64,000 bases of DNA from Streptosporangium brasiliense (GTDB taxonomy: Bacteria; Actinomycetota; Actinomycetes; Streptosporangiales; Streptosporangiaceae): positions 3,596,001-3,660,000 of the forward strand of contig NZ_JAUSRB010000002.1 in assembly GCF_030811595.1 (NCBI RefSeq), written 5' to 3'. The notes under the pieces are model-generated. The model was not told where the DNA came from and did not search any database. It worked only from the letters and a program-made list of their open reading frames with translations. Shown piece by piece: positions 1 to 64,000 of this stretch. Within the stretch, counting starts at the first letter, position 1. Each line of letters opens with the position of its first letter. A program made the translations under genes and the position numbers.

Positions 1-16
1 CAGCTCTCATAATGTG

Positions 17-37
17 AGCGCTAAGATAATCAGCGCT
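17..37. promoter_or_regulatory. Possible operator dyad upstream of the marR gene
   Basis: Two copies of the self-complementary hexamer AGCGCT (17-22 and 32-37) are separated by 9 bases, so the whole element is also an inverted repeat. It lies 50 bases before the MarR start in a locally AT-rich stretch. Position and symmetry fit an autoregulatory MarR site, but no family consensus was checked. Confidence 0.35.
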
Positions 38-86
38 TGTGTGAGTGACAATTTAATGAGCGATCACCTAATTCTCGGGAGGGCCC

Positions 87-602
87 ATGGCCGACGCGGT
101 GGCCGCGATGCTGGAGCAGTGGAGCCGTGAGCGGCCCGACATCGACAGCTGGCCGATCAGCGTCGTCGGCCGGATCATGCGCATCTCCCGCATGTGGGAC
201 AGGGAGATCAAGGAGTTCCTGGCCGGATACGACCTCGAGCCCGGCGAGTTCGACGTGCTGTCCACGCTGCGGCGGTCGGGCGCGCCGTATGCGATGAGCG
301 CGGGCGCGTTCCTCAAGACCTCTCTGGTCACCACCGGTGCGATCACCCTGCGGGTGGACCGGATGCACGAAAAGGGCCTGGTCACCCGCACCCGCGACGA
401 GAGCGACCGCCGCTCGGTCAAGATCCGCCTCACCGAACGCGGCCTGGAGCTCGTCGACCTCATCCTGCCCGTGCGTGCGGCCTACGATGCCCGCCTGCTG
501 CGGGCCCTCGGCCCCGACGACTGCCGGCACCTGGCGGCGACACTGGCCACCCTGCTGGAGTCCTACGGCGACACCCCGGCTCCACCGGCGGCCGGCAAGT
601 AG
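87..602 (+). CDS. MarR family transcriptional regulator
   Basis: This is a 171-residue winged-helix regulator of the MarR family, normally a dimer that releases DNA on binding a small ligand. The N-terminal helices (about 1-60) lead to a recognition segment (about 60-115) with the conserved pattern of two helices and a wing: a threonine-rich stretch followed by RVDRMHEKGLV and TRTRDESDRRSVKIRLTERG. The latter is the classical MarR wing with its DxRR signature. The start is ATG at 87, with GGGAGG eight bases upstream. No partner gene is adjacent, as the next gene lies 319 bases away, so the target is unknown. A symmetric element at 17-37 may be its own operator. Length is normal for the family, which has many single-gene members. 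Confidence 0.9.
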   Translation: MADAVAAMLEQWSRERPDIDSWPISVVGRIMRISRMWDREIKEFLAGYDLEPGEFDVLSTLRRSGAPYAMSAGAFLKTSLVTTGAITLRVDRMHEKGLVTRTRDESDRRSVKIRLTERGLELVDLILPVRAAYDARLLRALGPDDCRHLAATLATLLESYGDTPAPPAAGK

Positions 603-921
603 ACCCCGTCCGGATCGCCCTGCGGGGGTCGGGAGGCGGCGCCTGGTCGACGAGAGCGGCCAGACGTGGTCGTGACAGGGAGTGGGCTCTGTCCGTCACG
701 TCACGGAGGCAGGTCGTCGAAGGCGGTCCCGTGGGCGTTGACCGTCCAGGTCGTGGCGGTGCGGGCCGGACGGCCGGCCCGGTCGGCGGGCCGGAGGGGT
801 CCGTGTCCGGCGGCGAGAGGTGTGGACGCGCGGGACGAGAGTGGCGAATACCGTATGTGATCAGTCGATTACTCGTTAGAGTGGGTGCCTGTCCTGCCCT
901 GCCTGGTCAAGGAGATGTTCG
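603..921. other. Intergenic stretch with no recognised gene
   Basis: These 319 bases between the MarR and SOD-like genes contain short open frames but none with a ribosome binding site and a recognisable product. The last 80 bases are less GC-rich and probably carry the promoter of the SOD-like gene. I see no RNA gene or strong hairpin here. Confidence 0.5.
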
Positions 922-1488
922 ATGCGCATCCTCGTGGCTCTCGCCGCCGTCGGTCTGCTGAGCGTGGCCTGTGCCGGGCAGGAGGCCGTGCCCCAGCCCC
1001 ACCCGGCCGGACACGTGCCCAGCGCCACCGGGATCCGGCTCTCCGGGGGCGGCACGCTCACCGTGCCGGTGCCGAAGGCCTCGGCGATCGCCTACGACAT
1101 CAAGCTGGCGCCCCCCGGCGCCTCGGCGCGGGTCATGTCCGAGTCGGGGGCGGTGCTCGCCACCTCCACGCTCACGGTCGGCGGCCTGCTGCCCAACCGG
1201 ACCTACGGCGCGCACCTGCACGTCAACCCGTGCGGCGCCAGTCCCGAGGACGCCGGTCCGCACTACCAGCACGCCCACAGCCACGCCAGCGCCGACAACG
1301 AGGTGTGGCTCGACTTCACCACCGACGCCGAGGGCGGCGCCACCGCCACCGCCAAGCAGGACTGGGCGTTCGCCTCCGACCGGCTGCCCGGTTCCCTGGT
1401 GATCCACGCGCAGCGGACCAGGAGGAAGGGGGCCGAGGCGGGCACCGCCGGCCCCCGCGTCGCCTGCGTCACCCTCACCAAGCGCTAG
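922..1488 (+). CDS. Cu/Zn superoxide dismutase-like lipoprotein
   Basis: A 188-residue exported protein. The N-terminus is a lipoprotein signal with lipobox LSVAC, so the mature protein should be anchored at residue Cys17 on the outer face of the membrane. The rest resembles the Cu/Zn superoxide dismutase fold: AHLHVNPCG (His-x-His copper-type motif and a cysteine), then GPHYQHAHSHA and a C-terminal segment ending in RVACVTL that supplies a second cysteine for the expected disulfide. Classical SODs carry His ligands in a similar order, but several spacings differ, so enzymatic activity is not assured. The start ATG at 922 follows AAGGAG at 909-914. It stands alone, with degenerate tandem repeats downstream. 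It may detoxify extracellular superoxide or only bind metal. Confidence 0.75.
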   Translation: MRILVALAAVGLLSVACAGQEAVPQPHPAGHVPSATGIRLSGGGTLTVPVPKASAIAYDIKLAPPGASARVMSESGAVLATSTLTVGGLLPNRTYGAHLHVNPCGASPEDAGPHYQHAHSHASADNEVWLDFTTDAEGGATATAKQDWAFASDRLPGSLVIHAQRTRRKGAEAGTAGPRVACVTLTKR

Positions 1489-1533
1489 CTATAGTTGGCC
1501 GGCGCGGCGCGGGAGCCGCGCCATGCCCTCCCG

Positions 1534-1699
1534 GGGACGCCGCGGGAGCCGCCCTGGAGGGGCCGTGTCCTCCTGGGACGCGCGGGGACCGTTCCGGAGG
1601 TGCTGTGGTGTCAGGGGACGTCGCGGACCCGCCCCGGAGGTGCCGTGTCCTCCCCCCCCGGGACGTGCGGGGACCGCCCCGGAGGTGCTGTGGTGTCAG
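1534..1699. repeat. Four-unit alternating tandem repeat ending inside gntR
   Basis: Four units begin at 1534, 1575, 1615 and 1660 (lengths 41, 40, 45 and 40). All start with GGGACG and share a core close to GGGGACCGCCCCGGAGGTG. Units 1 and 3 end in GTGTCCTCC, units 2 and 4 in CTGTGGTGTCA, giving an A-B-A-B order with an approximately 85-base higher period. The last unit contains the stop codon of the convergent GntR gene. No open frame runs through the array. Confidence 0.8.
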
Positions 1700-2334
1700 G
1701 GGATGCGGGACATCATCCGCTCCATGCCGTTGATCCAGTTGTCCCTGAGGGCCGCCGCCGCGCCCTCCAGGTCGCCGTCGATCAGGCGCTCGGCCACCCG
1801 GCAGTGCTCCTCGGCGGCGCGTTCCATCGGGGTGCTCTCCCCGGTCATCAGGTGGGCGTAGCGGCGCATGCCCGCCTTGACGCTGGTGATCAGGTCGAGT
1901 AGCCGCTCGTTGGCGCAGCCGCTGAGCAGCAGGTCGTGCCATTCGTCGTCGTGGCGCTCGATGTCCTGCCGCTCGGCGACGTCGGCCGAGAAGTCCTGGG
2001 CGAGCGCGAGCAGCTCCGGGGCGATCCTCCTCAGATAAGCCGGGTCCGAGCTCTCCAGGGCGAGCGCCTCCAGGGCCGCCACGATGGCGCACAGCTCACG
2101 GAACTCCTTGCGGCTGACCGGTGCGAACCGGAACCCCCGGCCCTGGTTGCTCTCCAGCACGCCCTCGCCGGCGAGCGTGATCAGTGCCTCGCGCAGCGGG
2201 GTGCGGCTGACCCCCAGCTCACCGGCGAGGGCCGCCTCGTTGATGTCGGTCCCCGCGGCGAAGTCGCCCCGGTCGAGCCGGAGCATGAGCTCCTCGCGGA
2301 TCTGCTCGCGGAGGGGGCGCCGCTCGATCGGCAT
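1696..2334 (-). CDS. GntR family regulator, FadR/VanR (FCD) subfamily
   Basis: A 212-residue repressor-type regulator. Residues about 5-70 form the GntR winged helix (INEAALAGELGVSRTPLREA is the recognition region). About 80-205 is the all-helical FCD ligand domain, with acidic and histidine residues (RHDDEWHDLL and EEHCRVAERL) that usually bind a metal and a carboxylate effector. The start is ATG at 2334 behind AAGGAG. It is divergent from the beta-galactosidase operon, and the 110 bases between them hold a promoter overlapped by symmetric AT-rich sequence. It therefore most likely controls that operon and itself. FCD regulators usually sense organic or sugar acids; the actual ligand is not readable here. 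The 3' end lies within a tandem repeat. Confidence 0.88.
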   Translation of the reverse strand: MPIERRPLREQIREELMLRLDRGDFAAGTDINEAALAGELGVSRTPLREALITLAGEGVLESNQGRGFRFAPVSRKEFRELCAIVAALEALALESSDPAYLRRIAPELLALAQDFSADVAERQDIERHDDEWHDLLLSGCANERLLDLITSVKAGMRRYAHLMTGESTPMERAAEEHCRVAERLIDGDLEGAAAALRDNWINGMERMMSRIP

Positions 2335-2372
2335 GACACTCCTTGGGTTGATCTTGAGCCAAGCGTACCCAC

Positions 2373-2413
2373 TTGACGTGATGCAAAATACTGCACTATG
2401 AATTCTGCATTCA
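2373..2413 (+). promoter_or_regulatory. Putative promoter and GntR operator of the glycosidase/gcv-like operon
   Basis: TTGACG (2373-2378) and TATGAA (2397-2402) are 18 bases apart and resemble a vegetative promoter reading towards the GTG at 2445. Overlapping the -10 box is a perfect inverted repeat, TGAAT-5-ATTCA (2399-2413). In the other strand TATTTTGAATG and TATTTTGCATC are near-direct repeats. This is the most AT-rich point near the operon. The assignment as the operator of the adjacent GntR protein is by position. Confidence 0.5.
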
Positions 2414-2444
2414 AAATATTACATGTCATAGATCGGAGTTACGG

Positions 2445-4442
2445 GTGGGTCTGACCAGGGTTTCCGGTCTGCTGTTCGGCGGTGACTACAACCCCGAGCA
2501 GTGGCCGGAGCACGTCTGGGACGAGGACGCCAGGCTGATGGCCGAGGCCGGGGTGAACATGGCGACCGTCGCGGTCTTCTCCTGGTCCCGCCTCGAACCG
2601 AGCCCCGGGGAGTACGACTTCGGCTGGCTGGACCGGATCCTCGACCTGCTCCACGAGCACGGTGTGGCCGCCGACCTGGCCACCGCCACCGCGACCCCGC
2701 CGCCCTGGCTGGTGCGCGAGCACCCCGAGGTGCTCCCGGTGGACGCGGGAGGCACGCGCCTGGACTTCGGCTCCCGCCAGAGCTACTGCCCCAGCTCGCC
2801 GGTCTTCCGCGAGGCCACGGTACGGCTGGCACGGGCGATGGCCGAGCGCTACGCCGACCACCCGGCGCTGGCCATGTGGCACATCGGCAACGAGTACGCC
2901 GACCACACCCTCGAATGCTTCTGCGAGGAGTCCGCCCGGCACTTCCGGCGCTGGCTCCAGGCGCGGTATGGATCGGTCCAGGGCCTGAACGCCGCCTGGG
3001 GCACCTCCTGCTGGGGCCAGCACTACACCGCGTTCGACCAGGTCAACCCGCCCCGTAAGGCTCCGGGACCGGTCAATCCGGCCCAGGTCCTCGACTGGCG
3101 GCGCTTCTGCTCCGACGCGCTGCTGGAGTGCTTCGAGCTGGAGAAGGCCGTGCTCCGCGAGGTCACCCCGGACATCCCGGTGACCACCAACTTCATGAGC
3201 ATCCTGCACGGCCTGGACTACTGGAAATGGGCCGAGGCCGAGGACATCGTCAGCGACGACGCCTACCCCGACCCCGCCGACCCCGCCTCGCACGTGGCGG
3301 TCGCGCTCAGCTACGACCTGATGCGGTCGCTGAGACGGCAGCCGTGGATCCTGCTGGAGCAGGCGTCGAGCGCGGTGAGCTGGCGCGAGGTCAACGCGCC
3401 CAAGCCGCCGGGCATGATGCGCCTGCACAGCCTCCAGGCCCTGGCCCACGGGGCCGACGGCGCGATGTTCTTCCAGTGGCGGCAGGCCAAGTACGGTCCG
3501 GAGAAGTTCCACTCCGCGCTGCTGCCGCATGGCGGCACCGCCTCGCGCGGCTGGCAGGACACGCTGCGGCTGGGCGCCGACCTCGGACGCCTGGCCGAGA
3601 TCGCCGGGTCGCAGACGCGCGCCGACGTGGCGCTGCTCCTCGACTGGGACAGCTGGTGGGGCCTGGAGGCCCCCGAGTCGATGCCCTCCAACCGGCTCAG
3701 GCTCAAGGAGCTCCTGCAGTCCTGGTACGGGCCGATGCACGCCCGCGGCATCGCGGTCGACCTCGTCCCGATGGGCCGCGACCTGTCCGGCTACCGCGTG
3801 GTGATCGCCCCCAACCTCTACATGTGCACCCCGGAGCAGGCCGAGTGGCTGGCCGCGTTCGGCGGCCACCTCGTCGTCGGCCCGTTCAGCGGCGTCGTCG
3901 ACCCGGCCGACCAGATCCACGACGGCGGCGCCCCCGGCCCGCTGCGGGAGCTGCTCGGCCTGACGGTGGACGAGTTCTGGCCGCTCCCCGACGGACAGCT
4001 CCAGCGGGTGCGGTTCGGGACCGGGGACGGCGGGGCGCCGGCCGTACCGGCACGGACCTGGGCCGAGTGGCTGCGCGTCGAGGACGCCGAGGTGCTCGCC
4101 CGCTACGAGGGCGGCGACCTGGACGGCCAGGCGGCGATCACCAGGCGGGGGCGGGCGACCTACCTGAGCTGCCTGCTCGACGACGTCACCCCGGTCCTGT
4201 CGGAGGTCCTGGCGGCCGCGGGCGTCCAGCCGGTGGCCGAGGTGCCGCACGGCGTGGAGGCCACCCGCCGGGGCCGCTACCTCTTCCTGCTCAACCACTC
4301 GACGGCCCCCGCCCCGGTCGACCTGCGGGAGCCGGGGACCGACCTGCTCACCGGCCGCCACCTGAGCGGCCGGATCGACATCCCGCCCCGCGACGCCGTG
4401 GTGCTGCGCACCGGTGCCGAGCCAACCGAAGGAGAACGGTGA
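2445..4442 (+). CDS. Glycoside hydrolase family 42 beta-galactosidase
   Basis: A 665-residue cytoplasmic enzyme (no signal peptide) expected to release terminal beta-linked galactose or a related sugar from imported oligosaccharides. The TIM-barrel domain (about 1-380) opens with FGGDYNPEQWP and contains the acid/base glutamate E150 in WHIGNEY and the probable nucleophile E305 in LLEQASSAVSW. It is followed by the family motif ADGAMFFQWRQAKYG. The second domain (about 390-600) is the Rossmann-like trimerisation domain, then a small beta domain. Four-cysteine zinc sites seen in some GH42 enzymes look incomplete. GTG at 2445 is chosen because GGAG lies eight bases upstream. It is first in a nine-gene operon and overlaps the next gene by four bases. 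The substrate could be another beta-linked sugar such as arabinopyranose. Confidence 0.93.
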   Translation: MGLTRVSGLLFGGDYNPEQWPEHVWDEDARLMAEAGVNMATVAVFSWSRLEPSPGEYDFGWLDRILDLLHEHGVAADLATATATPPPWLVREHPEVLPVDAGGTRLDFGSRQSYCPSSPVFREATVRLARAMAERYADHPALAMWHIGNEYADHTLECFCEESARHFRRWLQARYGSVQGLNAAWGTSCWGQHYTAFDQVNPPRKAPGPVNPAQVLDWRRFCSDALLECFELEKAVLREVTPDIPVTTNFMSILHGLDYWKWAEAEDIVSDDAYPDPADPASHVAVALSYDLMRSLRRQPWILLEQASSAVSWREVNAPKPPGMMRLHSLQALAHGADGAMFFQWRQAKYGPEKFHSALLPHGGTASRGWQDTLRLGADLGRLAEIAGSQTRADVALLLDWDSWWGLEAPESMPSNRLRLKELLQSWYGPMHARGIAVDLVPMGRDLSGYRVVIAPNLYMCTPEQAEWLAAFGGHLVVGPFSGVVDPADQIHDGGAPGPLRELLGLTVDEFWPLPDGQLQRVRFGTGDGGAPAVPARTWAEWLRVEDAEVLARYEGGDLDGQAAITRRGRATYLSCLLDDVTPVLSEVLAAAGVQPVAEVPHGVEATRRGRYLFLLNHSTAPAPVDLREPGTDLLTGRHLSGRIDIPPRDAVVLRTGAEPTEGER

Positions 4443-5770
4443 CACACCCCTACATCCCGAACGCCGAACCAGGCGTGCGGGCCGAGATGCTCGCCGCCAT
4501 CGGCGCCGCGAGCGTCGAGGACCTCTACGCGGTCATCCCGGCCGGCCTCCGCCTCGACCGGCCGCTGGACCTGCCCGAGCCGATGGCCTCCGAGCACGAG
4601 CTGGTCGCGCACATGCGCGGGCTGCTGGCGCGCAACACCGACACCACCGAGGTGCTCAGCTTCCTCGGCCACGGCTGCTACCCGCACCACGTCCCGGCCG
4701 TCTGCGACGAGGTCAACGGGCGCGGCGAGTTCCTCACCGCCTACGCGGGCGAGCCGTATGAGGACCACGGCCGCTTCCAGGCCATGTTCGAGTACGTCAG
4801 CATGATGGCCGAGCTGCTGGAGATGGACGTCGTCAACGTCCCGACCTACGACGGCTACCAGGCGGCCGGGACCGCCATCAGGATGGCGGTCCGCTACACC
4901 GGCCGCTCCAAGGTGCTGCTCAGCGGGGCCGTCAGCGCCGACAAGATGAGCAAGCTGCGCGACTTCCTCGACCACGACGTCGAGCTCGTCATCGCCCCGG
5001 TCGGGGCGGGCGGCGAGATCGGTGACGTGGAGATCGACGAGACCTTCGCCGCGATCTACCTGGAGACCCCGAACGTCTACGGCGTCGTGGAGACGCGGGG
5101 CCGCGAGCTCGCCGACCTCGCGCACGGCGTCGGCGCGCTCCTGGTCGTCTCGGCCGACCCGATCTCGCTGGGCGTGCTCGCCCCGCCCGCCGCCTACGGC
5201 GCGGACATCGCCTGCGGGGACATCCAGTCGCTCGGCATGCACCAGAGCTACGGCGGCGGCCACGCCGGATACATCGCCACCCGCGACGAGGAGCGCCTGG
5301 TCGCCGAGATCCCCTCGCGGCTGTTCGGCATCGCGCCCACCGCGGTGCCCGGCGAGTACGGCTTCGGCGACGTCTTCTACGACCGGACCTCCTTCGCCCA
5401 CCGCGAGGAGGGCAAGGAATGGGTGGGCACCGCGGCCGCCCTGTGGGGCATCACCGCCGGGGTCTACCTCGCGCTGATGGGGCCCGAGGGCATGCGCGAG
5501 CTCGGCGAGACGGTCCTGGCTCGCACCCGCTACGCGATGGACCGCGTCGCGGACGCCGGAGCCCGGGTGCTCCACCCCGACGCCGTCCACTTCCGCGAGT
5601 TCGCGATCGAGGTGCCCTCCTCCGACGGGCTCCTGGCCGCGCTGCGCGAGCGCGGCATCTTCGGCGGCGTCCGGCTGGACGACCGCACGCTGCTGGTCTG
5701 CGTGACCGAGCGGCACTCCAAGGACGACATCGACCGGCTGGCGGCAGCCGTACAGGAGGAACTGGCGTGA
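4439..5770 (+). CDS. Divergent GcvPA-like PLP-fold protein (glycine dehydrogenase subunit 1 family)
   Basis: A 443-residue protein of the glycine decarboxylase P-protein subunit 1 family. In the true enzyme this partner of the PLP-binding subunit decarboxylates glycine and passes the aminomethyl group to lipoylated GcvH. Family features are visible: FLGHGCYPHHVP, EFLTAYAGEP, FQAMFEYVSMMAELLEMDVVN and YDGYQAAGTAI. However FLGAGAYDHYIP and the late REQHIRREKATSNICT region of classical subunits are changed or absent; the late position reads HREEGKEWVGTAAALWG. No active-site lysine is expected in this subunit. The start is GTG 4439, overlapping the upstream stop, behind AAGGAGAAC. It sits in a sugar operon, and no gcvH, gcvT or lpd is near. 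Membership in the family is clear; use of glycine as substrate is doubtful. Confidence 0.8.
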   Translation: MTHPYIPNAEPGVRAEMLAAIGAASVEDLYAVIPAGLRLDRPLDLPEPMASEHELVAHMRGLLARNTDTTEVLSFLGHGCYPHHVPAVCDEVNGRGEFLTAYAGEPYEDHGRFQAMFEYVSMMAELLEMDVVNVPTYDGYQAAGTAIRMAVRYTGRSKVLLSGAVSADKMSKLRDFLDHDVELVIAPVGAGGEIGDVEIDETFAAIYLETPNVYGVVETRGRELADLAHGVGALLVVSADPISLGVLAPPAAYGADIACGDIQSLGMHQSYGGGHAGYIATRDEERLVAEIPSRLFGIAPTAVPGEYGFGDVFYDRTSFAHREEGKEWVGTAAALWGITAGVYLALMGPEGMRELGETVLARTRYAMDRVADAGARVLHPDAVHFREFAIEVPSSDGLLAALRERGIFGGVRLDDRTLLVCVTERHSKDDIDRLAAAVQEELA

Positions 5771-7326
5771 GCGGGCACGCGGGAGAGTCGTTCGCGGAGC
5801 TGCCGGTGGCGCCCAAGCCGCCGCTGCGCCGCTTCCACCAGGCTCGCTGGGACGAGCCGATCATCTTCGAGCAGTCGCGTCCCGGCCGCCGGGGCATCGC
5901 CGTACCGGCCGCGGGGGTGCCCGCGGTGGAGCTGCCCGCCTCGGTACGGCGGGCCGAGCCGCCCAAGCTGCCCGAGATGTCGCAGCTGCACGTGCTGCGG
6001 CACTACGTCCGGCTGTCGCAGGAGAACCTGGGCGTCGACCAGGCCATCGCGGTCGGCCAGGGCACCTGCACCATGAAGTACAGCCCCAAGGTCAACGACC
6101 GCTTCGTCAACGACCCCAAGGTGGCCGAGCTCCACCCGCTCCAGCCCGACGACACCGTGCAGGGCGTCCTGGAGGTCTACTGGCGGCTGGAGAAGATCCT
6201 GGCCGAGATCTCCGGGATGCACCGAGTCTCGCTCCAGCCCGCCTCCGGGTCGGCGGCGATCTACGCCAACATCGCGATGATCCGCGCCTACCACGCCTCG
6301 CGCGGCGAGGGGCGGCAGCGGGACCAGGTCATCACCACGATGTTCTCCCACCCGTCCAACGCGGCCTGCGCCAAGACCGCCGGGTACGAGGTCATCACGT
6401 TGATGCCCGACGAGAACGGCTACCCCGACATCGAGGCCCTGCGCGCCGCCGTCGGCCCGCGCACCGCGGCCCTGATGATCACCAATCCCGAGGACACGGG
6501 CATCTTCAACCCGCGCATCGAGGAGTTCGTCTCCCTGGTGCACGGGGCCGGCGGCCTGGCCTGCTACGACCAGGCCAACGCCAACGGCATCCTGGGCATC
6601 ACCCGCGCCGCCGACGCCGGGTTCGACCTGTGCCACTTCAACCTGCACAAGACCTTCTCCACCCCGCACGCGTGCGGCGGTCCGGCGGGCGGGGCGAGCG
6701 GCGTCTCCGAGCGGCTCGCGCCGTTCCTGCCCGGCCCGACCGTGGAGTTCGACGGGTCGAGGTATCACCTCGACGCCGACCGCCCGCAGTCGGTCGGCAA
6801 GATGCGCCCCTTCCTCGGCGTCACCCCGAACGTGGTCCGCGCCTACGCCTGGGTCATGGCGCTGGGAGCCGAGGGCCTGCGCGAGGTCGCCGAGACCGCG
6901 GTGCTCAACAACAACTACCTGATGCACAAGATCCTGAGCATCCCCGGCGCCTCGGCGCCCTGGGGCGAGAAGCGCCTGGAGCAGGTCCGCTACTCCTGGC
7001 AGGGGCTGTTCGAGGAGACGGGCGTGCACTCGGAGGAGATCGGCGTCCGCGCCGCGGACTTCGGCGTGCACTACTGGACCAGCCACCACCCCTACCTGGT
7101 CCCCGAGCCCTTCACCCTGGAGCCGACGGAGTCGTACTCCAAGGAGGACCTCGACGAGTACGCCGCGATCCTCGCCCACGTCGCCGACGAGGCCCGCCGC
7201 GACCCCGAGCACGTCAAGGGAGCCCCCTACAACCAGACGGTCCACAAGATCGATCAGACGTCACTGGACGACCCCAAGCAGTGGTCGCCCACCTGGCGCG
7301 CCTACACCCGTAAGCACCTGGCATGA
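5767..7326 (+). CDS. Divergent GcvPB-like PLP enzyme (glycine dehydrogenase subunit 2 family)
   Basis: A 519-residue PLP enzyme subunit that should pair with the preceding protein. Conserved family marks are IIFEQSRPGRRG near the N-terminus, GQGTCTMKYSPKVN, HPLQPDDTVQGVLEV, LMITNPEDTG, and FNLHKTFSTPHACGGP with the PLP lysine at K295. In classical subunits the region after LQPA reads GAHGE; here it is SGSAAIYANIAMIRAYH, so a substrate-facing loop differs. The N-terminal tail of about 25 residues is longer than usual. The start GTG 5767 overlaps the upstream TGA with GAGGA in front; it also overlaps the next gene by four bases, so translation is probably coupled. The likely reaction is decarboxylation or cleavage of an amino acid, but the acceptor is unknown because GcvH is not encoded nearby. 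Confidence 0.82.
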   Translation: MSGHAGESFAELPVAPKPPLRRFHQARWDEPIIFEQSRPGRRGIAVPAAGVPAVELPASVRRAEPPKLPEMSQLHVLRHYVRLSQENLGVDQAIAVGQGTCTMKYSPKVNDRFVNDPKVAELHPLQPDDTVQGVLEVYWRLEKILAEISGMHRVSLQPASGSAAIYANIAMIRAYHASRGEGRQRDQVITTMFSHPSNAACAKTAGYEVITLMPDENGYPDIEALRAAVGPRTAALMITNPEDTGIFNPRIEEFVSLVHGAGGLACYDQANANGILGITRAADAGFDLCHFNLHKTFSTPHACGGPAGGASGVSERLAPFLPGPTVEFDGSRYHLDADRPQSVGKMRPFLGVTPNVVRAYAWVMALGAEGLREVAETAVLNNNYLMHKILSIPGASAPWGEKRLEQVRYSWQGLFEETGVHSEEIGVRAADFGVHYWTSHHPYLVPEPFTLEPTESYSKEDLDEYAAILAHVADEARRDPEHVKGAPYNQTVHKIDQTSLDDPKQWSPTWRAYTRKHLA

Positions 7327-8552
7327 CCGCTGACCGGCCGATGTCCCCCGACGCGTCCCGGGCCCTCCCGGGACCGGCGGCCTCCGCCCCGTCTCCCGCC
7401 GCCCCGGCGGCGCCCGTGCCCACGGGCGGAGAGGTCCTCACGGTCGGGCTGATCGTCAACCCGGTCGCGGGGATCGGCGGACCGGCCGGTCTCAAGGGCA
7501 GCGACGGTGCCGACGTCCAGCGGGAGGCGCTGGCCCGGGGGTCCCGCCCCGGGGCCGGCGACCGCGCGGCGCAGGCCGTGCGGACCCTGCTGGCCCGGCG
7601 TCCCGGCACGCGGATCCGCACCGTCGCGGGGTCGATGGGCGAGGACAGCGCGCGGGCGGCCGGGGCGGTCCCGGAGCTGCTGCGGCTCGTCCCCGGCGAC
7701 CCGTCGTCCTCGCGGGACACGGTGGCGGCCGTCGAGGCCATGAAGGACATCGACCTGCTGCTGTTCGCCGGAGGCGACGGCACCGCCAGGGACGTGCTCG
7801 ACGGCTCGCCGTCCTGCCCGGTGCTCGGCGTCCCGGCGGGGGTGAAGGTCTACTCCGGCTGCTTCGCGCTCAGCCCCGCCACGGCGGGGGCGACGGCCGC
7901 CGAGTTCGACGGGCGGACGGCCGAGGCCGAGGTGGTTGACCTCGACGAGGAGACCTACCGGCGGGGCCGGGTCGGTCCCCGGCTCTACGGCACCCTGCGT
8001 GTGCCCGCCGCCAGGGCGCGGTTGTCGGGCCGCAAGGTCGGGTCGTCCTCGGCCGCCCCCGGGTCGGCCGAGAGCATCGCCCGGGAGGTCGTGGCCCGGA
8101 TGCGGCCCGGCGTCCGCTACGTCCTCGGCCCCGGCGCCACCACCATGGCCGTCGGCCGCCGGCTCGGCCTGGCCACCACGCTGCTCGGCGTGGACGTGGT
8201 CCAGGACGGCGAGCTGGTCGCCGCCGACGTGACCGAGCGGGAGCTTCTCGACCTCGCCGGCGGGGGCGAGACCCACGCCGTCGTCTCGGTGATCGGGGGC
8301 CAGGGGTTCGTGCTCGGCCGGGGCAACCAGCAGATCAGCCCCGCCGTACTGAAAAAGATCATGGCCTCCGGAGGGCTGACCGTCCTGGCCACCCAGCAGA
8401 AGCTCGCCGGCCTCGGCGGGCGCCCGCTGCTGGCCGACACCGGAGACCCGGAGGCGGACGCCCTGGTCGGCGGCCACGTCTCCGTCATCACCGGATATCG
8501 CGAGAGCGCGATGTACCGGATCCGTTCCGCGACTGAGGAGTTCCCGGCATGA
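7323..8552 (+). CDS. AcoX-like ATP-NAD kinase family protein
   Basis: A 409-residue protein of the ATP-NAD kinase superfamily, AcoX-type branch. Diagnostic motifs are LIVNPVAGIGGPAGLKGSDG near residue 40, the nucleotide-binding FAGGDGTARDV with GGDG at residues 150-153, and GVPAGVKVYSGCFALSP. The first 35 residues are Pro/Ala-rich low complexity, so translation could instead begin further in. The ATG at 7323 is kept because it overlaps the upstream stop as ATGA. AcoX proteins accompany acetoin dehydrogenase genes without a settled function, and the superfamily includes NAD kinases and lipid or sugar kinases. In this operon it may phosphorylate a small metabolite or supply NADP to the following dehydrogenase; both are inference. 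The end overlaps the SDR gene by four bases. Confidence 0.8.
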   Translation: MTADRPMSPDASRALPGPAASAPSPAAPAAPVPTGGEVLTVGLIVNPVAGIGGPAGLKGSDGADVQREALARGSRPGAGDRAAQAVRTLLARRPGTRIRTVAGSMGEDSARAAGAVPELLRLVPGDPSSSRDTVAAVEAMKDIDLLLFAGGDGTARDVLDGSPSCPVLGVPAGVKVYSGCFALSPATAGATAAEFDGRTAEAEVVDLDEETYRRGRVGPRLYGTLRVPAARARLSGRKVGSSSAAPGSAESIAREVVARMRPGVRYVLGPGATTMAVGRRLGLATTLLGVDVVQDGELVAADVTERELLDLAGGGETHAVVSVIGGQGFVLGRGNQQISPAVLKKIMASGGLTVLATQQKLAGLGGRPLLADTGDPEADALVGGHVSVITGYRESAMYRIRSATEEFPA

Positions 8553-9304
8553 CCACCCTGACTGACAAGGTCGCCATCGTCACCGGCGGTGCCTCCGGCA
8601 TCGGCCGGGCCACCGCGCTGCTGTTCGCCCGCCAGGGCGCGGCCGTCGTGGTCGCCGACCTCGACGGCCCCGGTGCCGCGGAGGTGGCCGGGGAGATCGA
8701 GGCCGAGGGCGGCAGGGCCGTGCCGGTCACGGCGGACGTGGCCGCTGAGGAGGACTGCGCGCGCGCCGTGCGGACCGCGGTGGAGACCTTCGGCGGCCTG
8801 CACGTGCTGTTCAACAACGCCGGGATCATCCGCCGGACCACCGCCCTGGACATCACGGCCGACGAGTGGGACCGGGTCATGGCGGTCAACGTCCGCTCGG
8901 TCTTCCTCATGTGCAAGCACGCGATCCCCGCCATGAAGGACGGCGGCTCGATCGTGAACACCGGCTCCGGCTGGGGCCTCAAGGGCGGCGGCAACGCCAT
9001 CTCCTACTGCGCCTCCAAGGCCGCCGTGGTCAACATGACCCGCGCCCTGGCCATCGACCACGCCAAGGCCGGCATCCGCGTCAACTCGGTCAACCCCGGC
9101 GACACCGACACCCCGATGCTCCGCGAGGAGGCCCGCCAGCTCTCGGAGGACTGGGCCGCCTTCGCCGCCGACGCCGCCGACCGCCCGATGGGCCGCGCGG
9201 GCAGTCCCGACGAGATCGCCCAGGCCGTCCTCTTCCTGGCGAGTGACGCCGCCAGCTACGTCACCGGCGCGGCCCTGGTCGTCGACGGTGGCGGACTCGC
9301 CTAA
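8549..9304 (+). CDS. Short-chain dehydrogenase/reductase
   Basis: A 251-residue classical SDR. The cofactor motif TGGASGIG is at residues 12-19, followed by an acidic residue after the second strand (VVADLDG), which suggests NAD rather than NADP. NNAG, the catalytic serine of NTGSGWGLKG and the YCASK tetrad segment follow, and the C-terminus ends in the usual YVTGAALVVDGG. All catalytic residues are present. It would oxidise or reduce a hydroxyl or keto group of a sugar, polyol or hydroxy acid. The start ATG at 8549 overlaps the kinase stop. Because it is translationally coupled to the kinase and the GcvP-like pair, it probably acts in the same pathway on the product or precursor of the PLP step. 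Confidence 0.9.
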   Translation: MTTLTDKVAIVTGGASGIGRATALLFARQGAAVVVADLDGPGAAEVAGEIEAEGGRAVPVTADVAAEEDCARAVRTAVETFGGLHVLFNNAGIIRRTTALDITADEWDRVMAVNVRSVFLMCKHAIPAMKDGGSIVNTGSGWGLKGGGNAISYCASKAAVVNMTRALAIDHAKAGIRVNSVNPGDTDTPMLREEARQLSEDWAAFAADAADRPMGRAGSPDEIAQAVLFLASDAASYVTGAALVVDGGGLA

Positions 9305-9341
9305 CCCACCCCCCGAAAACCCCACCCCCAGGAGGCACACC

Positions 9342-10649
9342 GTGTCTTTCCCCATCTCCAAGAAAGCCCTGGCCGCAGCGGCCTTGGCCCTGACCGCCAC
9401 TGTCACCGCCGCCTGCAGCGGGAGCGGCGGCGGCGCGGCCACCGGCGGCCCGGCCGCCGGCGGGAAGGTCACCATCCGGTGGTCGACCTGGGGCTCGGCC
9501 GAGGACGTCGCGCTCTACAAGGGCTTCAACGACGACTTCATGAAGCGCCACCCGAACATCGTGCTGAAGATGGAGACGGTCCCCAAGTACGAGGACTACC
9601 ACCCCAAGCTCCTGACCCAGCTCACCTCCAAGACCGCGCCCGACGTCTTCTTCGTCGGTGACGACAACGTCGGAAAGTTCGTCGCCGCCGGGGTGCTCGC
9701 CCCGCTCAACGACAAGCTCGCCGGCGCGGACAGCAAGAGCAAGCCCGAGGACTTCTTCGACGGCGTCTACGGCGGGGCCAAGAAGGACGGCCAGATCTAC
9801 GGCGTCCCGAACGACACCAACCCCGAGGTGCTCTGGTACGGCAAGAAGGCGCTCAAGGAGGCCGGGATCACCGAGGACCCGGCCGAGCTGAACGCGGCCG
9901 GCAAGTGGACCATGGCCAAATACCTCGAGATGAACGCCAAGCTCAAGGCGGCGGGCAAGGCCGGCTCGATCTTCTGGAACTGGTACGGCTCGACCTACAG
10001 CGTCATCAGCGGTTTCGGCGGCAAGGTCTGGGACGGCGGCAAGTTCGTCGCCACCACCGACCCCAAGTCGCGCGAGGCCCTGCAGACCCTGGCCAAGGGC
10101 TACGCCGACAAGACCTTCCTGTCGGCCGACGTGCTGCCCGCCAGCAACGGCGCCAACACCCAGTTCATCCGGAGCAAGGCCGGGTTCTTCGCCGGCGGCC
10201 GGTGGATGATCGACGTGGTCAAGAAGGGCGGCGACCTGCCCAACTACGACATCGTGCCGTTCCCGTCGGAGACCGGCCAGCCGATGTCCGGCGCGGTCGC
10301 GGCCTCCTACCTGGCGCTCAACAAGGACTCCAAGAACGCCAAGGAGGCCTTCACCTTCCTGACCGAGTTCGTCAGCAAGGAGGGCCAGCTCCTGCGCCTC
10401 AAGAACGGCGGCGCGGTCCCCTCGATCAAGGGAGCCGAGCAGGTCGTGCTGGAGGGCGGCTACCCCGCGCACGCCCAGACCTTCCTGGACGTCCGTGACA
10501 CCGGCTTCGCCAACTACTCCGACGAGGTCGCGGTGCCCGGCCTCACCAAGGACATCAACGACCACCTGCTGAAGGTCTGGACCGGCAAGGTCGCCTTCGA
10601 GCAGGGGATGACCGAGCTCCAGTCCCTCGTCGACGGCAAGATCGGATAG
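9342..10649 (+). CDS. Sugar ABC transporter substrate-binding lipoprotein
   Basis: A 435-residue extracellular solute-binding protein of family 1. A signal peptide with lipobox TAAC places the lipid anchor near residue 25, followed by a Gly/Ser-rich linker. The mature protein starts with VTIRWSTWGSAEDVALYKGF and carries the family segment KTAPDVFFVGDDNVGKF, aromatic sugar-stacking residues (FWNWYGSTY) and the hinge region GGRWMIDVVKKGG. It should capture an oligosaccharide and hand it to the two permeases downstream. GTG at 9342 is the start because GGAGG stands at 9331-9335. No ATPase gene is in the operon, so a shared MsiK-type ATPase encoded elsewhere is likely, as known in actinomycetes. 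Confidence 0.93.
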   Translation: MSFPISKKALAAAALALTATVTAACSGSGGGAATGGPAAGGKVTIRWSTWGSAEDVALYKGFNDDFMKRHPNIVLKMETVPKYEDYHPKLLTQLTSKTAPDVFFVGDDNVGKFVAAGVLAPLNDKLAGADSKSKPEDFFDGVYGGAKKDGQIYGVPNDTNPEVLWYGKKALKEAGITEDPAELNAAGKWTMAKYLEMNAKLKAAGKAGSIFWNWYGSTYSVISGFGGKVWDGGKFVATTDPKSREALQTLAKGYADKTFLSADVLPASNGANTQFIRSKAGFFAGGRWMIDVVKKGGDLPNYDIVPFPSETGQPMSGAVAASYLALNKDSKNAKEAFTFLTEFVSKEGQLLRLKNGGAVPSIKGAEQVVLEGGYPAHAQTFLDVRDTGFANYSDEVAVPGLTKDINDHLLKVWTGKVAFEQGMTELQSLVDGKIG

Positions 10650-10654
10650 CGGCT

Positions 10655-11593
10655 GTGGGCGCCGTCACCTCGGCGCGCCCTGCCGCGAAACCCCGGCCCG
10701 CGCGCGCGACGACGCGCGTGCGGAGCCGGGACGGCTGGTGGGCCGCGCTCTTCCTCGCCCCGCAGGTCCTCGGCCTGCTCGCCTTCCTGGTCCTCCCGCT
10801 CGGGTTCGCGATCGCGCTCGCGTTCATGAAGTGGGACGGGCTCGGCGAGATGTCCTGGGTCGGCTTCGACAACTTCGCCGCCCAGCTCTCCGACCCCGAC
10901 TTCGGCACGGCCGTCTGGAACACCGTCAAGCTCGCCGTCCTGACCGTCCCGGTGGGCCTGGCGCTCGCGCTGCTCGTCGCGATCGCGCTGAACAACGTCA
11001 GGGGCAAGACCTTCTACCGGGTCGTCTACTTCCTGCCGGTGGTCACCAGCTCGGTCGCGGTGGCCGTGATGTGGCAGGTCATCCTGGCCAGCGGCGACTA
11101 CGGCGTGCTCAACAGCACCGTCCACGACTGGTTCGGGATCACCTTGCCCAACTGGCTGGACGACCCGGGCTGGGTCATCGTGGCCATCGCGGTCGTGACC
11201 GTCTGGTCCTCGCTCGGCCTCAACGTCGTGATCTTCCTGGCCGGGCTGCAGACCATCCCGCCGTCGCTGACGGAGGCCGCCCGCATCGACGGTGCCGGCC
11301 CGGTCCGGATCTTCCGGTCGGTGACGCTGCCGATGATCTCCCCGACCATCTTCTTCTCCACCGTGGTCGCGGTGATCAGCTCCTTCCAGGCGTTCGACCA
11401 GATCTACGTGCTGGTCAACCCCGACCACAACGACGGCGCCCGCACGATCGTCTACCAGGTCTACGACCTGGGCTTCAAGGACTTCGAGTTCGGCATGAGC
11501 AGCGCCGCCGCGCTGATCCTGCTGGCGCTGACGCTGCTCGTCACCCTCGTCCAGTTCGGAGTGCAGAAGCGCTTCGTCCACTACGACTCCTAA
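10655..11593 (+). CDS. Sugar ABC transporter permease, MalF type
   Basis: A 312-residue integral membrane protein with six predicted transmembrane segments, the first at about residues 30-52 and the last near 280-300. The ATPase-contacting EAA loop is visible as LTEAARIDGAGPVRIFRSVTLPMISP. The N-terminus is Arg/Ala-rich and cytoplasmic. It begins with GTG five bases after the binding-protein stop, which indicates co-translation, and is followed within 12 bases by the second permease. Together they form the channel of a carbohydrate importer of the CUT1 class, which takes di- and oligosaccharides. Confidence 0.92.
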   Translation: MGAVTSARPAAKPRPARATTRVRSRDGWWAALFLAPQVLGLLAFLVLPLGFAIALAFMKWDGLGEMSWVGFDNFAAQLSDPDFGTAVWNTVKLAVLTVPVGLALALLVAIALNNVRGKTFYRVVYFLPVVTSSVAVAVMWQVILASGDYGVLNSTVHDWFGITLPNWLDDPGWVIVAIAVVTVWSSLGLNVVIFLAGLQTIPPSLTEAARIDGAGPVRIFRSVTLPMISPTIFFSTVVAVISSFQAFDQIYVLVNPDHNDGARTIVYQVYDLGFKDFEFGMSSAAALILLALTLLVTLVQFGVQKRFVHYDS

Positions 11594-11605
11594 GGGGAGG
11601 CGTCG

Positions 11606-12466
11606 ATGGCTGTGATCCCCGGACCCTCCCGCGTCCCCGTCCCTCGCCGGCTGGGCCAGGTCGCCCTGCACGCCGCGCTCGCCGCCGGCGGGCTGGTGAT
11701 GCTGTTCCCGTTCGTCTGGATGCTGCTGACGTCGTTCAAGGGCGCGCACCAGATGATCAATTCGCCGCTCGACTGGCTGCCCGCCCCCTGGCGGGCGCAG
11801 AACTATCCCGACGCGTTCGGCGCGCTGCCCTTCGCCCAGGCCTACTGGAACAGCTTCTACATCGCGGTCGTCAACGTGGTCCTCACCCTGGTCACCTCCG
11901 CGATGGCCGCCTACGCCTTCGCCAGGATCCGCTTCCGCGGCTCCGGCCTGCTGTTCGGCCTGTTCCTGGCGACCCAGATGGTGCCGCAGCAGGTGATCAT
12001 CGTCCCGCTCTACCTGATGCTGTCGAAGCTGGGCTGGATCGACTCCCACCTGGCGCTGATCGTGCCCGGCTTCGTCAATCCCTTCGCGGTCTTCCTGCTG
12101 CGGCAGTTCATCCGGGCGGTCCCGATCGAGCTGGAGGAGGCCGCCCGCCTCGACGGTGCCGGCCGCTGGACGATCTTCTGGCGGGTCGTGCTGCCCAACG
12201 TCAGGCCCGGCATGGGCGCGCTCGGCATCATCGTCTTCCTGGCGAGCTGGAACAGCTTCTTCTTCCCGCTGATCTTCCTGAACTCGCCTGAGCTGGCCAC
12301 CGTGCCGCTGCTGGTCAGCCAGTTCGCCGGGCAGCACGGCGCCACCGACTACAACCTCATCCTCGCCGCCTCGGCCATCTCGGTCATCCCGATGATGATC
12401 GCCTTCCTGATCGGCCAGCGGCGCATCCTCAACAGCATGGCCATGTCCGGCCTGGGAGGACGCTGA
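11606..12466 (+). CDS. Sugar ABC transporter permease, MalG type
   Basis: A 286-residue membrane protein with about six transmembrane helices. It contains the EAA motif ELEEAARLDGAGRWTIFWRVVLP and the family start WMLLTSFKGAHQM. The ATG at 11606 has AAGGGGAGG upstream. It is the second half of the CUT1 importer channel. It ends two bases before the glycosidase gene, so uptake and hydrolysis are on one transcript. Confidence 0.92.
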   Translation: MAVIPGPSRVPVPRRLGQVALHAALAAGGLVMLFPFVWMLLTSFKGAHQMINSPLDWLPAPWRAQNYPDAFGALPFAQAYWNSFYIAVVNVVLTLVTSAMAAYAFARIRFRGSGLLFGLFLATQMVPQQVIIVPLYLMLSKLGWIDSHLALIVPGFVNPFAVFLLRQFIRAVPIELEEAARLDGAGRWTIFWRVVLPNVRPGMGALGIIVFLASWNSFFFPLIFLNSPELATVPLLVSQFAGQHGATDYNLILAASAISVIPMMIAFLIGQRRILNSMAMSGLGGR

Positions 12467-12468
12467 CA

Positions 12469-14262
12469 ATGCTCGACCTTCGCGAGCGGCCCTTCACCGA
12501 GCGCGGCTCCCGGCTGCTGGTGATGGCCGCCGATGACGGCTCGCTCTGGATCGCCCGCGCCGAGTACGAGACACGGCTGTCGGAGACGACCGTGCTCACC
12601 GGTCTGCGGGTGTTCTCCGGCGGTGCGGAGCTGCCCGTACGGCAGGCGCGCGCCGACCGCATCTCCTTCGAGGGAGGCGTGGACCTGGTCTTCGCCGACG
12701 CCGAGACGCTGGTGCTGACCGGTTCGGGGGCCCGCGCGGTCTGGGACGGCGGCGCGGTGGAGATCGACGGAGCCCGCGTGCTGGTGGGGGAGGCGCGCCC
12801 GTACGACGGCGCCGCCCTGCTGGAGAGCGCCGCGCGTCGCTGGCGGGAGTGGTCCGGCCGGATGCCGGCCGTGCCGGAGGGGCTGCGGGAGCGGGCCGAG
12901 CAGGCGTGGTGGACGCTCGGCGTGAACCTGCTGCCCATCGGCTCCGCGGGCGGCCGGGAGGGCGTTGTCCCATCCAAGTACGGATATGTCGGCATCTGGA
13001 ACTGGGACTCCTACTTCCACGCCGTCGCCCTGCGCCACGCCGATCCCGAGCTGGCCCGTGACCAGATCCGCATCCTGCTCGACCACCAGCGTCCCGACGG
13101 CCTCATCCCCGACGTGGTCCACGACCTGGGCGTGCTCGCCGAGACCACCGACCTGCCCCGCTCCGACCACATCCGCCTGGCCCAGCACGTCGGCCAGGCG
13201 GGCGGGGAGGGCTCCGACGGGGCCGGAGATCCCGCTCGGCCGGCCGACGGAGCCGAGCCGGCCGACGGGGCACGGGGGGAGGAGCCGGAGCGTCCGGAAG
13301 GGGCCGCCGAGCCGATCGGCGGCGTCGTCCCGGTCACCAAGCCCCCGCTGACGGCCTGGGCCGTCTGGAAGATCCACGAGGTGGCCCCGGACCTGGACTT
13401 CCTCGCCGAGGTCTACGGGCCGATCGCCCGCTCGCACGAGTGGTGGCTGACCGTCTCCGACCCCGACGGCGACGGGCTGGCCGAATATCTCCATCCCTAC
13501 TCGTCAGGTCTGGACGACAGCCCGATCTGGGACCACGGTCCCCGGGCCGAACCCCCGGACCTCAACTCCTACCTGGCCCTGCAGGCCGACCGGCTGGGCG
13601 ACATCGCCGAGGCGCTGGGCCGTACCGGGGAGGCGCGGCTCTGGCGGGAGCGGGCGGCCGAGCACGTCGAGCTGCTGGTGGCCAGGCGCTGGAACGGCAG
13701 CCGCTTCGTGACCCTGTCGAAGGCGGCCCGCCGTACGGCGGCGCCGTCAGCGGAGGTCGCCGCGGAGGCGGGGACCCCGGAGAGGTCCGGCGGACAGGTC
13801 CGCGCGCCGGGGAACGCCGCCGGTGACGCCGGGGCGGCGGGGGCACGGGCGGGCGAGGTGGAGGTGGCCACCCGGACCCCGCTGGAGCTGATGCCGCTGT
13901 TCACCGGCCGCCTCCCCGAGGAGATCGCCGGGCGGCTGGTGGCCGACCTGCTCTCCCCGGCTTTCTGGGCCGAGCGCCCGGTGCCCACGGTCGCCTTCGA
14001 CGACCCGGCCTTCGACCCCGACGCCATGTGGCGCGGCCCGGTCTGGCTCAACGTCAACTACCTGTTGATCGAGGGTCTGCGCCGCTCGGGCCACGCCGAG
14101 GTCGCCGACGAGCTGACCAGGCGGACCCTGGAGATGGTGAACGCCGGTGGCGGCCTGTACGAATACTGGAACCCGCTCACCGGCGCCCGCGCGGCCCGCG
14201 CGACCAGCGGCTTCGGCTGGTCCTCCGCCCTCTTCCTCGACCTGGCCGCCGCTCAGGCGTGA
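12469..14262 (+). CDS. GH63/MGH-like (alpha/alpha)6-barrel glycosidase
   Basis: A 597-residue intracellular glycosidase. An N-terminal beta region (about 1-120) precedes a catalytic (alpha/alpha)6 barrel with motifs of the GH63/GH37-like group: GIWNWDSYF, SGLDDSPIWDHG (candidate acid D349 or D350), MWRGPVWLNVNYLLIEGL and LYEYWNPLTG with candidate base E565. These enzymes cut alpha-glucosidic or related linkages by inversion. Two low-complexity Gly/Ala/Glu/Pro insertions, at about 244-282 and 424-465, are not typical and probably form surface loops. It ends the operon. The last 33 bases, including the stop codon, are repeated exactly at 14851-14883 beyond a toxin-antitoxin cassette. Exact substrate is unknown. 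Confidence 0.85.
   Translation: MLDLRERPFTERGSRLLVMAADDGSLWIARAEYETRLSETTVLTGLRVFSGGAELPVRQARADRISFEGGVDLVFADAETLVLTGSGARAVWDGGAVEIDGARVLVGEARPYDGAALLESAARRWREWSGRMPAVPEGLRERAEQAWWTLGVNLLPIGSAGGREGVVPSKYGYVGIWNWDSYFHAVALRHADPELARDQIRILLDHQRPDGLIPDVVHDLGVLAETTDLPRSDHIRLAQHVGQAGGEGSDGAGDPARPADGAEPADGARGEEPERPEGAAEPIGGVVPVTKPPLTAWAVWKIHEVAPDLDFLAEVYGPIARSHEWWLTVSDPDGDGLAEYLHPYSSGLDDSPIWDHGPRAEPPDLNSYLALQADRLGDIAEALGRTGEARLWRERAAEHVELLVARRWNGSRFVTLSKAARRTAAPSAEVAAEAGTPERSGGQVRAPGNAAGDAGAAGARAGEVEVATRTPLELMPLFTGRLPEEIAGRLVADLLSPAFWAERPVPTVAFDDPAFDPDAMWRGPVWLNVNYLLIEGLRRSGHAEVADELTRRTLEMVNAGGGLYEYWNPLTGARAARATSGFGWSSALFLDLAAAQA
14230..14262 (+). repeat. 33-bp direct repeat, left copy (end of the glycosidase gene)
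   Basis: This exact 33-base sequence, starting CTCTTCCTCGACCTGG and ending with the stop codon TGA, recurs at 14851-14883. The distance between copies is 621 bases, and the toxin-antitoxin cassette lies between them. The repeat reads as the C-terminus LFLDLAAAQA of the glycosidase. Confidence 0.97.
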
Positions 14263-14298
14263 CCGGCCGCGTATGACAATTCGAGTTACATTGGCGGC

Positions 14299-14529
14299 AT
14301 GACGACGGTCACGGTGCGTCTCGATGACAAGACGCGCAGAGAGCTCGAGCAGGTTGCCGAGGAGATGGGCGAGTCGATCTCGGAGGTCGTCCGCAAGGCC
14401 ATCCACCTCGCGTGGTTCACCACCATGCAGGAGCGGATGCGGAAGGAGTCGGCCGAGATCGCCAGCGATCCCGCCGAGCGGGAAGAGGCCGAGCGGATCA
14501 GGGAGTGGGCCCGCTACCTTGCTTCGTAA
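14299..14529 (+). CDS. CopG-type ribbon-helix-helix antitoxin
   Basis: A 76-residue protein. The N-terminal ribbon MTTVTVRLDDKTRRELEQVA and helices EEMGESISEVVRKAIHLA form a ribbon-helix-helix DNA-binding domain. The charged C-terminal tail (about 50-76) would wrap the toxin. It is followed, with overlap at the stop, by a MazF-type toxin frame, so this is the antitoxin of a type II pair, normally both neutralising the toxin and repressing the operon. The ATG at 14299 has only a weak ribosome site; a short AT-richer stretch just upstream (14275-14290) is the probable promoter. Codon use is less GC3-biased than the flanking genes. The pair lies between 33-bp direct repeats, which suggests insertion as a unit. 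Confidence 0.85.
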   Translation: MTTVTVRLDDKTRRELEQVAEEMGESISEVVRKAIHLAWFTTMQERMRKESAEIASDPAEREEAERIREWARYLAS

Positions 14530-14837
14530 GGGGTCCATCTTCCATGTGACTCTTCCCCCTCGCTCTCAGGACCACACCCAGCAGGGACGGCGATACGCGG
14601 TCGTGGTGACCGCCACGAGTTTCATCGGGTCGGTCGTGACGGTGGCGCCCACGTCCACCTCCGCCCGGGCGAGCTTGACTCGCCCGGGCGGAGGTCGACG
14701 GCCGCAAATGCCGGATCCTGCTTGAGCAGATGCTGGCGGTGGACATCGCCAAGCTCACGCAGTGGGTGGGAATTCTGGAGGACGACGAGCTGGACGCGCT
14801 GGACGACGCGTTGAGGCTCTATCACGGACTCCTGTGA
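14519..14837 (+). pseudogene. MazF/PemK-type toxin with a frameshift in a perfect hairpin
   Basis: Translation from TTG 14519, overlapping the antitoxin stop, gives LLRKGSIFHVTLPPRSQ, QQGRRYAVVVTATSFIGS and VVTVAPTSTSARAS, matching the first half of MazF endoribonucleases. The second half, EVDGRKCRILLEQM to GILEDDELDALDDALRLYHGLL, is in the +1 frame and ends at TGA 14835. The frame change falls in a perfect 17-bp inverted repeat (14657-14695); dropping one base in its five-base loop would restore a toxin of about 105 residues, the family length. As written the protein leaves its frame after residue 52 and stops at 14725, so it should be inactive. A sequencing error at the hairpin or a programmed frameshift are alternatives. 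Confidence 0.75.
14657..14695. repeat. Perfect 17-bp inverted repeat with 5-base loop inside the toxin gene
   Basis: Arms at 14657-14673 (ACCTCCGCCCGGGCGAG) and 14679-14695 are exactly complementary; the loop is CTTGA. The stem is very GC-rich, has no following U-run, and coincides with the point where the MazF frame shifts. Confidence 0.95.
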
Positions 14838-14850
14838 TCTCCGCCCGTGT

Positions 14851-14883
14851 CTCTTCCTCGACCTGGCCGCCGCTCAGGCGTGA
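14851..14883 (+). repeat. 33-bp direct repeat, right copy (overlaps the pirin stop)
   Basis: Identical to 14230-14262. Its last ten bases also encode the end of the convergent pirin gene, whose stop codon is at 14874-14876. Removing one repeat plus the DNA between the copies would leave the glycosidase and pirin genes convergent and overlapping at their 3' ends, with both reading frames intact. Confidence 0.97.
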
Positions 14884-15860
14884 GCGGCGGGGATGGTGCC
14901 CAGGCGGCCGGCCTGGTAGTCCTCGAAGGCCTTGACCAGCTCCTCCTGGGTGTTCATCACGAACGGGCCGTAGTGCGCGACCGGCTCGCCGATCGGGCGG
15001 CCGCCCAGCACGATGACCTCCAGGTTGGGGCTGCGGCTCTCCTGGGTCGCCGACGCCGAGACGGTGATGGTCTCACCGTCGGTGCCGAGGCCCGGCAGGG
15101 TGCCGAAGCCGTCGAAGACCGCCAGCTGGCCCGACTCGATGGGCTGCCGGTCGGCGCCGACCGAGCCCCGTCCGGACAGGACGTAGGCGAGGGCGTTGAA
15201 GTCCTTGCGCCAGGGCAGCGTGAGGCGGGAGCCGGGGCTGAGGGAGGCGTGCAGCAGGGTGATCGGCGTCCTGGTGCTGCCGGGGCCGGTGAAGCCGCCG
15301 ACCTCGCCGGCGATCAGGCGGACCAGCGCCCCGCCGTCGTGGCTGCTGAGCAGGACGACGTTGGACCTGCCGATGTCCTGATAGTTGGGCGCGACCATCT
15401 TCTGGCTGCCCGGCAGGTTGACCCAGAGCTGGATGCCGTGGAACAGGCCGCCCTTGGCGACCAGCCACTCCGGGGGAGCCTCCTTGTGCAGGATGCCCCC
15501 GCCGGCGGTCATCCACTGCGTGTCGCCGTCGGAGATCGTGCCGCCGCCGCCATGGGAGTCGGCGTGGTCCATCACGCCGTCGATCATGTAGGTGACGGTC
15601 TCGAAGCCCCGGTGCGGGTGCCAGGGAGTGCCCTTGGGCTCGCCCGGCGCGTACTCCACCTCGCCCATCTGGTCCATCATGATGAACGGGTCGAGATACT
15701 GGGGCTTGATCGTCGCCAGCGCCTTGCGCACCGGGAAGCCCTCGCCCTCGAATCCGCTGGGCGCGGTGGTCACGGCCAGCACCTCGCGCTCGCGCACGGC
15801 GTCGAGCGGCTGGGTCAGCCGGGGCAGGGTCAACGGGTTCTCTACGGTCACGGCGGGCAT
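14874..15860 (-). CDS. Pirin family protein (cupin, possible quercetinase)
   Basis: A 328-residue bicupin. The N-terminal cupin holds the metal-site motif HPHRGFETVTYMIDG, a second histidine in GVMDHADSHGG and the glutamate of AGGGILHKEAPPEW, which together bind Fe or a similar metal. The C-terminal cupin (about 190-300) carries TLLHASLSPGSRLTLP and YVLSGRGSVG. Some pirins have quercetin 2,3-dioxygenase activity, others act as redox co-regulators; sequence alone does not decide. The start ATG at 15860 is preceded by AAGGAG. The upstream region holds overlapping MarR-type dyads (15892-15914), so control by a MarR protein is likely. The stop lies in the right copy of the 33-bp repeat. Confidence 0.9.
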   Translation of the reverse strand: MPAVTVENPLTLPRLTQPLDAVREREVLAVTTAPSGFEGEGFPVRKALATIKPQYLDPFIMMDQMGEVEYAPGEPKGTPWHPHRGFETVTYMIDGVMDHADSHGGGGTISDGDTQWMTAGGGILHKEAPPEWLVAKGGLFHGIQLWVNLPGSQKMVAPNYQDIGRSNVVLLSSHDGGALVRLIAGEVGGFTGPGSTRTPITLLHASLSPGSRLTLPWRKDFNALAYVLSGRGSVGADRQPIESGQLAVFDGFGTLPGLGTDGETITVSASATQESRSPNLEVIVLGGRPIGEPVAHYGPFVMNTQEELVKAFEDYQAGRLGTIPAAHA

Positions 15861-15891
15861 GTCGGGCTCCTTCCTGCGAGATTCGCTGGTA

Positions 15892-15914
15892 TCAACTCAG
15901 TTGATTCTTCAACT
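15892..15914. promoter_or_regulatory. Overlapping dyads upstream of pirin, MarR-type operator
   Basis: TCAACT-C-AGTTGA (15892-15904) and AGTTGA-TTCT-TCAACT (15899-15914) are two perfect inverted repeats sharing a half-site, 32-54 bases before the pirin ATG. The AGTTGA/TCAACT half-sites and the AT-rich centre are typical of MarR family operators. Confidence 0.55.
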
Positions 15915-15927
15915 ATTCCGCAGGGGA

Positions 15928-15960
15928 CGAGGCCGTGGCGCGGAGCGCGCCACGGCCTCG
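15928..15960 (-). terminator. Strong hairpin terminator behind the serine hydrolase gene
   Basis: A perfect 15-bp stem (CGAGGCCGTGGCGCG at 15928-15942, complement at 15946-15960) with loop GAG lies 34 bases after the stop of the serine hydrolase. There is no U-run, as is common for actinomycete terminators. It also insulates the pirin promoter. Confidence 0.7.
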
Positions 15961-15994
15961 GAGCCGGCCGGGTCAGGCCCCGGCGGTCACCGGA

Positions 15995-17371
15995 TCATCG
16001 GGTCCTGAACAGGGCGAACGCGCCCCGGCTCAGCGAGATGAGCTCCGGTGCGGCGGTGCTCTCGTCGATCACCGTCCGGGGGTCGCTGGTCAGCGTGGTG
16101 ACGACGTAGGACTTCCCGGACTTCCCGGCGGGACGGGCGAGGTAGCCCAGGTCCAGCACGCCGAGCTCGGAGCCGCCCTTGAACCAGGTCGCCGACCACT
16201 TCTTGGGGTCGAGACCGAGGCTGCCGTCGTTGGCCGACAGCGTCTCGTGCAGCCGCTTGGAGTTCAGCGCGGTCAGGCCGGCGTAGGCGCGGCAGACGTC
16301 GCGCGGGGAGCCGAACCACTCCAGCGTGTCGATCTCACGGGGCTTGGTCCAGTACTTGATGTCCGACAGCGACTGCTTGGCGACCGTTCCCTCCAGGTAG
16401 GCGAGCTTCTTCGCGGGGCTGAGCGCGAGGTAGGACCTGGCCTGCTCCGGATAGTTCACCCCCTTGAGCAGGAACAGCTCCCGGGTGGTGAGGAAGGGGA
16501 TGTTCAGCTTGGCGTGACCGGACCACTGCCGCACCTTGGCCTCGACGGCCTTGCGCCCGACGGTGTGGATGAGGATGTCGGTGGCGGTGTTGTCGCTGAT
16601 CGAGATCATCAGTTTCGCGGCCTCGTGGACCGTGGTGGTGCTGTTGTCGGGACGCTCGAACAGGCCTCCCTGGCTCGGGCTCTTCCACTCGGGCTTGATG
16701 GTGAGCTTGCCGTCCCAGCTCAGCTTGCCGTCGCGGATCTTCTCGGCCACCGCGCCCAGCACGTAGAACTTGAACATCGAGCCCAGCGGCCGGGGCCGGT
16801 CCGGCGCCACGGAGTGGACGATCTTGCATCGGCCCCGGGAGTCGATCTCGGCGGCGAGGAAGCCGACCTCGGGGGCGACCTTGCGCAGCCGGGCGTCGAG
16901 CTCGGTCCAGCTCCCGGGGACCGGGGGGACGGGCACGTTCTGGGGGGCGACCCGCAGGGAGCCGATCTTCCCGTCGCCGTCCACGGCCAGCGTGAGGACG
17001 AACTTCTGCCCGGCGACGGTCACCGGTCCGACCAGGAGGTCGGGCTTGACGGTGGTCAGCTTCTCCAGCGTGAGCCCCTTGAGCTGCGCGGTGAAGGCGT
17101 TGAAGTCGGCGGGTGGGACCGTCTTGAGGAACTCCGCGCTGAGGTGGTCGCGCAGCTCGCTCTCGGCGATGGGCGCCCTGGGCACGGCGTCGAGGAACCA
17201 GCTCAGCTGCCGGCCGGCCGGGCTGTCGGGGATCACCGGAGCCGCGGCGACCGCCGGCGCGGCGGGGACGGCCGCCGCGGCCTGCCCGCCGGCCGCGAGC
17301 ACCGCCAGTGGTGCGGCCGCGGTGGCGAGGGCGAGGGCGAGGATGCGTGCCTGTCTGAACGGAAGTCGCAC
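15995..17371 (-). CDS. Secreted class A beta-lactamase-fold serine hydrolase, ORF12-like
   Basis: A 458-residue exported protein. A Sec signal peptide (about 1-34, ending in alanines) precedes a region of about 40-150 resembling the NTF2/steroid-isomerase-like domain that some of these proteins carry. The second domain has the serine beta-lactamase motifs SMFK (S198, K201), SDN (259-261) and KGG in TWFKGGSELG. The KGG in place of KTG and the absence of an obvious Glu166 omega-loop argue against a classical beta-lactamase. The two-domain layout matches ORF12 of the clavulanic acid cluster, an esterase-like enzyme, but no clavulanate genes are here. A hairpin terminator follows the stop. The most likely role is hydrolysis of an ester, a peptide or a beta-lactam outside the cell. 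Confidence 0.8.
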   Translation of the reverse strand: MRLPFRQARILALALATAAAPLAVLAAGGQAAAAVPAAPAVAAAPVIPDSPAGRQLSWFLDAVPRAPIAESELRDHLSAEFLKTVPPADFNAFTAQLKGLTLEKLTTVKPDLLVGPVTVAGQKFVLTLAVDGDGKIGSLRVAPQNVPVPPVPGSWTELDARLRKVAPEVGFLAAEIDSRGRCKIVHSVAPDRPRPLGSMFKFYVLGAVAEKIRDGKLSWDGKLTIKPEWKSPSQGGLFERPDNSTTTVHEAAKLMISISDNTATDILIHTVGRKAVEAKVRQWSGHAKLNIPFLTTRELFLLKGVNYPEQARSYLALSPAKKLAYLEGTVAKQSLSDIKYWTKPREIDTLEWFGSPRDVCRAYAGLTALNSKRLHETLSANDGSLGLDPKKWSATWFKGGSELGVLDLGYLARPAGKSGKSYVVTTLTSDPRTVIDESTAAPELISLSRGAFALFRTR

Positions 17372-17552
17372 GGAAAGCTCCTTGTCGGACCGGGGACGTC
17401 ACCACCTCTCCGGTGGCCTTGATCCCAAACTAGGCAGGGCCGCGCGGCCGCGACACCCGGCCACCCTCCGTCCCACGGGGTGCGGCAAACTGCAACGGAT
17501 GTGCGGACAACCCCATAGACGGAGACTTCTGCGGCAGGTCACGCTCCCTTTC

Positions 17553-19325
17553 ATGACTGCCGCGACCTCCTCCCGTGTGCTCGCCGCGGCGGCGGCCGCG
17601 GTGGCCGCGGCCGCGATCGTCGCGGGCGGGCTGCTGGAGACCGGGCTGCCCGCGCCGTTCAGCCAGTGGCTGTTCATCGTGGTGTGCCTGACCCTGCCCG
17701 CGATCGGCTGGCTCGTCGCGGACCGGCGCCCCGACAACGTCTACGGCTGGCTGCTGCTGGCCGCCGCGGACTGTCTGGGCCTCGGCGCGTTCGGCACCAG
17801 CCTCCTGATGCGGGAGGACATCGGCCAGGGCCCGCTGGCCGGCGTCGCCGCCGTGCTCGCCTCGCTGTTCACCGTTTTCTACGGGCTGTCCTGGGTCTTC
17901 ATCCCCATCATGTTCCCCGACGGGCGCCTGCCCTCGCGCCGCTGGCGGCCCGTCGCCTGGATCGCCGCGGCGGCCGTCACCGCGCACTGGCTGAGCATCC
18001 TCCTGTCTCCTGACGAGGTCTACGCCATCTTCCCGGGCGGCAACCCGCTCGGGCTCAGCGGGCCGGCCGGGCTGGTCGTCGCCGCCGTGGGCGGCCTGGG
18101 ACAGGTCGTGACCTTCCTGGTGGGGCTGGCCGTACTGACCTCCCTGATCGTCCGCTGGCGGCGGAGCGCCTCCACCGAGCGCCGCCGGCTCCGCTGGATG
18201 GTCGCCGGGACCGTGGGCACCCTGGGCGGGTTCGTGCTGATGACTCCCTTCTTCTTCGGGGCGGGGGAACTCAGCCCGGCCGTCTGGGTGGGCGTCTTCA
18301 GCGCCATGGCCGCGATGCCCGCCGTGATCGCGGCGGCGGTCTTCCGGCACAACCTCCTCGACGTCAGGGTGGGGATCAGGGGCTCCCGGCTCTTCCTGGT
18401 CTTCGACCTGCGGCCCACGGTGGACGAGCTGCTGACCGAGCTCGGCCCGGCGCTGGAGGAGGCGGAGCCGGTGGAGCAGCTCGGCAGGCTGGCCGGGGCC
18501 GTGCAGGCCGGGCTGGAGGTCCGGTGGGCCGCCGTCGAGCTCGCCGACGGCACGCGGGTGGTGGCGGGGGAGGAGGACGGCGAGGCCGTGCTCACCGTGC
18601 CGGCCGGGCTGGGGCGCATCGCGTGCGGCCCCAGGACGGTGGGACGCTTCACCACTGAGGACCGGCGCCTCCTGCGGGCGCTGGCGGTGCCGATCGGGCT
18701 GGCGATCCAGAGCGCGGGGCTGGCGGCCCGGCTGGTCAACGCCGAGGAGGCCGAGCGGCGGCGGATCGAGCGCAACATCCACGACGGGGTCCAGCAGCAG
18801 CTCGTGGCGCTGATCGCGGGGCTGGAGCTGGCCCGGGCGACGGGCGGCGGTCCCGACAGCCTGGCGCTCCTGCGCGAGCAGGCCCGGCAGACCCTCACCG
18901 ACCTGCGGGAGCTCGCGGCGGGCATCCACCCGTCCGTGCTCAGCCAGGGCGGCCTGGTGGAGGCGGTCGAGGAGCGCTGCTCGCGCCTGCCGGTGGCGAC
19001 GACGGTGGCCGCCGACGCGGCGCTGCGGGCACGGCGCTTCCCCGACGAGATTGAGGGCGCGGTCTACTTCGCGGTGAGCGAGGCGATCGCCAACGCGCTC
19101 AAGCACGCCGCGGCCTCCCGGATCGAGGTACGGCTGACGCAGGCCGGCGGGCGGCTTCAGGCGGTCGTCTCGGACGACGGGAAGGGCTTCGACCCGGCGC
19201 TGACCGGCCGCGGGGGGCTGGGCCCGCTGGCCGACCGGATGGCCGCGCTCGGCGGGGGACTGGAGCTGACCGCCAGGCCGGGAGAGGGCACGCGCCTGCG
19301 CGCCTGGGTGCCGGCGCCCGGCTGA
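17553..19325 (+). CDS. Membrane sensor histidine kinase, NarL-type (HisKA_3)
   Basis: A 590-residue sensor kinase. The first about 275 residues contain seven or eight hydrophobic segments forming a membrane sensor domain. A GAF-like region follows (about 295-395). The dimerisation helix carries ERRRIERNIHDGVQQQLVAL with phospho-acceptor H410, typical of LiaS/DesK-like kinases, and the ATPase domain has NALKHA, DDGKGFDP and GRGGLGPLADRMAALGGG. ATG 17553 is used; upstream in-frame codons lack support and no start has a strong ribosome site. No response regulator gene is adjacent, so the partner is unknown; the LuxR-type protein at 26065 has no receiver domain. The stimulus may be an envelope signal. 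Confidence 0.88.
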   Translation: MTAATSSRVLAAAAAAVAAAAIVAGGLLETGLPAPFSQWLFIVVCLTLPAIGWLVADRRPDNVYGWLLLAAADCLGLGAFGTSLLMREDIGQGPLAGVAAVLASLFTVFYGLSWVFIPIMFPDGRLPSRRWRPVAWIAAAAVTAHWLSILLSPDEVYAIFPGGNPLGLSGPAGLVVAAVGGLGQVVTFLVGLAVLTSLIVRWRRSASTERRRLRWMVAGTVGTLGGFVLMTPFFFGAGELSPAVWVGVFSAMAAMPAVIAAAVFRHNLLDVRVGIRGSRLFLVFDLRPTVDELLTELGPALEEAEPVEQLGRLAGAVQAGLEVRWAAVELADGTRVVAGEEDGEAVLTVPAGLGRIACGPRTVGRFTTEDRRLLRALAVPIGLAIQSAGLAARLVNAEEAERRRIERNIHDGVQQQLVALIAGLELARATGGGPDSLALLREQARQTLTDLRELAAGIHPSVLSQGGLVEAVEERCSRLPVATTVAADAALRARRFPDEIEGAVYFAVSEAIANALKHAAASRIEVRLTQAGGRLQAVVSDDGKGFDPALTGRGGLGPLADRMAALGGGLELTARPGEGTRLRAWVPAPG

Positions 19326-19347
19326 CGGCCGTGCGGTCCGCCCGCGC

Positions 19348-20199
19348 TCAGCCGAACACCGCCGGCGGCGGGACGGGCACGACGACGGGGTCGCCGTCAT
19401 TGAGCGGGGGTGCTCCGGCGATGAACCTGGTCAGGTCGTCCCCGTAGACGCACCGGGCCTGGGTGAGGCCCCCGGCGGCCCGGCGGGACAGGGCGGTGAG
19501 GGGCAGGCCGGTGCGGGAGGCGGCGACGATGAGGTTGCCGAAGCGGCGCCCCCGCATGACGCCGGGGTCGGCGAGCAGGGCCATGTGGGGGAAGACGCGG
19601 CCCACGGTGGCGAGCACCCGGCGCGCGAAGGCCAGGCCCTTGCCGTCGGCGATGTTGACCAGCAGGGTCCCGGCGGGGCGCAGGACGCGGGCGACGTCGC
19701 CCATGTATTCGGAGGTGGCCAGGTCGAGCGGCATCGTGGCGCCGCTGAAGGCGTCCAGCACGACCAGGTCGGCCGAGCCGTCCTGGAGCCCGGCGGTCGC
19801 CGTACGGCCGTCAAGGATCTTCACCTTGAGCCGCGGCACCGACTTCAGCCTGAGCTGGTCCCTGACGAGCTGCACGAGGCCGCCGTCCGGCTCGGCGACG
19901 GTCTGCCGCGACCCCGGGCGGGTCGCCGCCACGTAACGGGGCAGGGTGCAGGCGCAGCCCCCCACGTGCACGGCGTCGAGCGGGCCCTCGTCGAGGAGGT
20001 CGATCACGGTGGCCATCAGCCGGACGTATTCGAAGTCGAGGTAGGTCGGATCCTCCAGGTCCACGTAGGACTGGGGCACGCCGTCCTTGGAGATCACCCA
20101 ACCGGAGGGCCGGTCGAGATCCCCCAGGAGCTCCACCTCGCCGAAGGTCACCGGATAACGGCCCGGCATCGGCCCTCGCGGTTCCCGCCTGACCATCAC
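19348..20199 (-). CDS. Spermidine synthase-like methyltransferase-fold protein
   Basis: A 283-residue protein with the spermidine synthase/SAM-methyltransferase Rossmann fold. The segment DAVHVGGCACTLPRYVA is the glycine-rich cofactor loop, TVAEPDGGLVQLV holds the acidic residue, and DLVVLDAFSGATMP is the catalytic-region strand. Actinobacteria carry many such proteins whose substrate is not a polyamine. No aminopropyl-specific motif can be confirmed. It starts at GTG 20199 or the next ATG, behind GAGGA, divergent from the penicillin-binding protein with only 59 bases between. It converges with the sensor kinase, with 22 bases between their stops. Confidence 0.75.
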   Translation of the reverse strand: MMVRREPRGPMPGRYPVTFGEVELLGDLDRPSGWVISKDGVPQSYVDLEDPTYLDFEYVRLMATVIDLLDEGPLDAVHVGGCACTLPRYVAATRPGSRQTVAEPDGGLVQLVRDQLRLKSVPRLKVKILDGRTATAGLQDGSADLVVLDAFSGATMPLDLATSEYMGDVARVLRPAGTLLVNIADGKGLAFARRVLATVGRVFPHMALLADPGVMRGRRFGNLIVAASRTGLPLTALSRRAAGGLTQARCVYGDDLTRFIAGAPPLNDGDPVVVPVPPPAVFG

Positions 20200-20258
20200 C
20201 TTTGATCCTCTTTCCTCTGATATACAACAACCCGGGGGACACCCTTGGGAGAAACCGT

Positions 20259-21800
20259 ATGCGTAGTCGAGCGGTCCTCACACTCATCATCGTCGTTCTC
20301 ACCGTCATCGCCGCCGGCGTCTACGTGCTGGTCCGCCCGAGGGAGGCGGAGGGCCGCAAGGTGGCCGGTCCTGAGGAGACGGCGCTGGCCTACCTGACGG
20401 CCTGGGAGAACAGCGACATCGGCGCGATGGGCCGCCTGGTCGCCGACCGGCCCGTCGACTTCGCCGAGCGGCACCGCGCCTTCGCCCGGGATCTGGAGAT
20501 CGAGACGCTGGACCTGACGCCGGGCACGTTGCGGCGGCAGGGGGACCGGTCGGCCGAGCTGCCCTTCCAGGGAGTCAGGGAGATCAAGGACCTCGGGGCC
20601 TGGCCGTTCTCCTCGACACTGCGGCTGGCCCTGCGGGAGGGGCGGTGGAGGGTGCTCTGGGCGCCGGAGACGCTCCACCCGGCGCTGAAGGACGGCGGGC
20701 GGATCCGGCTCAGGGAGACCCCGGCGCCCGCGGCCGAGCTGGTCACCCGCTCCGGCGCGCGCTTCCCGCGCGACAGCGGGGCCGAGAGCTACCTCGACAT
20801 GCTCGGGGCCGACCTGGACGAGACCGACAGCGGCTACGTCCTGGAGGCGGTCCAGGCGGACGGGACGGCACAGGAGCTGACGGCGTTCGCGCCGCCGTCC
20901 GTCGAAAAGGTCCGCACCACCTTCTCCCGGCCGGTCCAGGCCGCGGCGGCCCGGGCGCTGGACGGCGTGGACCGGCCCGCGGCGATCGTCGCCGTCCGGA
21001 CCGACACCGGCGAGGTGCTCGCGGTCGCCGACCGGCTGGGCCGGGAGCTGGGCGGCCAGGCCGCCATCCGCGGCCGCTACCCGCCGGGCTCGACCTTCAA
21101 AGTGGTCACCGCCGCCGCGCTGCTCGCCGGCGGCCTCACCCCGGACTCGCCGGTGACGTGCCCGGCGACCTACACGCCCCCGAACGGCCAGGAGGTCACC
21201 AACGCGGGAGGATCCGGCATCCCCGGGGCCCTCACGCTGAGCGGCGCCTTCGCGGCCTCCTGCAACACGACCTTTGTCGAGCAGTCGATCCGCCTGCTGT
21301 CCGACGGCGGCCTGGTGCGGGCCGCCGAGCTGTTCGGGTTCAACAAGGACCTCAAGGGCCCCGGGGTCTGCGGCGAGATCAGACCGCACACGGACCTCGA
21401 CGGGCTCCGCTCCGACGCCATCGGCCAGAACTCCGTGGTGGCCAGCCCGCTCTGCATGGCCCTGGCCGCCGCCGCCGTGCGGGACGGCGCCTGGCACCAG
21501 CCGGTCATGGCGAGGCTGCCGGCGCGGACCGGCGAGGCGGTCCCGCTGCCGCCGGGCGTGGCCGCGGGCCTGCGCACGATGATGCGGGAGGTCGTGACGG
21601 CCGGCACCGCCTCGGCCGTCCCCTTCCCGGCCGGTACGGCGGGCAAGACGGGGACCGCCGAGGTGGGAGGGGGCGGACGGGAGCACGCCTGGTTCATCGG
21701 CTACCACGGCAAGACCGCCTTCGCCGTCCTGGTGAAGAACGGCGGGAGCGGCGCGGAGGCGGCCGCGCCCATCGCGGCGCGCTTCCTGCGGGCGCTCTGA
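20259..21800 (+). CDS. Class B-type penicillin-binding protein with MecA_N-like domain
   Basis: A 513-residue membrane-anchored transpeptidase. A single N-terminal helix (about 5-28) anchors it. Residues about 38-150 form an NTF2/MecA_N-like domain (ETALAYLTAWENSDIGAM). The transpeptidase domain has the three active-site motifs STFK (S278, K281), SCN (334-336) and KTGT (463-466). It lacks the dimerisation domain of the large cell-division PBPs and is short for class B. It should cross-link peptidoglycan outside the membrane. The ATG at 20259 follows TTGGGAGAA. It is divergent from the spermidine synthase-like gene. Relatives of this size are common in actinomycetes and often dispensable. Confidence 0.9.
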   Translation: MRSRAVLTLIIVVLTVIAAGVYVLVRPREAEGRKVAGPEETALAYLTAWENSDIGAMGRLVADRPVDFAERHRAFARDLEIETLDLTPGTLRRQGDRSAELPFQGVREIKDLGAWPFSSTLRLALREGRWRVLWAPETLHPALKDGGRIRLRETPAPAAELVTRSGARFPRDSGAESYLDMLGADLDETDSGYVLEAVQADGTAQELTAFAPPSVEKVRTTFSRPVQAAAARALDGVDRPAAIVAVRTDTGEVLAVADRLGRELGGQAAIRGRYPPGSTFKVVTAAALLAGGLTPDSPVTCPATYTPPNGQEVTNAGGSGIPGALTLSGAFAASCNTTFVEQSIRLLSDGGLVRAAELFGFNKDLKGPGVCGEIRPHTDLDGLRSDAIGQNSVVASPLCMALAAAAVRDGAWHQPVMARLPARTGEAVPLPPGVAAGLRTMMREVVTAGTASAVPFPAGTAGKTGTAEVGGGGREHAWFIGYHGKTAFAVLVKNGGSGAEAAAPIAARFLRAL

Positions 21801-21857
21801 GGCTGCCCGGCGGGGCTGTCCGCGCGTCGGGGGAGCCGGTTCTGTAGGACAGATCAC

Positions 21858-21892
21858 AACCTACGGTGAAGTAAGTTACGCTACCGTAGGTT
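21858..21892. promoter_or_regulatory. Perfect 10-bp inverted repeat at the hlyIII start
   Basis: AACCTACGGT (21858-21867) and ACCGTAGGTT (21883-21892) are perfectly complementary with a 15-base spacer, and the second arm ends one base before the ATG. TACGCT at 21877-21882 could be a -10 box, which would make the transcript leaderless or nearly so. A dimeric repressor bound here would block both transcription and initiation. Confidence 0.5.
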
Positions 21893-21893
21893 T

Positions 21894-22568
21894 ATGACCA
21901 CGACTGCTCCCGAGAGGCTCACGCTCCCAGAGTCGATCAAGCCACGCCTCCGCGGCTGGCTGCACGCCGGAGCCCTGCCCGTCGCGCTCATCGCCGGATT
22001 CGTCCTGGTGGCGCTGGGCCCCACGCTGCAGGCGCGGCTCGCCGCCGCGATCTACGCGATCACCTCGGGCCTGCTCTTCGGCATCTCGGCCACCTACCAC
22101 CGGGGCGCGCTCTCCCCGCGCCTCGGGGAGGTGCTGCGGCGCCTGGACCACGCCAACATCTACCTCATCATCGCCGGGACCTACACGCCGTTCGCGATGC
22201 TCGCCCTGGACGGCCCCGCCAGGGCGGCGGTCCTCGGCGTGATCTGGACCGGCGCGGTCGCCGGGGTGCTGTTCCGGGTGCTGTGGACCGGCGCCCCCCG
22301 CTGGCTGTCCACCGCGCTCTACATCGGCCTCGGCTGGACGGCCGTCTTCGTGCTGCCCCAGCTGGTGGCGGGCGCGGGGGTGGCCGCGGTGGTCCTGGTC
22401 TTCGTGGGCGGGCTGCTCTACACGGCGGGAGGGGTCGTGTACGGCCTGCGCCGCCCCGACCCCTCCCCCCGCTGGTTCGGCTTCCACGAGGTCTTCCACG
22501 CCCTCACCGTCGCCGCCTACCTGGTCCAGTACGTGGCGGTGTCACTGGTGGTCTACGCGGCGGTGTGA
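21894..22568 (+). CDS. Hemolysin III / PAQR family membrane protein
   Basis: A 224-residue protein with seven transmembrane segments of the HlyIII/TrhA (PAQR) family. The conserved metal-site residues are in SATYHRG, LDHANIYLIIAGTYTPF and GFHEVFHALTVAAY. Bacterial members influence membrane lipid homeostasis; the hemolysin name is historical. There is no Shine-Dalgarno sequence before ATG 21894; instead an inverted repeat ends right at the start, suggesting a leaderless message under repressor control. It converges with the M20 amidohydrolase gene. Confidence 0.9.
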   Translation: MTTTAPERLTLPESIKPRLRGWLHAGALPVALIAGFVLVALGPTLQARLAAAIYAITSGLLFGISATYHRGALSPRLGEVLRRLDHANIYLIIAGTYTPFAMLALDGPARAAVLGVIWTGAVAGVLFRVLWTGAPRWLSTALYIGLGWTAVFVLPQLVAGAGVAAVVLVFVGGLLYTAGGVVYGLRRPDPSPRWFGFHEVFHALTVAAYLVQYVAVSLVVYAAV

Positions 22569-22599
22569 CGCGCCGGGCGCCCTGGCCCGGCGGGCCGGG

Positions 22600-23811
22600 T
22601 CACTGCGGCGGGCAGAGCGGGACGAGCCCGAGACGGCGCACCGCGAGCTCCGCGTAGAGCGCGGCGCCGTCGGGCAGTACGGCGTCGTCGAAGCGCGCCT
22701 CGGGGGAGTGGTTGTAGGCGGCCTTGCCCGCGTCGGTGTCCGAGGGGCACGCGCCGAGCGCCACGAACGCCGAAGGAATCCGGTCGGCGACGAAGGAGAA
22801 GTCCTCCGATCCGGTGAACGGCTGGGGGGCCTCGACGAAGCGCTGCTCGCCGTACACCTCGCGGATGGTCGCGCCGACGAAGTCGGCCTCGGCGCCGTTG
22901 TTGACCGTGACCGGGTAGCTCACCTGGTAGTCGGCCTCCACCTCCAGCCCGTAGGCGGCGGCGATCCCCTTGACCAGGGTCACCACCCGCTCCTGGATCC
23001 GCTCGTGTGAGGTCCTGGAGAACGACCGGATCGTCGCCTCGAACCGGGCCTCGTCCGGGATCACGTTGTCGGTGGTGCCGGCGTGGAAGCTGCCGACGGT
23101 GACGACCACCGGGTCGAACACGTCGAACCCCCGCGTCACCATGGTCTGCAGCGCGGTGACCATCTCGCACGCGACGGGGATCGGGTCCTTGGCCCGGTGC
23201 GGCGCCGAGCCGTGGCCGCCCGCGCCGCGCACGGTCACGACGAACTTGTCGGCGGCGGCCATCATGGGGCCGCCCTTGGTGATGAACACCCCCTGGGGGA
23301 GCGCCGCGCTGATGACGTGCAGGGCGTAGGCGGCGACCGGGCGCTCGCCGGCCGCGTCCAGCACGCCCTCGTCGATCATGATCTTCGCGCCGCCCTGCCC
23401 CTCCTCGCCCGGCTGGAACATGAAGATCACATTCCCGGCGAGCTGGTCCCGCCGGGCCGACAGCAGGTGGGCCGCCCCGGCCAGCATGGTGGTGTGCAGG
23501 TCGTGGCCGCACGCGTGCATCCGGCCGTCCACCTGCGAGGTCACCTCCGCGCCGCTGCGCTCGGAGACCGGCAGGGCGTCCATGTCGCCCCGGAGCAGCA
23601 CGGTCGGGCCCGGCCGGGCGCCGCGCAGCACGGCCGTGACCGAGCTGAGCCGCTCGCCGAGCCGTACCTCCAGGGGCAGGCCCGACAGGGCGGCCAGCAC
23701 CTTCTCCTGGGTCCGGGGCAGGTCGAGGCCGATCTCGGGCTGCCGGTGCAGGGCGTGGCGGAGACGGACCAGCTCATCTCGCATGTCGGCGGCGGACTCG
23801 CGAAGGGACAC
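22600..23811 (-). CDS. M20 family amidohydrolase (N-acyl-amino acid / hippurate hydrolase type)
   Basis: A 403-residue cytoplasmic metal hydrolase of the M20D group. Metal ligands are in LRGDMDALPV, MHACGHDLHTTML and FQPGEEGQGGA, with a further histidine in ALHV and the C-terminal TGSEDFSF. The lid domain (about 175-290) contains GAGGHGSAPH. Such enzymes deacylate N-acyl amino acids or split aminoacyl conjugates. I take GTG 23811 as the start because AGGAGGAG stands just upstream; an in-frame ATG at 23847 would add 12 residues but lacks a ribosome site. It is divergent from the HdeD-like gene. The physiological substrate is not clear. Confidence 0.92.
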   Translation of the reverse strand: MSLRESAADMRDELVRLRHALHRQPEIGLDLPRTQEKVLAALSGLPLEVRLGERLSSVTAVLRGARPGPTVLLRGDMDALPVSERSGAEVTSQVDGRMHACGHDLHTTMLAGAAHLLSARRDQLAGNVIFMFQPGEEGQGGAKIMIDEGVLDAAGERPVAAYALHVISAALPQGVFITKGGPMMAAADKFVVTVRGAGGHGSAPHRAKDPIPVACEMVTALQTMVTRGFDVFDPVVVTVGSFHAGTTDNVIPDEARFEATIRSFSRTSHERIQERVVTLVKGIAAAYGLEVEADYQVSYPVTVNNGAEADFVGATIREVYGEQRFVEAPQPFTGSEDFSFVADRIPSAFVALGACPSDTDAGKAAYNHSPEARFDDAVLPDGAALYAELAVRRLGLVPLCPPQ

Positions 23812-23924
23812 GGCACTCCTCCTGGCGATTGCGTGATCTGAACGCACGATATCCCCGATTTGACCGTTTTGAGGTCTCGGGTTGGCGATCTTCTGGAAAG
23901 GAATGGATCACACGAGGAGGGCAC

Positions 23925-24482
23925 ATGGAAGAGCTGGCTCGCACCTGGTGGGTGCATCTGGTCCGGGGCCTGTGCGCGATCCTGTTCGGTCTGCTGGCGA
24001 TCGTCTGGCCGGGGATCACAATCTACGCCCTGGTCATCGTCTTCGGCGCGTATGCCTTGGTCAACGGCGTGTTCGCGCTGTTCAGCTCCGGGCGCGGCGG
24101 CTCCCGGATATGGATGATCGTCTATGGCGTCGTCAGCATCCTGGCCGGCGTCCTGGCCTTCGCCCGGCCGGGGATGACCGCGCTGGCGCTGCTGTACGTC
24201 ATCGCGGGCTGGGCGATCGTCACCGGTCTCCTCGAGATCGTGGCGGCGATCCGGCTGCGCAAGGCCATGGAGGGGGAGTGGATGTTCATTGTCAGCGGCG
24301 TGGTGTCGGTGCTGTTCGGCATCCTGCTGTGCGTCTGGCCGGGCTCGGGCGCGCTGGCCGTCGTCTGGCTCATCGGCACCATGGCCATCGTGTACGGCAT
24401 CGCCCTGATCGCGCTGGCCTTCAGGGTCAAGTCGCTCGGCGCGCACCGGGCGGGCCCGTCGGGGAACCCGCGTGTCGTGTAG
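23925..24482 (+). CDS. HdeD-like (DUF308) membrane protein
   Basis: A 185-residue integral membrane protein with six predicted helices arranged as three repeats of a two-helix unit, as in the HdeD/DUF308 family. Segments such as GLCAILFGLLAIVWPGI, VSILAGVLAFARPGM and VSVLFGILLCVWPGS show the repeating FG..A...PG pattern. HdeD is linked to acid resistance in enterobacteria; the role in actinomycetes is unknown. The start ATG 23925 has GAGGAGGG upstream. The last 21 bases of the gene are part of a degenerate 30-base tandem repeat that continues past the stop. Confidence 0.88.
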   Translation: MEELARTWWVHLVRGLCAILFGLLAIVWPGITIYALVIVFGAYALVNGVFALFSSGRGGSRIWMIVYGVVSILAGVLAFARPGMTALALLYVIAGWAIVTGLLEIVAAIRLRKAMEGEWMFIVSGVVSVLFGILLCVWPGSGALAVVWLIGTMAIVYGIALIALAFRVKSLGAHRAGPSGNPRVV

Positions 24483-24516
24483 TCACCGTCAGGGAAGCCG
24501 CATGTCACGTAGTCAC
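24462..24516 (+). repeat. Degenerate 30-base tandem repeat over the 3' end of the HdeD-like gene
   Basis: Copy one begins at 24462 and includes the stop codon TAG; copy two begins at 24492. The first 25 bases match at 21 positions, including the blocks GGGAA, CCGC and GTAGTCAC. The second copy is non-coding. Confidence 0.7.
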
Positions 24517-24613
24517 TGGAGAATCTTCACAAAAATCGGCCCATGTGCGTAATGTCTCCATATAGATGCCCTGTTGGCGGGGAATCATCTGTCCGACTCA
24601 CTGTGGAGGGGAC

Positions 24614-25915
24614 ATGGACGTGCACGGCCGTCTCGCTCGTCATCTACTCGTCGACGGCTACCGGCTGGTGCTGGACCTCGAACGGAGCCGGGGATCCCGG
24701 CTCGTCGACGCCCGCACCGGCCGGAGCTACCTGGACTTCTACACCTTCTTCGCCTCGGCGCCGCTGGGTGTGAACCCGTTCGACGACGACCCGGACTTCC
24801 TCGCCCTGCTCGGCCGGATCGCCGCGAACAAGCCCGCCAACTCCGACCTCTACACCAGCCACCTCGCCGACTTCATCGAGACCTTCAACCGGGTCCTCGG
24901 CGACCCCGAACTGCCGCACCTGTTCTTCGTGGAGGGCGGCGCGCTGGCCGTCGAGAACGCCCTGAAGTGCGCCTTCGACTGGAAGAGCCGGCGCAACGAG
25001 GCAGCCGGCCGCCCCCCGGAACTCGGCACCAAGGTGCTCCACCTCACCCGCGCCTTCCACGGCCGCAGCGGCTACACCCTCTCACTGACCAACACCGACC
25101 CGGTCAAGACCGACCGCTTCCCGACGTTCGGCTGGCCCCGCATCGAGGTGCCCGCCGTCCACTTCGGCGGCGTCGAGGCGGCCGAGGAGCGGGCGCTGGC
25201 CCAGGCGCGGGCGGCATTCGAGCGGCACCCGCACGACATCGCCTGCTTCATCGCCGAGCCCATCCAGGGCGAGGGCGGCGACAACCACATGCGGGCCGAG
25301 TTCCTGCGGGCCATGGAGGAGCTCTGCCACGACAACGACGCGCTGTTCGTCATGGACGAGGTGCAGACCGGCGCCGGGATCACCGGCACCCCCTGGGCCC
25401 ACCAGCAGCTCGGCCTCCGTCCCGACATCGTGGCCTTCGCCAAGAAGATCCAGGTCGGCGGGGTCATGGCGGGCCGCCGGGTCGACCTGGTGCCGGACAA
25501 CGTGTTCCAGGTCAGCGGCCGGATCAACTCCACCTGGGGCGGCGGCCTGGTCGACATGGTCCGCTCCCGCCGGATACTGGAGATCGTCGAACGCGACGAC
25601 CTGATCGCGCGGGCCGGAGAGCTCGGCCACGGCCTCCTCACCTCGCTGCTGAAGCTCCAGGCCCGCTTCCCGGAGGTGGTGGAGAACGCCCGGGGCCGTG
25701 GCCTCATGTGCGCCTTCGACCTGCTGGATCCGGCCGAGCGTGACCGCCTGGTGACCCGGCTCAGGCGTGAGGAGGGCGTGCTCGTCCTGCCCTGCGGCGA
25801 GCGGTCGGTACGGCTCCGGCCCGCCCTGTCGGTCACCCCCGAGGAACTGGCGGAGGGGGCGGCCGCCATCGGCCGGGCCCTGGAGGCCTCACAGGACCTG
25901 CAGCTGTCGGCCTAG
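24614..25915 (+). CDS. lat: L-lysine 6-transaminase
   Basis: A 433-residue class III aminotransferase that moves the epsilon-amino group of lysine to 2-oxoglutarate, giving allysine (piperideine-6-carboxylate). Family-specific stretches are NKPANSDLYTSHLADFIETF, FVEGGALAVENALKCAFDWK, RAFHGRSGYTLSLTNTDP and the PLP lysine in FAKKIQVGG. INSTWGGGLVDMVR and the C-terminal LVLPCGERSVRLRPAL also match. The start ATG 24614 follows TGGAGGGG. In cephamycin producers lat belongs to an antibiotic cluster, but elsewhere it serves lysine catabolism or stress. No alpha-aminoadipate or beta-lactam synthesis genes are near, so catabolic use is more likely. It is a single-gene unit preceded by an AT-richer promoter region. 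Confidence 0.92.
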   Translation: MDVHGRLARHLLVDGYRLVLDLERSRGSRLVDARTGRSYLDFYTFFASAPLGVNPFDDDPDFLALLGRIAANKPANSDLYTSHLADFIETFNRVLGDPELPHLFFVEGGALAVENALKCAFDWKSRRNEAAGRPPELGTKVLHLTRAFHGRSGYTLSLTNTDPVKTDRFPTFGWPRIEVPAVHFGGVEAAEERALAQARAAFERHPHDIACFIAEPIQGEGGDNHMRAEFLRAMEELCHDNDALFVMDEVQTGAGITGTPWAHQQLGLRPDIVAFAKKIQVGGVMAGRRVDLVPDNVFQVSGRINSTWGGGLVDMVRSRRILEIVERDDLIARAGELGHGLLTSLLKLQARFPEVVENARGRGLMCAFDLLDPAERDRLVTRLRREEGVLVLPCGERSVRLRPALSVTPEELAEGAAAIGRALEASQDLQLSA

Positions 25916-26064
25916 ACGGGCAGGCCCCGCCTCCGGCCGGTGGCCGTAGGCGCACCCGTGATCCCGTCATGGATGACCAGGGACTCCGTAGGGAGATCAT
26001 CATCGACCCGGACACGTACGCGGACCTCGGCGGTGGACCGGATCCCGCTCGGGGTCCGCCCCGC

Positions 26065-26319
26065 TCACCGGCGCGGGGGATCCTCGCGGGCGGCCCGTCC
26101 CAGCCAGAGGCCGATCGCGGTCACCCGGGAGTCCGCGCCGAGCTTGGCGTAGATCCGGTTCACGTGGTTCTTCACGGTCTTCTCGCTGAGGAACAGGTGC
26201 TGGGCGATCTGCCCGTTGGAGCGTCCTGTGGCGATCAGCTCCATGACTTCGGTCTCGCGCCTGCTCAAGCCCGTCTCGACTCTGGGCTCTGCGTCGAACG
26301 GGGCGTCGTCGACTCTCAT
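26065..26319 (-). CDS. Small LuxR-type HTH protein
   Basis: An 84-residue protein that is little more than a LuxR/GerE DNA-binding domain: [40 protein letters not shown] and [18 protein letters not shown]. It has no receiver or ligand domain, so its activity would be set by its amount or by partner proteins. Stand-alone GerE-domain regulators of this size are common in actinomycetes. ATG at 26319. It is flanked by lat (convergent) and the tRNA-His terminator region. Targets are unknown. Confidence 0.85.
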
Positions 26320-26430
26320 ACGGCCTCCGTGGCAGCAACACGGTCAGGTCGCCGAACCCCCGGTCTTACGGCGTAGCGATAGCAGCGAGCATAACCCGCA
26401 ATATCCATCTTTGGTGGGTAAGTCGAAAGT

Positions 26431-26469
26431 GAGAAAAACAGAACGGCCGGTCCTGTAGGACCGGCCGTT
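26431..26469 (-). terminator. Intrinsic terminator of tRNA-His
   Basis: A perfect 12-bp stem (AACGGCCGGTCC at 26442-26453, complement at 26458-26469) with loop TGTA is followed, reading the minus strand, by CTGTTTTTCTC (26441-26431). The stem starts only five bases from the tRNA CCA end. Confidence 0.93.
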
Positions 26470-26473
26470 CCTC

Positions 26474-26550
26474 TGGGGTGAGCGAGGGGACTTGAACCCC
26501 CGGCATCCAGGACCACAACCTGGCGCTCTGCCAACTGAGCTACGCCCACC
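26474..26550 (-). tRNA. tRNA-His (anticodon GTG)
   Basis: On the minus strand the gene folds as a full cloverleaf: acceptor GTGGGCG paired with CGCTCAC including one G-U pair, D-arm AGCTCAGTTGGCAGAGC, anticodon stem-loop CAGGTTGTGGTCCTG with GTG, and T-arm GGGGGTTCAAGTCCCCT. A G at 26550 provides the extra G-1 that marks tRNA-His, opposite discriminator C (26477). The CCA end is encoded (26476-26474). A strong terminator follows. Confidence 0.97.
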
Positions 26551-26622
26551 ATGTCCGCCGCAGCAGCACATGGAAAGTGTAGCGGTTTTCAGGAGTCTTT
26601 TCGCACTCCGTTCCGCACGTGC

Positions 26623-27225
26623 TCAGGTGACGGGGCTGGAGACGCCCTCGGCCAGCTTGCGGGCGGTGAGGGAGTCGGGGCCGGGCTGGGCCACGAAGAC
26701 CGCCGCGCGGTAGTAGCGCAGCTCGCGGATGCTCTCGGTGATGTCGGCCAGAGCCCGGTGACCGCCCTGCTTCTCGGGGGCGGCGAAGTAGACCCGTGGG
26801 TACCACCGGCGGGCGAGCTCCTTCACCGACGACACGTCGATCATGCGGTAGTGCAGGAACATGTCCACGGCGGGCATGTCGCGCGCGATGAAGGAGCGGT
26901 CGGTGGAGATGGAGTTGCCGCACAGCGGCGCCTTCTTCGGATCCGGGATGTGGCTCTTGATGTAGTCGAGCACCATGGCCTCGGCCTCGGCCAGCGTGAC
27001 GCCGCCGCCCAGCACGTCGAGCAGCCCGGAGGCGGTGTGCATCTCCCGGACCACCTCCGACATCTGCTCCAGCGCCTCGGGCGGAGGCTTGATGACCACG
27101 TCGACGCCCTCGTCCAGCTGATTCAGCTCACCGTCGGTGACCACGCAGGCCACCTCGACAAGCGCGTCACGGCCGAGGTCGAGCCCGGTCATCTCACAGT
27201 CGATCCAGACCAGCAGGTCACTCAT
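26623..27225 (-). CDS. orn: Oligoribonuclease
   Basis: A 200-residue DEDDh 3'-5' exonuclease that degrades two- to five-nucleotide RNAs, including the linear dinucleotide from c-di-GMP or c-di-AMP breakdown. Motif I is [10 protein letters not shown] (D9, E11), motif II lies in [14 protein letters not shown], and motif III in [19 protein letters not shown] with the catalytic histidine and aspartate. Length and motif order agree with Orn. It starts at ATG 27225 and lies next to the tRNA-His gene on the same strand, a context often seen in actinobacteria. It is probably essential. Confidence 0.96.
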
Positions 27226-27247
27226 AGCCTTCAGGGTAGTACTCCCT

Positions 27248-28408
27248 TCAGGAGAGCTTGAGCGAGTCGACGACTCGGTTGGCCAGTGAAACGTCCAGAT
27301 TGTCGGGCGCGGACACGTACACCAGCCCCGGACGCGCGCCCGCCCCCCGGTCCACGATCACGAAGGCCCCCCGTTCCTTCTTCCACTTCCAGCCGTTGGC
27401 CTCCGACTCCTTGGAGAAGTCCAGGTCGAACATGAGCAGCCAGGCGTCCTTGCCGTCGATCTTGAGGGCCTTGTTCTGCACGATCTTGCGCTGGTGGCTG
27501 GGGCTGTAGAAGGTCTCCTCGGTCGCGTGCAGCAGGGTCGCGGCGGTCGCCTGCATGCTCTGGACCCCGTCGTAGCCGAACTTGTCGGGAAGCTCGCCGG
27601 CGAAGATGTTGCCGAGCCAGTTGTTGCCCTGGCCGTCGTAGTTCTCCTGGGAGGTGGCCACGGCCGCGCTGGACCACGTGAACCCGAGCGGGCCGCCGCC
27701 GACGCTGTCGGGCACCTCCCACGGTGAGCCGGGGAACTCGTAGGACAGGCCGGTCACCGGGTCCTTGAGGCGTCCGTCCTGTGGCTGGGGCAGCTCGGTG
27801 GCGCGGTCCGGGTCCTCCTGCGACGGCGAAGGCGACGGCTCGGGTGTCGGCTCGGAGGTCGGCTCCTGCGACGTCACCGTCGGGGCCGGGCTGGGCTCGC
27901 TCGCGACCGGCCTGCGCCCGGGGCTCACCAGGAACATGGCGGCGACCACGATCCCGATGAGCACGATCACCGCTCCGCCGCTGCCCAGGATCCACGGCCA
28001 GGGGCTGCTCTTGCGCGGCGACGTGCCGGCCGGGAGGCCGTACTCCCCGGCGGGCAGCCGCATCGTGGTCCCGGCGTCCCAGCGCGGCTGCCCGGCCTCG
28101 GGCGCCCCCGGCCCCTGCGGCTGGGCGGAGGGCTGATTCCACGGCCCCTGCGGCTGCTGCTGCGCGGGAGGTTGGTTCCACGGCCCCTGCGGCTGCTGCT
28201 GCGCGGGGGGCTGGTTCCACGGCCCCGTGGACCCCGGTGGCGGTCCCGCCGGCTGAGGCGACGGCCCGCTCTGCGGTGCCTGGTGCGCGGCCTGCCCGGC
28301 GGCGTCCGTCGGGTGGGTGGCGTCAGTCCACTGGTTGCCGTCCCACCATCGCAACTGTGGTGAACCGTAGGGGTCGGGATACCAGCCGGAGGGGGTCTGC
28401 GTGGTCAT
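27248..28408 (-). CDS. DUF2510 membrane protein with extracellular domain
   Basis: A 386-residue single-pass membrane protein. The N-terminus holds a DUF2510 module ([20 protein letters not shown]), followed by a Gln/Pro-rich linker with three copies of a 13-residue unit [14 protein letters not shown] transmembrane helix at about residues 150-172 and a Thr/Ser/Pro-rich stalk follow. The C-terminal about 170 residues form an outer domain with no family I recognise ([29 protein letters not shown]). I use ATG 28408 because the DUF2510 motif begins right after it; the frame is open to 28444. It is downstream of the pseudokinase gene on the same strand and may respond to it. Function unknown. Confidence 0.8.
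28128..28245 (-). repeat. 39-base in-frame tandem repeat
   Basis: Three units encoding [13 protein letters not shown], the last degenerate, lie in the Gln/Pro-rich linker of the DUF2510 protein. Near-identity at the DNA level indicates recent expansion by slippage or unequal crossover. Confidence 0.85.
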
Positions 28409-28466
28409 GGCCGCCAGAGTAGTAAGAACCGGTTTGTCGCGCATTGCTGACCTTGATGGTCATATG

Positions 28467-29852
28467 TCAACACCTGAAGGTGAAGGCCGCCTTGTCCTGG
28501 AGCTTCTTGCCTCCGGGCAACGGGGAGAGCAGCCGGAGAGTGGCCGTCCCCTTGAAACTTCCCTCGCCCTTGACCACCCACTGGAGGATCACCTCGTGCG
28601 AGGTCTTCCCGGACGCCACGGTGTCGGTCTGCTCGATCGTCTCCTTGCGGTCGCTCCGCTTCCACTCATAGCGGATCTCCCCGGCCGAGCCGTTGGTGGT
28701 CAGCAGGCCCTTGATCTTGACGGTCGCGCCGCATCCCTGCGTCTTCTTCGGCGCGACCACCTCCAGGCCCGTCACCTCCAGCGGGACCGTCGAGGAACGG
28801 AGCAGCCAGGCCGCCAGGGCGGCCACCAGCATCAGCGCGAGCGCCACCGAGGACAGGGCCGCACGGCGCCGCCGCCGCCTGGCCGGGGCGCCCAGCACCC
28901 GGAGCTTGCCGGAGGGGGGCTCGGTCGGCTGCTCCCGGCCGGCCCGCCAGAGCTGCGCGGCCGTGGTCTCCACGGGCACCCCGGGACCGAACCGCATGAC
29001 CACATCCTCGGTACGGCTCTCGCCGGTCCGTGGAGTGCGCAGCAGCGTGACGATGTCGCCCTCGTCCGGAACGGCCGGTGCCGCCACCGGCTGCCCGCCC
29101 CGGGTCCGCGCGTCGTGCGCCGACCACCGGTGCAGGGTCTCCACCAGCCTGTCGTGGGTGGTGAAGCCCGGCGGCAGCAGGTCACGCCCGGCGAGCACGG
29201 CGTCGCGGGCCGGGGCGAGCCCGTGGGTGGAGGCCGTCGCCGCCGCCCGCTCGAACAGCTCGGCCGCCCGCGGTGAGGGCGCGGCCCAGTTCGCGGCCAG
29301 TCCCCGGGCGAGCGAGGCCCAGGCCGCGACGTCACGCTCCGGGGAGGGGGGACGGCCGTATATCGCGTCGGCCAGACCCCGTTCGGCGAGCAGCGCGGAC
29401 CCGTCCGCGGCGATCACCACGTTGCCGGGGTGCAGTGCCCCGTGGGCGAGCCCGGCGGCGTGCAGGGCCAGCAGCGTCTGCGCCGTCTCCACCAGGACGG
29501 TGGCGGCGGCGCCCGCGTCGGGCCGCGGGACGCCGGACGTCTCGGTCAGCAGGTCGGTCACCGCCGGGCTGGCCGGCTCCGCGGTGAGCAGCCAGACCTC
29601 GCCCTCCGCCGCGACCAGGTCGGCGACCGGGACCAGCCCGGTCAGGCCGCCCTGGGCCAGCCTGCGGTCGGCGACGACGGCCGCGACCAGGCGGTCACGC
29701 ACCGCCGGATCGGCGACCAGCCGCGGATCCAAACTGAGCGCGCTCCCCGGCCGCCCGTCGGCGGCGACCGCTGACGACCAGGTCCCCAGCTCGCCGGTCC
29801 AGGTCCGGTGGGTCAGCCGGAATCCGGCCAGACCCCTCCGGTCGGCATTCAT
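28467..29852 (-). CDS. Transmembrane pseudokinase with extracellular domain
   Basis: A 461-residue protein. Residues about 1-240 align with the Hanks kinase fold in its C-lobe, but the catalytic loop is HGALHPGN (137-144) instead of HRDxKPEN, so the catalytic aspartate is lost, and the DFG triad is replaced by AERG (156-159). No glycine-rich ATP loop is evident. An Arg-rich stop-transfer segment and a helix (331-350) follow, then a beta-rich outer domain of about 105 residues with two cysteines (TQGCGATVKIKG, AFTFRC). It begins 20 bases after the stop of an active kinase gene on the same strand and probably acts as its partner or scaffold, as pseudokinases such as MviN do. Partner and ligand are inference. 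Confidence 0.8.
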   Translation of the reverse strand: MNADRRGLAGFRLTHRTWTGELGTWSSAVAADGRPGSALSLDPRLVADPAVRDRLVAAVVADRRLAQGGLTGLVPVADLVAAEGEVWLLTAEPASPAVTDLLTETSGVPRPDAGAAATVLVETAQTLLALHAAGLAHGALHPGNVVIAADGSALLAERGLADAIYGRPPSPERDVAAWASLARGLAANWAAPSPRAAELFERAAATASTHGLAPARDAVLAGRDLLPPGFTTHDRLVETLHRWSAHDARTRGGQPVAAPAVPDEGDIVTLLRTPRTGESRTEDVVMRFGPGVPVETTAAQLWRAGREQPTEPPSGKLRVLGAPARRRRRRAALSSVALALMLVAALAAWLLRSSTVPLEVTGLEVVAPKKTQGCGATVKIKGLLTTNGSAGEIRYEWKRSDRKETIEQTDTVASGKTSHEVILQWVVKGEGSFKGTATLRLLSPLPGGKKLQDKAAFTFRC

Positions 29853-29872
29853 GATCGTGTCCGTCCCGCCAT

Positions 29873-31636
29873 CTACCGCCGCCTCCGGTGCCGGCCGGCC
29901 ACCCTCCGCTTCACCGCCAGTGTGAACGGCACCGCGCCGCTCGTCACCAGGCCGAAGGCGAGAAGGGCCGAGGGGACCGTCTCGACCGGGGGCGTGGGCG
30001 AGGAGGTCAGGCTCGGCGGCCCCCCGCTGCCGGTGGGGCTCCCCCCGCCCGTCGGCTCGGTGTCGGTGGAGGTGTTGGAGGGGCTCGGCTGGGTCGAGGT
30101 GGTGGCCGTGGCGCTCTGCGTCGGCTTGGTGGTCTGCGTCGGCTTGGTGGTCTGGGTGGGCCTGGCCGTCTGCGTGGGGGCGGCCGTCTGCGTGGGAGTC
30201 GGCTTCGCCGACGGGGTCCTGGACGGACGGTCGCCGGAGCTGTCGAGGGTGGAGCTCTCCTCTGCCGTGGGAGTCGGCGAGGGCGACCTGGTCGGCTTCC
30301 TGGTCGGTCTCCTGGTCCGGGTCGCCGACGGCGTGGGCGTCGCCGAGGGCCGCGCGGTGGGCGTGGCCGACGGCGGGCCGGCGGCGGGGCTCCCGGTCGG
30401 CGCCGACGTGGGCGTGGGCGTGGGTGTCGCCGACGGCTCCTGCGACGGTTTCTTCGACGGCTCCTGCAGGGGCTCGTCGGGCTCGTCGGTCTCATCGGCC
30501 GGGATGACCGACTCCACCGGGTCCGAGAAGGGGTCCGAGGGCTGCGTGGCGGCCGAGCTCTGCGCCCGGACCGGGACGCTGTCACCGGAGTTGACCAGCA
30601 CCGCGCTCACCCCGCTGATCACCGCGATGCACCCGATGCCGATCAGGATCTTGGCGCTGGTCTTGCTGAGCACCGACGTCCTGTCGGAGGCGGAGTCCGC
30701 CTCACGCCCGCCGAGCTCCGTCTCGGCCAGCGAGGTGCTGGTCTCGGGCCGCTGGAGCTCCAGCGGGAGCAGCGAGGCCATGATCCCGACGAGCCCGGCG
30801 AGGCGGCGGCGGCCGCGCTCCTGCCAGTCCGGGCCGTAGGCGTCGGCGGCGACCGCCTCCAGCTCGGTGAGGAAGGCGGTGGCGGTCGGCGGCCGGTCCG
30901 CCGGGTGCTTGGCCAGGCCCCGGTCCACCAGCCCCTGCAGGGCCGGTGGCACCTCCTCGACAGGCGGGGGCGTGCTCTGGTGCTGCCTGGCCAGTGCGGC
31001 GATGTTCGTCGCACGGAAGGGTCGGGTGCCCGTCAGGCACTCGAAGAACACGACGGTGGCGGCATAGACGTCGGTGGACGGCCCGGCCGGGGCGCCCGCC
31101 CACTGTTCGGGGGCCATGTAGGGCGGCGTGCCCGCGGGGGTGTCCCCGTCACCGGAGCGGACCGCGATGCCGAAGTCGACGAGCCTGCTCGTGCCGTCGG
31201 TCTCGACCATCACGTTCTCTGGCTTGAAGTCACGGTGCACGATGCCGGCCGTGTGCGCGGTCGCCAGCCCGAGGAGGGCGCCCTTGAGCACGAGCAGCGC
31301 GGCCTCGGGGCCGGTCGGCCCCTCCGAGCGGAGGATCGCGCGCAGGGCGACGCCGTCCACGAGCTCCATGACGATGGCCGCGCCCTCGCCGGTCTCGACG
31401 TAGTCGTACAGCCGGACGGCATGCGGGCTGTCCAGGGTGTTGAGCACCCGTGCCTCGTGCCGGAACCGCGCCACGAAGCCGACGTCGCTCCTGAGCTCGT
31501 CGGACAGGTATTTGATCGCTACCAGGATGTCATCGGCGTCGTGCCGTGCCATGACCACGCGCCCGGCGGCGCCCGCACCCAACTCGCGAATCTCGGTATA
31601 ACCGGGGACTCGCCAGGCTGATGGCGTGCCGTACAT
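29873..31636 (-). CDS. Transmembrane Ser/Thr protein kinase with Thr/Pro repeat stalk
   Basis: A 587-residue kinase. The Hanks domain (about 8-270) has the Gly-loop LGAGAAGRVVMA, K42 in VAIKYL, HRDFKPENV with D136, DFG at 154-156 and GTPPYMAPEQW. A helix at about 330-348 crosses the membrane. The outer part is a long Thr/Pro/Ser-rich stalk with repeated TQTAAPTQTARPTQTTKPTQ. Near the C-terminus a second hydrophobic stretch (SALLAFGLVTSGAVPFTLAV) is followed by an Arg-rich tail, so the C-terminus may re-enter the membrane. ATG 31636 is preferred because AGGAGA precedes it; an ATG ten codons upstream has no ribosome site. It is followed 20 bases later by the pseudokinase gene. Substrates are unknown; a wall or secretion signal is plausible. 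Confidence 0.9.
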   Translation of the reverse strand: MYGTPSAWRVPGYTEIRELGAGAAGRVVMARHDADDILVAIKYLSDELRSDVGFVARFRHEARVLNTLDSPHAVRLYDYVETGEGAAIVMELVDGVALRAILRSEGPTGPEAALLVLKGALLGLATAHTAGIVHRDFKPENVMVETDGTSRLVDFGIAVRSGDGDTPAGTPPYMAPEQWAGAPAGPSTDVYAATVVFFECLTGTRPFRATNIAALARQHQSTPPPVEEVPPALQGLVDRGLAKHPADRPPTATAFLTELEAVAADAYGPDWQERGRRRLAGLVGIMASLLPLELQRPETSTSLAETELGGREADSASDRTSVLSKTSAKILIGIGCIAVISGVSAVLVNSGDSVPVRAQSSAATQPSDPFSDPVESVIPADETDEPDEPLQEPSKKPSQEPSATPTPTPTSAPTGSPAAGPPSATPTARPSATPTPSATRTRRPTRKPTRSPSPTPTAEESSTLDSSGDRPSRTPSAKPTPTQTAAPTQTARPTQTTKPTQTTKPTQSATATTSTQPSPSNTSTDTEPTGGGSPTGSGGPPSLTSSPTPPVETVPSALLAFGLVTSGAVPFTLAVKRRVAGRHRRRR

Positions 31637-31749
31637 AACGGTCTCCTCAGATGTCTGGGCCCCCACCCATAAAAGACGGACCGTAGCTTAGCGATAGATC
31701 ATCAATTTCTGCTCATTAATCACTAAACAGCGGCATGCGGCCGTAATGA

Positions 31750-33684
31750 TCAGGGGTTATCCGGCGGGACGGGGTCGGCGGACGGTCCGGCCGGCCCCGC
31801 CGAAGAGGTCTCCGGAGCGGGGGCGGTCCGGGTGGCCGTGCGCGCCGTCCTGGAGGCCGGTCCGGCGCTCTCCCCAGCCCCTTCCCCCGGCCCTTCCTCC
31901 GGCTCCCCGGCCGGGCCGGGGGTCTGCGTCGGCGGGTCCGGCGGCTCGGGGGTCTGCGGTGGTTCGGCGGTCGGCGTCGGGCTGGGCGTGGGCTCGGCGC
32001 ACGGGGCGGTCCGGCCGCTCGCGTCGCCGGAGCCGCCCGGCGGGACGCTCGTCGCCGTCACGCTCCAGGTGGACCCGCAGGGCACCCTCGGGAAGGCGAA
32101 CCTGACCGTCCGGGTGTAGCTCGTCGCCCCGGACAGCGGCACGACCGCCCGCTGGACCGCCCGGCCCACCCGGAAGGCCACGCGCAGGCGCACCTGCCCG
32201 CGGTTGCCGGTGTCGACGGCGACCGTGACCACGGCCGCGCCCCGCGCGTCGACGCCGGCCCGCAGCACGTCCACCCGCCGTACCTCCGGCCTGGGCGGCG
32301 CGGGGGTGGGGGTGATCGTCGGGGTCGGGGTGGGAGTGGGGGTGATCGTGGGTGTAGGCGTGGGGGTGGGGGTGATCGTCGGCGTCGGCGTCGGGGTGCG
32401 GGACGGCCTCGGGGACGGGGTCCTGGTGGCTGTGGGGGTGGGCCTGGGCGTCCGGACCGGCGGCCCCACCGGTCCGGTGGCGGTCGGGGAGACCTGGGGT
32501 CCGGGGGTGGACGGCCCGGAAGTGGGCCCACCCTCCCCGGTGGACGCCGGCGGGGACGCGGAGGGAGAGGGCGGCGGCGAGAAGGCCGCCGGGCTCGACG
32601 GCTCACTCGACGGCTCGGGGGACGGCGAGGGCTCGGCGGCGGCGATCTCGATCCGCTGGACCTCCGGTGCCCGCCCGCCGGCCAGCACGTACGCGCCGAC
32701 ACCACCCGCGACCACCACCAGCCCCGCCCCGACCGCGATCCCCGTGGCCCTGCGGCGCAGCGTGCCGAGCACGGTGCGGAAGAGCGTGGTCCCGGCGGTC
32801 GGATCGGGGGCGTGGAGCCGGAACAGCAGCGGCAGCAGCAGGGCCAGCGCCGCCAGCCGGCCCCTGCCCCGCTCCTCCCAGTCCTCGCCGTAGGCGGCGA
32901 CGGCCACGGCCTCCAGCTCGGCCACGAATCCGGCGGCGGTGGCCGGCCGGTCCGTCGGGTCCTTGGCCAGCCCCCTGGCCACCAGCTCCCTGAGCGGCTC
33001 CGGGACCTCTCCCACCGGGATCGGCGCGCTGTGGTGCTGGTGCATCAGCACCGTCCGGTCGATGGCCCGGTACGGCCGGCGGCCGGTCAGGCACTCGAAG
33101 AAGACCGCCGTCGCGGCGTATACGTCCGTGGCGGGGGAGGCGGCGCCGCTCACCCACTGCTCGGGCGCCATGTAGGGCGGGGTGCCCGCCGGGAGGTCCA
33201 CCTCGCCCGCGTGCACGGCGATGCCGAAGTCGACGAGCTTGCTGGCGCCGTCGGCCTGGACGAGCACGTTCTCCGGCTTGTAGTCCCGGTGCACCAGACC
33301 GGCCAGATGGGCGGCGGCCAGCCCCATGAGCGAGCCCTTGAGCACGGCGAGGGCCGCCTCCGGCCCGGTGGAGCCGTGCTCGCGGAGCATCTCCCGCAGG
33401 GAGACGGCGTTGACGGCCTCCATGACGATGGCGGCGCCCCGGGCCGCCTCGACGTATTCGTAGATCCGGACCACGTTGGCGTCGGCCAGCTCCACCAGGA
33501 GCCTGGCCTCGGCCCGGAACCGGGCCAGGAAGTCCGGATCCGCCCTGAGCCGCTCGGCCAGGTATTTGATCGCGACCTGGACGCCTGACTCGTCGTGCCG
33601 GGCGAGCATCACCCGGCCACCGCCGCCCGCGCCGAGCTCTCGCAGCTCGGTGTAGCCGGGCAGGTGCCATCCACTGACCGTCAT
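31750..33684 (-). CDS. Transmembrane Ser/Thr protein kinase with extracellular beta domain
   Basis: A 644-residue kinase, paralogous to the one downstream. The kinase domain (about 10-270) has LGAGGGGRVMLA, K40, HRDYKPENV with D134, DFG at 152-154 and GTPPYMAPEQW. A membrane helix is at about 314-335. Outside there is a Pro/Ser/Thr stalk with pure TPTP/TITPTPTP runs, then a beta-sandwich-like domain of about 90 residues (GAAVVTVAVDTGNRGQVRLR to PCGSTWSVTATSVPPGG) and another acidic Pro-rich tail. ATG 33684 follows GGAGG; the upstream extension of the frame looks non-coding. An AT-rich gap of about 110 bases separates it from the next kinase gene, which may have its own promoter. The outer domain may bind a wall polymer. 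Confidence 0.9.
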   Translation of the reverse strand: MTVSGWHLPGYTELRELGAGGGGRVMLARHDESGVQVAIKYLAERLRADPDFLARFRAEARLLVELADANVVRIYEYVEAARGAAIVMEAVNAVSLREMLREHGSTGPEAALAVLKGSLMGLAAAHLAGLVHRDYKPENVLVQADGASKLVDFGIAVHAGEVDLPAGTPPYMAPEQWVSGAASPATDVYAATAVFFECLTGRRPYRAIDRTVLMHQHHSAPIPVGEVPEPLRELVARGLAKDPTDRPATAAGFVAELEAVAVAAYGEDWEERGRGRLAALALLLPLLFRLHAPDPTAGTTLFRTVLGTLRRRATGIAVGAGLVVVAGGVGAYVLAGGRAPEVQRIEIAAAEPSPSPEPSSEPSSPAAFSPPPSPSASPPASTGEGGPTSGPSTPGPQVSPTATGPVGPPVRTPRPTPTATRTPSPRPSRTPTPTPTITPTPTPTPTITPTPTPTPTITPTPAPPRPEVRRVDVLRAGVDARGAAVVTVAVDTGNRGQVRLRVAFRVGRAVQRAVVPLSGATSYTRTVRFAFPRVPCGSTWSVTATSVPPGGSGDASGRTAPCAEPTPSPTPTAEPPQTPEPPDPPTQTPGPAGEPEEGPGEGAGESAGPASRTARTATRTAPAPETSSAGPAGPSADPVPPDNP

Positions 33685-33760
33685 CGCGGCCTCCAGCGTT
33701 CCGGGTGAAGGTCCTCCCTGTGAGACGTGCGTCCGGCGGGCCCGGTTTGCCGGGAAAGGC

Positions 33761-34405
33761 TTACCGAATGGATATGGTTCGGGAGGCGATGTGCGTGGGA
33801 ACGTCCACATCCACGATCATCGCCGGGTCGGTCTCGGGGGCGCCCCACGACGAGTGGAGCGGCAGGACCCCGGCCCAGACGGGCAGCGCGTAGTCCTCCT
33901 CGTCGTCGACCGGCGGCCCCTGCCGCACCTTCACCGACGCCTCGGCCAGGGAGAGGGCGAGCACGGCGGTCGCGGCGAGCTCCTTCCTGCTCGGCGGGCG
34001 CGCGACGTCCCACTGGCCGGGGGCGAGCTGCTCGGTGATCGCGCGCAGGCCGGCCAGGCGCTCCTCGTCGTCCTCGACGAGGCGGGGGCGGCCGTAGATC
34101 ATGGCGGAGCGGTAGTTGACCGAGTGGTGGAAGACCGAGCGGGCCAGCACGATGCCGTCCAGGTGGGTCACCGTGACGCAGACCTCGCCGGTGCCGCGCA
34201 GGGAGCTGGAGCCGGTCGATCCGTGCAGGTAGAGGGTGTCGTCGATCCGGCCGTAGCCGGTGGGGACGACCATCGGGGAGCCGCCGACCACGACGCCCAG
34301 GTGGCAGACCAGTCCAGCGTCCAGCACCGCGTACAGGTCATCGCGGTCGGTCCGGGCCCGATCCTTCGAACGGCCGAGGGCGGTGCGGGGAGTCGTAGAG
34401 AGCAT
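33761..34405 (-). CDS. Pyridoxamine 5'-phosphate oxidase-fold protein
   Basis: A 214-residue protein with the FMN-binding split barrel of the PNPOx-like group: LVCHLGVVVGGSPMVVPTGY, TLYLHGSTGSSSLRG, VCVTVTHLDGIVLARSVFHHSVNYRSAMIYG and a C-terminal helix region. The sequence resembles the family often encoded beside PdxR/MocR regulators rather than true PdxH. The ATG at 34405 faces the regulator gene with only a short control region between, which contains the dyad at 34421-34451. It may handle a B6 vitamer or a flavin/heme cofactor; enzymatic activity is unproven. Confidence 0.85.
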   Translation of the reverse strand: MLSTTPRTALGRSKDRARTDRDDLYAVLDAGLVCHLGVVVGGSPMVVPTGYGRIDDTLYLHGSTGSSSLRGTGEVCVTVTHLDGIVLARSVFHHSVNYRSAMIYGRPRLVEDDEERLAGLRAITEQLAPGQWDVARPPSRKELAATAVLALSLAEASVKVRQGPPVDDEEDYALPVWAGVLPLHSSWGAPETDPAMIVDVDVPTHIASRTISIR

Positions 34406-34420
34406 GGCTCTAATCTAGGG

Positions 34421-34451
34421 AGAAGTGGATATCGAGAACATGTCCACTTCT
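34421..34451. promoter_or_regulatory. Perfect 9-bp dyad between the PNPOx-like and PdxR-like genes
   Basis: AGAAGTGGA (34421-34429) and TCCACTTCT (34443-34451) are perfectly complementary across a 13-base spacer. The AAGTGGA half-site is close to the AAAGTGGW core reported for corynebacterial PdxR. It covers the upstream in-frame GTG and ATG codons, supporting a regulator start downstream at 34473. Confidence 0.75.
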
Positions 34452-34472
34452 TGCCGCTTCTGGGAGACCACT

Positions 34473-35954
34473 TTGCCGCGTACCCCTGTTGACCTGCCCG
34501 TCTCGGTGGACCGTCAGGCTTCCGTAGCCCTCACCGTCCAGCTCGGCGACCGGCTCCGCACCGCCATGCGCGAGGGCACCCTCAAGTCCGGCGAGCGCCT
34601 GCCCTCCACCCGTGCCCTGGCCCGCCAGCTGTCCATCAGCCGCACCGTCGTCACCGAGGCATACCAGCAGCTCTACGCCGAGGGGTGGCTCGACGGCCGG
34701 CACGGCTCCGGCACCTACGTGGCGGACCTGGTCATCCACACGCCGGCCGCCCCCCGGCGCAGCCCCGGCGCCCAGGAGGCCCGCGCCGGGGACGGTGACG
34801 GCCCCGCGCCGTCCGGCGCCCCGGCCGTGCCGCTCCCGGCGGCCGCGCGCGGGCACGGCGGGCAGGTGATCGACCTACGGCCCGGCCGGCCCTGGGTCCG
34901 TGACTACGACGAGGCGGCCTGGCGCAGGGCCTGGCGGAGGGCGGCCGACCTGCCGCCGGGGGACAGCCCCGACCCCTACGGCCTGCCCAGGCTCCGCCGG
35001 GCCCTGGCCGAGCATCTGCGCAGGACCCGGGCGATCGCCGTCGGACCGGAGAACATCATGGTCACCCGGGGCACCGGCAACGGCCTCGACCTCGTGGCCG
35101 CCACGCTGGTGCGCGCCGGCGCCCGGGCGGGCGTCGAGGACCCCGGCTACCGCGTCGCCAGGAACGTCTTCGCCGCGCGGGGCGCCGAGATCGTGCCCTG
35201 CCCGGTCGACGAGGACGGTGTCGTCGTCGAGGGGCTCCCCGACGACCTGCGCGTCCTCTACACCACCCCGGCCCACCAGTACCCCCTCGGGGGACGCCTG
35301 CCCGTCCCGCGCAGGGAACGCCTCCTCGCCTGGGCCCGCCGTACCGGCGCGATCATCGTGGAGGACGACTACGACGCGGAGTTCCGCTACGACGTCGCCC
35401 CGCTGCCCGCGCTGCACGGTCTCGACCCGGAGCGGGTGGTCCTGCTCGGCACGCTCTCCAAGTCCCTCGCCCCCGACATCGGCGTCGGCTGGCTGGTCGC
35501 CGAGCCGGACCTGCTCGCCGCCGTCGCCAGGACCCGTGAAAATCTGGGCGACCGCACCAGCGGCCCGGCCCAGCAGGCGGTGGCGATCATGCTGGAACGG
35601 GGCGACCTGGACCGCCACCTGCGCCGCATGCGGCTGGAGTACGCCCGCCGCCGCGCCGCCGTCGTGGACGTCCTCGGTTCCCTGGTCACCGGTGACACCG
35701 CGGGACTGCACGTCATGGTGGAGCTGCCGGCCGCGGTCGTCCCGTCCCTGCTGAAGGAGGCCGCGGAGCGCGGCGTGCTGCTGGACTCGACGGCCGTCCG
35801 CCACCATCACGGCGATGTGCACAGGCACGGGCTGGTGCTCGGGTACGGCTCCGCCTCGCTGGCCGACGTCAGGCGGGGGGTCGCGGTGATCGCCGAACTG
35901 CTCGGGCCCTGGCTGGCGGACGGAGCCGAATGGCGTTCTAATGGTGGGCTATGA
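34473..35954 (+). CDS. PdxR/MocR-type regulator (GntR HTH fused to class I aminotransferase fold)
   Basis: About 493 residues. The GntR winged helix (about 10-80: ERLPSTRALARQLSISRTVV, GWLDGRHGSGTYVADL) is joined by a Pro/Ala-rich linker to an aminotransferase-like domain with DPYGLPRLRRALAEHL, ENIMVTRGTGNGLD, VEDPGYRVARNVF, VEDDYDAEFRYD and the PLP lysine in LGTLSKSLAPDIGVGW. MocR proteins use PLP or a PLP adduct as a signal. I choose TTG 34473 because GGGAGA is five bases upstream and the operator dyad lies before it; GTG 34425 would place the operator inside the gene. The divergent PNPOx-like gene is the likely target. It overlaps the next gene by four bases. Confidence 0.9.
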   Translation: MPRTPVDLPVSVDRQASVALTVQLGDRLRTAMREGTLKSGERLPSTRALARQLSISRTVVTEAYQQLYAEGWLDGRHGSGTYVADLVIHTPAAPRRSPGAQEARAGDGDGPAPSGAPAVPLPAAARGHGGQVIDLRPGRPWVRDYDEAAWRRAWRRAADLPPGDSPDPYGLPRLRRALAEHLRRTRAIAVGPENIMVTRGTGNGLDLVAATLVRAGARAGVEDPGYRVARNVFAARGAEIVPCPVDEDGVVVEGLPDDLRVLYTTPAHQYPLGGRLPVPRRERLLAWARRTGAIIVEDDYDAEFRYDVAPLPALHGLDPERVVLLGTLSKSLAPDIGVGWLVAEPDLLAAVARTRENLGDRTSGPAQQAVAIMLERGDLDRHLRRMRLEYARRRAAVVDVLGSLVTGDTAGLHVMVELPAAVVPSLLKEAAERGVLLDSTAVRHHHGDVHRHGLVLGYGSASLADVRRGVAVIAELLGPWLADGAEWRSNGGL

Positions 35955-36982
35955 GCACGCCTGGTATCAACTGGCCCCACCTGGTCGCCTGGATGGCCGC
36001 CAACGTCGCCGAGGTGGGGGAGCCCACCGGCGTCTCACTCATCTCCGGCGGCAGGTCCAACCTGACCTACCGGGTCGAGACACAGGCCCGGCCCCTGGTG
36101 CTGCGCCGCCCCCCGCTCGGCCACGTGCTGCCCACCGCCCACGACATGCGCAGGGAGTGGCGGGTCATCTCGGCGCTGGCGGAGACGGAGGTGCCGGTGC
36201 CCGAGCCGGTCGCGCTCTGCGCCGACGAGGACGTGATCGGAGCGCCCTTCTACCTGATGGGGCACGTCGAAGGCGAGGCCGTCCGCAGCCGTGACGAGGC
36301 GCGGCTGTCGCCCGCCCAGGCCAGGGCGCTGTCGGAGCGGCTCGCCGAGGTTCTCGCGGCCATCCACGCCGTGGACTACGGCGCGGTCGGCCTGGGCGAC
36401 TTCGGCCGTCCCGACGGCTACCTGGCCCGCCAGCTCGAACGGTGGGGCCAGCAGTGGACGCGCTCGAAGACCCGTGAGCTCCCCGAGTACGACCGGCTCG
36501 CCGAACGCCTGCGCCGGCGCCTCCCCGGCAGCTCCCCGGCCGCCCTCGTGCACGGGGACTACCGCCTCGACAACACGCTGGTACGGCTCGCGCCGGAGGC
36601 CGGCCCCGAGATCAGGGCGGTGGTCGACTGGGAGATGTCGACCCTGGGAGACCCGATCGCCGACCTCGGCCTCACCCTGACCTACTGGCAGGACCCGGGG
36701 GACACCGAGCGCTCCTCCATCCCGCTGGCCGGCGACATCACGCTCACCCCGGGTTTCCTCGACACCAAGGAGTTCGCCGAGCACTACGCGCGGGCGTCCG
36801 GGACGGACCTGTCCGACCTGGACTTCTACGTGGCGTTCGGAAACTTCAAGCTGGCGGTCATCGTGGAGGGCATCCACGCCCGGTTCATGCAGGGCAAGAC
36901 CGTCGGCGAGGGCTTCGAGCACATCGGCGCCTCCGTGCCCACCCTGATCGCCCGGGCCCACCGGGCACTCGACGGACGCTAG
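35951..36982 (+). CDS. Aminoglycoside-phosphotransferase-fold kinase, ACAD10/11 type
   Basis: A 343-residue APH-family protein. It has the brace/P-loop region SLISGGRSNLTYRV, the ATP lysine neighbourhood LVLRRPP, the catalytic HGDYRLDNTLV and the metal-binding VVDWEMSTLGDPIADLG. Similar proteins occur next to acyl-CoA dehydrogenases and may phosphorylate 4-hydroxyacids; they are not known resistance genes. The ATG at 35951 overlaps the regulator stop, so it is translationally coupled to the PdxR-like gene. A link to B6 metabolism is possible only through this context. Confidence 0.85.
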   Translation: MSTPGINWPHLVAWMAANVAEVGEPTGVSLISGGRSNLTYRVETQARPLVLRRPPLGHVLPTAHDMRREWRVISALAETEVPVPEPVALCADEDVIGAPFYLMGHVEGEAVRSRDEARLSPAQARALSERLAEVLAAIHAVDYGAVGLGDFGRPDGYLARQLERWGQQWTRSKTRELPEYDRLAERLRRRLPGSSPAALVHGDYRLDNTLVRLAPEAGPEIRAVVDWEMSTLGDPIADLGLTLTYWQDPGDTERSSIPLAGDITLTPGFLDTKEFAEHYARASGTDLSDLDFYVAFGNFKLAVIVEGIHARFMQGKTVGEGFEHIGASVPTLIARAHRALDGR

Positions 36983-37046
36983 GACCCGGCCCCGGGGAGG
37001 TCCCGGTGCGGCGCCCGCGGGTCCCCTTGACCGGTCATCCAGTCAT

Positions 37047-37484
37047 CTAGGCGGCGTCCGGTGAGCGGGCCGGGCCCTGCCCGGCGCGATACTCGATGCG
37101 GTCGCGCCGGGCACGCCGTGCGGTGAGCCGTGTGGCGAGCCATGTGGTGAACAGCGCGCCCAGGGCCGCGGCCGAGGTGACGCCGGCCAGTGCCGTCACC
37201 GCGGCGGGCATCGTGAACCTGCCGCTCAGGAAGAACGCCTCACTCACGATCACGCCGGTCGAGACGCTGAGGGCCACCGTGAGCGCCATGCTCTCCAGGG
37301 CGTCTCCCGCGTGGTCGCGGCGGCCGAGCAGGGGGCGGAACAGGGCCAGCACGGCGGCGCCCGGGCAGGTGAGCAGGTAGACCACCGAGACGGCGACCCG
37401 CACCGGCCCGGCGCCCGGGACCTCTGTCACGAGGAGGACGAGCCACCCGGAGGCGGCGAGCAGCAGCAGGCGTAAGAGGCTCAT
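37047..37484 (-). CDS. Small four-helix membrane protein behind the GT2/GT-C fusion
   Basis: A 145-residue protein with four hydrophobic segments (starting LLLLAASGWLVLLV, VYLLTCPGAAVLALF) and an Arg-rich cytoplasmic tail. No named family comes to mind. It overlaps the stop of the large glycosyltransferase gene by four bases, so the two are produced together. Its second helix and following region resemble the protein at 55290-55661 (LLTCPGAAVLAL against LLSVPGVAAVGL), indicating paralogs at two polysaccharide loci. It may help the transferase at the membrane. Function unknown. Confidence 0.75.
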   Translation of the reverse strand: MSLLRLLLLAASGWLVLLVTEVPGAGPVRVAVSVVYLLTCPGAAVLALFRPLLGRRDHAGDALESMALTVALSVSTGVIVSEAFFLSGRFTMPAAVTALAGVTSAAALGALFTTWLATRLTARRARRDRIEYRAGQGPARSPDAA

Positions 37485-40400
37485 GGCTTCCTCGGGACGA
37501 GTTCGTAGACGACGCCGCCGGAGTTGCGGATCAGCACCCTGAAGCGGTCCGACGCGGCGACCTCCCGGCCCAGCCGGTCGACCGTCCCCCGGGGGAAGAT
37601 TCCCGCGGTCTCGGTGGCGCTCTTCTGCACGCGGTTGAGCACCAGATACGACTTGGCCCCCGGCGGCACCTTCGACATGAGGCCGACCAGTGACGGCAGC
37701 GGATCGCCGACCAACTCCGGCAGGGTGGGGACATGCTCCGGCAGGCCCCGTACGGCGGTGCGCGACGGCGGCAGCTCATCCAGCCAGGTGTGCTCGTACC
37801 GCTCGTAGTAGTCGTAGGCCCCGGGGAGGAAGAACGTGGGCGCCACGATCAGCGAGCCGGGCGGCGCCACCCGGTGGACCTCCCGGACCAGCCGGACCTC
37901 GTCGGCGGTGAAGTAGTTCGACTGCTCCTTGCCGTAGTTGCCGAAGAAGAAGCCCGCGACCATGAGCAGCAGGACCGGGGTCAGGACCAGCGCGCGGGAC
38001 CAGGCCCGGCGGGAGGGCAGCAACAGCGCCGCGGCCAGGAACGCCGTCAGCGGCAGCGTGAACAGGTAGACGCGGAAGATGATCTCGCCGCCGTAACTCC
38101 CCGCGGCGAGGAACAGCAGCGGGCTCAGCCCGATCATGAGCAGTGGCAGGCCCGAACGCCTGAGCCAGCCGCGGCGCGCGAGGGCGCCGGCGACGGCCAG
38201 CAGCCACACCCCGCCGGAGAGGGCGCGGTCGGCGTAGGCGACGATCACCTGCCCAGGGGCCGCCGAGCCGAGAGTGATGAACCCGTCGTCCAGGTTGCCG
38301 CCGGCGTCGCCGAGCGAATCGATGATGTCGCTGAACCTGCTCTCCAGGAGCTGCCAGGCGGCCACCGCGTCCCACGCCGCCACGGTCAGGCCGGTGACGA
38401 GCAGGATGCCCAGATTGCGGTGCCGCCGCAGCAGGAACAGGGCGACCAGACCGACCGTCAGCACCAGCGGCGTGAGCTGGTGGGACGAGGCGATCGCGAT
38501 GATCGGGACGGACAGTACGCACGTCCAGAGCAGGCGGGTGGAGGTGCCGGTGACGGGCGGTGGATCCGCGGTCAGTCCCCGCGGATCGCCGCCCGCCTTG
38601 ATCGGCCCTCGCCGGAAGCGCCTGACCACGACCGCGAGCACGGTGAGATACAGGACCAGGGTGGTGGCCTGGGGGGAGAAGTAGTCCTGTCCGACCCAGG
38701 AGCAGGAGAAGTAGACCCACACCGCGCCCCAGACCAGCTGGCGGTTGCGCGTCACCGTCCGGAAGAGCAGCAGCAGCGGCAGCAGCAGCGCGGCGTTGAA
38801 GGCCGCCGGCCCCCAGACGGCGATGCCCAGCGCGTCGTCCAGCCCGGCCGCCTCCGTCATCAGGGAGAAGAAGGAGAAGAATCCGGGCCACTGGTGATAG
38901 GCCGACAGCGGCCCTGTCTCCGGGTCGGTCGCGCCGTGCCGGATCAGGTAGTCGATGACCGAGACGTGCTTCCAGGCCCACGAGTAGCGCAGTGACGGAT
39001 AGAGCAGGGCGGGTGTCGCGTGCAGCACGGCGATCAGCGCGAGCGCGTATCCCGCGTGCCAGAGTTCGAGGGCCCGCCGGTCGCCGAGCAGGGTGACGAA
39101 CCCGGCGACCAGGACCACGATCGCCCCCCAGAACGTGGCGGGCAGCACGGTGAGCAGCCCCAGGTCGGTCATCCGGTCGAGGTCGACCCGGCGGAGCGAG
39201 AATCCCCAGAGCACGACGGCGGCCGGCAGCGCCGTACGGGCGAACAGGCGCGTCCAGAGGCTCGCCCGCCGGGCGGTCCCGTCGGTCCGCGTCGTGCGCA
39301 GCCGTCCGGCCGCGTAGCCGAGGCCGGTCGCGGCCAGGCCCAGGAGCATGACCAGCAGGGCCTTCCAGCCCTTGACGTCGGCAGGCCCGGTGAAGGTGAC
39401 GGCGCGGAAGACCGCCCTGGGCAGCGCCCTCCTGACCGGGGCCAGATGGGCTCTCAGCCCTTCCCGCCCCTCGGTCCGCCGCCGGACGCCGGCCTGCGAC
39501 CGGCCCTCGGCCGCGCACCGGGCCAGGAAGTAGGACAGCCGGGCCCGGTGTGCCGGCACGTTCAGCCGCACGACCGCCGAGGGCTGGTGGAGCAGCTCCG
39601 CGCCCGGTCGCAGCTCCCGCAGCCGGGAGCGCAGCTCGATCGCGGTCCCGCCCGGTGGTCCGGCCGCGGCGTCGCCGGGCCGGCGCTCACCCCTCTCGGC
39701 CGAGCCGTCCGTCTCCCGGAAGCCGCCCGCCTCGGCCAGCGCCTCGCGGCGGAAGGACAGGGCGCCGCCGTACAGGTCGTCGATCGGGGCCGCCTCGGCG
39801 GGCGAGCCGGTGCACGGCACCCCCAGCACCCACGCCAGCTCGGCGGGGTACCAGTCGGGCTTCCCCGTGCTCCAGCCCACCGCGACTCTGCCGCGCACCC
39901 CGATGACGCGGTCGTCGGCGTAGGCGGCCCGCAGCGACTCCGACCAGCCGGGCGCGGGGAAGGAGTCGTCGCCGAGGAAGGCGACCACGTCTCCTCGCGC
40001 GCTCGCCAGCCCCAGGTTGCGTGCTCCAGCCGGGCCGACGGCCTCCTCGCTGTGCACGACCACGACGCCGTCGAGCGTGGCCTCGGCCCAGGCGGCCAGC
40101 TCGGGACAGTGGTCGACGGCCAGCACGATCTCCTCCGGAGCCGGCCGCTGGGCGCGTAACGCCGTGACGAGGGAGGACAGGCGGGGCCCCGCGCCGGGGG
40201 AGTCGCTGACGATGACGGCCGACAGGGACGGGCCGGTGGTGCCCTCGGTGGCGTGCGGCTCCTCGTCGCGGGCCGGGACGCGCCAGGTGATGACGGCCGA
40301 GATGTCCTCGGCGGGCCGCGGCCCGGTCACCGTGCCGCCGGGCTGGGTGTCGTCGGACTGGGGCGGGGAGCCGTCGGGTTGGGTGAGCGTGTCGTCGGGC

Positions 40401-40894
40401 TGGGGCGGGGAGCCGTCGGCCTCCGCCCGTGCTCCGGCTCTCTCCGGTGCGCGGAGATCCCGGGTGTTCTCGGAGACGTCGGGCTGCCCGGACTCGGCGG
40501 AGTGGCCGGCAGCCCGGAGCTCGGCGAGAGCCGCGATCACCGTGGTCGGCTCGCCGTCGGCCGGGTCTCCGGTCCCCGCCGAGCGCTCGGAGCTCCTCGC
40601 CGGACGGCCGCCTTCCGAGAGCGGGACCGGGGCGGGGTCTTCCGAGAGCGGGACCGGGGCGGGGGTTGATCCGTCTCCGGGGGGCGGGATCGGGGTGGGG
40701 GGCGACGGGACCGGGGTGGGGGTCGATCCGTCTTCGGGGGGTGATCCGGGGGTTGATCCGTCTCCGAGGGGTGGGACCGGGGCGGGGGGTGGGGCCGGGC
40801 CGTCTTCGGGGGGTGGGATCCGGCCAGGGGCCGGTCTTCTCATCGGGCGGGTGGTCGAATCGTCGATTACCTCTCCGGCCTCCCTGCCCTCCAC
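37481..40894 (-). CDS. Giant GT2 glycosyltransferase fused to a GT-C-like membrane domain
   Basis: About 1137 residues. The first about 235 are a Pro/Ser/Asp/Gly-rich, probably disordered tail with repeated units such as DGSTPAPVPLSED and QPDGSPPQ. Then comes a GT2 domain (LSAVIVSDSPGAGPRLSSLV, PAGARNLGLASARGDVVAFL, GDDSFPAPGW, DDLYGGALSFRREAL). After two linking helices a membrane block with about a dozen transmembrane segments follows, with a polyprenyl-phosphate-sugar transferase look, and ends in an outer domain of about 170 residues. The start is uncertain: GTG 40894 has AGGAAAGG close upstream, whereas the frame is open to 40984. It probably adds and assembles sugars of a surface glycan. 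A fusion of both transferase classes is unusual. Confidence 0.8.
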   Translation of the reverse strand: MEGREAGEVIDDSTTRPMRRPAPGRIPPPEDGPAPPPAPVPPLGDGSTPGSPPEDGSTPTPVPSPPTPIPPPGDGSTPAPVPLSEDPAPVPLSEGGRPARSSERSAGTGDPADGEPTTVIAALAELRAAGHSAESGQPDVSENTRDLRAPERAGARAEADGSPPQPDDTLTQPDGSPPQSDDTQPGGTVTGPRPAEDISAVITWRVPARDEEPHATEGTTGPSLSAVIVSDSPGAGPRLSSLVTALRAQRPAPEEIVLAVDHCPELAAWAEATLDGVVVVHSEEAVGPAGARNLGLASARGDVVAFLGDDSFPAPGWSESLRAAYADDRVIGVRGRVAVGWSTGKPDWYPAELAWVLGVPCTGSPAEAAPIDDLYGGALSFRREALAEAGGFRETDGSAERGERRPGDAAAGPPGGTAIELRSRLRELRPGAELLHQPSAVVRLNVPAHRARLSYFLARCAAEGRSQAGVRRRTEGREGLRAHLAPVRRALPRAVFRAVTFTGPADVKGWKALLVMLLGLAATGLGYAAGRLRTTRTDGTARRASLWTRLFARTALPAAVVLWGFSLRRVDLDRMTDLGLLTVLPATFWGAIVVLVAGFVTLLGDRRALELWHAGYALALIAVLHATPALLYPSLRYSWAWKHVSVIDYLIRHGATDPETGPLSAYHQWPGFFSFFSLMTEAAGLDDALGIAVWGPAAFNAALLLPLLLLFRTVTRNRQLVWGAVWVYFSCSWVGQDYFSPQATTLVLYLTVLAVVVRRFRRGPIKAGGDPRGLTADPPPVTGTSTRLLWTCVLSVPIIAIASSHQLTPLVLTVGLVALFLLRRHRNLGILLVTGLTVAAWDAVAAWQLLESRFSDIIDSLGDAGGNLDDGFITLGSAAPGQVIVAYADRALSGGVWLLAVAGALARRGWLRRSGLPLLMIGLSPLLFLAAGSYGGEIIFRVYLFTLPLTAFLAAALLLPSRRAWSRALVLTPVLLLMVAGFFFGNYGKEQSNYFTADEVRLVREVHRVAPPGSLIVAPTFFLPGAYDYYERYEHTWLDELPPSRTAVRGLPEHVPTLPELVGDPLPSLVGLMSKVPPGAKSYLVLNRVQKSATETAGIFPRGTVDRLGREVAASDRFRVLIRNSGGVVYELVPRKP

Positions 40895-41000
40895 GCGCAC
40901 CCTTTCCTGAGCCGGTCGATGCGAATGCCTGGCCCTGACTTTACTCCGCGGGATTCTTCTCCGCCCCCTGCCTGACAGGGCCACGGCCTGGATGTTCCGG

Positions 41001-41027
41001 CGCTGTTCCGAACTGTTCGGAACAGCG
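41001..41027. promoter_or_regulatory. Perfect 27-base palindrome between divergent genes
   Basis: CGCTGTTCCGAA (41001-41012), CTG, then the exact complement (41016-41027). It lies in the 231 bases between the divergent glycosyltransferase and haloperoxidase-like genes. The short centre makes either an operator or a very stable hairpin possible; no U-run follows. Confidence 0.6.
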
Positions 41028-41125
41028 TCGATCTTGTGCGGCCTTCCGTTTATCGCTCACCATCCATCTTGTTTCTCGCTATTTGGCCTCATGTCGTCAT
41101 CGAGGCCACAGTGTGGAGGTCGCAT

Positions 41126-42499
41126 TTGAAAAGATCGTTCACTCGAAGGCGTGCCGGGATCCTGCTCGCCGCCACGTTCGCCGCCGCATGGGCGACGACG
41201 GCGGTGCCGCAGACGGCGACTGCGGCAGTCACGGGGCCACCGCCGCAGGCGTCTTCGTTCGATCACGTTCTTCACTGGAACAACGTTCTGCTGAAGGCGT
41301 TCCGTGCCAGCGTGAAGGAGAAGGCGTCTCCGGGGCGGTTGGCACGGGCCGCGGCGATGATGAACATCGCCATGCACGACGCGAACTGGCCGGCTGCGCC
41401 GAGGACCTACCTCCCCCGGATCACGCAGCAGCATCCGGACGACTCCATCGAGGCGACCATGGACGCCGCCGCGCACGGCGTCCTGACGAATGTCTTCCCG
41501 GGCTTCGACTTCACGTCGGCGCTGCAGGAGGCGACCGACCAGATCCCCTCCTGGGTCGATCCCGCCCGCATCGAGGGCGGCAAGGTCGACGGGACGAAGA
41601 TCGCCAACCTGATGATCGCGGAACGCTCGGGGGACGAGCCCGCCTTCTCACCCACCTACGCCCTGGACGGGGTCCCGGGGTCCTGGCGCCCGACCGGCGC
41701 GGACGGCGCGCTCGACCCGAATCTCGGGCAGCTCAAGCCGTTCGCCATGACGTCGGGCACCCAGTTCCGGCCGCCGCTCCCGGCCGGGTTCACCTCCTAC
41801 GACCAGCTTCTCCGCAGCCCGCAGTACGCGGCCCAGGTCAATGAGGTCAAGCTGCTCGGATCCGGGGGGCCGACGACCCCCACGACCCGCACCGCGGCGC
41901 AGACCCAGGTGGCGCACTTCTGGGCCAACGACCTCGACGGCACCTACAAGCCGCCGGGGCAGCTGCTCGCCACCAGCATCGAGATCTCGAAGCTGAAAGG
42001 ACTCAAACAGAGCGAGAACGCCGAGCTGTTCAACCTCATCTCCATGGCACTGGCCGATGCCTCGATCGTGGCCTGGGACGCGAAGTACGCCACCCCGATC
42101 GACCTCTGGCGGCCCCAGTCCGCCGTCCGGGGCGCCGACACCGACAACAACGCGGCGACCGTGGCCGACCCGGCGTGGGTGCCCCTGTCGAAGAACCGGG
42201 ACGGCGTTCCCTTCTCACCGCCCTTCCCCGCCTACATCTCCGGGCACGCCACCTTCGGGGGAGCGTGGGCCGGGGTCATGCAGCGGTGGTTCGGCCACGA
42301 CCTCACCTTCACCGTCCGTACCGAAGACCCCTACGCCACGGTGAGGGAGCGCACCTTCACCAGCTTCGCCGCCGCCGCGGAGGAGAACGCGCGCAGCCGG
42401 GTCTACCTGGGCGTGCACTACCAGTGGGACGCCGACGGCGGGCTGGAGTCCGGATTCAACCTCGGGGAGTTCGTCTACACCACCCGCCGGGACCAGTGA
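41126..42499 (+). CDS. Secreted vanadium-haloperoxidase/PAP2-fold protein
   Basis: A 457-residue exported protein. The TTG at 41126 is chosen because GGAGG is seven bases upstream; it gives a typical signal peptide (MKRSFTRRRAGILLAATFAA, cleavage near TATAAV). The mature helical protein has the vanadium haloperoxidase/PAP2 signatures: LWRPQSAV, PAYISGHATFGGAWAGVM and ARSRVYLGVHYQWDADGG. These supply the phosphate/vanadate-binding Lys/Arg, Ser-Gly-His and Arg-His residues; the first motif has Arg rather than Lys. Related actinomycete proteins act as haloperoxidases or phosphatases. It is divergent from the big glycosyltransferase and flanked by a perfect palindrome. Confidence 0.88.
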   Translation: MKRSFTRRRAGILLAATFAAAWATTAVPQTATAAVTGPPPQASSFDHVLHWNNVLLKAFRASVKEKASPGRLARAAAMMNIAMHDANWPAAPRTYLPRITQQHPDDSIEATMDAAAHGVLTNVFPGFDFTSALQEATDQIPSWVDPARIEGGKVDGTKIANLMIAERSGDEPAFSPTYALDGVPGSWRPTGADGALDPNLGQLKPFAMTSGTQFRPPLPAGFTSYDQLLRSPQYAAQVNEVKLLGSGGPTTPTTRTAAQTQVAHFWANDLDGTYKPPGQLLATSIEISKLKGLKQSENAELFNLISMALADASIVAWDAKYATPIDLWRPQSAVRGADTDNNAATVADPAWVPLSKNRDGVPFSPPFPAYISGHATFGGAWAGVMQRWFGHDLTFTVRTEDPYATVRERTFTSFAAAAEENARSRVYLGVHYQWDADGGLESGFNLGEFVYTTRRDQ

Positions 42500-42664
42500 G
42501 CGGCCCCGGCAAGGACGGCACGTAGCCGGCAGGCGAACCTTGACGCCCTCCGGGCCGGCGTGGAGATCCTGAGGACTCCGCGTTGACCTGGAGGGTGGCA
42601 TTTTGTCACCGATGGGGGTTAGTGTTCCGCTGGTCAAGCGTCGTCGGTGACCGGGGAGGCCGCG

Positions 42665-44461
42665 TTGTCGTACATGATCGGCACCCCTCCCGGGCCGGAC
42701 GACGCCACGGATCCAGCGGGATTCGTCATGGCGCTGGGGCGGCTGCGGCGCTGGTCGGGCCTGAGCTACCGGCAGCTCGCGGCCAAGGCGGAGGCGTCCG
42801 GCGACGTCCTTCCCCCCAGCACGGCGGTCGGGGCGCTCAGCCGGGCGGCACTGCCGCGAGAAGAGCTGGTCGCCGCCTTCGTCCGGGCCTGCGGGGTGGA
42901 TGAGACGGTCGTCGCTCACTGGGTCGCCGTCCGCAGGCATCTCGCCGCCTCCGCCGCCCCACGGCCGCCTCTGCCCGTCGAGGAGGCCTACGCCCCCCTC
43001 CCCGCCGATCCGCGGCAGGATCCCGGCCCCTCCGGGGCGGGCTCTGCGGGGGCGGACCTTCCTGGGGCCGGCTCCGTGGAATCTGGTCTCTCCGGGGCGG
43101 CCTCTACGGGATCCGGTCTTCCCAGGGCGGGCTCTGCGGGGGCGGACCTTCCTGGGGCCGGCTCCGTGGAACCTGGTCTCTCCGAGGCGGGTTCGGTGGG
43201 ATCGGTCTCCGCTGGTTCCGACCTCTTCGGGGCCGATTCCGTCGGGGCGGGCTCCGCGGAAACGGATTCCGCTCTGTCCGGCCGTACTGGATCTGATTCC
43301 CTCGACTCCGGCTCCGCCGGATCGGTTCCCGCTGAATCCGAGGCCGCCGAGTCCGTTTCTCCGGGCGCTTTCTCCACCGCCCTGGATTCCGTCGCCCTGG
43401 ATTCCGCCGCCCTGGATTCCGTCGGGCGGTATCCCGTTGATTCAGATTCTGTGCGACCGAATTACCCTAATACGACCTCCTCTAATACGCCCCCTCCTAA
43501 TGCGGGCTCCGTTGATTCGGCATCCGCCGGCTCGGTCCTTGTCGGGTGGGCTCCGGCCGGCCCGGGCCCGGCCGCTCCGGTCCCCACCGGTCCGGATCTC
43601 GCCGATCCGATCTCCCCGGGGCCGGACCGGGCCGGTCCGTCCCCCGTCGCTCCGGTCTCCATCGGTCTGTCCTCCAGCGATCCGGTCTCCACCGGCCAGG
43701 TCCCCGACGAGTCCGGGCCCGACGGTCCGGGGCCTGACGCTCGGGTCTCCACCGGTCCGGCATCCGCCGCTCCGGGGGCGAGGTCGTGGCGGCGGCCCAT
43801 GGTCGCGGTGGCGGGGGCCGTCGCGGCACTGGTCGTGATCGGCGTCGCGGTGATGGCGGCGGCCGCGGGGACCTCCGCGCCCGGTTCTCCGACGGCGGAG
43901 GCCACGCGTTCCACCTTCCCGGGGTCCGTGCTCGCCGACGGCTGGTACCGGATCGTCCCCTCCCACGTCGCCGACCGTGACCTGTGCCTGGGAGAGGGAC
44001 GCGAGCGTAACCGCCGCACCGACCGGGAGCTGGCCGTCCAGCGCTCCTGCCAGGGCCTGTCCCCCGACACCTACGTGGCGGCCGTGGGCCGTGACGTCTA
44101 CCAGATCGAGTGGCACCACCCCGTCCAGGGCGTCGGCTGTCTGACGGTCGACCAGCCCTCCGACGGCAAGCCCGCCAAGAGCGGGGCCCCCGTCTACGGC
44201 GAGGCCCTGGTCGGGCCGTCGAACTGCACCAGGGCCGCCAACCAGCGTTTCCTCCTGGAGCCGGCCGATGCGCGGGTGTCCGGGGGCTTCACGGTCCGGC
44301 CCGTGCACAGCGGCATGTGCCTCGGCGTCCTGGGCGGGGTGGCCGACGTGGACGTCGGGGCCGAGCTGGTCCAGCACAACTGCACCGGCGGCGCCGACCA
44401 GGTGTTCCTCTTCGTCCCCGCCTCGGCGCCGGCGCAGGGCGGACGGGCCTCGGCGCCGTGA
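42665..44461 (+). CDS. Membrane-anchored HTH protein with lectin-like exterior
   Basis: About 598 residues. The N-terminal about 100 residues form a lambda-repressor-like HTH (MALGRLRRWSGLSYRQLAAK and a second helix region). A linker of about 270 residues is built from degenerate short repeats such as GAGSVESGLSGA and PVSTGQVPDESG. One transmembrane helix (RPMVAVAGAVAALVVIGVAV) leads to an outer domain of about 160 residues with a ricin-like trefoil look: WYRIVPSHVADRDLCLGEG, GVGCLTVDQ, FTVRPVHSGMCLGVLGG and LVQHNCTGGADQVFLFVP. TTG 42665 lies five bases behind GGGGAGG and is preferred over GTG 42647 or ATG 42674. Such proteins may sense extracellular glycan directly. DNA binding is not proven. 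Confidence 0.8.
   Translation: MSYMIGTPPGPDDATDPAGFVMALGRLRRWSGLSYRQLAAKAEASGDVLPPSTAVGALSRAALPREELVAAFVRACGVDETVVAHWVAVRRHLAASAAPRPPLPVEEAYAPLPADPRQDPGPSGAGSAGADLPGAGSVESGLSGAASTGSGLPRAGSAGADLPGAGSVEPGLSEAGSVGSVSAGSDLFGADSVGAGSAETDSALSGRTGSDSLDSGSAGSVPAESEAAESVSPGAFSTALDSVALDSAALDSVGRYPVDSDSVRPNYPNTTSSNTPPPNAGSVDSASAGSVLVGWAPAGPGPAAPVPTGPDLADPISPGPDRAGPSPVAPVSIGLSSSDPVSTGQVPDESGPDGPGPDARVSTGPASAAPGARSWRRPMVAVAGAVAALVVIGVAVMAAAAGTSAPGSPTAEATRSTFPGSVLADGWYRIVPSHVADRDLCLGEGRERNRRTDRELAVQRSCQGLSPDTYVAAVGRDVYQIEWHHPVQGVGCLTVDQPSDGKPAKSGAPVYGEALVGPSNCTRAANQRFLLEPADARVSGGFTVRPVHSGMCLGVLGGVADVDVGAELVQHNCTGGADQVFLFVPASAPAQGGRASAP
43030..43790 (+). repeat. Degenerate coding repeats of the HTH-lectin linker
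   Basis: Units of about 15-60 bases related to GGGGCGGGCTCTGCGG and TCCGGTCTCCACCGG recur here. They encode Ser/Ala/Gly/Pro/Asp-rich peptide, and the near-copy block around 43030-43100 returns at about 43125-43190. They leave all six frames open, producing spurious ORFs. Confidence 0.7.
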
Positions 44462-44468
44462 TCCCCCG

Positions 44469-45587
44469 TCAGCCGGCGGGCTGTCCGGCCAGGGGCTGCC
44501 GGATGGCCAGGGGCTGCCGGAAATAGGGATCCTTACCGGCCTCGGCGAACGCCTCCAGCACGCCGGGGCCGGTGAGTGAGAAGTCGCACTTGTCGGCGTC
44601 GGTGTTGTTCCACTGGATGATCGCCTTGAGGTTGGGCATCGTCTTCATCGCCTCGGGGATGTCGCGGTACCAGTCGGCGCGCGCCGAGGTGTCGCTCCGG
44701 TGGCTCTCGGTCCCGTATTCGGCGAGGATCAGGGGCTTGTCGGCGAAGCCGTTCTGCTGGAACCACTCGTAGGTCGGCCCTACGGTCTCCTTGAAGTCCT
44801 GCCAGTCGGCGCCGCGGCAGGTCGCGAAGTTGTAGGGGTCGTAGCTGATCCAGTCGACGTAGTCGTCACCCGGGTAGTAGGCCTTCCACCGGTCCCGGAA
44901 CGGGTAGTAGCCGGTGACGCCCCAGACCCAGAGCGCGTTGGTCGCGCCGGCCTGCCGGAAGCCGTCGACGATGCGCTTGTAGGCCGCGATGTACTCGGTG
45001 GAGGTCTGCCCGCTCTCGTCGCGGTCCTTCTCCCCGTCGAAGCCGACCAGGACGGGCCTGCCGTAGCTCTTCACCCGGGCGGCCTGGTCGGCGATCGCCT
45101 GGTCGTAGTGTCCGGCCGCGATGTCGCGCCAGGCGATGTCGAGGTTCTCGTCCCAGATGCTCGACTCCCAGCCGAGGAACAGGATGCGGTCGGTGCCCAG
45201 CTCGCTCTCGTCGCCCCGGAAGAACCGTCCGGCGTCGCTGTTGGACATGTCGTGATAGCTAATGGTGATGTCGAGCTTGCGGCCGATCTTCTGCTCCATG
45301 GCGGTCACGTCGGGGACCAGCTTGCGGTCGCGGCCCGGTGGCACGTGCATCCCCCACCAGGCCCCGCAGGGCGGCACGAGCCCGGTGGTCGGGGCGCACG
45401 AATCGGGTGGGTTCTGGGCGCCGGGCACCACCGGCGGCCGGTCGGCCGTGGTCTGCCGGCCGGGGGAGGTGTACACGTAGACGCCCACCGCGACCACGAG
45501 GACGCCGGCCAGGCCGATGAGGATCCATCGCGACGTCGAGGATCTGCCGCCCGTCCGGGCGTGCCTTCTCTTACCGGGCATAGTCAT
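44469..45587 (-). CDS. Membrane-anchored GH26-like glycoside hydrolase
   Basis: A 372-residue protein. A short basic N-terminus and one helix (about 20-42) anchor it so that the catalytic domain lies outside. The TIM-barrel domain starts at WWGMHVPPGRDR and resembles GH26 (beta-mannanase group): the probable acid/base E186 is in GFDGEKDRD, where typical members have F-x-HE, and the probable nucleophile E290 is in LILAEYGTES. Aromatic stretches WVWGVTGYYPFRDRWKAYYP and WISYDPYNF fit a sugar cleft. It is the last gene of the polysaccharide cluster on this strand and may trim or release the polymer. The missing histidine makes the substrate uncertain. Confidence 0.8.
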   Translation of the reverse strand: MTMPGKRRHARTGGRSSTSRWILIGLAGVLVVAVGVYVYTSPGRQTTADRPPVVPGAQNPPDSCAPTTGLVPPCGAWWGMHVPPGRDRKLVPDVTAMEQKIGRKLDITISYHDMSNSDAGRFFRGDESELGTDRILFLGWESSIWDENLDIAWRDIAAGHYDQAIADQAARVKSYGRPVLVGFDGEKDRDESGQTSTEYIAAYKRIVDGFRQAGATNALWVWGVTGYYPFRDRWKAYYPGDDYVDWISYDPYNFATCRGADWQDFKETVGPTYEWFQQNGFADKPLILAEYGTESHRSDTSARADWYRDIPEAMKTMPNLKAIIQWNNTDADKCDFSLTGPGVLEAFAEAGKDPYFRQPLAIRQPLAGQPAG

Positions 45588-45896
45588 GTGATCATCCAGG
45601 CGTTTGGTGCCGGCGGACCGGTTGTGGCCAACATGGATCGCGACTTATCACTTGCTCGAATTTTAAATTAATTTTTCTCAAGAATCGTGGCGATCGATGG
45701 CTATGGTCCGCATAAGGGAAAAATGTCGGCGTCACAGGAAGATCGCTGTCTGTGACATTACGCCCCCCGCCCCGGATCGGTGGTCGCGTACGCGTTTGGC
45801 CTGGTCAGCGGCGTGGCGACACGATCAGTGCGGGGTAGGGCGACCGGGGAGGCCGCGGCGGCACGCGCTCGCGGGCCCCTCCCCCCGGCGCAGGGC
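45588..45896. other. Intergenic region upstream of the GH26-like gene
   Basis: These 309 bases separate two minus-strand genes. An AT-rich tract at about 45655-45680, rare in this window, is the likely promoter region of the GH26-like gene. GTCACAG (45731-45737) and CTGTGAC (45750-45756) form a 7-bp dyad with a 12-base spacer, resembling a CRP-type site. No gene is recognisable, so the hydrolase is probably a separate transcription unit. Confidence 0.45.
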
Positions 45897-46988
45897 TTAC
45901 CGGGCCCTCATCCGGGTCCGCAGGTGGCCGTAGCGCTTCATGGCGCGGTCGGCCGCGCCGTACAGGACCGGGCTGTCGAGGATGAACCGCCGCACCCGCC
46001 GGACCGGTGCGCTGCGCAGCCAGTGCGCCGCCGCGCCGGCCGACCGCCGCCGCACGCAGCCCTCCGCCACCGGCTCACCCCGGCTGCGCAGTGCCTCCTT
46101 GTACTCGGAGCCGGTCCCGATCCCCAGGTCCATCGACCGGATCCCGGCCGCCGCGGCCGCCTCGGCCATCCTCAGATGCTGGATCAGGCCGGGGGAATAT
46201 CGGGCGAAGGCCGGGTCGTAGGCGGGGAACCAGCCGACCAGGACCGTGTCCGAGCGCAGGCCGAAGTGGCCCGCGACCGGCCTGCCGTCGCAGTAGAGCA
46301 TGGACAGGGGCCCCGCGAAGTCGCCGGTGTCGACCGCGTGCAGCCGCTCGGCGAGCTCCACCACCCACGGGCTGCCGAACCGGTCCTGGCGGCCCATCCG
46401 CAGATACTGCTCCGACTTCCAGCGCCGCAGCAGCCGGAACGACTCCTCGTCGCGGACCGCGAGGTCGAAGGTGAGCTCGCCGATGTCGCGACCGAGCTTG
46501 CGCTCCTTGTAGAGGGTGGACTTGAGGAACTTGGGGGAACGCTCGCGCAGCCCCTCCACGTAGGCCGGATAGCCGTCCGCGAGGTCGAGGACGACCGCCT
46601 CCTGGCGCAGGGTCTCGAACGGCTGGAACCACGGCTGCCCGTCGACCATGCAGCCGAACTCCCACACGTGCAGCCCGCAGCCCGTCAGCAGCGCCCGCGC
46701 GTCGAACTCCGCGCCGGGCGCGTGGACCACCCCCTGGCAGAGCGACACCCAGGCGCCCAGGGCGGTGCCCGTCCCGCCGGGATGCCGTTCGAAGGGGAAG
46801 AACCCGGTCGGCCCGCTCGCCTCGGAGATGACCGCGACCCTGGCCTCGGCGCTGACCTCGCCCATCGCGATCGCGAAGTCGGGGCTGAGGAAGGGGTTGG
46901 CCAGGCGCGGGGTGGCGCGCTGCATCGCGCGCCAGGCGCTGATCTCGGCCGTGCCGAGCTCTCCCGGCCGGATGACGTCGATCCTCAT
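45897..46988 (-). CDS. GNAT/FemAB-type acyltransferase (CelD/BioF2-like), copy 1
   Basis: A 363-residue protein with two GNAT-like halves, as in the CelD and FemAB-related acyltransferases. Shared marks are ANPFLSPDFAIAMG, TGFFPFERHPGG, FLKSTLYKERKLGRDIGEL, WKSEQYLRMGRQDRFG, VAGHFGLRSDTVLVGWFPAY and LGIGTGSEYKEALRSRGEPV. It is clearly paralogous to the gene at 54175-55293, and both lie in the polysaccharide cluster. The family transfers acyl or aminoacyl groups, often modifying cell-surface polymers. The ATG at 46988 overlaps the stop of the upstream glycosyltransferase by four bases, so they are coupled. Confidence 0.85.
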   Translation of the reverse strand: MRIDVIRPGELGTAEISAWRAMQRATPRLANPFLSPDFAIAMGEVSAEARVAVISEASGPTGFFPFERHPGGTGTALGAWVSLCQGVVHAPGAEFDARALLTGCGLHVWEFGCMVDGQPWFQPFETLRQEAVVLDLADGYPAYVEGLRERSPKFLKSTLYKERKLGRDIGELTFDLAVRDEESFRLLRRWKSEQYLRMGRQDRFGSPWVVELAERLHAVDTGDFAGPLSMLYCDGRPVAGHFGLRSDTVLVGWFPAYDPAFARYSPGLIQHLRMAEAAAAAGIRSMDLGIGTGSEYKEALRSRGEPVAEGCVRRRSAGAAAHWLRSAPVRRVRRFILDSPVLYGAADRAMKRYGHLRTRMRAR

Positions 46989-47899
46989 ATGCCGCGACCC
47001 ATCCGCTGCAGCCGGCCGACGATCGCGCGGGCGGGCACCCCCGCGGTGACGGCCAGCGCCAGGTAGGCGCGGGGCTCCCAGGGGCGCCGCCGTACGGTCC
47101 GGCCGATCCAGCGCAGGGCCTGGGCGCTGCGCCCCAGGGCGGCCTCGGCGAAGGCGATCTTCCCGGCGACCTGGGCGTAGCCGCCCGGCGTCGCCGCGAG
47201 ATCCGGATGGCGTTCCAGCATCCAGCGGAGCGCCGAGGAGATGGTCTCGCTGGACTCCACGAAGGAGAAGTAGGAGGAGCTGTGCAGCCTGACCCGCACG
47301 CCCGTGGCGGTCAGGTTGGTGATCGGCCCGATCCGGGCGGCCCGCAGCAGCAGCTCGTAGTCCTCGCCGTACCCGCCGGGCAGTTCCTCGCTGACCAGCC
47401 CGAAACCGTCGACCAGCGCCTCGCGGCGCATCAGGTAGGTGGAGGGATGCATCGAGGGGAGCTGCCTGCGCAGCAGGTCCCGCAGGGTCACCGTCGGGGT
47501 GGGCACCGCCCTGGCGAAGGTGGTCTCGTCGTTGAACAGCTCGATCCCGCACGTCGCGAAGTGGCCGCCGGCCCTGAGCGCGGTCACCTGAGAGCGCAGC
47601 TTGTGCGGCAGCCACAGGTCGGTGTCGTCGCAGAAGGCCACCAGCTCGCCGTCGTCCAGCAGCACGCCGGTGTTGCGGGCCCCGGCGATCCCGGGGCTGC
47701 GGGTGTTGGCGGTCACCACGACGCGGCGGCCCGGGGTGTCGGCGGCGAACGATCCGTCCGGCGGGCTCTGGTCGAAGACGGTGACACAGGTCAGGTCGCC
47801 CGGATAGTCCTGGCCGAGGATCGAGGCGATCGTCTCCTTGAGCAGTCCGGTGCGGTTGCGGGTCGGAATCACCACGGTGATCGCCGGCCAGTCGTCCAC
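46985..47899 (-). CDS. Family 2 glycosyltransferase
   Basis: A 304-residue GT-A enzyme: ITVVIPTRNRTGLLKETIAS at the start, SPGIAGARNTGVLLDDGELV, then FCDDTDLWLPH with the D-x-D-like metal motif, and an ED pair in GGYGEDYELLLRAARIG. A C-terminal helical tail (about 230-304) lacks membrane segments. It would add one sugar from an NDP donor to a growing repeat unit. It is coupled to the acyltransferase downstream. Confidence 0.9.
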   Translation of the reverse strand: MDDWPAITVVIPTRNRTGLLKETIASILGQDYPGDLTCVTVFDQSPPDGSFAADTPGRRVVVTANTRSPGIAGARNTGVLLDDGELVAFCDDTDLWLPHKLRSQVTALRAGGHFATCGIELFNDETTFARAVPTPTVTLRDLLRRQLPSMHPSTYLMRREALVDGFGLVSEELPGGYGEDYELLLRAARIGPITNLTATGVRVRLHSSSYFSFVESSETISSALRWMLERHPDLAATPGGYAQVAGKIAFAEAALGRSAQALRWIGRTVRRRPWEPRAYLALAVTAGVPARAIVGRLQRMGRGI

Positions 47900-47951
47900 G
47901 GTGGGTCCTTTCGTCGGGGCGGGGTTTCCGGCTCGCGGGAGGGGCGGTCCT

Positions 47952-49190
47952 TCAGAAGTCGAAGCCCAGGCGCTGGATGCCGTTGTCGAAATTGGAGGGC
48001 AGGTATTCGGGGTCGCCCACGGCCCGGATGCCGGGGAGCCGGGTGAACAGCTCGTGGAAGATCACGTTGAGTTCGCGCCTGGCCAGGTGGGCGCCGAGGC
48101 AGAAATGCGGGCCCGGGCCGCCGAACCCCACGTGCGGGTTGGGCGAGCGGGTGATGTCGAAGGCGTCCGGATCGGTGAAGACCGACCCGTCGCGGTTGGC
48201 CGAGACATACAGCAGCGCGACCCGGTCCCCGCGCCGGAAGGCGTGGCCGTTCAGGTCGCAGTCCTCGGTGACCGTACGGCGGAACTGCATGATCGGCGTC
48301 GCGTGGCGGACGATCTCCTCGATCGCCGTGGGGATGTGCCGGTCGTAGTCGGACAGCAGCAGCTCCCGCTGCCCGGGGTGGGCGGAGAGCAGATGGAGAC
48401 CGTGGGCGATCGCGTTGCGGGTGGTCTCGTTGCCCGCCACGAGGAGCAGGGTGAAGAACGAGCCCAGCTCCCGCGCGGTCAGCCGCTCACCGTCGACGTT
48501 CGCGTGGACCAGGGCGGAGACCAGGTCGTCGGACGGCTCGTTCCGGCGCCGCCGCCCGAGGCGGATCACCAGGCGCTGCAGGCTCATCAGGGCCGAGGCG
48601 TTGCGCACCCCCATGCGCAGCGCCCGCACCAGGTCGGAGCGGACCCCGGAGTATTCCGTGGAGGTGTCGACGTGCCGGTGCACCTCACCCCGGAGATCGC
48701 CGGGGATGCCCATCATGTCGCAGATGACGTTGATGGGCAGCCGGGCGGCCACGGCCCCGACGAAGTCGCGGGGGCGGTGCGCGAGCACGTCGTCGACGAT
48801 CTCCGCGCTGGTCCTGCGCAGGTCCTCCTCCAGTTTGGCCAGCATCCGGGGGGTGAACGCGCGGGCCACGATCCGCCGGAGCCGGGCGTGGCGGGGGTCG
48901 TCCATGTCGACCATCGCCTCGCCGAAGACGTGCCGCACCCACCCGGGAGGCTGCGGGCTCGACACCGAGGGCTCGCTGCTGAACACCGCGGGACGCCTGC
49001 TGGCCTCCACCACGTCCGCGTGTCTGACCAGGGCGTGGAAACCGGTGCCCGAGCGGAGGAACGGCACGCGGCGCTCGGCGAAGAACCTCGGTGCCGGAAG
49101 CTCCCGCAGCCGGGCGAAGACCGCGAGCCGGGCCTGCGGGGGCTGTGTCCAGAACGCCAGGTCGGCCAGGTCGTCGGTGGTCACATCCAT
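47952..49190 (-). CDS. Cytochrome P450
   Basis: A 412-residue soluble bacterial P450. It has the I-helix oxygen-activation motif AGNETTR, the K-helix EEIVR with the following R in FRRTV, and the heme loop FGGPGPHFCLGAHLAR with the cysteine thiolate at C364. It resembles CYP families of actinobacteria that act on lipids, steroids or terpenoids. Its position among polysaccharide genes on the same strand is unusual; it may modify a lipid carrier or an aglycone, or be a passenger. Ferredoxin genes are not adjacent. The first about 25 bases of the gene are part of a 53-bp tandem duplication shared with the end of the flippase gene. Confidence 0.93.
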   Translation of the reverse strand: MDVTTDDLADLAFWTQPPQARLAVFARLRELPAPRFFAERRVPFLRSGTGFHALVRHADVVEASRRPAVFSSEPSVSSPQPPGWVRHVFGEAMVDMDDPRHARLRRIVARAFTPRMLAKLEEDLRRTSAEIVDDVLAHRPRDFVGAVAARLPINVICDMMGIPGDLRGEVHRHVDTSTEYSGVRSDLVRALRMGVRNASALMSLQRLVIRLGRRRRNEPSDDLVSALVHANVDGERLTARELGSFFTLLLVAGNETTRNAIAHGLHLLSAHPGQRELLLSDYDRHIPTAIEEIVRHATPIMQFRRTVTEDCDLNGHAFRRGDRVALLYVSANRDGSVFTDPDAFDITRSPNPHVGFGGPGPHFCLGAHLARRELNVIFHELFTRLPGIRAVGDPEYLPSNFDNGIQRLGFDF

Positions 49191-49273
49191 CTAGGCTGCC
49201 GTTCTCGTCGTCTGGCCGTCAGGTCGTCGGTGATCACATCCATCTAGGCCGCCGTTCTCATCGTCCGGCCGTC
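49168..49273. repeat. 53-bp tandem duplication across a gene junction
   Basis: Copies at 49168-49220 and 49221-49273 differ at four positions. Each contains, on the minus strand, the end of the flippase coding sequence (RTAA and TAG) followed by ATGGATGTG, the P450 start. The duplication therefore leaves one vestigial stop and one vestigial start between the two genes. Confidence 0.92.
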
Positions 49274-51412
49274 GTCGGCCGCGGCCTTCTCGGGACGCCG
49301 CCGTGCCCCGCGCGCCGCCGCCAGGGTCAGGGCGAGCGCGCAGAGGCCGAGCAGGCAGAGCAGGGAGATCTGGACGCGCTCGGCCGGCGCCAGCCAGAGT
49401 CCGACCGTCACCAGCATCGCCGCCGGCCAGTGGAACCGCTCGTCACGGTGGACGGCCCTGGCGGCCAGCAGCGCCGGGGCGAGCGCCGCCACGGCGGCGG
49501 CGACAGGTGCCCACACCAGCAGCGGGGTGGGATCGGTGAGCCCCATGGCGCGGGCGAGGAAGGCGGGCAGGGCGAGGAGCCAGTCCCCGCCGGCGGCCTT
49601 CCCGGTGGCCATGATCTGTGTCACCCTCCCGGCGAGGCTCCCGGCCGAGCCGGCCATGGCCTCCGTCCCGTGCAGGCACAGGGTCACCGCGACGAGCTGC
49701 GCCCACAGCACCACCCGCCTGCGCCGCATGGCCAGCTCCGCGACGGAGGCCACGATCACCAGCCCGGCGCCGAGGGCCGTCGCGACGGCCCTGGGCAGGA
49801 CCGGCGGCCCGCCGTCCGCGGCGGCGAGCGCGACGACCGCCAGGCCCTCCACGGTGATCAGCGGGGGCAGCCACCGCCCCGCCCGCACCGGCCACGGCAG
49901 GCCGGGCCGGGCGGGCTCCGCCGCCTCGGCGGTTGCCCTCCTGGCGGGCCTGGCGGCCAGGGTGGGATGCGCGTCGACGATCATCATCACCAGCGTCGGA
50001 GTCTCGTCCGGTGACCTCTCGACGGCCGGCGTCCGCGCCCCGCGCACCACCTTGACCAGGCCCGGGCCGACGACGAGCATGACGATCACCTGGGCCGCGA
50101 GGGTGCCGAGGCCCACGCCGGTGATGCCATGTCTCTGGAAGAGGAGGAACGACAGCCCCACGACCAGGACGCACAGCAGCGCCTGGAGCACGAGCAGGGT
50201 CCGCGCCCTGCTGCGGGCGCGGAGCACCCCCAGATAGATCTCGATGACCGCGTGCGGGATCGACGCCAGGGCGAGCAGCCGCAGCACGTTGGCGCCGTGC
50301 TCGGCGAACGACGGGCCCCAGCCGAGCCGGAGGATGAGCGGCGCGGCCAGCGCGGCCACCAGCACCACGGGGACCAGGAGCATCATGGTCCGCCGGAGCG
50401 CCAGCACGCACTTACCGGCCAGCAGCGCGGGATCTCCCGACCCCTCGATGGTCAGCGAGATGGCCATGTTGACCGCCAGCATGTCGAAGACGCCGACGAG
50501 CGTGACCGCCGCGGCGTAGTAGCCGGCCGTCCGCGCGTCGACTCCCGCGAACACCAGCACCGGCATGAGATAGACGCTGGCCAGGATGAACAGCGTGCCG
50601 GGGAAGTCGCCGGCGAGGAAGCGGCCGATGCGGCCGGACCGGGGCGGGGCGCGGTGGGCGCTGCGCGCGGCGGCCAGCGGGGCCAGCCTGCCGAAGATCG
50701 CGATGCTGACCGGGACGACCGTGACGGCCACCGGGATCGTCCAGGCCAGGAAGATCCCGGTGCCGGGGAAGGCCGGGGCCAGCACGGCCAGCAACGCGAT
50801 CTTGGTCACCCCGACGGCTATCCCGATCAGGGGCACCCACGTGGCCTTGCCCAGCGCGGTGAGCACCACGTCCTGGACGGTGAACACGCACCACAGGAAG
50901 ACCGACAGCAGGAACCAGCCGGCCAGGCCGGGGCCGGCCAGCCCGCTGAAGTTGGGGCCCCACATGTCGAGCGTGGACAGGAAGAACACGGTGGCGACGA
51001 CCGCCGCGCCGCCGCCCACCAGATAGGTGGAGCCGATCAGGCGTCCGGTCGCCCGGCCGCCCTCGGGCAGGAAACGGGTCAGCGCGCCGACGAACCCGAA
51101 CGCGGTCAGCGCCGCGAGCAGGCGCATCGCGGCGATCAGCGCGGAGGAGCGGCCGTAGTCGCTCTCGCTGTAGAAGCGCACCGCGACCGTCCAGTAGGCC
51201 AGGCCGAGCACTCCGGCGGCCCCCGCGTTGACGATCAGCGAGTAGGCGTTGCGCAGCAGGGGGTCGTTCAGGTCTCTGGGCAGCCGGTTCCACAGGCTCC
51301 GCGGCGCTCCCCGCCGGTCCTGCCGCCGGCCTCGGCGCAGGCTCTGGCGCCGCTGCCGCCGCCGCTCCTGCCGCCCTCGTGCCGTCCCGCCGGACAGACC
51401 CGTGTCAGTCAC
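49244..51412 (-). CDS. Wzx-type polysaccharide flippase with extended C-terminal membrane domain
   Basis: A 722-residue membrane protein. After an Arg-rich cytoplasmic tail (about 1-50) come about twelve to fourteen helices of the MATE/Wzx (MVF) superfamily: NAYSLIVNAGAAGVLGLAYW, FVGALTRFLPEGGRATGRLI, GDFPGTLFILASVYLMPVLV and NVLRLLALASIPHAVIEIYL. A cytoplasmic linker (about 465-510) leads to a second hydrophobic block of about six helices that is not part of normal Wzx proteins. It should flip lipid-linked glycan units across the membrane. GTG 51412 overlaps the deacetylase stop by eight bases. The 3' end is inside the 53-bp duplication. Confidence 0.87.
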   Translation of the reverse strand: MTDTGLSGGTARGRQERRRQRRQSLRRGRRQDRRGAPRSLWNRLPRDLNDPLLRNAYSLIVNAGAAGVLGLAYWTVAVRFYSESDYGRSSALIAAMRLLAALTAFGFVGALTRFLPEGGRATGRLIGSTYLVGGGAAVVATVFFLSTLDMWGPNFSGLAGPGLAGWFLLSVFLWCVFTVQDVVLTALGKATWVPLIGIAVGVTKIALLAVLAPAFPGTGIFLAWTIPVAVTVVPVSIAIFGRLAPLAAARSAHRAPPRSGRIGRFLAGDFPGTLFILASVYLMPVLVFAGVDARTAGYYAAAVTLVGVFDMLAVNMAISLTIEGSGDPALLAGKCVLALRRTMMLLVPVVLVAALAAPLILRLGWGPSFAEHGANVLRLLALASIPHAVIEIYLGVLRARSRARTLLVLQALLCVLVVGLSFLLFQRHGITGVGLGTLAAQVIVMLVVGPGLVKVVRGARTPAVERSPDETPTLVMMIVDAHPTLAARPARRATAEAAEPARPGLPWPVRAGRWLPPLITVEGLAVVALAAADGGPPVLPRAVATALGAGLVIVASVAELAMRRRRVVLWAQLVAVTLCLHGTEAMAGSAGSLAGRVTQIMATGKAAGGDWLLALPAFLARAMGLTDPTPLLVWAPVAAAVAALAPALLAARAVHRDERFHWPAAMLVTVGLWLAPAERVQISLLCLLGLCALALTLAAARGARRRPEKAAADDGRTMRTAA

Positions 51413-52229
51413 CGTCCGTTACCCGTCCCGGCGTGTGTGTCGAGAGAATCCGTCGTAGCCCGTAACGTGTCCGCCGCACCAGCGCGTATCCCTTGGTGAG
51501 AGCCCGTTCACGCAGGTAGAGCACCGGGAGCCGGTGTCCGGCGACCGCGCTGCCGAACTTGGTCATGGAGGTCTGCTCGGTGACCGTCAGGCGGGGCAGC
51601 GCCAGCAGGTCGTCGCCCTCGCGGAAGGCGTCGTTGGCCACCGCGCAGGCGGTCCAGTAGCCGGCCCTGCGCACCTCTCGGCGGACCCGTGCGCTGGAGT
51701 ATCCGTAGGGGTAGGCCATGGTGGCCACCGGACGGCCGAGCCGGTCTTCGAGCAGGGCCTTGTTCGTGCGCAGCTCGTTGCGGAGCTCCCGGTCCGGGAG
51801 CTGGTCGAGTTGTGGGTGGCTGTGGCTGTGGCCGCCGACCTCCATGCCGCAGGAGACCGCCTCGCGCACCTGGCTCCAGGTCAGCATGGGGGCCGGCCGC
51901 CGCCCGGCCGCGACGGGGCCGGAGTCCTGGACCCAGCCGCTGGTCACGAAGACCGTGGCCGGCCAGCCGAAGCGCGCCAGGATCGGCAGCGCCTGGCTGT
52001 GGAAGTCGGCGTATCCGTCGTCGAAGGTGATCGCGACGGGCCGGTCGGGCATCGCCGCCGTCCGGTGCATCCCCGCGACCAGGTCCGACAGGGTCATCGG
52101 GGTGAAGCCCCGGTCGCGGAGCATGCCGAGCTGCTCGGCGAACCGTCCCGGCGAGACCGCCAGCGGCCGGGTCTCGTCGTTCGGGTGGTCGTTCACCGAG
52201 TGGTACATCAGGATCGGGACACGGATCAT
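51405..52229 (-). CDS. Polysaccharide deacetylase (NodB-like)
   Basis: A 274-residue family 4 carbohydrate esterase. It opens with VPILMYHSVNDHP, has the catalytic base motif TFDDGYADF (D-D pair) and the metal histidines in EVGGHSHSHPQL, and later MAYPYGYSSARVRREV. It removes acetyl groups from an N-acetylhexosamine polymer, probably modifying the polysaccharide made here. There is no signal peptide at the chosen ATG 52229, which overlaps the preceding stop, so it may act on lipid-linked intermediates in the cytoplasm. The C-terminal about 60 residues are basic. Confidence 0.9.
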   Translation of the reverse strand: MIRVPILMYHSVNDHPNDETRPLAVSPGRFAEQLGMLRDRGFTPMTLSDLVAGMHRTAAMPDRPVAITFDDGYADFHSQALPILARFGWPATVFVTSGWVQDSGPVAAGRRPAPMLTWSQVREAVSCGMEVGGHSHSHPQLDQLPDRELRNELRTNKALLEDRLGRPVATMAYPYGYSSARVRREVRRAGYWTACAVANDAFREGDDLLALPRLTVTEQTSMTKFGSAVAGHRLPVLYLRERALTKGYALVRRTRYGLRRILSTHTPGRVTDGD

Positions 52230-53167
52230 GATCGCCCCAGCTTCAGCCGCGCCGTGCCCACCGCGTAGCCCCAGGCGGTGCAGGCCAGGCCGGCGACGAT
52301 GGCCGAGGCCCGGCCGAGGCCCGGCAGGTCGCCCCGGAGCGCCTCGCCGACGCCGCGCAGCACGCCCAGCGGGAGGGTCCTCATCACGTACGCCCGTTCG
52401 CTCGACAGCCCGTCGCCGGCGCCGACGCTTGAGGCGACCAGGGCCTTGGACAGCCCCTCGGCGTAGCAGCGCGACCTGAAGTAGGCGAACCCCGCCCGCT
52501 GCGCGGAGACCTTGTGCCCGATCACCGCGTCCGGCTCGAACAGCATCACCGAGCCGGGGCGGCGCTGCGACAGCCGGATGCAGAACTCGGTCTCCTCGCA
52601 CCCGAGCGGGCGGCTCCGGCGCCCCTGCACGCTGCGGCCCATCCCGGTGTGGAAGCCGCCGATCTCGCCGACGGCCTCCCTGCGGAAGGCGGCGTTGCCG
52701 CCCATGACGTTGCGGATCCGGGCCCGCCGGGTGGGCATGCCCCGGTAGGCGCACCCCACGGTCCAGTCGAACTCGTGCGGCAGCCACCGGGGACGGTGCC
52801 CGGTGGCCCACAGCGGCCTGGTCAGCCCGCCCACCCCCACGATGGTCGGGTCCTGGAAGCCCTCCTCCAAAGCCTCCAGCCAGCCAGGCTCCGCGACCGC
52901 GTCATCGTCGAGATAGGCCACGATGTCGCCCGAGGCGGTCGCCGCACCGGTGTTCTTGCCGCCGGACAGTCCCTTCTCGTGCGTGTTCGCCACCACGGTC
53001 ATGCCGGGATACTCCTGCTTGAGCCTCAGGTGCAGGTCCGGGTTGTGGTCGACGACCAGGATGATCTCGTACGGCCTGCGCCGCTGGCCCTCGACCGACG
53101 CGACGGCCGCCCGGATGTCCTCCCAGCGCTCCTCGGTGTAGACGCATATGACGACGCTGCTCCTCAT
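52226..53167 (-). CDS. Family 2 glycosyltransferase with C-terminal membrane segment
   Basis: A 313-residue enzyme. The GT-A domain shows SSVVICVYTEERWEDIRAAV, LSGGKNTGAATASGDIVAYL, DDDAVAEPGWL and GGNAAFRREAVGEIGGF, then ETEFCIRLSQRRPG. The same order occurs in the N-terminal part of the giant fusion protein at 37481. The C-terminus carries an amphipathic and a hydrophobic helix (GRASAIVAGLACTAWGYAVG). ATG 53167 is two bases after the upstream stop. It belongs to the polysaccharide operon. Confidence 0.9.
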   Translation of the reverse strand: MRSSVVICVYTEERWEDIRAAVASVEGQRRRPYEIILVVDHNPDLHLRLKQEYPGMTVVANTHEKGLSGGKNTGAATASGDIVAYLDDDAVAEPGWLEALEEGFQDPTIVGVGGLTRPLWATGHRPRWLPHEFDWTVGCAYRGMPTRRARIRNVMGGNAAFRREAVGEIGGFHTGMGRSVQGRRSRPLGCEETEFCIRLSQRRPGSVMLFEPDAVIGHKVSAQRAGFAYFRSRCYAEGLSKALVASSVGAGDGLSSERAYVMRTLPLGVLRGVGEALRGDLPGLGRASAIVAGLACTAWGYAVGTARLKLGRS

Positions 53168-53169
53168 GG

Positions 53170-54000
53170 CTACGCCGCGCCCTGATCCGCCGCCGGCGTG
53201 GCCTGGGGCTCCGGGACCGGCGCGGCCGGCCGCTGGCGCCACTCCCGGATGATGGTCCTGAGCACGCGCAACCCGTCGCGGACCGCGCGCAGATTGCTCT
53301 CGCCGTGGATGCGGCACCGCTCGTGGCTGGGCACCTCATGGACGCGGAGCCCGGCCTTGGCGGCGCGGATGTTCATCAGCGTCTCGACCTCGAAGCCCTC
53401 GCAGTCGAGGTCGAGCGCCTTCAGGTGACGGGCCCAGAAGGCGTTGTAGCCGTAGCACAGGTCGCTGTAGCGGGTGCCGTAGATCAGGTTCACCAGCGTG
53501 GTGAGGACCTTGTTGCCGGCCCGGCGGCTGAAGGTCAGGTCGTCGCTGCCCCCGCCGGCGGCGTAGCGGGATCCCTTGACGAAGTCCGCCCCGGTGACCA
53601 GGGCGCCGACGAAGTGGATGATCTCGCGGCCGTCGGTGGATCCGTCGGCGTCGATCATCACGATGATGTCCCCGGTGCACGCGGCGAAGCCGGCGGCGAG
53701 CGCGTCGCCCTTGCCCTTGCCGGTCTGGGTGACGATCCGCACGTTGGGCCGGAGCCTCCTGGCGACGGCGACGGTGTCGTCCACCGAGTTGCCGTCGACG
53801 AGGATGATCTCGTCTATCCACTGCGGGAGCGTGGCGAAGACGTGCGGGAGGTTCTCCGCCTCGTTCATCGCGGGCACGACGACGCTGACGGTCGGGGAAA
53901 TGGCCATGTGAGGGGTGAGCGGGGTGAACCGCTCAAGAGGCGGCATGGAACGTAACACGCCGAGCTGCTTACCGTTCTGTCTGACGGTGTCGGGATTCAT
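53170..54000 (-). CDS. Dolichol-phosphate-mannose-synthase-like GT2 enzyme
   Basis: A 276-residue GT2 protein of the DPM1/DolP-glucosyltransferase type: VSVVVPAMNEAENLPHVFAT, IILVDGNSVDDTVAVARRL, GKGKGDALAAGFAACTGDII, VMIDADGSTDG and GYNAFWARHLKALDLDCEGF. It would charge a polyprenyl phosphate or start a lipid-linked chain, which fits being first in the tightly packed part of the operon. It has no membrane helices. The start is taken at ATG 54000, although the first 30 residues are not conserved in type and ATG 53907 is an alternative. Confidence 0.88.
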   Translation of the reverse strand: MNPDTVRQNGKQLGVLRSMPPLERFTPLTPHMAISPTVSVVVPAMNEAENLPHVFATLPQWIDEIILVDGNSVDDTVAVARRLRPNVRIVTQTGKGKGDALAAGFAACTGDIIVMIDADGSTDGREIIHFVGALVTGADFVKGSRYAAGGGSDDLTFSRRAGNKVLTTLVNLIYGTRYSDLCYGYNAFWARHLKALDLDCEGFEVETLMNIRAAKAGLRVHEVPSHERCRIHGESNLRAVRDGLRVLRTIIREWRQRPAAPVPEPQATPAADQGAA

Positions 54001-54174
54001 GATGGCGGATATTCCTTCTGTCCTTCCGTTGCGACCGCTCCCGGCGTGAGGTGAGAACGGCGCGACTGTGATCGAGGGATGCCTTGCGTCGGGAGAGTGA
54101 AGGGTGTGGGTCGGGAGTGAAGGATGTCGGAAAAGCGCTTACAGGGAATGAGGTGGGTGCTGGGAAAAAGGTGG

Positions 54175-55293
54175 CTATTGTGCCTTGGTTGACTGTTCTG
54201 TGGTGGGACGAGGCAGGAGGAGGGATCTCGCTCTGCCGTAACTCTTGAGCAGCCGGTCGGCGGCCCGGAAAAGGGAGGGGTTGTCCACTACGGCGGTGCG
54301 GAGTCTGTTGACGGGGACCCGGCCCACCCACTGGACGGCGGCCACGGGAGAGGGGCGCGAAATGCGGGCCTCTGCGACCATCAGGGCATCGGTTCTGAGC
54401 CATTCCTTGTATTCGCGTCCCCCCTTGCCCATGTCCACCCGGCGCAGCCCCGCGCCCGCGGCGTGTTCGGCCATGTGCAGGTGGTGGATGATCCCGGGGG
54501 AGTAGCGCGCGAAGGAGGGGTCGTAGGCGGGGAACCAGCCCACCAGGGTGTCCGCCGTACGCAGCCCGAAGTGCCCGGCGACGGGGGTGTCTCCGGCGTA
54601 GAGCATGGTGAGCACGCCGGCGAAGTCGTCGGATCGCCGCGAGTGCAGCTCTTCGGCGAGCCGCACGATCCAGGGCTGGGCGAAGCGGTCGACCCGTCCG
54701 GTCCGGCGGTACTGGTCCGACTTCCAGTTCATGACCGTGCGCAGCGTCCCGGCGTCGGCGCAGGCCCATTCGAGGCGGACCTCGCCCTGCTCGCGGCCGA
54801 GCTTGCGCTCCTTGTAGCGGACGGTCTTGTAGTTCTTCGCCGAACCGGCGCGCACCCGCTCGACGTAGGCCTCGAAACCGCCGCTGAGATCCATGACGGG
54901 GGCCGGCCGTACGTCGGTCTCGTAGGGGGCGAAGGTGGGCTGGCCGGCGACCAGGTGGTCGAAGTCGATGGCCGACAGCCCGCAGGCGCGGAGCAGCTCC
55001 CGCGGGTCGAGCTTCAGCTCGGGGACCGAGATCAGCCCGTGGCAGGTGGTGAGGTAGCCGCCCAGCGGTCTGCCGAGGCCGAAGCCGTGCCGTTCGTGGG
55101 GGAAGAAGCCGGTGATCTCGCCGCCGTCTTCGACCACCGCGACCCTCACGTAGTCGCGCAGCGCCCCCATGGCCATGGTGAACTCGACCGAGAGGAAGGG
55201 GTTGTCGAGGCCGGGGGAGGCTCTCTGGAGCTCGCGCCATCGGAGGGACTCGGCCGCGCCGAGATCCCGCGGGCGCACAACAGTGATCTTCAC
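54175..55293 (-). CDS. GNAT/FemAB-type acyltransferase (CelD/BioF2-like), copy 2
   Basis: A 372-residue paralog of the protein at 45897-46988, with the same order of blocks: DNPFLSVEFTMAMG, TGFFPHERHGFGLGRPLGGY, NYKTVRYKERKLGREQGEV, WKSDQYRRTGRVDRFAQPW, VAGHFGLRTADTLVGWFPAY and GKGGREYKEWLRTDALMVAE. It likely transfers an acyl or amino acid group to a surface glycan; two differing copies suggest two substituents. GTG 55293 overlaps the stop of the upstream membrane protein gene. The 174-base gap after this gene contains short direct repeats near 54085-54125 and separates it from the transferases. Confidence 0.85.
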   Translation of the reverse strand: MKITVVRPRDLGAAESLRWRELQRASPGLDNPFLSVEFTMAMGALRDYVRVAVVEDGGEITGFFPHERHGFGLGRPLGGYLTTCHGLISVPELKLDPRELLRACGLSAIDFDHLVAGQPTFAPYETDVRPAPVMDLSGGFEAYVERVRAGSAKNYKTVRYKERKLGREQGEVRLEWACADAGTLRTVMNWKSDQYRRTGRVDRFAQPWIVRLAEELHSRRSDDFAGVLTMLYAGDTPVAGHFGLRTADTLVGWFPAYDPSFARYSPGIIHHLHMAEHAAGAGLRRVDMGKGGREYKEWLRTDALMVAEARISRPSPVAAVQWVGRVPVNRLRTAVVDNPSLFRAADRLLKSYGRARSLLLPRPTTEQSTKAQ

Positions 55294-55661
55294 CCTGACC
55301 CGGCCCCCTGTTCGGTCTGCAGGTTTCCGCTTCCCCGGTGCACCAGGCGCAATACATATGTGAAGCCGCCGAGCACCGCGATCGTCGCCACTCCGGCACG
55401 GGGCGACCATGATTCAAAAGACAGCATCGCTGCGGCAAGGAGAACGTTTGCGAGAAGACTTGCCGCCACCCCAATTGATATTGCAGTAAGAGGGTCACGA
55501 TCACGCAACAGTCCTACCGCGGCGACCCCGGGGACCGATAAAAGGAACAGCGGGGTAAAGATCATCCGTAGTGGGGTCTCGATGTCGGCGAGTGCGCTCG
55601 CGGCACCCGTGGCGCACGCAAGGCTGATCGCCCATTTGAGCACCTTGCGGCCTGTCGGCAT
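55290..55661 (-). CDS. Small four-helix membrane protein at the head of the polysaccharide cluster
   Basis: A 123-residue protein with four hydrophobic segments (VLKWAISLACATGAASAL, FTPLFLLSVPGVAAVGLL, GVAASLLANVLLAAAML, GVATIAVLGGFTYVLRL). It is similar to the protein at 37047-37484. ATG 55661 is preferred, with GGGAG upstream; an ATG at 55757 would add a non-hydrophobic 32-residue tail. Codon use is markedly less GC3-rich than in neighbouring genes, which hints at recent acquisition or weak expression. It is coupled to the following acyltransferase gene by a four-base overlap. Function unknown. Confidence 0.75.
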   Translation of the reverse strand: MPTGRKVLKWAISLACATGAASALADIETPLRMIFTPLFLLSVPGVAAVGLLRDRDPLTAISIGVAASLLANVLLAAAMLSFESWSPRAGVATIAVLGGFTYVLRLVHRGSGNLQTEQGAGSG

Positions 55662-55810
55662 CCCCGGCTCCCGGCTGATGATCGAATAGCTGATCGCATA
55701 TTCATGTGACCAACCACTCCGCATGCGAGTCAATGCCGACGCATGGCGGCAGCCCATGGTTTACCGGATTGCAAAGTTAAGTCAGGAGCCCTCCGACCCG
55801 GAGTAAATGA

Positions 55811-57559
55811 TCATGTTTTCTCCGGTTCCGCACTGGGCGCCGTGGAGGGGGTCGGCGCCGGCGTCGGCAGCGGAGCGGGGTCGCCGGGCGGATCCGACTC
55901 CTCGGGTCCGGGACCCTCCCAGGAGATCGCGCAGCTGGAGCCGCCCCCGGCGGCCTTGAACGCGACCCGCCCCGTGCCGCCCTCCGCGGGGTCGGCGGCG
56001 GTGACCCAGATCACGGCCCGGGCCCCGGCCTTGAGCCGCCCCTGCCGGGGGTGGACGTCCAGCCCGCCCGAGGTGGTCGCCGACCAGGAGATCGGGGCCT
56101 CGCGCGCCGAGAGCCGGATCTGCCCCGCGCCCTCCCCGATGTCGGTGGGACACGAGACGGCCAGCCGCCCGGCCGGGGGCGGCGGGGCGGGCGTGCGGGT
56201 GGCGCGCGGCCGGTCGGGGACCGGGCGCCGGGTCGCCGCCCGCCGGGCCGGGCCGGGTGTGGGCATGGGGGGCGGTGTCCTGGTCTTGACGGCCTCCGCG
56301 GTCCTGCCCGGAGCCGGGGTCGGCTCCGGGAGGGAGGCCGGATCAACCGGCGAGGGCTCCGCCGGGCCCGGCGCCGGGCCCGGCTCCAGCGTGATCAACG
56401 CGGGTCCCCGCTCCGGCGCGGCCTCGGCCCGCTGCGCCGGTCCGCCGGTCAGGTCCTGCCCGGTTGTCACGATCATGACCACGGCGGCGGCCAGCACGCA
56501 CGCGGCGGCCGCGACGAGGGGCGGTGTCCGCCGGGCGGGTGCGCGCCGCCGGGGCTCGGCCGCCTGCCGGTGGTCGCGGGTGTCCGGGGCCGTGCCCCGC
56601 CGTCCGGTCACCGTCCGCGGTCTGTCCGGCGTGTCCAGGGCCGGCAGCGGTCGGGTGCCCTCCTCGCGCGCCCGTCCCGCCCCGGCGCGCCTCGCCCTGG
56701 GCCGCCGGGAGGACTTGGCGCGCCGCTCGGCCGCGACCGGGAACCCGGCCCGGTCGAAACGGTCACCCGCCTCGACGACGGAGGCGCGCACCCCGGCGAG
56801 GTCGGGGTTGACGCAGGTCTCGACGACCCGGCGGCGCAGGGAGAGCGGCGGGAAGGCGACCGGCACCATGTCGAGCAGCCGTCCGGCCGAGACGTGCCGG
56901 TCCCGCCGTTCCAGGCAGACCTCGCAGCGGCCGATGTGACCGGACAGCCGCCTGCGCAGCATCGTGGTGAGCGGTCCCTCCCACGAGTCGACCATCGCCG
57001 ACAGGTCCGGGCAGTGCGCCCGGCCGACCCTGGCCAGGACCACGGCGGCGGCCGAGTTCTCCAGGTGCTCGCGGGCCCGGCCGAGCCGGGCGGCGGCCTG
57101 CCGGGAGGTCAGCCCGAGCACCGTGCCGACCTCGCCGGCGCTGAGATCGTGGCGCAGCGACAGCTCCAGGACCTCGCGCTCCTGCCCGCTCAGCTCGGCC
57201 AGCGCCTCGTGCACCAGCGCGGCCAGTTCGGGGTCGTCGGGGGTGTCGTGGTCGTCGAGCACCGGCGTCGGCGCCGGGCCGCGCGCCCCGGCCGCGCACC
57301 GGGTCCGGACCAGCGCGTACAGCCACGGGCGCAGCCGGCCCGGCTCGCGCAGCCGCTCCACGCGTCCGCAGGCGGTGACCAGGGCGTCGTGTACGGCGTC
57401 GGCCGCGCCGGCCCGCTCGCCCAGCAGCGAGTGGGCGTAGTCGTTGAGACGTTCGGCATAGGAGTCGTAGAGCTTTGCGGGCGCCGTGGTGTCGGCACGC
57501 CGGAGTGCCCCCACAAGTCGCTGATCGTCGGTTCGGCCGACGGCCGGCCATCCGGGCAC
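55811..57559 (-). CDS. ECF sigma factor fused to zinc-finger, membrane and extracellular domains
   Basis: About 582 residues. Region 2 (about 10-80: LVGALRRADTTAPAKLYDSY, LRPWLYALVRTRC) and region 4 (about 100-155: LSGQEREVLELSLRHDLSAG, TSRQAAARLGRAREHLE) define a sigma-70/ECF factor. A zinc-finger-like HIGRCEVCLERR follows, as in ZAS anti-sigma factors, then a basic linker, one membrane helix (LVAAAACVLAAAVVMIVT), a Pro-rich stalk and an outer beta domain (ISWSATTSGGLDVHPRQG, GGGSSCAISWEG). Sigma and anti-sigma parts thus seem joined in one chain, which would need proteolysis to free the sigma. GTG 57559 has GGAGG seven bases upstream; ATG 57565 is too close to it. Confidence 0.82.
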   Translation of the reverse strand: MPGWPAVGRTDDQRLVGALRRADTTAPAKLYDSYAERLNDYAHSLLGERAGAADAVHDALVTACGRVERLREPGRLRPWLYALVRTRCAAGARGPAPTPVLDDHDTPDDPELAALVHEALAELSGQEREVLELSLRHDLSAGEVGTVLGLTSRQAAARLGRAREHLENSAAAVVLARVGRAHCPDLSAMVDSWEGPLTTMLRRRLSGHIGRCEVCLERRDRHVSAGRLLDMVPVAFPPLSLRRRVVETCVNPDLAGVRASVVEAGDRFDRAGFPVAAERRAKSSRRPRARRAGAGRAREEGTRPLPALDTPDRPRTVTGRRGTAPDTRDHRQAAEPRRRAPARRTPPLVAAAACVLAAAVVMIVTTGQDLTGGPAQRAEAAPERGPALITLEPGPAPGPAEPSPVDPASLPEPTPAPGRTAEAVKTRTPPPMPTPGPARRAATRRPVPDRPRATRTPAPPPPAGRLAVSCPTDIGEGAGQIRLSAREAPISWSATTSGGLDVHPRQGRLKAGARAVIWVTAADPAEGGTGRVAFKAAGGGSSCAISWEGPGPEESDPPGDPAPLPTPAPTPSTAPSAEPEKT

Positions 57560-57739
57560 GGACATTCCTCCCCGCGAGACGGGTACGCGTTCACGGGCCA
57601 TGCCCGAGACCCCACACGCGTAGGACGCCACCTGTCCGTGGCGGGTTGTCCTAACCGGTCGATACCATGCCGACACGGTATGAACTGGTAAAACTGCGAC
57701 AGGTGGGGCCCGTGTGACGCCGGCCGTACGGGAAGGAGA

Positions 57740-59503
57740 TCAGCAGTTGGGCGCGCAGAGACGGCGCTCCATGCCCTCCAGGAAGAACTTGCGGACCTGG
57801 AGGATGTCCCGGGCGATGAACGCCTCGCCACCGGTCGACTTGGCCAGCGCGTCCATCTGCTTCTTGCCCTTGGCCGCGTCCGGGCCGAAGGCGATGAGCA
57901 GGATGCTGACCGGCTTCTCCGGGTTGTAGGTCTTCTTCAGGTACTGCAGGATCTCCTCGTTGGAGATGCCCTCCGGGTCGTCGTTGCCGGCGCCGTCGGT
58001 GAGGATCAGCACTGTGTTGATCTTGTCGCCCTGATATTCCTTGGTCATCTGCCCGTAGGCGGCCTTGAGGGTGTCGTTCAGGCCGGTGTCGCCGGTGGGC
58101 TTGGCCTGGATCGTGGCGAGCTTCTGGGCGAGCAGGTCCTTGCGGAGCACACCGTTGATGTTCTCCGTCAGCGGTCCGACCGGGACCGTCCTGCGGTAGT
58201 CCACGCCCTGCGCGGTGAGGTGGGTCGAGTATTCCCACACCCCGATCTCGCTCTTGGCCGGGAACAGCCGCATGCCCTCCATGGCGATCTTGGAGATCAC
58301 GCGCATCCGGTCCGAGCCGGTCCCGGGGACCGGCAGCGCCATCGTGCCGGAGACGTCCAGCAGCGCCAGCAGCCGCGTGCCGAGGTTCAGCCGGGACCAC
58401 GACTGCGACATCCGCGCGACCGTCTTGGCGTCGGGCGTCCGCAGCGTCTTGGGGGCCTTGGCCTGGAAGCCGCCGTCGGCGACCGCCGCGCCGCCCTTGC
58501 CGTCCGGGGTCCGGAAGCCCAGGTCGTGAAGTGTCTTCCGGGCGGCCTCGGTGCCGAACTCCTTCTGGAAGGCTTCGGCGGCCTTGCGGACCGTGGCGTC
58601 CTCGGTGGTGATCACCATGGGGTAGTCGAGGTTGAGGGTGCCCTCGGCCGGATAGAGCGGCACCGCCGGGACCTCGGGCTTCTTGGTGGTGTTGAACGCC
58701 CAGACGCCCTGCTCCGAGGCGATGCCGAGCGGGGCCCGGGTGCCCTTGACGCCGAGGCTGGACAGCAGCGCGTCCTGGTCGCGGACCGCCGACCCGGACA
58801 GCGTCTTGAGCGCTCCGACCAGTTGCGCCTGACCTGCGCCCGAGGCCCTGGCCACACCGGAGGCGGCCAGCAGGGCGCCGAGCCCGGCGGCGTTGAAGGA
58901 GGGGTCGGGCGCGAGCACGCGCACCTTGCGGCCCGGACCCTCGACGTTGGCCACGTTGGCGGCGTTGATCATGCCGCTCCAGCTCGCCTCGCCGAAGCTC
59001 TTCTTCAGGTTCGGAACCACCGAGCCGGAGGCCACCATGACGATGGGGGAGTGGGCCACGGAGGCGCCGGCGGCGGGCGCCTGCGGGTGTTTGGCCCGCA
59101 GGTTGGTCACCCACAGCCCGGAGTCCGGGATCCACACGTCCATCGCCGCCGCCTTGCCGCCGGCCAGCCCGGAGGCCACCGTCGCCGGGACGCCCTCGGC
59201 CACCGTGACGTCGGCGCACCCGCCGTCGACGTCGTGGCCGGCCTTGTTGAAGCGCTCGGCGATCCGGGACACGGCGGGCTGGATGTCGGGGGAGGCGGTG
59301 ACCCGCAGCGCGACCCGCTCGCCGGCGCATCCCCGGTCCCGGTTGATGATCACAAAGGCGGCGACACCGAGGAGCACCGCGAGGGCGACGGATCCGGCCA
59401 GCGGGACCAGCACCTGGCCGCGCCCGCCACGGCGCCGTCTGGGCGGTTCCTGGTGGGAGGCATAGCCGTCCTCTAGTTCATCCGACCGGTGACGTCCGCC
59501 CAC
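57740..59503 (-). CDS. Substrate-binding and VWA domain membrane protein
   Basis: A 587-residue protein. After a cytoplasmic basic tail and one helix (about 32-52) comes a periplasmic-binding-protein-like domain (about 65-350; DVWIPDSGLWVTNLRAKHPQ, SPIVMVASGSVVPNL). A von Willebrand A domain follows (about 375-580) with the metal-ion site LLDVSGTM, a later threonine in PTGDTGLNDTL and LILTDGAGNDDPEG. Such fusions are widespread in actinobacteria without a defined role. Both modules would lie outside the membrane, where the VWA part can bind protein partners. It is upstream of the sigma fusion on the same strand with 180 bases between. Function unknown. Confidence 0.85.
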   Translation of the reverse strand: MGGRHRSDELEDGYASHQEPPRRRRGGRGQVLVPLAGSVALAVLLGVAAFVIINRDRGCAGERVALRVTASPDIQPAVSRIAERFNKAGHDVDGGCADVTVAEGVPATVASGLAGGKAAAMDVWIPDSGLWVTNLRAKHPQAPAAGASVAHSPIVMVASGSVVPNLKKSFGEASWSGMINAANVANVEGPGRKVRVLAPDPSFNAAGLGALLAASGVARASGAGQAQLVGALKTLSGSAVRDQDALLSSLGVKGTRAPLGIASEQGVWAFNTTKKPEVPAVPLYPAEGTLNLDYPMVITTEDATVRKAAEAFQKEFGTEAARKTLHDLGFRTPDGKGGAAVADGGFQAKAPKTLRTPDAKTVARMSQSWSRLNLGTRLLALLDVSGTMALPVPGTGSDRMRVISKIAMEGMRLFPAKSEIGVWEYSTHLTAQGVDYRRTVPVGPLTENINGVLRKDLLAQKLATIQAKPTGDTGLNDTLKAAYGQMTKEYQGDKINTVLILTDGAGNDDPEGISNEEILQYLKKTYNPEKPVSILLIAFGPDAAKGKKQMDALAKSTGGEAFIARDILQVRKFFLEGMERRLCAPNC

Positions 59504-59679
59504 GATGCCTTCTTCGGTGTCGATGTCCTGAAGTTAGCGGGTCACCCTACCGGGAGTTTCTCCGCAACATTCACGGAACTGTACTGGGAACACTTACCGT
59601 GGCAAAACACCCCTCACGGTGCGGATATCACCCTACGCGACAGTAACTAACGTCTGTGATCTCTGCGTGAAAGCCCAGC

Positions 59680-60315
59680 TCAGTGGCAGCAGGAATGCCC
59701 GCGCCAGGCCCTCCGGCCCTCCCGCACGGCCACCGCCGCCAGCAGCACCGCCACGGCGGGATCGGCCCACCACCACCCGGCGCCGTTCAGCGCCAGACCG
59801 GCCAGCACCCCCGCGGCCATCAGCGCGCACAGCAGGTTCTGGGTCCCCTCACCCGTGGTCGCCGCCGAGTGCAGCCGGGCGCCGAGGCGCCGTTTGGCCC
59901 GGCCCAGCAGCGGCATGCCGACCAGGGCGGCCGCCGTCACCGCGATGCCCAGCGGGCTGGGCACCGCCCGGTGCCCGGCGTCGAGGTCGTGCGCCACATG
60001 GACCAGCAGGTAGGGGGCGAGCAGCCAGAAGCTGACCGCCACCGCCTTGCGGGCCCGGTCCTCGGCTCCGGCCGAGTGGGTCCGCGATCCGGTGAACCGC
60101 CAGACCACGACCAGGCTGGCCGCCGCCTCCACCAGCGACGACGTGCCCCAGCCGATGAGCGCGACGGAGTGCGAGCCCAGCCCGGCGGCGAGGCCGAGCA
60201 CGCTCTCGGCGCCCAGCCAGGCCAGGGTGACCAGGGAGAGCGCACGTGCCCTGCGGGCGTCGCGCAGCCACTCGTCGCCCCCCGCGGGCCGTGCCAGCAC
60301 CATCTGGTCAGCCAC
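59680..60315 (-). CDS. CDF-like cation transporter homolog lacking a canonical aspartate
   Basis: A 211-residue protein with five or six membrane helices resembling the cation diffusion facilitator fold: HSVALIGWGTSSLVEAAASL in the second helix and WWWADPAVAVLLAAVAVREG in the fifth. Related proteins usually read GLDSxxE where this one has GTSSLVE, so the intramembrane aspartate is missing and metal transport may be altered. The C-terminal CDF domain is absent. GTG 60315 follows GGGAGG; the frame is open to 60342. It stands alone between the VWA gene and DUF4184. Confidence 0.75.
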   Translation of the reverse strand: MADQMVLARPAGGDEWLRDARRARALSLVTLAWLGAESVLGLAAGLGSHSVALIGWGTSSLVEAAASLVVVWRFTGSRTHSAGAEDRARKAVAVSFWLLAPYLLVHVAHDLDAGHRAVPSPLGIAVTAAALVGMPLLGRAKRRLGARLHSAATTGEGTQNLLCALMAAGVLAGLALNGAGWWWADPAVAVLLAAVAVREGRRAWRGHSCCH

Positions 60316-60484
60316 GACGCCTCCCGGATCCCCCTGCCGCAACGGTAAGCAACATACACGTCACCATGTGTGATCGGCAGCGTGAAGCCACAGGCGCTCG
60401 GTGCCGGCCGGAACCGCGTAGTCTCCCGGCCAGGGCGGCGCCGTCTCCCGGAGGGAGCACGCCCAGTTTCTCGGGGGGAAGTCC

Positions 60485-61258
60485 GTGCCGTTCACGCCCA
60501 GCCACATCGCCGCGGTGCTGCCGCTGCTCTCCTCGGCGCGGGCGCGCCGGGTGCTGGACCCCTGGGCCCTCGCCCTGGGCACGATGGCGCCCGACCTGCC
60601 GATCTTCCTCCCCTTCCTGCCCGACTACGCGTTCTGGCACTCCACCCGGGGCGTCCTCACGATCGACCCGCTCGCCGTCGTCGTGCTGCTCGCGCTCTTC
60701 CACGGCCTGCTCCGCGACCCGCTGACCGCGCTGCTCCCGCCGGGGCTCTCCGGACGCGTCGCCGCGCTGTTCCCCGGCGAGTACGGCCTGCGGCAGCTGC
60801 CCGCCGTGATCGCCGGCGGTGTCGTCGGCGCCTTCACCCACAAGCTGTGGGACTCCTTCACCCACCATTACAGCTCGGCCTTCTGGGGCTGGGACTGGCT
60901 GGACGCGCGGGTGGCCGGGCTCCTGCCGGTCTTCCGCCTGCTGCAGTACCTGTCCACCGTCGGCGGCCTGGCCGCCGTGGCCTGGTGGGCCCTGCGCGGG
61001 CTGACCCGGATGCCGCCGCAGGCGCCGCCGGAGCGCCTCCTGCTCTCCGGCCGGACCCGCTACGGCGTCCTGCTGGCGGCCGTCCTCGCCACCCTGCTGG
61101 GCGGGGCGCTCTGGCCGCTGGCCTTCCCGCCCCACGGACTGGCCGAGACGGTCACCAGGGTGGGGGCGGGAGTGGTGGCCGGCTGCGGTGCCCTGCTGCT
61201 CCTCTACGCGGGAATGTGGCAGCTCAGGCGGCTCATGGCAGTATTCGAAGGTGTTTAA
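60485..61258 (+). CDS. DUF4184 family membrane protein
   Basis: A 257-residue membrane protein with about six helices. The start MPFTPSHIAAVLPLL, ALGTMAPDLPIFLPFLPDY and GAFTHKLWDSFTHHY, with histidines and aspartates at the membrane face, match DUF4184 and are reminiscent of metal-dependent membrane hydrolases. GTG 60485 follows GGGGGAAG. Its stop overlaps the start of the TrmH gene by eight bases, so they form one unit. Biochemical role unknown. Confidence 0.88.
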   Translation: MPFTPSHIAAVLPLLSSARARRVLDPWALALGTMAPDLPIFLPFLPDYAFWHSTRGVLTIDPLAVVVLLALFHGLLRDPLTALLPPGLSGRVAALFPGEYGLRQLPAVIAGGVVGAFTHKLWDSFTHHYSSAFWGWDWLDARVAGLLPVFRLLQYLSTVGGLAAVAWWALRGLTRMPPQAPPERLLLSGRTRYGVLLAAVLATLLGGALWPLAFPPHGLAETVTRVGAGVVAGCGALLLLYAGMWQLRRLMAVFEGV

Positions 61259-62099
61259 CGTCTCGGATCCCCGCCTCGCCGACTACGCCAACCTGCGCGA
61301 CGTCGAGCTGCGCAAGAGCCTGGAGGCCGAGCACGGCCTGTTCATCGCCGAAGGGGAGAAGGTGATCCGCCGGGCCGTCGCGGCCGGTTACCCGGTGCGG
61401 TCGGTGCTGCTGACCCGGCGCTGGGCCGACCCGCTCGCCGACCTGCTCGACGGGCTCGGCGACCGGGTCTACGTGGTGGACGACGACGTCATGGAGAAGA
61501 TCGCCGGCTTCCCGGTGCACCGGGGCGCGCTCGCCGCGATGGAGCGGCGCGAGCTGCCCGCGGTGCGGGAGATCCTGCGCGGAGCCTCCCGGCGCGTTCT
61601 CGTCCTCGAGGACCTCGTCGACCACGGCAACGTCGGGGCGATCTTCCGGTGCGCCGCCGCACTGGGCGTCGAGGCCGTGATCCTGTCGCCCCGCTGCGCC
61701 GACCCCCTCTACCGGAGGTCGGTCAAGGTGTCGATGGGCGCGGTCTTCGCGATCCCGTACGCGCGGATGGCCAACTGGTACGACGGCCTGGAGGAGCTCC
61801 GCGCGGCGGGCTTCCAGACGCTGGCGCTGACCCCGGACCAGTCCGCCGCGCCCATCGACGGGGTCGCCATGGCCGACCGGGTCGCCCTGCTGCTGGGGTC
61901 GGAGGGGGACGGGCTGTCCTCCCGCTGGCTGCACGAGGCCGACCGACCGGTCTGCATCCCGATGAGCCCGGCGGCGATGGACCTGGGTGTCGACTCCCTC
62001 AACGTGGTGGCCGCCGCCGCCATCGCCTGCCACGGCCTGATGCGCGGCGGTCCGGCCGGCCCGCCCCACGGAGCTCCAGGTGCGCCGGTTCCGGCGTGA
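61251..62099 (+). CDS. TrmH/SpoU family RNA 2'-O-methyltransferase
   Basis: A 282-residue SPOUT methyltransferase. An N-terminal substrate-binding domain (about 1-105) is followed by the trefoil-knot domain with motif 1 LVDHGNVGAIFRCAAALGVE, motif 2 LLLGSEGDGLSS and motif 3 IPMSPAAMDLGVDSLNVVAA. It should methylate a ribose 2'-OH in rRNA or tRNA. GTG 61251 overlaps the end of DUF4184 and has only a weak ribosome site, which suggests translational coupling. The exact target nucleotide cannot be read from sequence. Confidence 0.9.
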   Translation: MFNVSDPRLADYANLRDVELRKSLEAEHGLFIAEGEKVIRRAVAAGYPVRSVLLTRRWADPLADLLDGLGDRVYVVDDDVMEKIAGFPVHRGALAAMERRELPAVREILRGASRRVLVLEDLVDHGNVGAIFRCAAALGVEAVILSPRCADPLYRRSVKVSMGAVFAIPYARMANWYDGLEELRAAGFQTLALTPDQSAAPIDGVAMADRVALLLGSEGDGLSSRWLHEADRPVCIPMSPAAMDLGVDSLNVVAAAAIACHGLMRGGPAGPPHGAPGAPVPA

Positions 62100-62145
62100 C
62101 GCCAGACTTCACACCCCGCTGATCCCGGTCAAGGAGGACCCCGCT

Positions 62146-62676
62146 GTGTCCCGCGTAACGTTGCGTCCCGTGATCGAGAAGGACCTGACGATCTTCGAAG
62201 AGGAGTTCTACAGCCCGGAGGGCACGGGACCCTACCAGTGGTTCGGCCACCGCACCCCGGGCAGGGAGCGGCGCGCGTTCGCCGAGACGGGCCTGCTGAG
62301 CGATGACCAGGGCACGCTGACCGTCTGCTCCGGCGAGGAGGTGGCCGGGCGCGTCGAGTGGTTCAAGGCGTCCTGGGGGCGGCCGCTCACCTCGTGGTGC
62401 TGGGAGATCGCCATCGGCCTGCGGCCGAGCTTCCAGGGACGCGGCATCGGGACCGAGGCGCAGCGGCAGCTCGCCGCCTACCTGTTCGAGCACACCCGCG
62501 CCCACCGGATCCAGGCCTTCACCGACCTCCGGAACCTGGGCGAGCAGCGCGCGCTGGAGAAGGCCGGGTTCCAGCGGGAGGGCGTCATCCGCGAGGCGCA
62601 GTGGCGCGGCGGGCGCTGGAACGACCAGGTCCTCTACTCGCTCCTGCGCCCCGGTGCCGGCCGTACCGAGCCGTAG
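62146..62676 (+). CDS. GNAT N-acetyltransferase (RimJ/RimL type)
   Basis: A 176-residue acetyltransferase. It begins with RVTLRPVIEKDL and contains the acetyl-CoA loop LRPSFQGRGIGTEAQRQLAA and NLGEQRALEKAGFQREGVIR, typical of RimJ/RimL-like enzymes. The GTG at 62146 follows AAGGAGG. It is 46 bases after trmH and may be in the same operon. Protein N-terminal, amino acid or drug acetylation are all possible. Confidence 0.88.
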   Translation: MSRVTLRPVIEKDLTIFEEEFYSPEGTGPYQWFGHRTPGRERRAFAETGLLSDDQGTLTVCSGEEVAGRVEWFKASWGRPLTSWCWEIAIGLRPSFQGRGIGTEAQRQLAAYLFEHTRAHRIQAFTDLRNLGEQRALEKAGFQREGVIREAQWRGGRWNDQVLYSLLRPGAGRTEP

Positions 62677-62772
62677 CCAGGGTGCCGCCGGGGCGTCCGT
62701 GCCGGTGGGGATCCGCCCTCCAGTCGCGCGTACCTGCCATCAGGTGTCAGGTACGGCTGCCAGCATGAGCGC

Positions 62773-63864
62773 ATGGAGATCCTCACGACCCGGCGCCTCA
62801 ACCGCGCGACGCTGGCCCGCCAGATGCTGCTCCAGCGGGAGAGAGTCGACGTCGTCACGGCGGTGGAACGGCTCGGCGGCATGCAGGCGCAGGAGGCCAG
62901 GCATCCCTTCACCGGCCTGTGGACGCGGGTGGAGGGATTCCACCGGGAGGACCTGCACCGGGCCCTGCACGAGCGCCGCGTCGTGCGGGCCACGATGATG
63001 CGCGCCACGCTGCACCTGGTGAGCGCGGCCGACTACGCGGCGTTCCGGCCGACGCTGCGGCCGGCGCTCGCCGCCGCGGTGACCGGCCGCGGCGAGCTGT
63101 TCGCCGGGCTGGACCTCGACAGGCTGATCCCCGTCGCCCACGCGCTCCTCCGGGAGCGGCCCCGTGACTTCACCACGCTGCGCGCCCTGCTCCAGGAGGA
63201 GTTCCCCGAGGCCGACGAGCGTGGGCTCGGCTACGCCGTACGGACCCAGCTGCCGATTGTCATGGTCCCCACCGAGGACCGCTGGGGGTTCCCGCCGGTG
63301 GCGGACTTCACGCCGGCGGACGTGTGGCTGGGCCCGGAGCCGGCGGGCCGGCCGGTCGAGGAGCTGGTGCTGCGCTATCTGGCGGCCTTCGGCCCTGCCA
63401 CCGCCGCCGACGCGCAGACCTGGTCCGGGGTCAAGGGGCTGCGCGCCGTGCTGGACGGCCTGCGCCCGCGGCTGCGCGTCTTCCGCGACGAGCGGGGCCG
63501 CGAGCTGTTCGACCTTCCCGACGCCCCGCGCCCGGACGAGGACGTCCCGGCGCCCGCGCGGTTCCTGCCGGACTTCGACAACCTGGTGCTCGCCCACGCC
63601 GACCGCACCCGGCTGATGGCCGAGGAGCACCGCGGGCGCGTCACGACCAGGAACCTCCGCGTGCGGGCCACCTTCCTCTGGGACGGCTCGGTGCGCGGCA
63701 CCTGGCAGGTGGAGCGCAGACGCGGGGCAGCCGTCCTGCGGATGACCCCCTTCGAGCCCCTGTCCGGGACCGCGGTCTCCGAGCTGACCCAGGAGGGCGA
63801 GGCCCTGCTGGGCTCGGTGGAACCGGACGCCGCGACCCTGGAGGTCCGCTTCGAGGACACCTGA
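62773..63864 (+). CDS. Winged-helix DNA-binding protein, AlkZ-like
   Basis: A 363-residue protein of the HTH_42 family, which includes the DNA glycosylases AlkZ/YcaQ that unhook interstrand crosslinks. It starts with TRRLNRATLARQMLL and has the Q-x-Q motif in GGMQAQEARHPFTGLW, an HxV segment in MRATLHLVSAADY and tandem winged helices up to about 300. Both catalytic-type glutamines are present. In antibiotic producers such genes give self-resistance to alkylating products, but no such cluster is in this window. ATG 62773 has only a modest ribosome site. Confidence 0.85.
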   Translation: MEILTTRRLNRATLARQMLLQRERVDVVTAVERLGGMQAQEARHPFTGLWTRVEGFHREDLHRALHERRVVRATMMRATLHLVSAADYAAFRPTLRPALAAAVTGRGELFAGLDLDRLIPVAHALLRERPRDFTTLRALLQEEFPEADERGLGYAVRTQLPIVMVPTEDRWGFPPVADFTPADVWLGPEPAGRPVEELVLRYLAAFGPATAADAQTWSGVKGLRAVLDGLRPRLRVFRDERGRELFDLPDAPRPDEDVPAPARFLPDFDNLVLAHADRTRLMAEEHRGRVTTRNLRVRATFLWDGSVRGTWQVERRRGAAVLRMTPFEPLSGTAVSELTQEGEALLGSVEPDAATLEVRFEDT

Positions 63865-63897
63865 CGGCCCGGGCGCACCCTGAACCGCGGCGGCCCG

Positions 63898-64000
63898 CTA
63901 GACGTCTTCGCGGCTGTCGCCCTCGCCCGCCATCTGGTCATCGGCCCACTTCAGCAACCGGCCGGCGGTCCGGAAGCGCCGCTCGGCGCTGGAGTCGCCG
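63898..64000 (-). CDS. C-terminal fragment of an unidentified gene
   Basis: An open frame enters from the right edge and ends at TAG (63900-63898). It encodes 33 residues that end in RRFRTAGRLLKWADDQMAGE followed by GDSREDV. Codon use is normal for this genome. The gene converges with the AlkZ-like gene. The fragment is too short to assign. Confidence 0.55.
   Translation of the reverse strand, partial: GDSSAERRFRTAGRLLKWADDQMAGEGDSREDV

What the first reader, a model, noticed from the sequence alone, without database searches (positions are those of the whole stretch)
2445..14262. Sugar-uptake operon with a GcvP-like pair, an AcoX-like kinase and an SDR: possible undescribed catabolic pathway
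Sequence: GH42, GcvPA-like, GcvPB-like, AcoX-like kinase, SDR, CUT1 importer and GH63-like genes run in one direction, the first five joined by ATGA/GTGA overlaps. Known: glycine decarboxylase needs GcvH, GcvT and Lpd, none of which is here, and AcoX has no settled function. Inference: an imported glycoside is split by two hydrolases, and a released amino- or hydroxy-compound is processed by kinase, dehydrogenase and a PLP lyase that is not a normal glycine decarboxylase.
Basis: partly seen in the sequence, partly recalled or inferred. Interest (0 to 1): 0.85.

Follow-up and report, generated by a model that had tools for sequence, protein, structure and literature searches.

The report
GcvP-like enzyme in galactoside-uptake operon
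Soil bacteria carry a relative of glycine decarboxylase that seems to have become a different enzyme, usually travels with a kinase and often a dehydrogenase, and in two distant bacterial groups sits among sugar-import and galactosidase genes, so it may belong to an undescribed route for breaking down sugar-linked amino compounds.

Summary
In detail: ten genes at 1696-14262, the first five of the + strand run joined by 4-base overlaps. The GcvPA/GcvPB pair is not the housekeeping P-protein; the genome has a separate single-chain GcvP and a GcvH. It belongs to a deep clade (49 rows against 17 canonical, support 100/100) with intact PLP residues but fixed changes elsewhere (T100, D243, R408, H440, T450 in 60 of 60 clade rows, 0 of 17 canonical). 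In 299 Bacillota genomes the clade co-occurs with the AcoX-like gene (both 20, pair only 3, AcoX only 2, neither 274). Of 20 genomes with the triad, 5 lack canonical GcvP, and these same 5 lack a full GcvH, so the pair may work without H-protein. The glycoside link recurs: the ten-gene order holds in 9 of 9 other actinobacterial loci, and in one Bacillota family (6 of 6 loci) a beta-galactosidase of another family, GH2, sits beside a similar SDR and the pair, with CUT1 permeases in 5 and an MGH1-like hydrolase in 3, without AcoX in those stretches. Best reading: an imported galactosyl conjugate is trimmed, and the freed hydroxy-amino aglycone is oxidised by the SDR and cleaved by the PLP pair. 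Substrate and reaction are inferred, not shown.

The parts
1696..2334 (-). GntR/FCD-family transcription regulator, divergent from the operon
   Evidence: PF00392 and PF07729 over cut-off; present next to the operon in 9 of 9 actinobacterial loci
2335..2444 (.). 110-bp divergent intergenic region with -35-like TTGACG, -10-like TATGAA and a conserved TATGAATTCTGCATACAAAA-type stretch (likely operator; window differs at one base)
   Evidence: comparison of 10 intergenic regions; promoter and operator reading by eye
2445..4442 (+). GH42 beta-galactosidase
   Evidence: PF02449 501 bits; beta-galactosidases in PDB down to 9e-178
4439..5770 (+). GcvPA-like subunit of the PLP heterodimer (divergent clade)
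   Evidence: PF02347 208.8 bits; NCBIfam PRK00451 455.5 bits over cut-off 364; marker residues
5767..7326 (+). GcvPB-like catalytic PLP subunit (divergent clade; Lys295, His195, Asp268 kept)
   Evidence: NCBIfam PRK04366 601 bits over cut-off 441; 1wyt_B 7e-100; tree
7323..8552 (+). AcoX-like protein of the NAD-kinase fold (GGDGT motif), probable kinase
   Evidence: PF01513 and PF20143 over cut-off; GGDGTARD invariant in 9 rows
8549..9304 (+). short-chain dehydrogenase, probably NAD-dependent
   Evidence: PF13561/PF00106; nearer relatives beside the pair 51-68% identical
9342..10649 (+). CUT1-type solute-binding protein
   Evidence: PF01547 119.6 bits; nearest solved structures include oligosaccharide binders
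10655..11593 (+). ABC sugar permease 1
   Evidence: PF00528
11606..12466 (+). ABC sugar permease 2
   Evidence: PF00528
12469..14262 (+). MGH1-like / GH63-type glycoside hydrolase
   Evidence: PF22422 255.9 bits, PF03200 41.9 bits over cut-off; TTHA0978, YgjK and a mycobacterial hydrolase in PDB

Best explanation
The operon imports and dismantles a glycoconjugate whose sugar part holds a beta-galactosyl and an alpha-linked (perhaps glucosyl) residue and whose aglycone is a hydroxy-amino compound. The CUT1 importer brings it in, the MGH1/GH63-type hydrolase removes the alpha-linked sugar and GH42 the galactose. The SDR oxidises a hydroxyl of the freed aglycone with NAD+. The GcvPA/GcvPB-like heterodimer binds the product as a PLP aldimine and breaks a bond at the amino-bearing carbon (decarboxylation or C-C cleavage) without needing lipoyl GcvH. 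The AcoX-like kinase phosphorylates a small hydroxylated intermediate so that it enters central metabolism. SHOWN by sequence: gene content, order, conservation, the separate clade, kept PLP residues, fixed changes around them, co-occurrence, recurrence with a beta-galactosidase of another family. INFERRED: H-protein independence (from gene absence in 5 genomes), the order of steps, the substrate, the reaction, the coenzyme and the kinase's substrate.
For: Separate housekeeping GcvP and GcvH in the genome. Clade of 49 linked GcvPB rows against 17 canonical, 100/100. Marker residues: T100, D243, R408, H440, T450 in 60 of 60 linked, 0 of 17 canonical; GcvPA G274 and G330 in 58 of 58 against 0 of 17; PLP residues K295, D268, H195 in all 77 GcvPB rows. 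Score gap: linked GcvPB at least 815 bits (24 places in 23 genomes), next best at most 529. Co-occurrence with AcoX in the same 299 genomes: 20/3/2/274, Fisher p 6e-26, relatedness not corrected. Plasmids asked with GcvPB: 8 of 8 records at 45% identity or more also hold AcoX, 0 of 11 records at 38-42% do. Of 20 triad genomes, the 15 with canonical GcvPA all have full GcvH and a GcvT-family match; the 5 without it have no full GcvH, and one of the 5 has a partial GcvT match. Full operon in 9 of 9 actinobacterial loci. GH2-SDR-GcvPA-GcvPB in 6 of 6 loci of G134's family, CUT1 permeases in 5, MGH1-like hydrolase in 3.
Against: No biochemistry. In Bacillota other than G134's family, Alphaproteobacteria and Rhodococcus the core was seen without these glycosidases, so the glycoside is not its general substrate. 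The pair lies within 10 kb of the canonical glycine cleavage genes in 5 of the 15 genomes that have both, and near lipoate-ligase and Lpd genes (named by eye) in 4 loci, which could mean a link to glycine or lipoate. AcoX is missing from the stretches of the 6 genomes of G134's family and from 3 of 23 Bacillota genomes with the pair; AcoX also occurs without the pair (36 of 38 Pseudomonadota genomes, 5 of 13 plasmid records); an SDR within 8 kb was found in 34 of 54 linked loci. So no fixed set of three enzymes exists. Of the GcvH-less genomes two are metagenome bins and none has a told completeness. Both subunits pass NCBI's GcvPA/GcvPB cut-offs.
Confidence: 0.5

Rival explanations
1. It is a second glycine decarboxylase P-protein (isoform) that uses the genome's GcvH, GcvT and Lpd in trans to burn glycine released from imported glycopeptides or betaines.
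For: Both subunits pass NCBI's GcvPA and GcvPB equivalog cut-offs; PLP residues kept; within 10 kb of canonical gcv genes in 5 of 15 genomes and near Lpd/LplA genes (named by eye) in 4 loci.
Against: 5 of 20 triad genomes have no full GcvH and no canonical GcvP yet keep the pair; clade-wide fixed changes in both subunits, including the GcvPA stretch that by my reading carries human Tyr161/Tyr164, marked as active site in PMC7259800 tables; long branch to canonical proteins.
Confidence: 0.15
2. The aglycone is glycerate or glycerol: the MGH1-like enzyme is a glucosyl/mannosylglycerate-type hydrolase and AcoX-like is the glycerate (or other hydroxy-acid) kinase; the PLP pair serves a side step such as serine metabolism.
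For: Best solved relatives of the last gene include TTHA0978 (a mannosylglycerate hydrolase according to PMC7263609, passages) and a mycobacterial hydrolase (glucosylglycerate hydrolase according to the same passages); NAD-kinase-type fold of AcoX.
Against: Below NCBI's cut-off for glucosylglycerate hydrolase (93 of 550 bits); no AcoX in the stretches of G134's family, three of which keep an MGH1-like enzyme with SDR and PLP pair; gives the PLP enzyme no central role.
Confidence: 0.1
3. AcoX-like protein is a plain NAD kinase that feeds NADP to the SDR; it says nothing about the substrate.
For: PF01513/PF20143 matches and GGDGT motif.
Against: Relatives turn up beside small-molecule enzymes: a CobD/HisC-like PLP enzyme (L087, L175), DeoC- and nucleoside-phosphorylase-like genes (L069, by eye), aldolase-like genes (L026, by eye), PdxB-like genes (L150 419 bits, cut-off 434; others by clustering with it or by eye). 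The SDR has an acidic residue at the end of beta2 (ADLDG), which by the usual rule (recalled) points to NAD.
Confidence: 0.12
4. The glycosidases and importer merely share a promoter with an unrelated amino-acid module; there is no metabolic link.
For: Most homologues of the core are not near glycosidases.
Against: A similar set (beta-galactosidase, CUT1 permeases, SDR, GcvPA, GcvPB, in part MGH1-like hydrolase) recurs in a Bacillota family with a GH2 in place of a GH42 enzyme.
Confidence: 0.1

Closest known systems
Glycine decarboxylase P-protein, two-subunit form (GcvPA/GcvPB; Thermus thermophilus 1WYT)
   Same: Fold family, two-subunit make-up, PLP lysine in NLHKT, stacking histidine, Asp to PLP N1 (roles recalled); the window's subunits are about 31% and 33% identical to the two halves of the genome's own GcvP
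   Different: Own clade; fixed substitutions in both subunits; found without full GcvH in 5 of 20 triad genomes; usual partner is the AcoX-like gene, often an SDR
AcoX of acetoin operons / NAD kinase family
   Same: NAD-kinase-type domains, GGDGT
Kinase + PLP-enzyme pairs (L-threonine kinase/CobD; hydroxylysine kinase/5-phosphohydroxylysine lyase), recalled
   Same: A small-molecule kinase gene next to a PLP enzyme; in L087 and L175 an AcoX-like gene is directly followed by a CobD/HisC-like or class I/II aminotransferase gene
   Different: Other folds on both sides; kinase missing beside the pair in G134's family; analogy only
GH63 group: YgjK alpha-glucosidase, mannosyl/glucosylglycerate hydrolases
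   Same: PF22422/PF03200 matches; sequence relatives in PDB
   Different: Below the curated cut-offs for YgjK-type and glucosylglycerate hydrolase; substrate unknown
GH42 and GH2 beta-galactosidases with CUT1 importers
   Same: Ordinary members by sequence
   Different: In one gene run with an SDR and a PLP pair

Membership tests
Glycine decarboxylase (GcvP) | PLP lysine and cofactor-binding His/Asp | tested here: met
   K295, H195, D268 in all 77 GcvPB rows
Glycine decarboxylase (GcvP) | Curated sequence cut-offs (NCBIfam GcvPA, GcvPB) | tested here: met
   455.5 over 364 and 601.2 over 441 bits
Glycine decarboxylase (GcvP) | Residues invariant in the 17 canonical P-proteins compared | tested here: not met
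   PB S100, G196, T243, G269 and PA Y99, P104, S109, P274, C330 are kept by none of the 60 (PB) or 58 (PA) linked rows
Glycine decarboxylase (GcvP) | Presence of its partner, lipoyl GcvH, in the genome | tested here: inconclusive
   15 of 20 triad genomes have full GcvH (those with canonical GcvP), 5 of 20 do not; completeness of the 5 not told; the window's genome has GcvH
Glycine decarboxylase (GcvP) | Glycine decarboxylation activity | not testable with these tools
   needs enzyme assay
AcoX / NAD kinase superfamily | NAD-kinase domains and GGDGT | tested here: met
AcoX of acetoin operons | Sits with acetoin dehydrogenase genes | tested here: not met
   none among the ten genes
GH42 | GH42 catalytic, trimerisation and C-terminal domains | tested here: met
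   PF02449, PF08532, PF08533 over cut-off
GH63 / MGH1-like hydrolases | Family profile over cut-off | tested here: met
   PF22422 255.9 bits, PF03200 41.9 bits
Glucosylglycerate hydrolase or YgjK-type alpha-glucosidase | Curated equivalog cut-off | tested here: not met
   93.1 of 550 and 114.2 of 625 bits
CUT1 importer | SBP plus two permeases; ATPase may be shared from elsewhere (recalled) | tested here: met
   PF01547 and two PF00528; no ATPase gene among the ten

The most novel reading that the evidence does not exclude
The clade is a new PLP enzyme that uses the P-protein scaffold without H-protein to cleave a hydroxy- or keto-amino compound, and the window's operon is a route for glycosylated hydroxy-amino acids; the collagen unit Glc-alpha-1,2-Gal-beta-O-hydroxylysine would fit the two hydrolases exactly (alpha-glucosidase, then beta-galactosidase, then an amino alcohol).
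Probability: 0.2. Interest if true: 0.85.

Novelty: new variant of a known kind. Interest (0 to 1): 0.66.

Why it matters
In the annotated plasmid records looked at, these proteins are named glycine dehydrogenase subunits GcvPA/GcvPB, so a separate clade found in four bacterial phyla and a haloarchaeon is counted as glycine cleavage. If it works without H-protein, genome-based claims of glycine cleavage need correcting, and the P-protein scaffold has a second chemistry. The recurrence with beta-galactosidases of two families gives a handle on the substrate, and the frequent partnership with AcoX makes the old question of AcoX function testable.

Tried and rejected
Housekeeping GcvP: rejected, the genome has another. 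Chance neighbourhood: rejected by conservation in 9 actinobacterial loci and by co-occurrence across phyla. 'AcoX is always part of it': rejected, 3 of 23 Bacillota genomes with the pair have no AcoX match at E 1e-20 and none is found by tblastn (E 1e-5) in the stretches of 6 genomes of G134's family (genome-wide only G134 was searched for AcoX). 'The pathway is always a sugar pathway': rejected by amino-acid, peptide, TRAP and tricarboxylate-type transporters near other copies (some named by eye). AcoX fold search: model pTM 0.53, no match at E 0.001 or better; top rows are weak and mixed, with diacylglycerol-kinase and putative kinase entries among them, of no use for the substrate. No PDB sequence relative of AcoX at E 0.01. 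SDR family scans give no specific activity. Pseudomonadota AcoX genes sit mostly elsewhere: 36 of 38 without GcvPB beside them, 23 of these seen with about 1.5-kb flanks only, several near PdxB-like genes; taken as a different branch, no AcoX tree was built. Literature searches for the combination (one search listed 20 of 33 papers, 20 of 100, 15 of 21) and for hydroxylysine glycosides in bacteria (15 of 27 listed; one search gave generic hits only) showed no title or abstract start that describes it; the library lacks most subscription journals. The Thermacetogenium phaeum paper (PMC12674515, passages) describes a GCS operon without mention of a NAD kinase.


Full report
What is there. The run at 2445-14262 holds, all on the + strand, GH42, GcvPA-like, GcvPB-like, AcoX-like, SDR, a CUT1 binding protein, two permeases and an MGH1-like/GH63 hydrolase, with a divergent GntR/FCD regulator at 1696-2334. 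Four 4-base overlaps join the first five genes. The genome has 10.49 Mb in 5 contigs. The AcoX-like gene is found in it and in 7 of 15 other genomes of its genus, and in none of the other 44 of the 60 genomes searched (E 1e-15). Named loci of the same kind are Streptosporangium species; that this is the window's genus is an inference from matching contig coordinates.

Conservation of the operon. brought 15 loci. In the 9 actinobacterial ones (6 Streptosporangium, Planomonospora, Catelliglobosispora, Sphaerisporangium) all ten genes occur in the same order, with about 61-96% identity to the window's proteins. The regulator-GH42 intergenic stretch shares a TATGAATT-TG-AT-CAAAA-type element in all 10 sequences compared, over a -10-like hexamer (by eye).

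The pair is not the housekeeping P-protein. The genome has a single-chain GcvP (open frame 979 aa) elsewhere, scoring 589 bits against PF02347 where the window's GcvPA scores 208, and a GcvH. I then took 20 genomes in which I had seen the linked pair with AcoX (19 of them Bacillota-type, one Chloroflexota; none actinobacterial). Canonical GcvPA scores 433-487 bits there and linked GcvPA 159-217 bits, with nothing in between. Fifteen of the 20 have canonical GcvPA, and all 15 have a full GcvH and a GcvT-family match. The other 5 (G064, G067, G092, G135, G352) have no canonical GcvPA and no full GcvH (G135 has a 24-bit partial match); G064 has a partial GcvT match, the other 4 none. G064 and G067 are metagenome bins by their record titles and no completeness is told for any of the 5, so this is good but not final evidence that the linked pair does without H-protein.

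Clade and residues. The tree of 66 GcvPB sequences splits 49 linked from 17 canonical (from 16 genomes) with full support and a long branch. Rows were found mostly through AcoX, so the label is partly circular; two searches that started from GcvPB answer this. In 299 genomes of one Bacillota phylum the linked profile gave 24 places at 815 bits or more in 23 genomes, and nothing between that and 529 bits. The same genomes had AcoX in 22: both 20, pair only 3, AcoX only 2, neither 274, Fisher p 6e-26 without correction for relatedness; both searches score only the first few candidates per genome. In plasmids, 8 records with GcvPB at 45% identity or more all hold AcoX, adjacent in 7 (in Natronosalvus 54 kb away), while 11 records at 38-42% hold none; conversely 5 of the 13 AcoX records have no such GcvPB. 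Across 60 linked and 17 canonical GcvPB sequences the PLP lysine, His195 and Asp268 are invariant, but Thr100, Asp243, Arg408, His440 and Thr450 are in 60 of 60 linked and 0 of 17 canonical; Arg403 in 59 of 60 against 0. In GcvPA Gly274 and Gly330 are 58 of 58 against 0 of 17. The linked rows include the window's operon and 9 close copies of it. The canonical TPYQPE-SQG stretch of GcvPA, which by my reading of the alignment holds human Tyr161 and Tyr164 (marked 'active site' in tables of PMC7259800, passages), is rewritten to AG-EPYEDHG. The catalytic machinery is thus kept and the surroundings changed; two new conserved arginines suggest a larger, negatively charged substrate (inference).

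Spread and partners. In one search, 17 of 20 Bacillota AcoX loci fetched have GcvPA and GcvPB beside AcoX (not L069, L076, L087; L087 is a second copy in a genome whose other copy is linked). In Chloroflexota 10 of 400 genomes have AcoX and 8 of these show GcvPB beside it; of the other two, G755 is cut by a contig end and G733 has a partial AcoX without GcvPB in the 8 kb fetched. In Actinomycetota 3 of 396, the window's genome included, have AcoX, all three with GcvPB beside it or next but one. In Pseudomonadota 38 of 398 have AcoX but only 2 with the pair. Over 54 linked loci, within 8 kb, AcoX is in 48, SDR in 34, APC permease in 13, CUT1 permease in 13, TIGR01440/DUF436 in 8, M20 peptidase in 5, Opp-type ABC in 4, lipoate-ligase-like and Lpd-like genes in 4 (queries partly named by eye; 9 are copies of the actinobacterial operon; after removing 8 near-copies, 46 loci give AcoX 40, SDR 26). 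The SDRs next to the pair in the nearer branch (L023, L073, L075, L136, L137, L178, L186, L187) are 51-68% identical to the window's; others near the pair are lower, down to about 30%.

The glycoside link. Among the three Bacillota genomes with the pair but no AcoX, G134 carried a telling cluster: MGH1-like hydrolase (31% identical to the window's over 308 aligned residues, E 7e-37), two-component regulator (by eye), CUT1 binding protein and permeases, a GH2 beta-galactosidase, the SDR (54%), GcvPA and GcvPB. In its family 6 of 74 genomes have the pair. In 6 of 6 the order GH2-SDR-GcvPA-GcvPB is kept, CUT1 permeases are present in 5 and the MGH1-like hydrolase in 3; tblastn finds no AcoX and no GH42 in these stretches. 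GH2 and GH42 are different families of one clan (recalled), so the function 'beta-galactosidase' was recruited twice or swapped. This is the strongest evidence that the sugar genes and the PLP pair belong to one pathway.

How it most likely works. Import, removal of an alpha-linked sugar, removal of galactose, oxidation of a hydroxyl of the aglycone (the SDR carries an acidic residue after beta2, which by the usual rule points to NAD), then PLP-dependent bond breaking by the pair; AcoX, where present, phosphorylates a small hydroxylated intermediate. Established P-protein chemistry makes an aminomethyl-PLP carbanion from glycine; the same intermediate could come from a 2-amino ketone or amino alcohol by C-C cleavage (inference). 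A natural substrate that would need exactly these glycosidases is the collagen unit Glc-alpha-1,2-Gal-beta-O-hydroxylysine (its structure as given in PMC8626586, passages); that YgjK-type GH63 enzymes accept Glc-alpha-1,2-Gal is recalled, from no call. M20 peptidases, peptide transporters and gcv genes near other copies would fit amino acids from peptides, but none of this names the substrate. Glycosylated serine, threonine or hydroxyproline, or a galactosyl-glycerate type compound, are not excluded.

Verdict.

Noticed in passing
L087:7668-9727; L175:9992-12068 (Peptoclostridium acidaminophilum plasmid): An AcoX-like gene is directly followed by a CobD/HisC-like PLP enzyme (L087: hisC 219 bits and CobD 151 bits, both below cut-off; L175: class I/II aminotransferase by its record), which hints that the kinase family can act on hydroxy-amino acids such as L-threonine.
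   Followed up: partly
L144, L146, L147, L148, L150 (Pseudomonadota): AcoX-like genes lie near PdxB-like genes (HMM only for L150: 419 bits, just under the cut-off of 434; the others by clustering with it). AcoX of this branch may have a role near vitamin B6.
   Followed up: partly
L068, L070, L074, L079: In these Bacillota loci the triad is followed by an APC permease, TIGR01440/DUF436 and PdxS, with an MFS permease in three of the four (PdxS and TIGR01440 HMM-checked in L068 only).
   Followed up: partly
L085:8998-14721: Beside the triad lie what by eye look like a corrinoid protein, a UroD-type methyltransferase and an MttB-family protein, as in methylated-amine use.
   Followed up: no
window 15995-17371 (-) and 20202-21800 (+): By eye a serine beta-lactamase-like protein and a penicillin-binding-protein-like transpeptidase a few kb apart; no family search was run on them.
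   Followed up: no
window 14874-15860 (-): By eye a pirin-family protein just downstream of the operon.
   Followed up: no
L014, L015, L019, L020, upstream of the regulator: A second set of ABC sugar permease genes lies about 1.4-2 kb beyond the regulator gene in these four relatives.
   Followed up: no
G092: contigs C87 and C117/C50 (L075, L189, L191): One genome without GcvH or canonical GcvP carries two linked GcvPB copies, one without AcoX beside it but with an M20 peptidase (L189).
   Followed up: partly
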